Origin: a virus | Reading direction: 5' to 3' (one strand) | Length of the DNA: 29,959 nucleotides | Virus record (IMG/VR): IMGVR_UViG_3300029319_000322 | Coordinates: 1-29,959 of that record | Shown here: positions 1 through 29,959 of the stretch, piece by piece | Layout: each line of letters begins with the position of its first letter | Position numbering within the stretch: the first letter of the stretch is position 1 | The notes under the pieces: model-generated | The model's database searches: none | Told to the model about the DNA's origin: nothing | Seen by the model: the letters and a program-made list of their open reading frames with translations, nothing else | Made by a program: the position numbers and the translations under genes

Positions 1-55
1 ATATCTCCTTGCCATAATTATTATTGAAAAGGAAAGTGCTGTTAAGCACTCTCCT
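1..55. repeat. 55-bp direct repeat, left copy
   Basis: These bases are identical to 29622-29676. The segment contains, read on the minus strand, the repeated hairpin, an AAT-rich tract and the ribosome-binding site AAGGAGATAT. At the right end it leads into the 55-residue gene at 29452-29619. Here it runs off the window edge, so the gene it would serve is not visible. Confidence 0.95.
31..54 (-). repeat. Intercistronic hairpin, copy 1
   Basis: Read on the minus strand, GGAGAGTGC pairs with GCACTTTCC around the loop TTAACA (9-bp stem, one G-U pair). It begins at the TAG stop of the gene at 54-362 and is followed by an AAT-rich tract and AAGGAG. No clean T-run follows, so it does not look like a normal terminator. 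Confidence 0.8.
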
Positions 56-362
56 AGTTTGGTAAATGTGCATTTAGGTTAATTACTTTGTAACAATAAT
101 CTTTATATCTGTTACTACCAGAACCATAAAAAGAATAATTACTTGGATAATAATATCCAGATTTTCTAGATTCTTTTTCTTTCCAATATGTAGCATTATC
201 CCAATACATAAACTGCTCCATTACTATATTATAAACATCTTCTGGTGAAAAACCTCTCCATAATAATTTCCATATTCTTTTATCACAGCAGATGTTTCTT
301 CCATCTTTTAATTTTAATTTTTTTCTAGCTTTTATAAAATCGGTTGTTAGTTGTAAATACAT
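54..362 (-). CDS. Early protein of unknown function, 102 aa
   Basis: I do not recognise a family. The product has a basic N-terminal third (KARKKLKLKDGR), two adjacent cysteines, and an aromatic tyrosine/tryptophan-rich second half with a YYYPSNYSFYGSGS stretch, so it is probably a small soluble protein. The ATG at 362 has a good ribosome-binding site (AAGGAGAAATAA) just after an AAT repeat. It is the last visible gene of the left-end early cluster, and its TAG stop abuts repeat hairpin copy 1. Its leader contains an 11-nt match to the complement of the candidate plus-strand RNA at 1386-1466. Confidence 0.75.
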   Translation of the reverse strand: MYLQLTTDFIKARKKLKLKDGRNICCDKRIWKLLWRGFSPEDVYNIVMEQFMYWDNATYWKEKESRKSGYYYPSNYSFYGSGSNRYKDYCYKVINLNAHLPN

Positions 363-387
363 TTATTTCTCCTTATTATTATTAGTA

Positions 388-411
388 GGAAAGTGCTGTT
401 AAACACTCTCT
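388..411 (-). repeat. Intercistronic hairpin, copy 2
   Basis: On the minus strand this is a diverged copy of the repeated hairpin: GAGAGTGT pairs with GCACTTTC around TTAACA. The C-to-T change at the top of the stem leaves a G-U pair, so pairing is kept. The TAA stop of the 46-residue gene (399-401) sits at the top of the stem and in the loop. An AAT repeat and AAGGAG follow. Confidence 0.75.
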
Positions 412-539
412 TTTAAAACTTTTTTCACTTTAGTAATTTCTTCAATTAATTCTTTTATTAAAGAAAATTGTTTATTTTTTTTTGCTACTTCTAAATTATG
501 TTCCATAGCACTAATTCTATTTTTTAAATGTTTTTTCAT
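399..539 (-). CDS. Small helical early protein, 46 aa
   Basis: This 47-codon frame runs from ATG at 539 to TAA at 399-401. It begins MKKHLKNRISAMEHN and continues as an alternating charged/hydrophobic helix (KELIEEITKVKKVLKESV), which suggests a short coiled coil. The leader is an AAT repeat followed by GAGGAT, the same arrangement as its neighbours. The last codons (GAG AGT GTT TAA) form one arm and part of the loop of repeat hairpin copy 2. The function is unknown; its position between two short early genes with matching leaders supports it as real. Confidence 0.65.
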   Translation of the reverse strand: MKKHLKNRISAMEHNLEVAKKNKQFSLIKELIEEITKVKKVLKESV

Positions 540-567
540 TTTATCCTCATTATTATTATTATTAAGA

Positions 568-591
568 GAAGAGTGCAATTAAGCACTCTCC
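568..591 (-). repeat. Intercistronic hairpin, copy 3
   Basis: On the minus strand, GAGAGTGC pairs with GCACTCTT around the loop TTAATT. Relative to copy 1, the G-U pair has become G-C, which indicates that the structure is maintained. The TAA stop of the gene ending at 579 lies in the loop. Five AAT units and GAGGAT follow, leading into the 46-residue gene. Confidence 0.8.
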
Positions 592-854
592 TTGTATAAA
601 GTTATATTGTTAGTATCTACCCACTCCCAAGAATAATTTTCATCATTCTTAAAACCAAATATGTCCATAACTTTTTCTGTGTCATATTCTTCTCTACTTC
701 TAATCCAATCGTGTAATTCACTTCCATAAACTAATTCTATGTTCAAAGAATTATCATTGTAATTAGTAAACTTAAAATCAAAACTACAAGCCATATCGTA
801 TTTAGCAAAATATTTTTTAGCTTGTAATAAAATTTTTTCTCTTAAATGTTTCAT
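579..854 (-). CDS. Early acidic protein of unknown function, copy 1, 91 aa
   Basis: A 91-residue protein starting MKHLREKILLQAKKYFAKYD. It differs from the product of 29663-29938 at only four positions (T/S30, N/D33, D/E49, K/R61), all conservative. I see no known domain; the predicted layout is an N-terminal amphipathic helix, then an acidic, aromatic region (NYSWEWVDTNN). An upstream ATG at 893 is in frame, but the ATG at 854 is preceded by AAAAGGGG and matches the start of the paralogue. Its last three codons and stop (GAG AGT GCT TAA) lie within repeat hairpin copy 3. Confidence 0.8.
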   Translation of the reverse strand: MKHLREKILLQAKKYFAKYDMACSFDFKFTNYNDNSLNIELVYGSELHDWIRSREEYDTEKVMDIFGFKNDENYSWEWVDTNNITLYKESA

Positions 855-897
855 AAAAAACCCCTTTTCATTATTATTATTAAATATCTTCATTATT

Positions 898-925
898 AAT
901 AACCTAGCAGAATTTTTAGGTTATT
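898..925 (-). other. Perfect 9-bp inverted repeat between early genes
   Basis: AATAACCTA (898-906) and TAGGTTATT (917-925) pair perfectly around a 10-nt loop. It lies downstream of the 98-residue gene and upstream of the 91-residue gene. There is no T-run on either strand, so a processing or stability element, or an operator, is more likely than an intrinsic terminator. It differs in sequence from the repeated GAGAGTGC hairpins. Confidence 0.6.
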
Positions 926-970
926 CAATACTTATTTTCATAATTACAAAAATAATTTTTAGTGTGATAT

Positions 971-1267
971 TTATGACACAGTAGGTTTTTTATATATGTA
1001 ATCAGAATAATCTACTACTTCACAATCTGTATTCTGTATAACAGTTGAATAAATCGGAACTACTTTAATTGCTTTAAATATTCCAGACTTATTACCTTCT
1101 ATTTGTTTTATTAAGTAATTTATATAAAGTTCTTTTGCTTTTTCTATTGCTTTTGCTTTATCTTTCATAACTATAGATATATCTATATCACGAATAGTTG
1201 ATAATTCAGAATCTATAACTTCTGAAAAGCCATTTTCTTTCGTTACTAAATTTATTAAATATTTCAT
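971..1267 (-). CDS. First gene after the leftward promoter, 98 aa, unknown function
   Basis: The product starts MKYLINLVTKENGFSEVID and is a compact alpha/beta-looking protein with a Lys/Ala/Glu-rich central helix (KDKAKAIEKAKELYINY), ending in a tyrosine-rich tail. I do not recognise the family. The frame is open back to 1330, but that start would overlap the promoter; ATG 1267 has AAGAGGAAAAAA directly upstream and follows the predicted transcription start by about 28 nt. As the first gene of the early transcript it could act in host takeover, but that is only inferred from position. Confidence 0.7.
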   Translation of the reverse strand: MKYLINLVTKENGFSEVIDSELSTIRDIDISIVMKDKAKAIEKAKELYINYLIKQIEGNKSGIFKAIKVVPIYSTVIQNTDCEVVDYSDYIYKKPTVS

Positions 1268-1301
1268 TTTTTTCCTCTTAATTATTGTTATCTCATATAT
1301 A

Positions 1302-1330
1302 AATACACTTTTCAGACATTTTTTTGTCAA
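1302..1330 (-). promoter_or_regulatory. Leftward sigma-70-type early promoter
   Basis: On the minus strand there is a perfect -35 box TTGACA (1330-1325), a 17-nt spacer and the -10 box TGTATT (1307-1302, 4 of 6 consensus bases). Transcription would start near 1295 and reach the ATG at 1267 through a short leader with a good ribosome-binding site. It is the strongest minus-strand promoter I found and lies at the head of the small early genes. Confidence 0.7.
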
Positions 1331-1350
1331 ATTATGTAAATTTTATATTG

Positions 1351-1379
1351 TTGTATTTTTGCAACTTGCTCTATATAAT
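1351..1379 (+). promoter_or_regulatory. Rightward promoter for a candidate small RNA
   Basis: On the plus strand, TTGTAT (1351-1356) and a perfect TATAAT (1374-1379) are separated by 17 nt. The predicted start is about 1386. The -35 region lies within a small dyad (GTTG...CAAC), which could be an operator. No plus-strand protein gene lies downstream; an intrinsic terminator follows at 1436-1466. Confidence 0.6.
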
Positions 1380-1385
1380 GAATAC

Positions 1386-1466
1386 TACCTTATTTCTCCT
1401 CATTTAAGGTTTAATCATAATAATAATAAACCTATACCCTAGCCAATGAAAGCTAGGGTTTTTTTT
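1386..1466 (+). ncRNA. Candidate small regulatory RNA, about 81 nt
   Basis: The transcript would run from the predicted start near 1386 to the T-run ending at 1466. A 5' hairpin has a 6-bp stem (ACCTTA 1387-1392 with TAAGGT 1405-1410) and a 12-nt loop, TTTCTCCTCATT, which contains an anti-Shine-Dalgarno core. An AU-rich linker with ATAATAATAATA follows, then an 8-bp terminator hairpin. The loop is complementary over 12 nt to the leader of the gene at 28447-28863, and an overlapping stretch over 11 nt to that of 54-362. Structure, size and location resemble base-pairing small RNAs. I have no expression evidence, and SD complementarity alone can arise by chance. Confidence 0.5.
1436..1466 (+). 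terminator. Intrinsic terminator, plus-strand orientation
   Basis: ACCCTAGC (1436-1443) pairs with GCTAGGGT (1452-1459) around an 8-nt loop, and T-residues continue to 1466. The T-run is on the plus strand. On the minus strand the hairpin is followed by TATAGG and AAT/ATT repeats, so it is a poor terminator for the late operon that ends at 1485. Confidence 0.8.
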
Positions 1467-1484
1467 GAGGGTAGGTATTTTGTG

Positions 1485-1619
1485 TTAGGAAAGTCTTAAA
1501 AGTTTCTGTGTGGCTCTTAAAACCTTTTTATTGCGTGTTCTTGTTCGTTTTCTTTTTCTTTTAATAGGTCTTTTGTTTATAAGTTCCGATATGGTTGCAG
1601 TTGTAGTAAATCCATTCAT
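1485..1619 (-). CDS. Arg/Lys-rich miniprotein, 44 aa
   Basis: The frame starts at ATG 1619, overlapping the TGA of the upstream gene as ATGA, and ends at TAA 1485-1487. After a neutral start (MNGFTTTATISELINKRP) it becomes strongly basic (IKRKRKRTRTRNKK) and ends in a short amphipathic segment. It is the last gene of the late operon. A nucleic-acid-binding or virion-associated role is suggested by charge only. Confidence 0.6.
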   Translation of the reverse strand: MNGFTTTATISELINKRPIKRKRKRTRTRNKKVLRATQKLLRLS

Positions 1620-1798
1620 TTTCCAACTGACCTCATTGCTCTAGTATGTGCTTGACCAAATGTAGCACCTTTTTTCATAGCATTAGCCATAGACCTCATG
1701 TGTTTTAAACTATGGTGTCTAGCATGACGATTCATAGTTTTGCGTTGTCTTGGAGTAAGGTCTTTAGTAAATTTTTTTATTGATGCAACTTTAACCAC
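1616..1798 (-). CDS. Basic His-rich small protein, 60 aa
   Basis: The start is GTG at 1798, overlapping the upstream TAG as TAGTG; the stop TGA is at 1616-1618. The protein is short, basic and rich in histidine and methionine (RKTMNRHARHHSLKHMRS, then ATFGQAHTRAMRSVGK). It looks like a folded helical protein that may bind nucleic acid or metal. The middle member of three co-oriented basic miniproteins, coupled by stop/start overlaps on both sides. The function is unknown; small proteins of this type occur near the lysis genes of other marine phages, by recollection. Confidence 0.65.
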   Translation of the reverse strand: MVKVASIKKFTKDLTPRQRKTMNRHARHHSLKHMRSMANAMKKGATFGQAHTRAMRSVGK

Positions 1799-1890
1799 TA
1801 TCTTTTTTTCTTACCCATTTTCTTTTTCTTCTTTTTACCTTTTTTCTTCATTCCTTTTGAATGTGATCCTTTACCAGTATGATATGGCAT
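1798..1890 (-). CDS. Lysine-rich miniprotein, 30 aa
   Basis: ATG 1890 has an excellent ribosome-binding site (AAAGGAGGTTAAT). The product begins MPYHTGKGSHSKGMKKK and is then almost all lysine with a few Gly, Met and Arg residues. The TAG stop overlaps the GTG start of the next gene. The short N-terminal MPYxT motif followed by a Lys tail resembles tiny proteins annotated in marine phages; a role in DNA condensation or membrane binding is possible but unproven. The strong SD argues that it is translated. Confidence 0.65.
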   Translation of the reverse strand: MPYHTGKGSHSKGMKKKGKKKKKKMGKKKR

Positions 1891-1947
1891 ATTAACCTCC
1901 TTTATGTTGAATAGTAGAATGTATTGTAATCCGATTTGCTATCATAA

Positions 1948-1959
1948 TCAATATTGATA
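1948..1959. other. Perfect AT-rich palindrome ATCAATATTGAT
   Basis: A 12-bp perfect palindrome lies downstream of the holin-associated open frame and upstream of the basic miniprotein genes. It could be an operator half-site pair, but no promoter boxes of good quality surround it. It may be no more than chance in AT-rich DNA. Confidence 0.35.
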
Positions 1960-1963
1960 TTTT

Positions 1964-2125
1964 TTAAAATTTTTTATTGTCTTTTTCATCATTTAACCAA
2001 TTATGTATTTTACTCCAAGCATTATCAATTCCTAATAAATCCTCCTCTGGAATTTCATTTCCGTATTTTTCAAAAAATTCTATTAATTGTTTGTTGATTC
2101 TTTTTAAATCTTTTTCTTTTTCTAT
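1964..2125 (-). other. Start-less 53-codon open frame after the holin gene, possible frameshift extension
   Basis: Directly downstream of the holin stop (TAG 2122-2124) there is an open frame of 53 sense codons in the -1 frame, ending at TAA 1964-1966. The translation is protein-like, with acidic/basic helix and segments such as LIEFFEKYGNEIPEEDLLG and AWSKIHNWLNDEKDN. It has no ATG, GTG or TTG codon, and an in-frame TAA stands just upstream of its first codons. The holin ends GGT AAA AAA TAG, so a -1 slip of the AAA tRNA at the stop would add this tail to the holin. Alternatives are a rare ATA/ATT start or a gene remnant. It falls in what otherwise looks like a gap. Confidence 0.4.
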
Positions 2126-2517
2126 TTTTTACCTACACTTCCTTTAGTATCTACTTTTTTATATTTTTCAAAAGTTCTCAAACCACCTATACCAAGCATA
2201 CCCAATAACAATGGCATCATTATTGACATATCTGCTTGGGGTATAGTTATTCCAAATCCAGCACAAATAGGAACAATCATAAAGTTTATACCTAAAGACA
2301 TTGCACATATCCAACCAATTAAAGGTCGCCAAGACGACTGAAACCAGTTGCCTTTAGCTTCCTCGGTGTTTAGTTTTATTTGAGCCAATGCAAGTTCTTG
2401 ACTGTGTTTCTCTGCCATTGTGCTTATTTCGTGAGCCAGTTCCATTTGTTTTGTTTTGTCTTTTACAAATTTACCAATTAATTTTGTAGCTGGTGCTATT
2501 AAAGATGTTAATGCCAT
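2122..2517 (-). CDS. Putative holin of the 3TM type, 131 aa
   Basis: Residues 1-55 are an amphipathic helical region (KFVKDKTKQMELAHE). After the conserved-looking NWFQSSWRPLIGW (57-69) come hydrophobic segments at about 64-88 and 98-114, and a basic tail. This resembles the 3TMs phage holin family (PF11351), where an N-terminal helical domain precedes SWRP and membrane helices. Its start overlaps the stop of the M15 peptidase gene (TAATG), giving an endopeptidase-holin lysis pair. Holins form inner-membrane lesions that release the muralytic enzyme. An extended form by frameshift is possible (see 1964-2125). Confidence 0.75.
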   Translation of the reverse strand: MALTSLIAPATKLIGKFVKDKTKQMELAHEISTMAEKHSQELALAQIKLNTEEAKGNWFQSSWRPLIGWICAMSLGINFMIVPICAGFGITIPQADMSIMMPLLLGMLGIGGLRTFEKYKKVDTKGSVGKK

Positions 2518-2966
2518 TATTTCATTTCCTTATATTGTTTTCCGTTGAAAGATAAATATTTTTTTCTATTGTTTTCTAAACTAAAAGATATATGAACCCA
2601 GCCTGATTTTGGTTCTCCTTCTTTATAAAATTCTAATATAATCTGATCATAATTTAAATGTACACTACACCAGTTTGCTAAATCTAAATTACTAATAGTT
2701 GGTACTTCGATATCAACAGCTTCACCTTTACAATGTTGGCTAGTAGGTTTTGATTTTAGAAGTTGATTTAATTCTGGTGATCTATAACCAGAGTTAGGAC
2801 TAAATGGTATTCCAAAATTATCTCTTATAGGTTGCAAAATATTATTTGATACAGCTATAAGATTATTAATAATATCCTGGTCTGTAGGAATATTAATAAT
2901 ATTATGCCTGGTCGCTGTTTGACTTTTGCATAGTTCAGCCAAAGTAAAATTTTTAGATAGTTCCAT
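2517..2966 (-). CDS. Peptidase M15-family endolysin, 149 aa
   Basis: The length and motifs match the M15A/DUF882-type zinc D-Ala-D-Ala carboxypeptidase/L,D-endopeptidase domain that cuts peptidoglycan crosslinks. I see SGYRSPELN at 59-67, the zinc motif SQHCKGEAVDIE at 76-87 (ligands His78 and Asp85) and the third ligand in GWVHISF (His125). There is no signal peptide, which fits an endolysin that depends on a holin for access to the cell wall. The ATG at 2966 follows AAAGGAATTTAA, and the stop overlaps the holin start. Confidence 0.88.
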   Translation of the reverse strand: MELSKNFTLAELCKSQTATRHNIINIPTDQDIINNLIAVSNNILQPIRDNFGIPFSPNSGYRSPELNQLLKSKPTSQHCKGEAVDIEVPTISNLDLANWCSVHLNYDQIILEFYKEGEPKSGWVHISFSLENNRKKYLSFNGKQYKEMK

Positions 2967-3007
2967 TTAAATTCCTTTTAATCATTATATATTCAATAAG
3001 TGAGTAT

Positions 3008-3649
3008 TCAATCCTTTTCTATAATCCAATTATTTTGTTGTCTTTTATATTCTAAATATAATTCAGTATCAGCTCTTTCTCTGCCTTCATTTAAACATAT
3101 TAACCACCACTTCGGTGTATAGACAAGGCAACTTTCGTCATCATATTCCATATCATGTGCATATACTGGATCAGAAACCGAAACAAAAAACTTAAATGTA
3201 ACACCAATAGCAACTCCTAAAAATAATATTACTGCTAGTGTTATGAATCCGTATTTTATATATTCTTCTATCTCTTGACGTTTTTTTAATCTTCTTGCTT
3301 TTTCTTCCTTTATAGCTTGTTTTTGTGCATCTATTCTTCTTTTTCTTTCTTGTAAAATAAATTCCCAAGTTCCATGACCAAACCTTAAATTGACCAAATT
3401 TCTTAGTTCATTTAAATTTTCTCTGGCTATCTTAACGTCAATTATCTCTTGAGCAACTGTACCAATCGCAAAAGGATCAGCACCAGATTTATCTCTTGCT
3501 TTTATACATTGTTGCTCACCAGTCATAGCTTTATCTATATGACCAATAATATCACCAATATCGTTGCAAGTTTCTATTTGTTGTTTTACAAAGTCGACAC
3601 TTTTTTTAACTAATGCCAATCCAGTCAGGATTGTAACTGGTTCAACCAT
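3008..3649 (-). CDS. Membrane protein with cytoplasmic coiled coil, 213 aa
   Basis: The first 130 residues are helical, ending in a highly charged stretch (QERKRRIDAQKQAIKEEKAR at about 100-119). A single strong membrane segment follows (GFITLAVILFLGVAIGVTF, 134-152), then a C-terminal domain with two cysteines (Cys174, Cys185) and WW residues that could lie outside the membrane. I cannot name the family with confidence; similar proteins sit next to lysis genes in other marine phages. The start overlaps the end of the 78-residue gene by 8 nt. Possible roles include a spanin-like or virion-internal protein. Confidence 0.7.
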   Translation of the reverse strand: MVEPVTILTGLALVKKSVDFVKQQIETCNDIGDIIGHIDKAMTGEQQCIKARDKSGADPFAIGTVAQEIIDVKIARENLNELRNLVNLRFGHGTWEFILQERKRRIDAQKQAIKEEKARRLKKRQEIEEYIKYGFITLAVILFLGVAIGVTFKFFVSVSDPVYAHDMEYDDESCLVYTPKWWLICLNEGRERADTELYLEYKRQQNNWIIEKD

Positions 3650-3878
3650 TATTCTTTTCTATGAACCTATCTAACTTGTTTTCAATTCTTAAAATTAAAT
3701 CTTTTATTTCTCTGGTTTCGTTTTTTAGTTCAAATTTTGTTGCATAATCTTCTCTGGTTCTGTTAAGTAAAATTTGCAATCTTTTTATTTCTGCAAACAT
3801 TTTTCCAAAAGCCCACCCAAAAGGTACGACTATAAAAGACAAAACTATATTCCAAACTAGAAAAGGGTCTATGGTCAT
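3642..3878 (-). CDS. Small membrane protein with C-terminal coiled coil, 78 aa
   Basis: One hydrophobic segment at residues 7-28 (FLVWNIVLSFIVVPFGWAFG) is followed by a charged helix (KMFAEIKRLQILLNRTRED) and a second coiled-coil-like stretch ending RIENKLDRFIEKNNG. This topology is seen in holin-like and spanin-like proteins and in small phage membrane anchors. It is flanked by overlapping genes: its ATG overlaps the TAA of the 32-residue basic gene (TAATG), and its end overlaps the 213-residue gene. Its exact function is unknown. Confidence 0.7.
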   Translation of the reverse strand: MTIDPFLVWNIVLSFIVVPFGWAFGKMFAEIKRLQILLNRTREDYATKFELKNETREIKDLILRIENKLDRFIEKNNG

Positions 3879-3976
3879 TAGCCTTTCCTTTTCTTTGTTG
3901 GTCTACCTCTTTTTTTCTTTTTTCTTTTTAAAAAACTTTTTATTTTACCTAAGATATTCTTTAACTGTTTTATCAT
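3878..3976 (-). CDS. AT-hook-like basic miniprotein, 32 aa
   Basis: A 33-codon frame from ATG 3976 to TAA 3878-3880. It begins inside the end of the 214-residue gene in another frame, and its stop overlaps the next start (TAATG). The leader GGGAAGGTGGACAG is a plausible ribosome-binding site. The N-terminus is amphipathic (MIKQLKNILGKIKSFLKR) and the C-terminus is KKKKRGRPTKKRKG, which holds the RGRP core of an AT-hook flanked by lysines. AT-hooks bind the minor groove of AT-rich DNA. The exact coupling to both neighbours supports it; the DNA-binding role is inferred. Confidence 0.5.
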   Translation of the reverse strand: MIKQLKNILGKIKSFLKRKKKKRGRPTKKRKG

Positions 3977-4589
3977 CTGTCCACCTTCCCATTCTGTTTT
4001 GGGTTTTAATAGTTCCATCTTTGTTTAGTTCATTATCATATAATGCCTTAAAGTCATCTAATGTTTTACAATTTGTAACTGCTGTTTCTATCTCTTCACA
4101 ATCGGTTCTAATAGATGCAACATACGTTTTAACTGCATCTGGTATAGTTTTACTACTATCATATATTGATCTCTCTACAAGCCAACTAAAACGACTTATA
4201 AGGCTATTTGCTGTTATTTTAGTTTGCTCTATAGCTTGAGTTTTTAAACCATAATTCATAACCTTGTTTCCATCTTCATCTAAAATATTTTTACCATCAT
4301 CATCTTTAGCTTCAGAGTCCTCAATATCTTTTTCATGAATCGTGTAGCTTGTAGTAATATTTTTATTTTTAGAACTAAATGTGTAAGTTGCCTGAGATGT
4401 ATATTCAAACTTATCATCTCCTTTAGTTCCACTATCTACAACTTGATAAAGTCCTATTGCGTTTAGTTGTTCCCAAGTCCAAGTATTAAATATTGCTCTT
4501 GGGTGTTTTATATTATTTTCTGTATCTATAAATGTTCTTGGAAATCTTATAATCTCTATTACTTTATTATCTTTTACATATCCCCACAT
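3945..4589 (-). CDS. Fibre-associated protein, 214 aa
   Basis: The protein starts MWGYVKDNKVIEIIRFPRT, an N-terminal beta segment (here with IFNTWTWEQLNAIGLYQVVD, residues 33-52) like that of many small phage proteins encoded next to tail fibres. The centre is polar and Asp/Lys-rich, and the C-terminal half is helical with Thr/Glu/Asp residues. It directly follows the large fibre gene. A fibre chaperone, tail-fibre assembly or accessory fibre role fits the position, but no catalytic motif is visible. The ATG at 4589 follows a GGGG-rich ribosome-binding site. Confidence 0.65.
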   Translation of the reverse strand: MWGYVKDNKVIEIIRFPRTFIDTENNIKHPRAIFNTWTWEQLNAIGLYQVVDSGTKGDDKFEYTSQATYTFSSKNKNITTSYTIHEKDIEDSEAKDDDGKNILDEDGNKVMNYGLKTQAIEQTKITANSLISRFSWLVERSIYDSSKTIPDAVKTYVASIRTDCEEIETAVTNCKTLDDFKALYDNELNKDGTIKTQNRMGRWTDDKTVKEYLR

Positions 4590-4598
4590 ATTTACCCC

Positions 4599-6431
4599 CT
4601 AAAAAGTATTGTTATATTTAAATGGAACATCTCCCCATGCTCCATAGATAATAGTGCTACCACTTCCATTAAAATCACCATCAGAAGTGCGTAACTTAAA
4701 ACCAGCACTAGTAAAATCAAAATTACTACCAGAACTTTCTGAACCACTATCATGCCAACCAACGTATTTATTTACTGGATTAAAAGTATCTCTAGCTGAA
4801 TCAAAAACCCACCAACCACCAGTTGTACTACTTCTTTTTACAAATATCATACGAGGTCTAAAACCTGTATAGATAAATGGCCCATTAGTACTACCATTTC
4901 CAACATAGCTTCCAAAATTACTGTAACCTTCAACTGAATGCCATACATAGGAAACATAATCACTACCTGAAGCATTTAAATTATTATCACCACCATTAAC
5001 AGCAAAAACACTATTAGTAAAAGAACCAAAGTCATACAAATTATTACCAACACCATACGCACCAGTACTATTTAAATATATTCTACCATTATTTGCAGGT
5101 TCACCTCCACTATTCATACTTTTGTGAGTAGTTGTCCAACTATAAGCACCATCTCTATTTTTAGTTATAATAAAATCAGGTTTTTGAGTTAATCCATGTC
5201 CAATAGTGTCTGTAGAACCACTCCCTGTATAAGTTACAATACTAAAGCCCGCTTTTATATTTGCTTGTACTGTAGAAGTTATTGAACCATCATTATTAGT
5301 AGCTGTAGTGCCTCCATTTGCTCTCCAACACCAACCAACAAAAGTACCACTACTTACATTACTAATAGAATCATTTCCAGTAACAGTAAATCCATCACTA
5401 TCAAAACTTGTAAAATAAGAAGAAGCTGTTCTTTCGTCATTTGAATTATTTGATGATAGTCTAGCATTAGTTCCTCTATTAGTATCTAATAACATATTAC
5501 TTCCACTAGAACCTCTTTGTTTTAACCATACTAAATCTGGTTGAAATCCTAATCCAGATATAGCATTACTAGAACCTGTACCAGTATAAAGAACTGTATT
5601 AAAATTTTTCTGTGGAAAATTATCATCAGTCTGTGCTGGGTCTATGTCATCTGATATGGGTAGGTTGCTGGTATTCCAAGCCAAATAACCAGATGGGACG
5701 GAGTAGGCAAAATCCCCTAGACTATTTGAGTCTTGATTCCCTCCAGCCGAAATTTGTCCTCCAAAAGTGCTGTCTTGTCCAAAATTAAAATATCCAGCAG
5801 TTCCACTTGATGCTCCAGCTATCCATAAAACTGGTGTCCAAAAAGACCCTTGCCATGTTGATTCTATAGCCCACCCATCTACTTGAGTAATATCTGTATT
5901 AGAACCAGTAGCACCAGCAGTATTATTGGAATACCAAGTTCCATTTCTACCTATGTATAATTTATAATTATCTAAGTCTAAAGCTATCATGTATATGTCG
6001 CCTACAGCATTTACTCTTATTCCAGTATTACTTGAACCACTATCGTTATTGCCATAATCCCAAGATAAACTTGTAGGGTGAGATAACTTACCTCCTTGAT
6101 AATTTGGTCTTAAATAATATACATGAGTTCCCTGTGATCTAGCAGATGTACTTCTTCTTTTTATATATATTTCACCATCATATAATCCTGAAAAGTTTCC
6201 TAATGCTTGTACTCCTACTTGTAATCTAGCATCATTAATATTAGCATCAGCATCATATCTTTCCTCGTAGTACCATTTGCCTGATTTAACTGCCATAGTA
6301 CCCATAGTTTGAATTCCATTAGCCGTATTTTCTGCTCTTAAATTTCCATTAGAAAAAGTTAATTTTGAAGTTCCATCATCATCTAATCCCATTAAAGGAT
6401 TCATAGTACAAAAATTTCCATTACTTGCCAT
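4599..6431 (-). CDS. Large tail fibre or receptor-binding protein, 610 aa
   Basis: Residues 1-230 look like a beta-sandwich, with SGKWYYEERYD (50-60) and YKLYIGRNGTWY (156-167) resembling SPRY/concanavalin-like surface domains. After a linker come three diverged repeats starting near 280, 397 and 508. Each has a G-F/L-x-P core (GFQPDLVWLK, GLTQKPDFIITK, GFRPRMIFVK) and ends in an aromatic strand (FVGWCWR, YVSYVWHS, IIYGAWGD). Such arrays are common in marine phage fibres and probably bind the host surface. It lies 5 nt after a LamG-like gene and may be the second half of a protein split from it. Confidence 0.8.
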   Translation of the reverse strand: MASNGNFCTMNPLMGLDDDGTSKLTFSNGNLRAENTANGIQTMGTMAVKSGKWYYEERYDADANINDARLQVGVQALGNFSGLYDGEIYIKRRSTSARSQGTHVYYLRPNYQGGKLSHPTSLSWDYGNNDSGSSNTGIRVNAVGDIYMIALDLDNYKLYIGRNGTWYSNNTAGATGSNTDITQVDGWAIESTWQGSFWTPVLWIAGASSGTAGYFNFGQDSTFGGQISAGGNQDSNSLGDFAYSVPSGYLAWNTSNLPISDDIDPAQTDDNFPQKNFNTVLYTGTGSSNAISGLGFQPDLVWLKQRGSSGSNMLLDTNRGTNARLSSNNSNDERTASSYFTSFDSDGFTVTGNDSISNVSSGTFVGWCWRANGGTTATNNDGSITSTVQANIKAGFSIVTYTGSGSTDTIGHGLTQKPDFIITKNRDGAYSWTTTHKSMNSGGEPANNGRIYLNSTGAYGVGNNLYDFGSFTNSVFAVNGGDNNLNASGSDYVSYVWHSVEGYSNFGSYVGNGSTNGPFIYTGFRPRMIFVKRSSTTGGWWVFDSARDTFNPVNKYVGWHDSGSESSGSNFDFTSAGFKLRTSDGDFNGSGSTIIYGAWGDVPFKYNNTF

Positions 6432-6436
6432 ATTAA

Positions 6437-7201
6437 TTAACTCCCAAATGTTGGACTATCAAGAACTTGATGGTCTGCACCAAGTCCATTTGTTGAAAAG
6501 TCATTATTATTACCACTTGAATCATTGCCTAAATCACTTGCATTTTCAAATTTTAATCTAAACCCATTATTTCCATATGTACCTGAATAATCAATAGGGA
6601 TCCAAACACCATTTTTAAATTCACCAAAAGATGTAGGAGAAAGTTGTTGCCCATCTACACCAATAAATTCTGCTAAATATAAATCAGGTTGTATAGTAAC
6701 ACCAGTATTATGTCCAAAATATAAAACCTGACTATTTTTATTATAGCTAAAATTAGAATCTTGAGTTACTGTACCATCAAAACCAGAACTTGTATCTTCT
6801 ACTCCATTAACATAAACTTTAACTCTATTTGCATTAGTTCCTTGAGTTGTATCTACTGCTAATACAAAATGATACCAACCATGAGTATCTCTAAAAACAC
6901 CATCACTTTCAAAATTTTCTGCATTAGCATTAACAGAAAATGTAAGCTTATCAGAAGTTACAAATCGACTATTTATTCCACCACCATCATAAGTAAAAAG
7001 AAGTTGTTGATTTGTACTTAGTATACTTCTTTTAACCCAAAAACTAAAAGTTCCTATTTTTTGATTTGTTGATGTTCCATTTGTTTTATTAATATAAGAA
7101 TTACTAGCAACTCCATCAAATCTACAGCTTTGCTCTATCTGATATGAATAAAATCCAGCAGTAGCTCCAGCACCACTAAACCATTTTTCATTTGCCACCA
7201 T
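6437..7201 (-). CDS. LamG/concanavalin-like fibre protein, 254 aa
   Basis: The sequence has the signature of a LamG-type jelly roll: SCRFDGVASNSYINK (29-43), GTFSFWVKRS (50-59), HGWYHFVLAVDTT (107-119) and VKVYVNGVED. The tail reads QVLDSPTFGS, and the next gene opens with MASNGNFCTMNPLMG. In related marine phage fibres I recall a continuous SPTxNFxTxNP junction, so the two genes may be halves of one ancestral fibre. The start overlaps the stop of the 343-residue gene. Confidence 0.75.
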   Translation of the reverse strand: MVANEKWFSGAGATAGFYSYQIEQSCRFDGVASNSYINKTNGTSTNQKIGTFSFWVKRSILSTNQQLLFTYDGGGINSRFVTSDKLTFSVNANAENFESDGVFRDTHGWYHFVLAVDTTQGTNANRVKVYVNGVEDTSSGFDGTVTQDSNFSYNKNSQVLYFGHNTGVTIQPDLYLAEFIGVDGQQLSPTSFGEFKNGVWIPIDYSGTYGNNGFRLKFENASDLGNDSSGNNNDFSTNGLGADHQVLDSPTFGS

Positions 7202-8232
7202 CAGCTAAAAGCCAGTTGAGGTGTCGATAAAAGAATACTATTATCAGCTTTAATAAGATATGCAACGACATCATAAGCTGAATTTGTACTTGATAAAGTT
7301 AAACCAGCACCCCCTACAGTTTCATAATCACCATGTAGGCTAACTGTTCCAGCACTACCACTTGAAGGCTGTATAAATACTATAATACCAGTTTGCCCTA
7401 CGTTCCCAGCTTCAGTACTAGGTTGTGCAAGTGTGTTAGCACCAGAACCTAAAGTAAGTATGAAATTTTGGTTTGTATCAAAGTCTAATGTTTTGCTAGT
7501 AGAAATTGTTGCTGTTTCAGTCTTTGGAATATTTACTTTATTACTTAATGTTCCAGTAGATACTAAAGAAACTAGAGTTGAATTTGCTCCGTCTGGTAAT
7601 AATAATTCATTTGTTACTGATGCTGAATGTGGTTGTGCCTTCACAATTTGACCATGTGAGTTATTTTCGCAATTAAACTGTATTGCACCAGAATTAGTGT
7701 TTCCTCTTACAGTTACATGACCAGTTCCTTTAGCTTCAATATCTAAATCAATATTACTATCCCCACCAGTTGCACTCAACTTTGGTGGATTACCAGTTGC
7801 AGAGTTTGTTATATCAAATTGATTTACTGCTGAAGATGTTTTTTGAAATATAATAAGTTCGTTTCCATCATCATCATTAATTCCATGTGCATCATCAAAT
7901 TGAATATTTCTGCTATTAGTATCTAAATCACCCCCTAGCTGTGGTGTTGTATCATTTACTAAATCTGATTGGCTAGTACTATCTATAAAGTTTATAGTGT
8001 TAGCAGATGTATCTACAGTTGCAAATGAAATATCATCTGAACCATCAAAAAATTTAATCTCCAAACTATTAGAAGCTGAGTTGGTTGTATCTAACCATAG
8101 TGTTCCTACAACTGCACCACTAGGTCTTGATGTTCCACTGTGCATGGAATTTAATGCTCCCAGAGCATTATTTAAATCACTCCTAAAACTAGGAAATGAT
8201 TGGTTTGCTATGTTCATGTCATGTTGTGCCAT
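7201..8232 (-). CDS. Tail fibre protein, 343 aa
   Basis: The N-terminal part (NIANQSFPSFRSDLNNALGALNS, then GTSRPSGAVVGTLWLDTTN) is a motif I associate with the N-terminal attachment region of phage tail-fibre proteins, where PxxxxxG-LWxDT repeats occur. The rest is beta-rich and Ser/Thr/Asn-heavy, with GDSNIDLDIEAKGTGHVTV (154-172), typical of beta-helical or trimeric fibre shafts. It follows the tail-tip gene with a 17-nt gap and starts the distal fibre cluster. Its C-terminus is not a known receptor-binding fold that I can identify. Confidence 0.75.
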   Translation of the reverse strand: MAQHDMNIANQSFPSFRSDLNNALGALNSMHSGTSRPSGAVVGTLWLDTTNSASNSLEIKFFDGSDDISFATVDTSANTINFIDSTSQSDLVNDTTPQLGGDLDTNSRNIQFDDAHGINDDDGNELIIFQKTSSAVNQFDITNSATGNPPKLSATGGDSNIDLDIEAKGTGHVTVRGNTNSGAIQFNCENNSHGQIVKAQPHSASVTNELLLPDGANSTLVSLVSTGTLSNKVNIPKTETATISTSKTLDFDTNQNFILTLGSGANTLAQPSTEAGNVGQTGIIVFIQPSSGSAGTVSLHGDYETVGGAGLTLSSTNSAYDVVAYLIKADNSILLSTPQLAFS

Positions 8233-8249
8233 AATTATTTATACTCCTT

Positions 8250-11135
8250 TTAGAATCCTTTTGCAATAAAATCAAATGTTTTTGATACTCCAGAATTTGA
8301 ACTATTAAAAAATGCTACATCAAAACCAGTAATCGCCTTGTTGCTAACTGTAAAATAATCTCCAGTTGCCATACCTTGAGCAGTTACTCCTACAGCATAA
8401 TTAGTTGTTTTGAAAGGTTTGTCAAATGCTATTGACTTTGTACTTGTTCCAGAAACGATATCGTTACCACTAAATATTCTGTCTTGCATATCAAGAGTTA
8501 CACTCACTTGAGATACTACTGGTGTTGATGCGTTATCTCTTGAAATTAAAACAACTCTAAATTTATAATATCTTGCTTCATATTCGCCAATTACAAAACC
8601 TCTAAAATCTGTAAATGTTGTATTATCATCACTTGTTGCTATTTCAAGATGAGCATTACAATTAGCTGGGGTATCTCCGTCAAAGTTACTTGAAGCATCA
8701 TCAAAATTTCCTGATCTTCCATCAAATAAATCGTCTGGGTTATCGGAGGTCTGTGTCATTGATGCTGTTATTCTTACAGTATGTTTTGCTCCTATATCAA
8801 TTACATTTTCAAATTCATAGTTACCAGTTGATACAAAATCAAAATTACTAGCTCCTTGATCAAAGAATCTATCTGTATCATCATCAAAGTTTCCACTAGC
8901 AGAATCAAATAGTTCTGTACTATCTAACTCTATTGCACCATCTATTAAAATGGTATCTGTAAATGTACCTCCGAAAGTAGGGTGTTCTGATTGTGTAGCA
9001 ATATTATTAAAATTAATTGCACTTGTTACATTCGATATGATAGCAGTTGCATTTGAACTAAAGTTTCCCAATTTATCGACTGCTTTAATTAAATAAGTTC
9101 CTTGTCGTACTGGTACAGATATTGATGTAGCTGGTCTTGATATTTTTTCTACTAATGCCACAGAGTTTTGCCAGTCAGCAGTTCCGTCAGTTTCTTCAGA
9201 AAACCTTAAATTATAAAAAGCTAAATCTAAATCTGTTACAGCTTCCCATGACAAATGAGCTTCTTGACCTGATACATTACAAGAAAAATCTGTTATATCT
9301 GAGGGAGGAGCTATCGCACCTACTATCTTCCTTTGAGCTGATACATACGTTGAAGATATACCAGCAGTACTTACAGCTTTTACTCTTACATCATACGTTT
9401 GCTGGTCAATCACATTTAAAACTCTATGATTTAATCCAGAGCCTTGAGCATATATTATAAAATCTGAATCTGTGCTGAGTTTGTATTCGACTTGGTAAAA
9501 ATCTATAAAATTATCAGGAGATGCACCTACAGTAATATCCAAAGCTACAATAACTGTTCCATCATTATATTCTATCAGTTGATCTGATAAAGTTACACTA
9601 GCTGGAGGTTGTATTACAAAAGGGTTTGGTAATGTTGTTGTCGGTATACTTGCAACCTCTTGCTGTGTTCCAAAAGTATAAAAACTGTCTTGATGTTCAG
9701 AACATTGTAAAGATACTGTGTGGTCGCTGTTTACATTCATACCTTGTATTCTAAATGCTTTTGCTGAAAAACTTGGTGTTGCGTGAGTAATATTTACAAC
9801 ATCTCCTACTGCTAAATCCAATGCAGTTGCGTCAGCAGTAAGGCTAATGTCTAAACTTGACCTTGACCTCCTTAAAATAATTTCAGCCATCTCTTGAGCT
9901 TGATATGGACTGGTAAACATTGGAAAGTCAAATCTCCCTTCTAACAATAACCCTCCATCTGCTGTTTTCATAGTTGCGTGTTGATCTGCACTAGCTAAAC
10001 CAGTTTCATCTACTGGAGGAAATTGTACTGTGTCTGATTGGTAATTTTTTTCAGGGTTGGTAAAGTTTACTATAACTCTATTATATCTTGAATTTTTGTT
10101 TTTACTGTTCACCGATATACCACCAATAATATTATCTTCAGTTAGTGTTATTGATGCAGAGCTGGTTGTTTCAACTAAAATATTATAGATACCTCCAGAG
10201 AAGTTTAAATAAGACCTAGACCCTCTTACAAATTCTTTTACATTATCTATAGCTTTTTTTGATGTATCTACTACTGTGTGGCTATCCATTAAATCTATCT
10301 GATTAGCTCCACTATAAGGGGTTATATTTGCATCACAAACATCTGTTGCAGTTTGCCAGTCTGCAAAGTTACTGTCAAAATAACTATTTGCTATACCCAT
10401 TCCAAATCTATCGTTTCTTAAATAATCTAATAGTTGCAAAATAGGATTGTCTGAATATTCCCAAGTTGAACTTGTATCTGCTCTATGACTACCACTTCCA
10501 CCAGTAACAGTACTATCTAAATTTGGATTATATACCTTCTTACCTTGTACTACTGCTTGAACTGTTGGTAATGAACCAAACTTGTCTTGATTCCATTCAA
10601 ACCTAATAGCTAAGTAACATAAACCTCTTAATCTGTGGTTTGAAGTCCAAGAACTCAATGTAGATAATAATGAAGATGCAGTCTGGCTATCACTTCCAAA
10701 ATGGGGTTCGCAAGTAATTAAACTTGATCCACTAAAAAAATTAGCATCTCCACTTCCTACAGTTATTTGTGTATTATCTGCAATATCTCCTGACCAGGTA
10801 ACTTGATTATCATTTATAAATATAGCTGTTATGTCATTTACTTCTCCCTCACTTAATACTATAGCCATATATAAATATTGATTATCTGTTCCTGAAGTTT
10901 CTAGGAATACAACATTACCACCAACTTTTCTTGTTCCATATACTATTGGTATGTGAGCATTAGCATTAAATTTATTTACTAATACACCTCTATTTGTTTG
11001 TTCTGCTAAATTTTCTCCAAAATCAGGTATTTCTGGTTGTGGTATTAACCACCCTATAGCATCTCCAACTAAATCACCTACAAAATCTACAACTGGAGCT
11101 ACAAAGTCTACTACTGCTTGAAACGGATTACACAT
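8250..11135 (-). CDS. Tail-tip attachment protein, lambda J-like, 961 aa
   Basis: The N-terminal 70 residues contain a hydrophobic/amphipathic anchor and then NAHIPIVYGTRKVGGNVVF, the hallmark of the phage tail-tip (central hub) family. Later are NPILQLLDYLRNDRFGMG, then DPL-like beta domains and fibronectin III-type segments (SWEAVTDLDLAFYNLRFSE). The C-terminal 220 residues include Asp-rich repeats (FDSASGNFDDDTDRFFDQ and FDGRSGNFDDASSNFDGD). In lambda-type phages this protein forms the tail tip and contacts the receptor. It follows a GNAT-like gene, overlapping its stop by one base (TAATG). Confidence 0.85.
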   Translation of the reverse strand: MCNPFQAVVDFVAPVVDFVGDLVGDAIGWLIPQPEIPDFGENLAEQTNRGVLVNKFNANAHIPIVYGTRKVGGNVVFLETSGTDNQYLYMAIVLSEGEVNDITAIFINDNQVTWSGDIADNTQITVGSGDANFFSGSSLITCEPHFGSDSQTASSLLSTLSSWTSNHRLRGLCYLAIRFEWNQDKFGSLPTVQAVVQGKKVYNPNLDSTVTGGSGSHRADTSSTWEYSDNPILQLLDYLRNDRFGMGIANSYFDSNFADWQTATDVCDANITPYSGANQIDLMDSHTVVDTSKKAIDNVKEFVRGSRSYLNFSGGIYNILVETTSSASITLTEDNIIGGISVNSKNKNSRYNRVIVNFTNPEKNYQSDTVQFPPVDETGLASADQHATMKTADGGLLLEGRFDFPMFTSPYQAQEMAEIILRRSRSSLDISLTADATALDLAVGDVVNITHATPSFSAKAFRIQGMNVNSDHTVSLQCSEHQDSFYTFGTQQEVASIPTTTLPNPFVIQPPASVTLSDQLIEYNDGTVIVALDITVGASPDNFIDFYQVEYKLSTDSDFIIYAQGSGLNHRVLNVIDQQTYDVRVKAVSTAGISSTYVSAQRKIVGAIAPPSDITDFSCNVSGQEAHLSWEAVTDLDLAFYNLRFSEETDGTADWQNSVALVEKISRPATSISVPVRQGTYLIKAVDKLGNFSSNATAIISNVTSAINFNNIATQSEHPTFGGTFTDTILIDGAIELDSTELFDSASGNFDDDTDRFFDQGASNFDFVSTGNYEFENVIDIGAKHTVRITASMTQTSDNPDDLFDGRSGNFDDASSNFDGDTPANCNAHLEIATSDDNTTFTDFRGFVIGEYEARYYKFRVVLISRDNASTPVVSQVSVTLDMQDRIFSGNDIVSGTSTKSIAFDKPFKTTNYAVGVTAQGMATGDYFTVSNKAITGFDVAFFNSSNSGVSKTFDFIAKGF

Positions 11136-11575
11136 TAATTTAATCTCCAGTTGCCACCTAAACTTTCAAACCCTAATTTTTTAAATACTGGGTCTATGTT
11201 TAGTCCACTTGTTACCGATAAATAAATAGGTAAATCCTCTGATGCTTTTTTGATTGCATCTACTAATGTTGCTACAAGTTTAAAGTTTCTAAAATTTTTT
11301 TTAACAAAAATAGTATGCAAATGTATACACTCACTTTTGCTAAACCAATATTCTGTTTTTCCAAAAATTGCACAACCTATTACTTGGTTTAAATCTAAAT
11401 CTTTTACTAAAATAATTTTACCTTTTTCTAACATAATTTTTATAAAAGTATTTAATTTATTGTGATCTACCTCTGGGTAATTTAATTCTTGTAAATCCAC
11501 TTCTTTAAATTCATTCATTAAATCACAAACAATTTTAACATCTTTCTTTTCAGCATTGTATAAATGAATACTCAT
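11135..11575 (-). CDS. GNAT-like acetyltransferase within the tail operon, 146 aa
   Basis: The fold and length match the GNAT N-acetyltransferase superfamily: an N-terminal IHLYNAEKKDVKIVCDLMNEF, a central strand pair around KIILVKDLDLNQVIGCAIFG, IHLHTIFVKKNFRNFKLV (motif A strand and loop), then a helix and C-terminal VFKKLGFESLGG. The usual Q/RxxGxG/A acetyl-CoA loop is degenerate here (KNFRNFKL), so cofactor use is not certain. The ATG at 11575 overlaps the upstream TGA as ATGA; an in-frame ATG at 11587 exists but is less likely. This position usually holds a peptidase or tail-tip assembly gene in lambda-like operons. Confidence 0.7.
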   Translation of the reverse strand: MSIHLYNAEKKDVKIVCDLMNEFKEVDLQELNYPEVDHNKLNTFIKIMLEKGKIILVKDLDLNQVIGCAIFGKTEYWFSKSECIHLHTIFVKKNFRNFKLVATLVDAIKKASEDLPIYLSVTSGLNIDPVFKKLGFESLGGNWRLN

Positions 11576-12138
11576 ACTCTTCCCCATTTAATATCTTTTA
11601 CAGTTAATGCTGAGAACTCCATTCCTTTGTCGCCACTAAAAATTCTTTGTTGAGAATTGTCTGTTGTAGTTCTACCATTAATCTTGCTAAAGTTTCCCCA
11701 ATGTGAAGTAACTGTTAAAGTAATAGTTGCAGTTGAAGTATTATCATTTACTTTAAATTCATCTATAGTTCCAAAGAATAATAAAAAAGGATCAGCTATT
11801 AAAGATAAACTACTATCTAAAAACCCTCTATAAATATAAACATCATCATTAATAATATTTTCATTCAAAGCTACACTGATATATGTTTGATCCACACCTG
11901 ATAGACTAATCCCTAAAGTGTTTTTTGTAGGTGTATTAGTTTCACTTACATTAGTAATGCTTTTTAAATGACCATTAGCTAAATAAGTTCTTGAACTACC
12001 TGATACACTTGATGTAATATCAAAACTTGCATTTGTTAAATATATTGGTGTTCCAAAACCTATTTCTAATAATAATACTGGCTCTATAATACCAGTTGCT
12101 AGTTCGGTTTTTACTGCACTTGTTAAACCTCTAGCCAT
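11572..12138 (-). CDS. Minor tail (tail-hub) protein, DUF2163-like, 188 aa
   Basis: The N-terminus (ARGLTSAVKTELATGIIEPVLLLEIGF) and the following beta-rich domain are like those of the DUF2163/distal hub proteins that lie between the distal tail protein and the tail-tip gene in siphoviruses. The C-terminal stretch GDKGMEFSALTVKDIKWGRV is a short tail. Its order (tape measure, distal protein, this gene, GNAT, J-like) supports a tail-hub role. There are no catalytic motifs. The stop overlaps the GNAT start by ATGA. Confidence 0.7.
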   Translation of the reverse strand: MARGLTSAVKTELATGIIEPVLLLEIGFGTPIYLTNASFDITSSVSGSSRTYLANGHLKSITNVSETNTPTKNTLGISLSGVDQTYISVALNENIINDDVYIYRGFLDSSLSLIADPFLLFFGTIDEFKVNDNTSTATITLTVTSHWGNFSKINGRTTTDNSQQRIFSGDKGMEFSALTVKDIKWGRV

Positions 12139-12746
12139 TATAAACTCTCTATTACATCAAACTCATAAGTGAACAATAGATTACCATTACTATCATTTTC
12201 TGTTGTTTTAAATTCTTGAACATCACTTGTTAAATGAACTTTAAAAGAAACGGAGTCATAAGTAACAGAACTATTATCTGAAAGTGCAGTTCTTAATGGT
12301 GGTTCTATAGTAACTGTTGCAGAGTTACTTGAACTGGTTACATCTTCTACTACCATATAAACTTTGTCATGTGCAAACTTTAATAAATCACCAGCTTTTA
12401 ATCTACCAGCACCATCTCCAGCAAAACCATCTATTGCTATTGTGGTGTCTGATGCACTATGAGAACCATTGATTAAAAGTGTTCCAGTTTCATTTCCTTG
12501 AGAATTTAAGTAGCTTGGCATAGTTATTGTAAAATCTTCTTGTCTTGATCTTTGCTTCATTATAAAAGCCATAATTGGAGCAAAGTCTGACCTCTTCATT
12601 GGTGGATAGCTTACTGTAAAACTAAACCTTTGACCTTGTACTTGCCTTCTGAAAGATTTTCCACTATCTGTTTCAGAAAATAAAGTCTTTTGATTACTTT
12701 GTAAATTAATCGCTGTAAAATTTGTATCTGGTAATGTTCCACTCAT
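12138..12746 (-). CDS. Distal tail protein-like minor tail protein, 202 aa
   Basis: The N-terminal half has FRRQVQGQRFSFTVSYPPM and SDFAPIMAFIMKQRSRQEDF (residues 31-70), like the dsDNA phage distal/tail-hub proteins that follow the tape measure. The central beta region (TLLINGSHSASDTTIAIDGF, AGRLKAGDLLKFAHDKVYMV) resembles the second domain of such proteins. It starts 4 nt inside the tape-measure end (ATGA) and its stop overlaps the next start (TAATG), so the four tail genes are translationally linked. Confidence 0.7.
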   Translation of the reverse strand: MSGTLPDTNFTAINLQSNQKTLFSETDSGKSFRRQVQGQRFSFTVSYPPMKRSDFAPIMAFIMKQRSRQEDFTITMPSYLNSQGNETGTLLINGSHSASDTTIAIDGFAGDGAGRLKAGDLLKFAHDKVYMVVEDVTSSSNSATVTIEPPLRTALSDNSSVTYDSVSFKVHLTSDVQEFKTTENDSNGNLLFTYEFDVIESL

Positions 12747-14776
12747 ATTATTGCCATTTTGCCTTTTTCATTTACTGCACTATTGATTAGGTTTACTATT
12801 GTTCCTCTGCTGTTAACTAACAACTCATTAAAACCTCTAGCATCTACTGTGCTAATATTAAAGTTTACTGTTACTGGTTGCCTATTCATCATGCCTAGCT
12901 TGTCATTAGGTACAATAGTTCCAGCTTGATCAGGTACAAATAATTCAGCACCCTTTTCACCAACTAAACTTGGTCTTCCAACTGGAGGTCTACCACCTTT
13001 TTCAAATGCTTTTATTTTATTTACAAAACCCATAGCAAAAGCTAAAGCACCAGCTCCCACACCAACATTAAATGGGAAAGGATAACTAGCTATTGTTGTT
13101 ACAACACTTTGAATTGCACTTATTGTAGCTTTCGCTATTGCGTTTGCTTTAAAAAATGCTAAAGACTTAGCAAAAGCCATTTTAACTGCTTGACCTATTA
13201 ACATTTCTAAAAAACTTCTTACTACAAACCTTGCTAAATCACCAAAACTAGCTTTTCCAGTCATAATAAAATCAGCTAATGTACTTTTTAATTTTCCAAA
13301 AGTTTGTGAGCCTATATCTCTTATTTGTTGAAAACCAGTTTTTTGAGCATTAACAGAGTCCATAAAACCACCAGTAAATTCATCATATGCTTTTTTTAAC
13401 ATTCCTACTTCTTCTATTTCTTTTTTTATAGAACTATCTTCATCAGCTTTTTCTCGCATTTCTCTATGTTTAGCTAATGCTTCTTCTAATATTCTAAATT
13501 GCTCAAGTAATGCTTCTGTCAAACCTCCAGTTTTAGCTTTAGATTCTTCTATTTGTAGTTGTAACTCTTTAAAAACTATCATACCTGAATTACCAGCTTC
13601 ATCTATAGTTTCAGCAAGTTCTCTATAAGGTGTTTGTAATTCTTTAGCACTTTCTAAAAGATTTTTATTTTCTTCACTTATTTTAGCAAAACCTTCTTCT
13701 CCCACTAATCTTAGTCTTTTTCTAGTTTCTAAAATACTTTGATTAAAATTAGCAAAGTCCTCTAAAAACAATCCTAATCTATTTCTAATATCATCAATAA
13801 AACCAGCTATTAATAATACTCCAGCTTTTCCTTTACCACCTAACATCATAAAGCCAATAACCCCTAAAGTATCCATAGGTGGTGGTAACCCCCTAACAAA
13901 ATTTACTAAATTTGCTATTGATAGTCCTATAAATTTAAAAACACCACCGAACTGGTCTATGACACTAGCACCAAATAATAATACTTTAGCTGTTACACTA
14001 ACAATAGTTTGCCCTACTTTTTCTGCAAATTTTTCTATACTTCCAAAATTATCATTCATACTTTTTACAGTTTGTTGAGCAACTGTTTTTAATGCCACAA
14101 AGGGAGATGAATCCATAACTGCTACTTGAAATCTAGTAAATCCATCACTAATCATTGAGATTGTTCCATCAAAGGTTTTAGCCATTTCATCACTAGCACC
14201 AACTACAGATAATGTACCTTCTCTAAATGCTTTTATAATATGTTCTTTAGATTTCTCTGCACTCATTTGAACACCAGCTTCAAAACCTAATAAGGCTCTT
14301 ACACCTCTTTCTCTAAATAAATCAGCAGAGTTAATACCAGAAGAGAAAGTTCTTTGTATTTGTTCAGCAGTAGTTTGAAAATCTAAACCAGATGCAGATG
14401 CTATATCACCAGTAATTTTTAATAATTCGTTTAATTCTTCAGCATCTTTAGAAACCACCGATAGATTTGCCGAACCTCTTTGAATTTCTGAAAGAGTAAA
14501 AGGAACTTGACTAGCAAACTTAATTAAACCTTTAAATGCTTTCTCACCCTCTTTTGCATCTGCAAATAAAAATTTAAATCGTACTCTAAGGTTTTCTACT
14601 TCTCTTGCAGTATCTAGGAAACCTTTAGCAACAAAACCAGCACCTAAACCTAGTAAGGCATTGCGTAAATTAAAAACAGAATCTTTTACTCTGTTTATCC
14701 CTTTAGTAGCAGATTGCATAGCTTGACGTGTCTTGTCTTTAGCTATGATGTCTATATTAACTTGTTTAGTTGCCAC
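12743..14776 (-). CDS. Tape measure protein, 677 aa
   Basis: The N-terminus (IDIIAKDKTRQAMQSATKGI) and NALLGLGAGFVAKGFLDTARE are typical of lambda gpH/TP901-type tape measures. It has a long helical region with predicted membrane-active segments near residues 280-330 and 550-590, and a C-terminal RPSLVGEKGAELFVPDQAGT signature. The GTG at 14776 immediately follows the TAA of the frameshifted chaperone. At the usual 0.15 nm per residue, a 677-residue ruler predicts a tail of about 100 nm, which supports a siphovirus. No peptidoglycan hydrolase domain is evident. Confidence 0.88.
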   Translation of the reverse strand: MATKQVNIDIIAKDKTRQAMQSATKGINRVKDSVFNLRNALLGLGAGFVAKGFLDTAREVENLRVRFKFLFADAKEGEKAFKGLIKFASQVPFTLSEIQRGSANLSVVSKDAEELNELLKITGDIASASGLDFQTTAEQIQRTFSSGINSADLFRERGVRALLGFEAGVQMSAEKSKEHIIKAFREGTLSVVGASDEMAKTFDGTISMISDGFTRFQVAVMDSSPFVALKTVAQQTVKSMNDNFGSIEKFAEKVGQTIVSVTAKVLLFGASVIDQFGGVFKFIGLSIANLVNFVRGLPPPMDTLGVIGFMMLGGKGKAGVLLIAGFIDDIRNRLGLFLEDFANFNQSILETRKRLRLVGEEGFAKISEENKNLLESAKELQTPYRELAETIDEAGNSGMIVFKELQLQIEESKAKTGGLTEALLEQFRILEEALAKHREMREKADEDSSIKKEIEEVGMLKKAYDEFTGGFMDSVNAQKTGFQQIRDIGSQTFGKLKSTLADFIMTGKASFGDLARFVVRSFLEMLIGQAVKMAFAKSLAFFKANAIAKATISAIQSVVTTIASYPFPFNVGVGAGALAFAMGFVNKIKAFEKGGRPPVGRPSLVGEKGAELFVPDQAGTIVPNDKLGMMNRQPVTVNFNISTVDARGFNELLVNSRGTIVNLINSAVNEKGKMAII

Positions 14777-15300
14777 TTATCGCCTTGCCCTTTCTAATCG
14801 TTCTTGTCTTTCTCTTTCTTCATTTTGAATTTCAAAGTATGCTACCCACAAGTAAAATTCATCAACTGACATTTCTAAAATTTCGGCGACTGTTTTATGT
14901 AGTTTTTCTGCTAACCCAAAGATATTATGTAACTCAACATTATTTTTTAGTTTTTTTTATTGTCCTCTAAATCTTTGTTATCAGTACCCATTATTTTTGT
15001 GGAAACTTCAGCTATAATATTTGTGTCTGCTTTTGTCTTAAAACCTAATACATCTTGAGCAGTAAACATTTTTTTACCATCTTTTGTTAAAGATTTTTCT
15101 ATAATAACATCAATCAAAACTAATAAGTCTGTGTTACTAGCACCTTTAAAAATCTTTTGCTTTTCCATCATATTAAATGGTTTACAATGAATAGCTTTAT
15201 CGCCAACTAATCCCCACTCTGGCACTTCAATAATTTTAGTATCTAATGCACTAAAATGATCTCTTATGCCATCAAAATAATCAATTTTATTATCAGTCAT
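14777..15300 (-). CDS. Tail assembly chaperone, -1 frameshift fusion (G-T type), about 174 aa
   Basis: A -1 slip on A AAA AAC at 14956-14950 joins the 117-residue zero frame to a 57-residue extension ending at TAA 14777-14779. The extension contains AEKLHKTVAEILEMSVDEFY and ends in an Arg/Glu-rich helix with RERQERLERARR. It has no good start codon of its own; the ATG at 14940 is in another frame and hits a stop after nine codons. Such shifted/unshifted pairs (lambda gpG and gpGT) bind the tape measure and tube protein during tail assembly, and the extension ends right at the tape-measure start. Confidence 0.8.
14947..15300 (-). CDS. Tail assembly chaperone, unshifted form (G-like), 117 aa
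   Basis: This is the zero-frame product, starting MTDNKIDYFDGIRDHFSALD, with a domain around LVGDKAIHCKPFNMMEKQKIFKGAS, then a helix bundle and the end LEDNKKN. The position between tail tube and tape measure, plus the slippery sequence at the last codons, identify it as the tail assembly chaperone. It would be made in excess over the shifted form. The stop is TAA at 14947-14949. Confidence 0.8.
   Translation of the reverse strand: MTDNKIDYFDGIRDHFSALDTKIIEVPEWGLVGDKAIHCKPFNMMEKQKIFKGASNTDLLVLIDVIIEKSLTKDGKKMFTAQDVLGFKTKADTNIIAEVSTKIMGTDNKDLEDNKKN
14950..14956 (-). promoter_or_regulatory. Slippery heptamer A AAA AAC for -1 frameshifting
   Basis: Read on the minus strand, the codons AAT AAA AAA AAC TAA contain the classical X XXY YYZ site A AAA AAC in the correct phase, directly before the stop. 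A -1 slip re-pairs both tRNAs perfectly or nearly so. I did not find an obvious strong downstream stem, so the efficiency may be modest. Confidence 0.8.
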
Positions 15301-15313
15301 ACTATATTACTGT

Positions 15314-15700
15314 TTACACAGTACCTATAGTTAATCCACCAGTTCCCTGAATTGATACAGTTCTAGTTGTTACACCATCAAGAGTAACACCTACTGACAT
15401 TCCAGTTACAATACCAGTTCCAGAAAATTTTCTATCGCCAGATTCATTTCCCTCTGGTAAAAATGCAAATGTTAATTCTGCACCTTGTACTAAAGTAGTT
15501 TGTCCACTATCAGTTTCATCAAAGTTCATATCTATACTAGCAGTATATGTACCTCTACCAACTAAAAATGATTTCATTGAATCACCTAATGCAGTATCTT
15601 CTACTGTATCGTGTGTAGTGTCTACTGTAAATCCAGTTGCATTGCCTAGAGTTGTTCCTCCTATTGTTACAACTCCTTCTTTTCCATGATGTGTTGCCAT
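15314..15700 (-). CDS. Major tail (tube) protein, 128 aa
   Basis: The sequence is a beta-rich tail-tube type protein: a start with HHGKEGVVTIGGTTLGNATG, VEDTALGDSMKSFLVGRGTY (33-52), IDMNFDETDSGQTTLVQGA (56-74) and GTGIVTGMSVGVTLDGVT. This arrangement, with the VEDTALGDS and DSG-Q motifs, is common in the short tail tube proteins of lambda/HK97-like siphoviruses. It precedes the chaperone gene by 13 nt and so occupies the expected position. It would polymerise into the tail tube around the tape measure. Confidence 0.8.
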   Translation of the reverse strand: MATHHGKEGVVTIGGTTLGNATGFTVDTTHDTVEDTALGDSMKSFLVGRGTYTASIDMNFDETDSGQTTLVQGAELTFAFLPEGNESGDRKFSGTGIVTGMSVGVTLDGVTTRTVSIQGTGGLTIGTV

Positions 15701-15724
15701 TTAAACCTCCTTTATTTTATGTGG

Positions 15725-15883
15725 CTATTTTTTTTTCTCTTCTTGTTTTATCACTTTTTCAGTTTTTTGAACAACTTTTTTTTTACCTTCTAAAGTATAT
15801 CCAGCTTTTTCAAAATGCTCTACATAATCCTCTGAACATTTAATAACATCTTCGCCTTTTTTCATAGTTACTTGTTTTGCCAT
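15725..15883 (-). CDS. Small charged protein in the tail operon, 52 aa
   Basis: ATG 15883 overlaps the TAA of the upstream gene (TAATG), and the frame ends at TAG 15725-15727. The protein begins MAKQVTMKKGEDVIKCSEDY, has a short segment VEHFEKAGYTLEGKKK and ends in a lysine/glutamate-rich tail. The N-terminal half resembles the short viral proteins found just before tail-tube genes, and it may be structural. Its exact fit between two tail genes supports it. I cannot assign a function. Confidence 0.65.
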   Translation of the reverse strand: MAKQVTMKKGEDVIKCSEDYVEHFEKAGYTLEGKKKVVQKTEKVIKQEEKKK

Positions 15884-16326
15884 TATGCACTCCCTCTTGT
15901 AAATTCATAAATTACTCTAGCAGTTATTCTTACACCACCATAAGGGTATATAGTTCCCTCATCTGTTGATGCTTCAACAATCTGTGTATCTAAAGCATTT
16001 CCATTTCTAGTTATATCATTATCTAGTGTTTCTTCAACAACTTCTATTAGTTGGTTTCTTACTGTGTCTATATTGCTATCTGTACCTTTTCCAAAAGCAA
16101 CTATTAAGAAATCAATAGAACCTCTATAACTTCCAGAACCAGTATCACCTATGCTAGATACTTCTCTTGTTTCATCTCCAGACTGAACAAACAAAGCTGG
16201 AAACTGTGCATCTGAAAGTTCCTCTACTTCAAAAGGTTCTCTAGTTATCTTTTTAAATTCTATAGGAGAAGTTACTGCATCAAGTTTTGTAATTATATCA
16301 CTAGCTATATTTTCTCTTTTGCTCAT
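15883..16326 (-). CDS. Tail terminator-like protein, 147 aa
   Basis: The start (ENIASDIITKLDAVTSPIEF) and the following mixed alpha/beta layout, with FPALFVQSGDETREVSS (43-59) and IDFLIVAFGKGTDSN, resemble the tail terminator/gpU-like family of siphoviruses. The C-terminus (YPYGGVRITARVIYEFTRG) fits the final strand of that fold. Its place between a gp10-like protein and the tail tube also fits: it would cap the tail tube at the correct length and join it to the head. Confidence 0.7.
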   Translation of the reverse strand: MSKRENIASDIITKLDAVTSPIEFKKITREPFEVEELSDAQFPALFVQSGDETREVSSIGDTGSGSYRGSIDFLIVAFGKGTDSNIDTVRNQLIEVVEETLDNDITRNGNALDTQIVEASTDEGTIYPYGGVRITARVIYEFTRGSA

Positions 16327-16787
16327 ATCTTCATTGATTTAAAATAAGTTGATGTAAACTCTTGCCTTATTTTATCCTCTTCTTTATTTCCAATAGAGAA
16401 AAAAGGTCTTATTGTTTTCTTTTTCCCAACTCCAAAAAAATCGTGGTATGATGCTTTTTTATTCTGGTCTTGACCTCTAAAAAATAAAGAACTTTTTAAT
16501 CCTTTAATGTCATAAGTTAAACTTCTAAACATTTGTCCAGAATCTTTTAGATCAACAAAACCAGTTTGCCTTCCTCTTTTCTTTCTGCTTTTTACTGTAG
16601 ATTTTGCATAAGGAATCATTTTACCCCCATCTGGTAAATTTCCACTTTGCGTTCTTTTAGTAATCATAAATATAGCCATATTAGAAACTTTATTTAGTGC
16701 TTTTAAAATTACTGGTTTTTGTTTACTCGATATTCTTTTCAATTCGTTTACTACATTGATAGTATTTACTTCAACCTTGACTTCCAT
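16323..16787 (-). CDS. HK97 gp10-like head-tail/tail completion protein, 154 aa
   Basis: The N-terminal half forms a helix-rich region (VVNELKRISSKQKPVILKAL), followed by IFMITKRTQSGNLPDGGK and a basic stretch with STVKSRKKRGRQTGFVDLK. The motif LKDSGQMFRSLTYD (78-91) is like the DxxxLxxSL pattern of gp10/minor tail completion proteins. The C-terminus (PFFSIGNKEEDKIRQEFTS) has the expected final helix. The position between the connector and terminator genes supports a neck or tail completion role. Confidence 0.7.
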   Translation of the reverse strand: MEVKVEVNTINVVNELKRISSKQKPVILKALNKVSNMAIFMITKRTQSGNLPDGGKMIPYAKSTVKSRKKRGRQTGFVDLKDSGQMFRSLTYDIKGLKSSLFFRGQDQNKKASYHDFFGVGKKKTIRPFFSIGNKEEDKIRQEFTSTYFKSMKI

Positions 16788-17263
16788 TACCTAACTAACC
16801 TTAAATGATGGATTGGTTCTTTTTCTGAATCACTTACTGAACCTGAACTATCTTCATCATATTCAACACCATCTCTTAATACAGCTTGAAACTCCTCTTC
16901 ATATCTATCTCTGTAAAAATCTATCTGTACTTGAAAAGTGTCTTTGCCTTCTCCAGTATCAGGATCTCGCCATTTGGTCAAAATAGGGTAAACATATTTC
17001 CACAATGCTAAATACACTACGGATTGTGTCCATTGTGAATTTGTTAGTTTGCTGTTGGTCATTTCAACAGATGTTACTTTTGTAATATCTTTATATCGGA
17101 CTGTGTGTCTGTATCTTTCCCACCATTCCTCTCTAACTCTTCTTATTACATCATTCTCAGCAAATTGTAACTGGTCGCCAAAGTCTGTAATACCAAAACC
17201 TAAAATATCAGGTTGTATTTTTTGCAAATTACTGTTTGCTACAGCAAATTCTGTGGTAGCCAT
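16787..17263 (-). CDS. Head-tail connector-like protein, 158 aa
   Basis: This is a soluble alpha-helical protein of connector length, containing DIIGFG-like DILGFGITDFGDQLQF (19-34), AENDVIRRVREEWWERYRHT (35-54) and YLALWKYVYPILTKWRD. The order (capsid, 61-aa protein, this one, gp10-like, terminator) is that of gp6/gp7-type adaptors in siphoviruses. I see no catalytic motifs. The stop TAG is next to the start of the gp10-like gene, and the start follows the 61-aa gene without a gap. Confidence 0.65.
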   Translation of the reverse strand: MATTEFAVANSNLQKIQPDILGFGITDFGDQLQFAENDVIRRVREEWWERYRHTVRYKDITKVTSVEMTNSKLTNSQWTQSVVYLALWKYVYPILTKWRDPDTGEGKDTFQVQIDFYRDRYEEEFQAVLRDGVEYDEDSSGSVSDSEKEPIHHLRLVR

Positions 17264-17448
17264 TATTTACCCTTCTTTTTGGGTTTTGTTTTTTTTGGTT
17301 CTTCTATTGGTTCTGGTTTAGGTTGTGCCTTAGGTGTATCTCCTTGTAATTTCCACCCCCTTATTTCCCAGTTACCTTGATTATGCTCATAATCAACTTT
17401 ACTTCTTTCAATAACTTTTCCATCTTTTACTAATTTAACTGTACTCAT
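17263..17448 (-). CDS. Small capsid-associated protein, 61 aa
   Basis: The N-terminal 35 residues look like a single small beta domain (STVKLVKDGKVIERSKVDYE). The tail is Pro/Lys-rich (PKAQPKPEPIEEPKKTKPKK), a low-complexity, probably disordered extension. It lies just downstream of the capsid gene and before the connector genes, so a decoration or neck-associated role is possible. I cannot name a family. Confidence 0.65.
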   Translation of the reverse strand: MSTVKLVKDGKVIERSKVDYEHNQGNWEIRGWKLQGDTPKAQPKPEPIEEPKKTKPKKKGK

Positions 17449-17460
17449 TTTAATCTCCTA

Positions 17461-17485
17461 ATTGAAAAGGGTGGTTTCCCACCCT
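17461..17485 (-). terminator. Post-capsid hairpin, probable weak terminator
   Basis: Reading on the minus strand, AGGGTGG (17485-17479) and CCACCCT (17474-17468) form a 7-bp stem with a GAAA tetraloop, followed by TTTC. The hairpin begins eight bases beyond the capsid stop. The stable GNRA loop and short T-run suggest partial termination or an RNA end-protection element that raises capsid mRNA relative to downstream tail genes. Confidence 0.7.
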
Positions 17486-17492
17486 ATCAAAT

Positions 17493-18335
17493 TTAGTTAA
17501 TAACAGATTCGTTAAGCATCTCGATACCATAACTATCATGAAGTTCTCCAACTCCATAAACTGCTGTAGCTACAATTTCGTCAGCTCTTAAAGACGCATC
17601 TCTTTGAGTTTCTAGTTTAAGGTCTTGCATCATTGCTAAACCTAAAGCATCTTGTGAGAAGATACCACCCTTACAGTTATCTGTGTCAGTTGTTCCATCT
17701 ACGTTAGAAGATTCAAATATCTGAACACCAGCAATCGTACCTATGAAGCCAGTTCTCATAGCTTCATTCTGTAAATCGCCACCATTAGGATTCACAAAAG
17801 TATTCGTTAATGATTTCTTTACATTATAAATAACTTTCGGATTAAAGACTCCATAATAAGGCATTGGAACATTAGCTTGTCTTAGTGTTGCAACTGCTTT
17901 GAATATATTGTCTATAGTTAGTTCTGTTCCAGCACCACCTATGCTAGTTGAAAATCCATCAAATAAAGCTATTAAATCTTGATCCATCTTTGTTGCAATA
18001 GCTTCACCAAATAATTTTCCAATTTGCCCAGCCACATCTGATTCTGCTGAATTTCTAGCTAAATCAGTAAGTGTTGTCATAATACCTTTTTCTGATGCAG
18101 TTATTGTAACAGATGTTGGGTTGACTGCTGTGTTAGATAAGTCAGTTGCTTCATTAACTGCTGATGCTGATACTGTTCCATAAATAGGTACTTCAACAGA
18201 TTTACCTCCTCCAGCGATTGTGTAGTTTCTGACTAGATTTCTCATTATTGATTGCTCATTGGCAACAAATAATGCTTCGGCTACTATCTCAGTATAGAGT
18301 TCTGATATAGTACTACTTGTTGTTTCGTTTGCCAT
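17493..18335 (-). CDS. Major capsid protein, HK97-fold, 280 aa
   Basis: The N-terminal helix (TISELYTEIVAEALFVANEQ), the strand/loop around KSVEVPIYGTVSASAVNEA (45-63) and a central region (NPTSVTITASEKGIMTTLTD) match the short HK97-type capsid proteins typical of marine phages. Further on are IFKAVATLRQANVPMPYYGV and IYNVKKSLTN. Context is clear: scaffold upstream, connectors downstream, and a hairpin terminator directly after the stop. The leader has AGGAG. About 415 copies would form a T=7 shell if the head is standard. Confidence 0.85.
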   Translation of the reverse strand: MANETTSSTISELYTEIVAEALFVANEQSIMRNLVRNYTIAGGGKSVEVPIYGTVSASAVNEATDLSNTAVNPTSVTITASEKGIMTTLTDLARNSAESDVAGQIGKLFGEAIATKMDQDLIALFDGFSTSIGGAGTELTIDNIFKAVATLRQANVPMPYYGVFNPKVIYNVKKSLTNTFVNPNGGDLQNEAMRTGFIGTIAGVQIFESSNVDGTTDTDNCKGGIFSQDALGLAMMQDLKLETQRDASLRADEIVATAVYGVGELHDSYGIEMLNESVIN

Positions 18336-18365
18336 AGTAACTCCTAAAAATAAAAAAATTAAAAA

Positions 18366-19082
18366 TTATGAGTTTATTACCCTTGGTTTAGAATCTCTTT
18401 TTTGCTTCCACTTAGAGTACTTTTCTCTATCCTTTGGGTTGCTCATATCTAAATCCTCAATTTTAAATACGGAGTTGAGTCCTCCTTGATCCACATTTGA
18501 CACCGAACCACTACCTGAAGGAGTAGCAGTTACAAAGTGAGGGTTCTGTGTTAAAAACTCTTGCACTAATTCGTCAGTCGTTAAGAGTTCCCCATTACTG
18601 TTATATCTTGCAATACCATTCTTGTCTAGTATTTCTACATTACCAGATTCATTTAATTTAATATTTTTATTGAGTAATTCTACAACTTGATCTGGATTAA
18701 TTGCTTTGTTCTTTGATGCTGAAGATAGTAAAGATTTATTTATTTTTATATCGCGAAGTTGATTTTCAAGATTAGCTTTTTCTTTATTCCATTCTTGACT
18801 CTTATTTTTAAGTATCTCTTCAAACTCTCCTTTTTGTATTTTTTGTTTTTCCTCTGTTTCTTTTTGTGCCTTCACTATATTAATTGCTGTATCTATATCC
18901 TCAACTCCCAGTCTTTTATTTATTGCTAATCGGTCTTTTAGTAATCTTCTTTCTACTATTTCATTAAGTTCCTCTTTAGTAAAAGTTTTTTCTTTTGTTT
19001 TCTCCTCTACTATCGGTGTTTCTACTTGCTCAGTAGTTTGTGCAGTTTGTTCCACTTCTTTTGTTTCAGTTTCATTAGACAT
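18366..19082 (-). CDS. Scaffolding protein, 238 aa
   Basis: The protein is highly charged and helical: a disordered acidic N-terminus (ETETKEVEQTAQTTEQVE), then a coiled-coil core containing FTKEELNEIVERRLLKDRLA and KEKANLENQLRDIKINKSLL, and a structured region near EILDKNGIARYNSNGELLT. The C-terminus is polar and Gly/Ser-rich. It directly precedes the capsid gene, the classical location for scaffolds that template prohead assembly and are then removed. The domain order resembles DUF4355-type scaffolds. Confidence 0.8.
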   Translation of the reverse strand: MSNETETKEVEQTAQTTEQVETPIVEEKTKEKTFTKEELNEIVERRLLKDRLAINKRLGVEDIDTAINIVKAQKETEEKQKIQKGEFEEILKNKSQEWNKEKANLENQLRDIKINKSLLSSASKNKAINPDQVVELLNKNIKLNESGNVEILDKNGIARYNSNGELLTTDELVQEFLTQNPHFVTATPSGSGSVSNVDQGGLNSVFKIEDLDMSNPKDREKYSKWKQKRDSKPRVINS

Positions 19083-19148
19083 TTATATTTTCTCCAGTTG
19101 TAATTTATTTATATCAAAGTTTTACAGTAAAATCTACATTATCTGTAA

Positions 19149-19361
19149 CTATAGGATTATTTTTCCTTCCTCATATAATTGTTCTTTTTCTATTGGTTTC
19201 TTTTTATCAATAGCTTCTAAAATCATATCTACTGGAAATTCACCCCAAGTATCACTCCTTGTTGGCACTTTTTCCCCAAACATATCTATATATAACTTTT
19301 CATAATCCTCTGGCAATTTTGCTTCATCAAGTCTTTTATCTATTTCTTTATCACTTAGCAA
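19149..19361 (-). CDS. Small acidic protein, 70 aa, unknown function
   Basis: The frame starts at TTG 19361, overlapping the end of the MuF-like gene by 11 nt, with AAGGAT upstream. The product (LSDKEIDKRLDEAKLPEDYE, then FGEKVPTRSDTWGEFPVDM) is acidic and helical. It sits between the head protein and the scaffold and may be a head accessory. A non-ATG start makes the exact beginning uncertain, but the frame is open and protein-like. Confidence 0.55.
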   Translation of the reverse strand: MLSDKEIDKRLDEAKLPEDYEKLYIDMFGEKVPTRSDTWGEFPVDMILEAIDKKKPIEKEQLYEEGKIIL

Positions 19362-21048
19362 GTTCTTTTATCCTTTCATCAAATTGTTTCATAGTGTTAG
19401 GCACTATATCTTTTAAAATATTTAAAGCTCTTTTATTTTTTTGAACTGCAAATAAATTAGCAAATGTTTCTGTCATTCGGAGTTCTACTTTTCTGTAATA
19501 GTCAAGTCCGTGTCCAGGTGCTTTATAAAGAGAGTGAAATCTACCATTTACTAAAGCATCTATAATATCAGTAATTCTATCATCTCCTTCTAACTTTCCC
19601 TCATAATAACCAGTTTCTCTTATTTTTCCTCTTACTTTTTTTTCGTAATATCTAATCTCTACTAATTCATTAAAGTATTTTTGCAATTTATTTGAGCCTT
19701 TAGTAGCATCTGATGTAAAATTTTCTGCATCTTTTTCAAATGCTTCTCTAAATTTTTTATTTTCAAATGACCAAGGTTTAGGCTGAAACTCAAACTGTCT
19801 TATTTTTCTACTGCCAGTTTTGTAATCTATATAATGTCCATATTCGTGAGCCAAAGTTCCAGCTTTAGCATTAGTTACAAGTGTATCTTCTTCTGGTCTA
19901 AAATATGCTCTTTTTTGATTAAGTGTAATTCCATTTACTAAAGGAACATTATTAAATACTTTTAATGTTGTAGGTGTAAGCTGACTTTTTAAATCTTTAT
20001 CTACTACATTTTTTACTTGCTCGTCTGTTAATCCTTTGTATTTGCCAAATTTTCTTTTTGGTGCTGTTACAACTGATGCTAAATTTTGTGATACTTCTGG
20101 TGTTGTTTCTTCTATATCTTCCTCTGGTGGTAATTCATCAAGTGTTTTTTCACCCCAAGCTGGGTCTGTTGGAATCCAAGTATGTCTGCATCTATATCCA
20201 CCTCTGACAATAAATGGGTCGCCATTTGCTTTTCCATTCCAAGACCTAGTGTTCCATAGTTCTCTTATTTGTTTTTCTGTGTAGGTTTTACCTAAAATAC
20301 CTCTGCACCAATCTCGGCTATCTCTGACCAAAGTACCACTATAAGTAAAATGTGTAAGTCCACTTTCTTTTGCTTTTGCTATAGTAAACTGACCATGAAA
20401 CTGCATAACACTATCGTGAGCTATCTGACCAGCATATCTTCTTAAATTATTACCAGCTCTATCACTAGCATACTGCGTGTGTAATTTTCTTACAGCATCT
20501 TCTACTAGAGATTTTTTAAACTTATCATATTTATTTTCATTAATAAAATCTACCAGCTCATTTATCTCTTTTTGATTTGATCTTTGATACACTCCATTGA
20601 TATGTCCTCTAATATTGCTTACCATATCTTCAAAAGGTCTACCAGCTATTGTGCTTTGATACAGCTCATCATTAATTACTTTAATAAATCTTTCGCCTAT
20701 ATCTTCAAAACCTGAGTAACTTTGAAACTTTAGTGCATTGATAGTAGATAAGTTTGCTTCAGTAAGACTTTTAAACTTATTGGGTATAGGTAGTTCTCCA
20801 TAAGTGTCTAGTACTTCTTTTGCTATTTTGTTGTACTCTTCATTAATAATGAGATCAGCTTCATTGAGAAAATTGTTTTCTATTGCTTGTCTGATCTTTG
20901 GTTGCAGTTGTATTGCTATCCTTTGTGATACCAGTTGCCCTTTAGTAGCTCTTGTAACTTCTTTAATAACATCTTCTTCTAATTTATACAGCACATTGAT
21001 TATTCGTTCCTCATGCTGGTCTGCTAATTTTTCTAATATCCTTGACAT
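19351..21048 (-). CDS. MuF-like minor head protein with C-terminal zincin peptidase domain, 565 aa
   Basis: Residues about 100-300 are the MuF-like/SPP1 gp7-type minor head domain: NLRRYAGQIAHDSVMQFHGQ (201-220), then VRDSRDWCRGILGKTYTE and GGYRCRHTWIPTDPAW (283-298), with its conserved Trp-Cys and Cys-Arg-His. A linker near 305-330 leads to a second domain containing TLAHEYGHYIDY (398-409). HEYGH is a HExxH zinc motif, and the later MTETFANLFA (525-534) supplies a candidate third ligand, Glu527. The order portal, small basic proteins, this gene, scaffold, capsid fits a head protein. The peptidase could mature the prohead or act in the host after injection. Confidence 0.8.
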   Translation of the reverse strand: MSRILEKLADQHEERIINVLYKLEEDVIKEVTRATKGQLVSQRIAIQLQPKIRQAIENNFLNEADLIINEEYNKIAKEVLDTYGELPIPNKFKSLTEANLSTINALKFQSYSGFEDIGERFIKVINDELYQSTIAGRPFEDMVSNIRGHINGVYQRSNQKEINELVDFINENKYDKFKKSLVEDAVRKLHTQYASDRAGNNLRRYAGQIAHDSVMQFHGQFTIAKAKESGLTHFTYSGTLVRDSRDWCRGILGKTYTEKQIRELWNTRSWNGKANGDPFIVRGGYRCRHTWIPTDPAWGEKTLDELPPEEDIEETTPEVSQNLASVVTAPKRKFGKYKGLTDEQVKNVVDKDLKSQLTPTTLKVFNNVPLVNGITLNQKRAYFRPEEDTLVTNAKAGTLAHEYGHYIDYKTGSRKIRQFEFQPKPWSFENKKFREAFEKDAENFTSDATKGSNKLQKYFNELVEIRYYEKKVRGKIRETGYYEGKLEGDDRITDIIDALVNGRFHSLYKAPGHGLDYYRKVELRMTETFANLFAVQKNKRALNILKDIVPNTMKQFDERIKELAK

Positions 21049-21051
21049 AAT

Positions 21052-21339
21052 TTATAAAGGAAAGTTTTTTTTCCATGCTCTAATAGACCAGTAAGCTGGT
21101 GATAATGTTTTTTGACCCTTTACCTCTTTTAGCACCCCACCCATTCTTGCTAGAAACGACTTTTGCCTAGCTGGTATACTTTTCTTTATACTCATACCCC
21201 TTGCACCAAAAGTAACTTTTTTTATTTTCCCAGTAGATTTTTCTTTTACATATACCCCAAACTTTTTTCTCTTTGATTCACTAGCAGATAGTCTAAAAGG
21301 TTTATTTAGTTTTACTTGTTTACCTCTATATTCTGCCAT
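21052..21339 (-). CDS. Small basic head-associated protein, 95 aa
   Basis: The sequence holds the pattern Y-V-K ... V-x-F-G ... R-x-S-F-x-A-R ... YWS-x-R-x-W: KFGVYVKEKSTGKIKKVTFG (27-46), IPARQKSFLARMGG and SPAYWSIRAWKKNFP. I recognise this as a divergent member of the small phage family often annotated DUF5872/DUF6321; the cysteines usually found between the SFxAR and YWS parts are absent. It is the third of three basic small genes between portal and MuF-like head protein. Its biochemical role is unknown. Confidence 0.65.
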   Translation of the reverse strand: MAEYRGKQVKLNKPFRLSASESKRKKFGVYVKEKSTGKIKKVTFGARGMSIKKSIPARQKSFLARMGGVLKEVKGQKTLSPAYWSIRAWKKNFPL

Positions 21340-21605
21340 TATTTTTTTCTCTTTCTTTTACTTGCTCTTCTAATTAAATCTGTATCAAAAGTTCCTGATC
21401 TGCCTCTGCTAATTAGTTTGTTTACTCTAGCCATAGCCCATGCGTTCATAGACATTCTAGGTCTACTACCAGAACTCAGAAACGCACCTTGTCCTCTGCG
21501 ATAACTAGCTTTTAAATCTGCTAAATTAAATAGTTTTGATTTCTTTGCTTTTGCTTTTAATGTTTTGATAGTTGTTGCTGATAATGGTTTTCTTTTTACT
21601 GCCAT
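21339..21605 (-). CDS. Small basic protein, DUF5824-like, 88 aa
   Basis: The central segment ASYRRGQGAFLSSGSRPRMS (33-52), followed by MNAWAMARVNKLIS, matches the pattern Y-R-R-G-x-G-A ... S-x-R-P ... W-A-x-A-R-V that I associate with DUF5824, a family found in large DNA viruses and phages. The ends are lysine/arginine-rich. It overlaps both neighbours by one base (TAATG). It probably acts in the head or on DNA; the actual function is not known. Confidence 0.65.
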   Translation of the reverse strand: MAVKRKPLSATTIKTLKAKAKKSKLFNLADLKASYRRGQGAFLSSGSRPRMSMNAWAMARVNKLISRGRSGTFDTDLIRRASKRKRKK

Positions 21606-21790
21606 TATACCCTAGTCCTTCTTCTTAATAATGATCTAGGTATTCTTGCACCACTTTTATACAATGCACTAACTTGTTTAATTAAATTAGCTCTCATAGT
21701 TCTTTTTGATCCTTTTAAACCTGAAAGATACTTTTTAGGTATCTTAGTTTTTTTATCTTTAGGAACTCGTTTCCTCTTCTGTTTCGCCAA
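21605..21790 (-). CDS. Arg/Lys-rich small protein, 61 aa
   Basis: The start is TTG at 21790, inside the end of the portal gene, with a clear GAGGGAGTAACAG upstream. The product begins with a Lys-rich stretch (AKQKRKRVPKDKKTKIPKKY) and continues LSGLKGSKRTMRANLIKQVS to an Arg-rich end (RIPRSLLRRRTRV). It is the first of three basic small genes between the portal and MuF-like genes. Its function is unknown; a virion or nucleic acid role is inferred from charge and place. Confidence 0.6.
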   Translation of the reverse strand: MAKQKRKRVPKDKKTKIPKKYLSGLKGSKRTMRANLIKQVSALYKSGARIPRSLLRRRTRV

Positions 21791-23189
21791 CTGTTACTCC
21801 CTCTACGTTTGTTGTTTGAAATTGACCTCGAACTGATCTTGAGTTGTCAATCTCTTCATTAATTGTTTTTATCTTGTCGTTGTCATCTATAACTGTATCT
21901 GCAATTTGTTTGTCGATTTCTTTGTTAAATGTTTCTGACTTTACACCACTAGCTTTTGCCATTTGTAAATATTGCATATCATTCGCCCAATCTCTAACAT
22001 CAAAAGTATCTGGGTAATTTACTGAACCATCAAATTCTTTATCTAACCATCTAGCAAATAAACTCCAGATATGTTCCTCTGCATTTTCTAAATAATCTGC
22101 TTTCTCCGACAGTCTTGCATTGAGTAATTGAAATTCTGTTTGTAATGCTATACCACTAGCTATCTGTGTTCCAGTAGCTCTTACTGAACCCATGTGTGTA
22201 ATTCTATCTATAGCATCTACTTTATTTTGTATACACTTCATAATGCCATCTAGGTTTTGACCACTAGGTTGAATGATGTAAGGTTTCAAAGCACTATCCA
22301 TATCTTCAGGTATTTCTATAATAGAACCAGCTCCAGCAGATGCTTCTACATTAGGTGTCTTAACTAAGCTAGGGTGGTTTGCTAGTCTTATCAGTTGTTC
22401 TTTTTCTGAATAATCATTATAGATAGATTGTTGTAAATATGCCACATCTGATAAATCACTTATACCTATGGGTCTTTTATGACCTCTTAAATTATAAACA
22501 TTTACTGCTGGTATAACTCCTATAGGATTAGGCACTTCGTCTAACAGTTTTGCATCTCCTTCCTCATACTCTTTATCATACTCTTCTACTTCATAAGTGC
22601 TGATAGTTTCCTCTGTAAATACTTTTATGATAGCTCTTTCAGTTGTCATATCTTCTACAATGACTAAATAGTCTAAATAAAATCTACCACTATTTGCTCT
22701 ACTGTAATTCCAGTTAACAACATTCTCTGGTGTATATATTGATACATAAGGTCTTATATCTTGAGCCAGTTCCTCTGCTCTTGTTTTTGCATTGCTTTGA
22801 GGTTTGTCTACAATAACCCAGCAGTTACCATAGATAGATGCGTTCATCTGCACTTCCCTCATAATTGTGTTAAAACTCCTCCCATCTAAATCTGCATCTT
22901 TGATAAAAGATTGTAGTTGTTCATCTCCATCTAAACTTCCGTAATCTCTAGTGGGAGGAACTCGCCATAAAAAACTGGTGTATATTTGCACGACATTCTT
23001 ACAATGGTTATCTAATGGAGTATGTCTTATTCTTGCATCATACTCCTCAGGTGATTCCAAAATATATCTGTGTAAATAATATCCGTTTTTGTAATCATTG
23101 CCACCCAGGTAACTGCGTATGTAAAATTCCCAGTTCTCTATGTTAGCTTTCCATAAATGGTGTTTCTCTTGTAATTCATCTCTATTCAT
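21759..23189 (-). CDS. Portal protein, DUF4055-like, 476 aa
   Basis: The N-terminal segment has WEFYIRSYLGGNDYKNGYYL (20-39) and SPEEYDARIRHTPLDNHCKN (46-65), followed by VVQIYTSFLWRVPPTRDYG and the long helical core (VAYLQQSIYNDYSEKEQLIR). This arrangement matches the DUF4055-type portal proteins of siphoviruses. The ring of twelve portal subunits forms the DNA entry vertex and docks the terminase encoded immediately upstream. Start ATG 23189 abuts the end of the TerL gene. The C-terminus (GQFQTTNVEGVTVGETEEE) is disordered and acidic. Confidence 0.85.
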   Translation of the reverse strand: MNRDELQEKHHLWKANIENWEFYIRSYLGGNDYKNGYYLHRYILESPEEYDARIRHTPLDNHCKNVVQIYTSFLWRVPPTRDYGSLDGDEQLQSFIKDADLDGRSFNTIMREVQMNASIYGNCWVIVDKPQSNAKTRAEELAQDIRPYVSIYTPENVVNWNYSRANSGRFYLDYLVIVEDMTTERAIIKVFTEETISTYEVEEYDKEYEEGDAKLLDEVPNPIGVIPAVNVYNLRGHKRPIGISDLSDVAYLQQSIYNDYSEKEQLIRLANHPSLVKTPNVEASAGAGSIIEIPEDMDSALKPYIIQPSGQNLDGIMKCIQNKVDAIDRITHMGSVRATGTQIASGIALQTEFQLLNARLSEKADYLENAEEHIWSLFARWLDKEFDGSVNYPDTFDVRDWANDMQYLQMAKASGVKSETFNKEIDKQIADTVIDDNDKIKTINEEIDNSRSVRGQFQTTNVEGVTVGETEEETSS

Positions 23190-24407
23190 TTAACTCCACC
23201 TCTTTTGATCAGTTGGTATAAAGTTTCTCCTTATAGGATAGTTGTATTCTATCAAATAACCCAGAGCATCATTAAAATGATCGTACCCACTATCCTTATC
23301 TGGTATATGAGTTCCTTCTTTGTATATTTGTCTTTCTATACTCTTTATCACATTTTTACAAGTATTTAAAACAAATAAACTACTTTTACCAGCAACATTT
23401 TTTAATTTAGAATTTACTGCATTGATTCTATCTCTAACTAAAGGAGCTGTGTTTTTACACTTGACCTCAAATCCAAAGTTTTTAAGTATTGCTAAATCTG
23501 TTAGTCCACCAGCAGATGTTTTTCTTTGTCTTGCACTAGGATCAGGATAGATAATAATATTTTTATGTTTATATCTGTTTCTGATCTCTTCACACATCTC
23601 ATTCGTATTAGAGGAATATATTTGTATCTCATCTATTACTGTAACTATATTCTTACTTATTGTAGTTACTACTGCACACATTGGGTCTACGTTAAAGTCT
23701 AGTCCTATGTGATAAAACAATTCATTATCCTTATATGTTTCTATTATATTTTTTTCTCTACTAAAATTATAATATATCATTCCTGAATAGTTTACAAATG
23801 TTGCTTCATATTCTTGCTGAAATGTTCTCAAATCTAAATCTTGTTTTGCTTGTTCTATTTCCTCTTTACTAACTTGCTGACCTTCTAATGTAGTATATTT
23901 GAAACTCTCCCATTCATTGTTTGTTTCACCCATCTTAAATAGATCATAACTCCAGTTACCAAAACCTCTTGGACTTCCACAGAATAAAGCATGACCATTT
24001 GTATCTGATAATGTTGGTCTTAATACTTCATACCAAGCTGTCTTGTTTACGTCTGAAAATTCATCAATAATTAATTTATCTAACCCAACCCCCCTTAGTG
24101 CTGATTCATTATCTGACCCCCTTAAGGTAATTGTTGAGTTATTTCTTAATGTAATAGTAAGATCACTATGGTTGATAGTCTTAACCCATCTATGTGCTAA
24201 CATTTTTTCTTTTAACACATTCCAGCATATTGCCTTTGCTTGTCTGTAAGTAGGAGCTACATACCAGACCTTTTTATTAGGTTGACTTGAATACTTGGCT
24301 ATTTCGTTTATTGCTAAATATGTTTTACCAAACCTTCTACCAGTAATCAAAACCCTAAATCTAGCTTTAGAATTAGTTACTGCTTTTTGTGGTTCAGTTA
24401 GTGGCAT
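23190..24407 (-). CDS. terL: Terminase large subunit, 405 aa
   Basis: The ATPase domain has Walker A GRRFGKT (23-29), Walker B LIIDEF (112-117) and the coupling motif FCGSPRG (142-148). The nuclease domain has HIGLDFNVDP (catalytic Asp237), IIIYPDPSAR (Asp289) and GYDHFNDALGYL (Asp376, Asp380). It is an ATP-driven DNA-packaging motor that cuts the concatemer. ATG 24407 overlaps the TGA of the small subunit gene (TGATG); an in-frame TTG just upstream (24410) is not needed. The length is typical for short TerL proteins of marine siphoviruses. Confidence 0.93.
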   Translation of the reverse strand: MPLTEPQKAVTNSKARFRVLITGRRFGKTYLAINEIAKYSSQPNKKVWYVAPTYRQAKAICWNVLKEKMLAHRWVKTINHSDLTITLRNNSTITLRGSDNESALRGVGLDKLIIDEFSDVNKTAWYEVLRPTLSDTNGHALFCGSPRGFGNWSYDLFKMGETNNEWESFKYTTLEGQQVSKEEIEQAKQDLDLRTFQQEYEATFVNYSGMIYYNFSREKNIIETYKDNELFYHIGLDFNVDPMCAVVTTISKNIVTVIDEIQIYSSNTNEMCEEIRNRYKHKNIIIYPDPSARQRKTSAGGLTDLAILKNFGFEVKCKNTAPLVRDRINAVNSKLKNVAGKSSLFVLNTCKNVIKSIERQIYKEGTHIPDKDSGYDHFNDALGYLIEYNYPIRRNFIPTDQKRWS

Positions 24408-24712
24408 CAATCATTTGTCCATACTAAAGGCTCTTCTAACTGGTTCTCTTCTATTCTATCTTGTTGACCTAATAAGTTCTTACCTAAAAATATTTGCATA
24501 GTTACATTACCTTTTTCTGCTGACTTCCATTGTAGCTGTCTTAACCTTAATTTCTGCTCTGCCCTTCCTTTTAGCAATATATCCGAATAACTCTTTTCAA
24601 GTAAGTCTGCTGAACACCCAAAGAAATCTGCCATCTCCTTGTTAGTGCAACCAAATTTAGCTAACTTTTTTAATTGTTCTACATCTATATTATATTTCTT
24701 AGGTCTAGCCAT
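24407..24712 (-). CDS. terS: Terminase small subunit, 101 aa
   Basis: The N-terminus carries a helix-turn-helix (VEQLKKLAKFGCTNKEMADF, then GCSADLLEKSYSDILLKG), followed by a helical oligomerisation region (RLRQLQWKSAEKGNVTMQIF) and a short acidic tail. This is the arrangement of the terminase small subunit, which recognises the packaging site and stimulates TerL. It overlaps the TerL start by three bases and is preceded by a 42-aa gene with a TAATG overlap. Confidence 0.82.
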   Translation of the reverse strand: MARPKKYNIDVEQLKKLAKFGCTNKEMADFFGCSADLLEKSYSDILLKGRAEQKLRLRQLQWKSAEKGNVTMQIFLGKNLLGQQDRIEENQLEEPLVWTND

Positions 24713-24840
24713 TATTCTATTCTGAATATATCTTGATAAATTAAATTTACTATTTTCTCATATTCTTTTTGATCATATTTTTTTATATCTATTTCAATAA
24801 CTAACTTTCTAAAGAGTTCTGCTTTCTTTATAATTTCCAT
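24712..24840 (-). CDS. Small helical protein, 42 aa
   Basis: The frame starts at ATG 24840, overlapping the end of the zinc-ribbon gene by 13 nt, and ends TAA 24712-24714, overlapping the TerS start (TAATG). The product begins MEIIKKAELFRKLVIEIDIK and is a charged amphipathic helix pair, possibly dimeric. I cannot assign a function. Coupling at both ends supports it as a translated gene. Confidence 0.6.
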   Translation of the reverse strand: MEIIKKAELFRKLVIEIDIKKYDQKEYEKIVNLIYQDIFRIE

Positions 24841-25058
24841 TTTACTTTGCCTTTGAAATATTGTTTTAAACATTTTTCACATATATATTCTATAGCATTA
24901 TCTACTTTGATTATTGGATTTGCTCCACACTTACAACAGAATAACCATTTACCAGTCGAAAATTTATCTTTTTGTTTTTCATCATTCTTTTCTTTTTTAC
25001 CCATACTATAGAAGGTGTAATCTTGTCTAGGAACATCTCCTTTAAATCTATCTGTCAA
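24828..25058 (-). CDS. Zinc-ribbon small protein, 76 aa
   Basis: The C-terminal half contains a zinc-ribbon: FCCKCGANPII (Cys41/42, Cys44) and YICEKCLKQYF (Cys60, Cys63), separated by about 16 residues. The N-terminal half is Lys/Glu-rich. The apparent start is TTG at 25058 overlapping the TGA of the upstream gene; a later ATG (codon 19) gives a shorter form that keeps the ribbon. It probably binds DNA, RNA or protein as a small regulator before the terminase genes. Confidence 0.65.
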   Translation of the reverse strand: MTDRFKGDVPRQDYTFYSMGKKEKNDEKQKDKFSTGKWLFCCKCGANPIIKVDNAIEYICEKCLKQYFKGKVKWKL

Positions 25059-25918
25059 AGTCTACTACCCATGTTTAAATATTTAATTGCATCTTCTTTT
25101 GTGAACTCGCCCTCCTTGATTGCTCTTTGAACATCTGGAAAATGTTGATTAGCAAAACTTTGTATAAAAGAACTTTTATCTTTGTCTTGTATTGCTTGTT
25201 TGAACATTTTTAACCTTAGAGGATATACTTCTCCTGAGTTGTTTTCTATTTTAGCTTCTTCATCTTCATACTTTTTTGCTGACAACCAATAGGCTGGTTG
25301 TTTTGCAAATTTTTTATCTTCTATAGAACTGTAATATTTATTGTAAGTTTCTGCAAGTTGTTCTGGTTTTTCTTTCCACTTATCATCAATATTTTTAAAA
25401 TTCTTTTCTGCTATTCCCTTACTTACCTTATTAATAATTTTATTCCAAAATAAAGGGAAATAATCCTTTTTATTGGTTTTAGGTTTAATGGTAGAGGTAG
25501 GGGTAGGGGTAGGAGGGGTTTTATCTAGGTTAGGTCTAGGTTCTATGCTAGGTTTTTTTGGTCTACCTCCAAGCCTTCCATTTAGCTTTGATGCTTCTAT
25601 TCTTTTAGTGATAAACAAATATTCTTGCAGTTGTCTTTCATTCTGGTAATGATCTTGAACCTCAACAAAAAATTGTTTCAATACTGTTTCACAAGCTTTT
25701 TTTTCCTCCTCTGTGATACAGTTTGCTATTCTATAGTATGTATTGCTATCTTTTGGTATACCTTGGCATCTCTTGTTCCAGTTCCAGCATAACAATCTTA
25801 TATACACTCCTACTTCAACTGCTGTATTACTCATAGTTCCAGCAATAAAATCTTCAGTAAATAAATACCATGCTTTTAATTTTTCTTGGGGTTTGCTTTC
25901 TTTACTTATAAATGTCAT
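25055..25918 (-). CDS. DUF1376-domain replication/regulatory protein, 287 aa
   Basis: The N-terminal 100 residues (KAWYLFTEDFIAGTMSNTAV, then VGVYIRLLCWNWNKRCQGIP) match the DUF1376 family, whose members resemble phage replication initiator or primosomal proteins. The middle holds a basic NGRLGGRPKKPS and a Pro/Thr linker encoded by GGGGTA-type repeats. The C-terminal half is a helical domain (YFPLFWNKIINKVSKGIA) that may interact with a helicase loader or DNA. It lies just downstream of a candidate promoter (25937-25965) and next to a RecB-like nuclease. Confidence 0.72.
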   Translation of the reverse strand: MTFISKESKPQEKLKAWYLFTEDFIAGTMSNTAVEVGVYIRLLCWNWNKRCQGIPKDSNTYYRIANCITEEEKKACETVLKQFFVEVQDHYQNERQLQEYLFITKRIEASKLNGRLGGRPKKPSIEPRPNLDKTPPTPTPTSTIKPKTNKKDYFPLFWNKIINKVSKGIAEKNFKNIDDKWKEKPEQLAETYNKYYSSIEDKKFAKQPAYWLSAKKYEDEEAKIENNSGEVYPLRLKMFKQAIQDKDKSSFIQSFANQHFPDVQRAIKEGEFTKEDAIKYLNMGSRL

Positions 25919-25936
25919 TATTTTCTCCTCTATTTT

Positions 25937-25965
25937 ATAATAAACCTAAATGCTATTTTTGGTAA
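25937..25965 (-). promoter_or_regulatory. Possible second leftward promoter
   Basis: On the minus strand, TTACCA (25965-25960) and TATTAT (25942-25937) are spaced by 17 nt (4 of 6 and 5 of 6 consensus bases). It lies in a 55-base gap between the nuclease gene and the DUF1376 gene, about 20 bases from the ATG. It could start a middle or late transcript, but this is a sequence-only prediction in AT-rich DNA. Confidence 0.35.
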
Positions 25966-25973
25966 AGGGGTAA

Positions 25974-26762
25974 TTAATACCCCCATACTTCCATTCTAGC
26001 TTTATATACTGCTTCATCTTTCCATATCCAATCATCAGGGTTTGGAATCAATAAGTTTTTCACATCATCTAACGAATCAACTTTTGCTAACCAGTTCCCC
26101 ATAACCTTGACTATGTGTTCACAAATTTGCATTGGTCTTTTGTAATTATCTAAACTAAATTCATAAAACTCAGTACCAGACTTTTTGCAAACTAAATACC
26201 ATAGCTTTTGTGAGCAGTTAGTTGAACTTTGATATATTGCTTGTTGCATAGCATGACTATTTGATATTCCATTAGGTTTTCTAAGAGTAGTCTTTAAGTC
26301 AATATATACATCTTCTTTTGTTTTGGTATCTATGAAGTGAAAATCTGTAAATCCTATTAATGGTATTCCTTGTATATTCATTTCTATTTTTTCTTGATAC
26401 CCTATAAGATTTAATTTAAAAGCATACTCCTTTAATCTGTTTATACCCTCTTCAAATAAAGGAACTAAATTTTCTCTTTCCTCTGAATTTTTTGATCCCT
26501 TTAGTAGATTAATATTTTCATCATACTCAGATAACATTTTTTTTATTGATTCATCAGCATCTATTCCATTGAGCCACATATTTAAACCAGATTCTACTAC
26601 AGTTCCTCGAATCATAGCTGGACTAGATGGGAACTCATAACCAAACAATCTTTTTAATGCCCATCTTTCTCTATGAAAAGCAAACTCTGTGAGCTGACTA
26701 AAAGATAGTGGCAGTAAGTCTTTCTTACCACCACCATCAAACTTTTTAAAATGCTCTATCAT
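25974..26762 (-). CDS. RecB/Cas4-like PD-(D/E)XK nuclease, 262 aa
   Basis: The motifs of the RecB/Cas4 nuclease family appear in order: LSFSQLTEFAFHRERW (19-34), RGTVVESGLNMWL (52-64, with Glu58), IGFTDFHF (136-143, Asp140), VYIDLKTT (152-159, Asp155/Lys157) and QQAIYQ (173-178, with the Q-x-x-x-Y motif). Such phage nucleases act as exonucleases in recombination or DNA processing. I see no iron-sulphur cysteine set, which argues for the RecB-type rather than the Cas4 type. Start ATG 26762 overlaps the stop of a 23-aa membrane microprotein. Confidence 0.82.
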   Translation of the reverse strand: MIEHFKKFDGGGKKDLLPLSFSQLTEFAFHRERWALKRLFGYEFPSSPAMIRGTVVESGLNMWLNGIDADESIKKMLSEYDENINLLKGSKNSEERENLVPLFEEGINRLKEYAFKLNLIGYQEKIEMNIQGIPLIGFTDFHFIDTKTKEDVYIDLKTTLRKPNGISNSHAMQQAIYQSSTNCSQKLWYLVCKKSGTEFYEFSLDNYKRPMQICEHIVKVMGNWLAKVDSLDDVKNLLIPNPDDWIWKDEAVYKARMEVWGY

Positions 26763-26830
26763 ATAACACCAACTACCTGAATGAATATAGCAAATAAAAT
26801 CACAGTAATAAAAAAAGTAATATATTCCAT
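26759..26830 (-). CDS. Hydrophobic membrane microprotein, 23 aa
   Basis: A 24-codon frame from ATG 26830 to TGA 26759-26761. The ATG overlaps the TAA of the 81-residue gene (TAATG) and the TGA overlaps the nuclease start (ATGA), so both ends are coupled. The protein begins MEYITFFITVILFAIF and continues to a hydrophobic end, long enough for one membrane crossing. A leader AAGGTGCTGTA lies in the right place. Its size is like small phage membrane proteins that act as inhibitors or holin-antiholins, but no family can be assigned. Confidence 0.6.
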   Translation of the reverse strand: MEYITFFITVILFAIFIQVVGVI

Positions 26831-27075
26831 TACAGCACCTTTAAAAATTCTTCTAATGATTCTTTGTTTTTTAAAAGTTTTGCTTTTAAATCTAAAATCT
26901 CAAAATATACATTACTTTCTTTTCCATACTTTGACTGATAATTTTCTAATGCTTGTATAAGTTCTTTCATACTATCAAATTCAGGTTTATATCTAGCTAA
27001 AGTTCTTTCTTTATCTAAATCAAGTTTTTCAGATTGTATTTGTAACTCTTCCTCAGTAAATAATCTATCACTCAT
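26830..27075 (-). CDS. Coiled-coil early protein, 81 aa
   Basis: The protein is highly charged and helical: it begins MSDRLFTEEELQIQSEKLDL, then LDKERTLARYKPEFDSMKEL, and ends in a long heptad-like segment (LKAKLLKNKESLEEFLKVL). It probably dimerises. The function is unknown. It overlaps the winged-helix gene by 8 nt and directly precedes the membrane microprotein. It could be a cofactor of the adjacent nuclease or of the winged-helix protein, but that is only from position. Confidence 0.65.
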   Translation of the reverse strand: MSDRLFTEEELQIQSEKLDLDKERTLARYKPEFDSMKELIQALENYQSKYGKESNVYFEILDLKAKLLKNKESLEEFLKVL

Positions 27076-27298
27076 TTGCTTCTCCCTCTAAAGTGTATTC
27101 AGCAAAAGTTTTGCCACCCTTAGTTATATAATTTGTAGATATATCATTACCTTCTTTTCTTAACACAAATATTCTATCACTTAATCTAAAACAACCAAAT
27201 TTAGTAAGTGCATCTAAAGGGGTAATCGCTTTACCCTCTTTTAAATGTTGTAGTATCATTTCTTTTTGTGTAAGTTTTTTTATTTTTGGTTGGCTCAT
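27068..27298 (-). CDS. Winged-helix DNA-binding protein, HTH_39-like, 76 aa
   Basis: The sequence is like small winged-helix proteins: KLTQKEMILQHLKEGKAITP (9-28), LDALTKFGCFRLSDRIFVLR (29-48) and a wing with ISTNYITKGGKTFAEYTL. The motif L-x-A-L-x-x-F-G-x-x-R-L-x-x-R-I-x-x-L is typical of HTH_39 (PF14090), present in many phages. It is probably a transcriptional regulator or recombination accessory. The gene lies in the early module, and its start follows AAAGGAGTATG-like sequence. Confidence 0.78.
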   Translation of the reverse strand: MSQPKIKKLTQKEMILQHLKEGKAITPLDALTKFGCFRLSDRIFVLRKEGNDISTNYITKGGKTFAEYTLEGEANE

Positions 27299-27314
27299 AA
27301 CATACTCCTTTCTA

Positions 27315-27671
27315 TTAAATGTTGTGTTTCGCCATTTCTCTCTCTGAAACGACTTTAGTCCTCAAATCGTCTCTGAAAGTCTTAAAGGATTCGTATCTAA
27401 TTTTAGACCGATTCCTCTGCTTAAGTACTTTTTCATATCTAATGTTAAAGTCCTTAATTCTTTTATCAGAATAAATATGTGCATTTAATTCTGAAGTGTT
27501 TTTATACTTTATATTCTGAGAATAATAAAGTGTTAATTCTGATATTATTAGTTGCAATTCTTTTTTCATTATTTCTAGTGCTGTGTCATTATCACTAAAC
27601 TCTAAACCCAACTGCTCTTGTTGATGAGATAACTTATGTGGGTCAAATTGTAAGCTATAAATATCAGTCAT
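27315..27671 (-). CDS. Early helical protein, 118 aa, unknown function
   Basis: The start MTDIYSLQFDPHKLSHQQEQ is followed by helical segments (EIMKKELQLIISELTLYYSQ and VLKQRNRSKIRYESFKTFRD), with a charged C-terminus (DLRTKVVSEREMAKHNI). No known motif is recognised. It overlaps the 55-residue gene by 8 nt and is followed by an AAGGAG-type leader for the winged-helix gene. The composition suggests a coiled-coil or DNA-associated protein. Confidence 0.65.
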   Translation of the reverse strand: MTDIYSLQFDPHKLSHQQEQLGLEFSDNDTALEIMKKELQLIISELTLYYSQNIKYKNTSELNAHIYSDKRIKDFNIRYEKVLKQRNRSKIRYESFKTFRDDLRTKVVSEREMAKHNI

Positions 27672-27831
27672 TTTTAATTCTGTAAGGATTTAAAGTTACT
27701 CCAAAATCAAAACCTTCTTTATAGATACGAACATACTTTGTATCTTTATAATTAGTTTTACTTTTTTTTCCTCTAAATAATCCATCTATTAATCCGTATT
27801 TATACGAATCTATTATCTTTCTTATGTTCAT
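27664..27831 (-). CDS. Basic early protein, 55 aa
   Basis: The ATG at 27831 overlaps the stop of the upstream zinc-finger gene (ATGA) and has AAAGGGAGATAAA directly upstream. A longer in-frame start at 27867 is less likely. The product starts MNIRKIIDSYKYGLIDGLFR and is basic, with GKKSKTNYKDTKYVRIYKEG and a short C-terminal strand. The function is unknown. Confidence 0.65.
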   Translation of the reverse strand: MNIRKIIDSYKYGLIDGLFRGKKSKTNYKDTKYVRIYKEGFDFGVTLNPYRIKND

Positions 27832-28043
27832 TTTATCTCCCTTTGTTTTTTTAGTTTTTGGTAGCAATCTTCACAATAGAATTTAAATCTATAATAGTGT
27901 TCTGCTACCTCTCCACACTCATGGCATTTTTTTAAATGTACAAAATTTTTCCAGTATTCCTCTGCTTTGTAAATTAATTTTATGCCTTCTTTTCTTTTAG
28001 GCACTTTTCTTTTCCCTGATCTCTTTTGCTCTAACATAATCAT
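27828..28043 (-). CDS. Zinc-finger small protein, 71 aa
   Basis: ATG 28043 is preceded by AGAGGAACAAG and overlaps the end of the 60-residue gene; an in-frame ATG at 28076 lies further inside the upstream gene and has no better leader. The N-terminal third is basic (KRSGKRKVPKRKEG). The C-terminal half contains CHECG (Cys40, Cys43) and YCEDC (Cys57, Cys60), a zinc ribbon. A nucleic-acid-binding role is likely, but no family can be named. Confidence 0.65.
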   Translation of the reverse strand: MIMLEQKRSGKRKVPKRKEGIKLIYKAEEYWKNFVHLKKCHECGEVAEHYYRFKFYCEDCYQKLKKQREIK

Positions 28044-28179
28044 CTTGTTCCTCTGGTGTTCGCAAAGTAAATCCATCTCTTAATAAATTAAAAAGTTTTG
28101 TTTCCACTTCAAATTTAGTGGGTCTGTTTTTAAATTCCATTTTATAGTTTATTTCATATTTATTTTTTTTATTAGACAT
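27997..28179 (-). CDS. Small charged early protein, 60 aa
   Basis: Starts MSNKKNKYEINYKMEFKNRP, a lysine/asparagine-rich N-terminus followed by an amphipathic middle (TKFEVETKLFNLLRDGFTLR) and an acidic-basic C-terminus. It overlaps the HNH gene's stop by 8 nt and extends into the zinc-finger gene. It may be an accessory to the nuclease. No family is recognised. Confidence 0.6.
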   Translation of the reverse strand: MSNKKNKYEINYKMEFKNRPTKFEVETKLFNLLRDGFTLRTPEEQDDYVRAKEIREKKSA

Positions 28180-28447
28180 AACCAGCTTCCTTTAGTTGTA
28201 TTCTTTCTATTAACATTTTTTTATATTTTTCATTAATAGCTTTGTTTTTGTGTGCCATTTCATGACACTTACGACACAATAAAAATAAGTTGTCTATTCT
28301 GTTTAATCTGTTGTTTTTTACTCCCCCCATACCCTTAGGTATCAAATGGTGTATATCTACCCCTACAGCTTGATTACACCCCCAGCAAATAGGGGTCTGA
28401 TCTTGATACCCCCAATATCTGCTGAAAAGTTTTTTATAATCTTTCAT
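28172..28447 (-). CDS. HNH endonuclease, 91 aa
   Basis: The HNH core with its zinc-binding cysteines is clear: CWGC (21-24), DIHHLIPKGMGG (31-42, His33/34), IDNLFLLC (51-58, Asn53) and CRKCHEMAH (58-66). This is a stand-alone small HNH nuclease. Phage HNH proteins often nick or cut DNA during packaging or recombination, but this one is in the early module and not beside the terminase. Its ATG at 28447 overlaps the stop of the OB-fold-like gene. Confidence 0.88.
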   Translation of the reverse strand: MKDYKKLFSRYWGYQDQTPICWGCNQAVGVDIHHLIPKGMGGVKNNRLNRIDNLFLLCRKCHEMAHKNKAINEKYKKMLIERIQLKEAGYV

Positions 28448-28863
28448 TAGCCAAGATGTTTATTAAAAGATGCAATAGCTCTTTCAGTAATGACATCTAT
28501 TTTTTCTTCAGAAAAATTACCACTACCCATAGCTCTACCTACAACACCAGTAACAAATATAAGTCTGTCTTTGTTAGCATCAGGTTTGAATCCATTAGCA
28601 CCATTAGTAGTTGCAACTGGTTGACTGCTTTCTGCAATCACTTTTACCGATTCTACGTTGCTGTATTGATTTCCGTTAGCCGAAGTTTTAACTCCTTTTA
28701 CAACATAACTTATTGTTGAATTTGGCTGTGGAATTGGATCTAATTTTTCTCTGCAATACAATCTAGTTCCATCTGTTAAATCAAAAGCATAATTATTAAT
28801 ATATACTCCCTCTTCATTAGTTTTGCTATTGTCGTATGTCTTAGCTATTTTTCCTTCATTCAT
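28447..28863 (-). CDS. Putative OB-fold single-strand DNA-binding protein, 138 aa
   Basis: The N-terminal 80 residues have alternating beta segments (EGVYINNYAFDLTDGTRLYC, then STISYVVKGVKTSANGNQYS) consistent with an OB fold. The middle is polar and Gln/Asn-rich, and the C-terminus is helical (NFSEEKIDVITERAIASFNK). The acidic tail typical of SSB is absent. The location next to HNH and other DNA genes supports a DNA-binding role, but this is tentative. The leader has AAT repeats, then GAGGAGAAAAAT, and carries the longest match (12 nt) to the complement of the candidate RNA loop. Confidence 0.5.
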   Translation of the reverse strand: MNEGKIAKTYDNSKTNEEGVYINNYAFDLTDGTRLYCREKLDPIPQPNSTISYVVKGVKTSANGNQYSNVESVKVIAESSQPVATTNGANGFKPDANKDRLIFVTGVVGRAMGSGNFSEEKIDVITERAIASFNKHLG

Positions 28864-28887
28864 ATTTTTCTCCTCATTATTATTATT

Positions 28888-29274
28888 TTATTTATTTACT
28901 ATGTTATATCCCCTTCCCTCCAAACAGTTATCTATATAATCTTTCCTTGTTTGAAGTTTAGGTGATAGCCATAACACTCTAAATCTTAATGAATTATACA
29001 CTACTTTTCCAGCATCTACTAAAAAATTTGTTTCATCTTTTACTAAGGATTCGCAAGTATATAAGTCATCATGGTATCTGTTCATGTCGCCTTCGACATT
29101 CGCTGATGATTTACCTCTACTATCTACTATTCGTTTTGAACTGCACCCAGCTAGGCAAAAAATAATAAATAATAAAAAGCAAATTCCTAATATTTTGAAA
29201 CGCAAATGTGTGTTCCAAAATGTATATCTCTTTGGGGTACTTTTTAAGATATGTCTTAAAATGTGTTTGTTCAT
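28888..29274 (-). CDS. Phage lipoprotein, 128 aa
   Basis: ATG 29274 is preceded by GGGGGTTAAT; a longer frame (to 29313) lies within the upstream gene. The N-terminus is long and basic, then a hydrophobic segment ILGICFLLFIIFC (28-40) ends in the lipobox LAGC (41-44), with Cys44 as the lipidation site. The mature part is polar and has two cysteines (YTCESLVKDE, DNCLEG). An early phage lipoprotein can act in superinfection exclusion by blocking receptors, as with T5 Llp; a virion or lysis role is an alternative. Confidence 0.78.
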   Translation of the reverse strand: MNKHILRHILKSTPKRYTFWNTHLRFKILGICFLLFIIFCLAGCSSKRIVDSRGKSSANVEGDMNRYHDDLYTCESLVKDETNFLVDAGKVVYNSLRFRVLWLSPKLQTRKDYIDNCLEGRGYNIVNK

Positions 29275-29275
29275 A

Positions 29276-29452
29276 TTAACCCCCACTCGAAAGAATTTTT
29301 TTTGTTCTTGCATTATGTCTATCTTGTAAACTTTTTAATTCCTCTGAGTAATCTATTACTTGTTCAACTAATTCAGATAATAATTGTACTTTTCTTTCTG
29401 GGTCTAAATTACAATTAATTATTTCTTTTAAGTATTTTCTAGTTTCTATCAT
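29276..29452 (-). CDS. Small coiled-coil early protein, 58 aa
   Basis: Frame from ATG 29452, overlapping the TAA of the 55-residue gene (TAATG), to TAA 29276-29278. The protein starts MIETRKYLKEIINCNLDPER and continues as an amphipathic helix (KVQLLSELVEQVIDYSEELK), so it is likely dimeric. It precedes the lipoprotein gene. The function is unknown. Confidence 0.65.
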   Translation of the reverse strand: MIETRKYLKEIINCNLDPERKVQLLSELVEQVIDYSEELKSLQDRHNARTKKILSSGG

Positions 29453-29619
29453 TATATCACCCCTTTAATTGTTTTTATTAAGTTCATATCATTATCATAA
29501 AGTCCTATAGTATCGTCTATATGATGAATCTTGAAGTAATAAGTTATTTTGTCATTTGTTATTACTTTAAATTTTACAGTATCATTACTGCAAAAGTCAT
29601 AAAATTTTAGTCCACCCAT
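29452..29619 (-). CDS. Small early protein, 55 aa
   Basis: ATG 29619 is preceded by AAGGAGATATAA, part of the 55-bp repeat, and the frame ends at TAA overlapping the next start. The protein begins MGGLKFYDFCSNDTVKFKVI and is beta-rich (TYYFKIHHIDDTIGLYD), like a small OB/SH3-type domain. No family is recognised. The same leader occurs at the left edge of the window. Confidence 0.65.
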   Translation of the reverse strand: MGGLKFYDFCSNDTVKFKVITNDKITYYFKIHHIDDTIGLYDNDMNLIKTIKGVI

Positions 29620-29621
29620 TT

Positions 29622-29676
29622 ATATCTCCTTGCCATAATTATTATTGAAAAGGAAAGTGCTGTTAAGCACTCTCCT
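29622..29676. repeat. 55-bp direct repeat, right copy
   Basis: Identical to bases 1-55. Here the repeat lies between the right paralogue of the 91-residue gene and the 55-residue gene, and includes the repeated hairpin (29652-29675) and the AAGGAGATAT ribosome-binding site. It is 283 bases inside the right edge, so it is not itself a terminal redundancy. Confidence 0.95.
29652..29675 (-). repeat. Intercistronic hairpin, copy 4
   Basis: Identical in sequence to copy 1 (31-54). The stem is GGAGAGTGC/GCACTTTCC with the loop TTAACA. The TAA stop of the right paralogue (29663-29665) lies in this loop, and the last codons GAG AGT GCT make one arm, the same layout as copy 3. Confidence 0.8.
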
Positions 29677-29938
29677 TGTATAAAGTTATATTGTTAGTAT
29701 CTACCCACTCCCAAGAATAATTTTCATCATTCTTGAAACCAAATATGTCCATAACTCTCTCTGTGTCATATTCTTCTCTACTTCTAATCCACTCGTGTAA
29801 TTCACTTCCATAAACTAACTCTATGTTTAAAGAATTATCATCATAATTAGAAAACTTAAAATCAAAGCTACAAGCCATGTCATATTTAGCAAAATATTTT
29901 TTAGCTTGTAATAAAATTTTTTCTCTTAAATGTTTCAT
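29663..29938 (-). CDS. Early acidic protein of unknown function, copy 2, 91 aa
   Basis: A second copy of the gene at 579-854, with four conservative differences in 91 residues. The first 77 bases of the strand at its 5' side (29883-29959) are identical to 799-875. It starts at ATG 29938 after AAAAGGGG. The two copies are separated by about 29 kb in this window but may be close together on a circular map, a few hundred bases apart. Function unknown; two copies suggest dosage or gene duplication within an early cassette array. Confidence 0.8.
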   Translation of the reverse strand: MKHLREKILLQAKKYFAKYDMACSFDFKFSNYDDNSLNIELVYGSELHEWIRSREEYDTERVMDIFGFKNDENYSWEWVDTNNITLYKESA

Positions 29939-29959
29939 AAAAAACCCCTTTTCATTATT

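Follow-up and report, generated by a model that had tools for sequence, protein, structure and literature searches.

What lies between the late operon and the first early genes of this phage genome? The window, by which we mean the whole 29,959-base virus record analysed here (31% GC), carries siphovirus-like proteins (terminase, portal, capsid, scaffold, tape measure, J-like tail protein, holin and endolysin). The closest named phages to its large terminase are Pelagibacter phages HTVC111P, HTVC026P, HTVC202P and HTVC112P, at ~56% identity, and a SAR11-like host is therefore likely. The late genes of the window extend down to small basic ORFs at 1485-1895 and the early genes begin at 1267; the gene order suggests that, if the genome is circularly permuted, the early genes run on past base 1 to 29938-25055. 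The gap between these two sets of genes is filled by a unit at 1351-1466. The first-pass annotation of this DNA had placed all elements of the unit on the strand without protein genes, and we found that all clear genes of the window indeed lie on the - strand, opposite the unit. Judging from the sequence, we put the probability at about 0.7 that 1351-1466 is a phage gene for a base-pairing RNA that acts in trans, repressing the translation of several early genes of the same phage.

The promoter, 6-bp hairpin, loop, AU-rich linker and terminator that the first-pass annotation had described were each recovered in place, exact to the base (Table 1). The RNA itself is a prediction, with its start inferred from the -10 box and its end from the terminator. 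Taken by itself, the promoter scored marginally above shuffles (p = 0.048), and the terminator was the first listed of five terminator-like sites in a scan of positions 1-15000. No second promoter-hairpin-terminator unit was found on either strand of the window. The presence of its own promoter and intrinsic terminator is as for trans-acting base-pairing sRNAs, with modest support for the promoter in any single genome. An alternative hairpin (1407-1413/1427-1433), which draws in part of the linker, rivals the 6-bp hairpin and is about as stable; either fold leaves the CUCC stretch unpaired.

Table 1. Coordinates of the candidate small-RNA gene and of its predicted targets in the window.
Feature	Position	Strand	Basis
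Sigma70-type promoter TTGTAT-17-TATAAT	1351-1379	+	sequence; similar TTG...16/17...-10 box in 12 contigs
-35 box TTGTAT	1351-1356	+	read directly
-10 box TATAAT	1374-1379	+	read directly; spacer 17 nt
Small RNA, ~80 nt, predicted	1386-1466	+	conserved unit in 12 contigs
Hairpin 1, stem ACCUUA/UAAGGU	1387-1410	+	fold -4.0 kcal/mol, z -2.95
Hairpin 1 arms ACCTTA / TAAGGT	1387-1392 / 1405-1410	+	sequence
Loop UUUCUCCUCAUU (DNA TTTCTCCTCATT), anti-SD seed	1393-1404	+	complementary to leaders 28867-28878 and 363-373
AU-rich linker with AAUAAUAAU repeats	1411-1435	+	sequence and folds
Intrinsic terminator ACCCTAGC-8-GCTAGGGT plus T-run	1436-1466	+	stem 1436-1443/1452-1459
Predicted target AAUGAGGAGAAA, leader of ORF 28447-28863	28867-28878	-	12-nt perfect complement
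Predicted target AGGAGAAAUAA, leader of ORF 54-362	363-373	-	11-nt perfect complement to TTATTTCTCCT
Predicted target GAGGAGAAA, leader of DUF1376/primosomal replication protein 25055-25918	25922-25930	-	9-nt complement
Predicted weaker target AAUGAGGA, leader of ORF 399-539	544-551	-	8-nt complement

Two early leaders had been named as partners of the RNA, that of ORF 28447-28863 for the loop and that of ORF 54-362 for an overlapping 11-nt stretch. Both complementarities were verified. Elsewhere on the genome coding strand, exactly two sites match the reverse complement of the hairpin over at least 10 nt, and these are the same two, both in ribosome-binding regions of early ORFs. The named leaders therefore stand, and the likely list is broader, adding the leader site at 544-551 and that of the replication protein. 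Pairing with the replication-protein leader spans 9 nt in the window and 8-10 nt in the related contigs L002, L066, L073 and L017. None of the predicted targets has an antirepressor annotation, and most are without a family match. The comparison with shuffled controls that the first-pass annotation had suggested placed the window hairpin above its dinucleotide shuffles: the top-5 mean of its SD-anchored leader matches was reached by 0 of 1,000 shuffles, and its 12-nt maximum by 9 of 1,000.

Comparison with related phages, also suggested at the outset, bore out the unit, which recurs in 12 contigs with rewritten stems, a loop that stays anti-SD and loop and leader flanks that co-vary. Relatives were gathered via the holin neighbour, the terminator pattern and the neighbouring small basic proteins, giving 15 distinct related loci, window included, with flanking genes in common. 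Twelve of these, all marine phage contigs and again including the window, carry the whole unit of promoter, hairpin and terminator on the + strand at the late/early border. All 12 contigs have a promoter with a TTG -35 box, 16-17 nt and a -10 box (per-genome shuffle p 0.03-0.15), and all 12 have the terminator CCCUAGC...GCUAGGG-U (as DNA, ACCCTAGC...GCTAGGG with a T-rich tail), whose palindrome occurred once in each genome in a search of related contigs (16 of 16). The first stem differs completely among lineages, with at least five unrelated versions, and pairs in every case: it is ACCUUA/UAAGGU in the window, UUUGGGUUU or UCUGGGUUU in L013, L014, L003 and L019, AACCCUAA in L066 and L073, ACCCU with an inner UAUAC stem in L002, GAGCCU in L106, AUGGAAAU in L008 and UGAUUUAU in L004 and L017. 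Within groups, L013/L014 differ from L003/L019 by a compensatory T-A to C-G double change in this stem, and L066 differs from L073 by a C-G to U-G change, which leaves a pair in a + strand RNA only.

An unpaired CU-rich anti-SD stretch, CUCC or UCCUC, lies in the loop in 11 of the 12 contigs; L106 has the hairpin and lacks the anti-SD loop. The second loop motif has decayed in L003, where the leader match is not above shuffles. The AU-rich linker is not conserved in L002, L066, L073 and L106, from which its AAU repeats, which we take to resemble Hfq distal-face motifs, are missing. According to the first-pass annotation, relatives that keep the flanking genes and not the RNA would speak against it. 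This applies in part: L012, L015 and L016 retain the flanking genes and terminator and have lost both the promoter and the hairpin with its loop, and L106 has lost the loop motif. These cases indicate that the RNA is dispensable in the clade and is a lineage trait.

No comparable unit was found in the cultured Pelagibacter siphophages HTVC111P, HTVC026P, HTVC112P and HTVC202P or in phage DSL-LC06, and its absence from the nearest cultured phages weighs against the proposed RNA. Megablast of the region against named phages gave zero matches, and searches via the neighbouring small basic proteins found no members beyond the 12. A convergent gene occupies the place of the unit in more distant genomes. 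Many contigs returned by a pattern scan of the viral collection share the CCCTAGC palindrome only; their base composition, context and neighbouring genes marked them as unrelated, and we set them aside.

Consistent with pairing between the RNA and early leaders, we found that the two change together. The typical early leader in these phages has the form (AAU)n-xxAGGAG-AU-rich-AUG, in which the bases directly 5' of AGG vary by lineage. The loop UCCUCGUU of L066 and L073 corresponds to AACGAGGA leaders, with AACGAGG in seven early genes of each, and the loop CUCCUCAUUAUUA of the L013 group corresponds to UAAUAAUGAGGAG, with matches of 14 nt in three L013 leaders. L008 has an 11-nt loop match in two leaders, L017 combines loop UUCUCCUUUAU with AUAAAGGAGAA leaders, and L002 combines CUCCUCGUAU with AUACGAGGAG, the latter only ahead of the replication protein. 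Between the window lineage and L073, the loop differs as CUCCUCAUU versus CUCCUCGUU and the leader as UGAGG versus CGAGG. When early leaders within 7 kb were counted, CGAGG was present in 15 of 45 leaders accompanying CCUCG RNAs versus 1 of 154 elsewhere (Fisher 3e-10, for leaders that are not independent), and AAAGG in 9 of 15 in L017 versus 43 of 184 elsewhere (p = 0.004). UG-class leaders were weakly enriched with UG-type RNAs (19/65 versus 25/134; p = 0.07, not significant) and enrichment of UA-class leaders was not significant (p = 0.20), so that co-variation is carried mainly by the CG and AA lineages.

Swapping RNAs among genomes, with one representative per lineage, gave pairings that equalled or beat the own RNA/genome pairing in 133 of 40,320 permutations, or 939 of 40,320 in a count-based version of the test. 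The main test used an SD-anchored statistic on the hairpin alone, because a longest-match statistic that included the linker was inflated by AT-repeat matches; the two agree in direction. Own hairpins exceeded their shuffles in leader matching in 9 of 11 cases (top-5 p < 0.03). Because neither the leaders of one genome nor the genomes of one lineage are independent, these statistics overstate certainty, and it is the concordant direction across several lineages that counts. The predicted RNA has an unpaired seed with above-chance, co-varying complementarity to leaders, as do trans-acting base-pairing sRNAs.

Could the conserved feature act on the - strand instead, the 'loop' being a leader-like SD segment in the 5' region of an early mRNA, or a DNA/RNA-protein site common to leaders? 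The loop does read as an SD (GAGGAG) on that strand, with early genes downstream, and the - strand folds equally well as the + strand; fold energies do not settle strandedness. However, no start codon follows the SD-like segment, and the resemblance to leaders does not reach past the loop and in most relatives does not take in the (AAU)n tract. The T-run and promoter, moreover, are on the + strand in every relative carrying them, promoter and hairpin were lost jointly in L012, L015 and L016, and the U-G pair of L073 is compatible with a + strand RNA only. We consider a - strand function improbable on these grounds. An RNA directed against host mRNAs, or against host translation generally as a form of host shut-off, with the phage leaders incidental, is a second rival: the CUCC cores fit any SD, and the two-hairpin CU-rich layout resembles RF02278, which takes its name from growth inhibition in E. 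coli (PMC5688073). We judge host targeting to be about as improbable, as it does not predict that loop bases beyond the SD core track the early leaders of the same phage (the CGAGG and AAAGG classes), or that the four best leader matches in the window all belong to early genes.

It is slightly less probable still that only the terminator matters, keeping + strand (antisense) transcription out of the late operon, and that the promoter and hairpin are noise. The terminator is the sole part found in all related contigs, including those without promoter and hairpin. Against this, the promoter and a paired stem of unrelated sequence are kept in 12 of the 15 loci and the anti-SD loop in 11, and stems that stay paired through complete sequence turnover argue that promoter and hairpin are not noise.

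Other features were observed around the late/early border. On the - strand of L002, L012, L015, L016, L017, L066, L073 and L106, the late-mRNA 3'UTR, flanked by the last small basic ORF on one side and by the CCCTAGC palindrome on the other, has UUUCUCCU-like anti-SD stretches. They are complementary to early leaders over as many as 12 nt and exceed shuffles in most cases; own-genome specificity was not seen for them. Read on the + strand, these stretches form an SD-ATG-mini-ORF (MKVLKAFV), which the window lacks, its ATG being replaced by AGG. Ahead of the first early leader, at window 898-928, lies a palindrome, AATAACCTAGCAGAATTTTTAGGTTATT, conserved in L003, L004, L008, L013-L015 and L019, that is possibly an operator or early promoter control site. 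Between it and the small-RNA promoter, window 971-1270 holds an ORF of 98 aa that has a leader of its own, together with an inverted repeat of the TGACA...TGTC kind; as palindrome and promoter adjoin in most relatives, this gene seems to have been inserted here (or lost elsewhere). Hairpins of the AAGTGCTGTTAAGCACT / GAGTGCAATTAAGCACTC type recur upstream of several early leaders (window 35-55, 390-410 and 565-592), each close to an (AAT)n tract and SD.

By analogy, the window RNA would work like c4 RNA and the CU-rich sRNAs, and we do not claim membership of either family. The c4 antisense RNA of phages P1/P7 blocks translation through loops that carry the complement of a ribosome-binding region (PMC12197685). 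The window RNA is likewise a phage RNA with such a loop, and blocking is predicted; in contrast to c4, which acts on one gene (ant) in temperate phages, it would act in trans on several early leaders from a free-standing gene on the opposite strand. Lambda OOP RNA and P22 sar RNA are likewise short phage RNAs that dampen a regulatory or early gene by antisense action (PMC12197685), but each pairs with one mRNA (cII and ant, respectively), whereas the window RNA has several predicted targets and overlaps none. LhrC/RsaE-type CU-rich sRNAs of low-GC bacteria bind the SD through UCCC/CUCCC in loops and single-stranded parts and block translation (PMC4132741). A CU-rich unpaired stretch also faces the SD in the predicted pairing of the window RNA; LhrC/RsaE RNAs are, however, bacterial with cellular-gene targets, and the phage-encoded window RNA, apparently aimed at its own early genes, has a CUCCU/UCCUC core, not UCCC, with flanks that track leaders. 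RF02278, the Betaproteobacteria toxic small RNA, is a CU-rich double-hairpin of 57-92 nt in Burkholderia (PMC5688073) and shares with the window RNA a hairpin bearing an unpaired CU-rich stretch and a second, terminator hairpin. It is chromosomal in Burkholderia, however, and the window scored far under the gathering threshold (20.9 bits versus 50); all eight matches in an Rfam search of 1200-1700 were below gathering. The literature searched held no description of small RNAs in pelagiphages.

Transcription, repression and a dependence on timing or dosage are what we infer from these observations. Host RNA polymerase would make the RNA from its promoter and stop at the terminator. The CU-rich loop, or the single-stranded 5' end in the alternative fold, would pair in trans with the SD regions of the leaders of the early ORFs at 28863, 362, 25918 and 539 of the same phage, and SD occlusion would block ribosome binding and reduce translation of early and replication genes. 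With a promoter that looks constitutive (host-type), the RNA may accumulate in step with the number of genome copies and thereby restrain early expression in the course of replication. More tentatively, at somewhat less than even odds, the early genes may form an 'RNA regulon', in which a single small RNA follows a co-evolving RBS code common to ~4-8 early leaders and would bring about a concerted shut-down of early translation as genome copies accumulate, without a protein repressor.

The phage small RNAs described in one review (PMC12197685) for the most part target either host genes or a single phage gene that they overlap or adjoin. The window RNA appears to be a multi-target, trans-acting brake on the early programme of the phage that encodes it, and across relatives RNA and leaders have changed together. 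For ocean phages, which are mostly uncultured and whose regulation is little known, it would provide a concrete case of RNA control of the early-late transition that can be tested by mutation.
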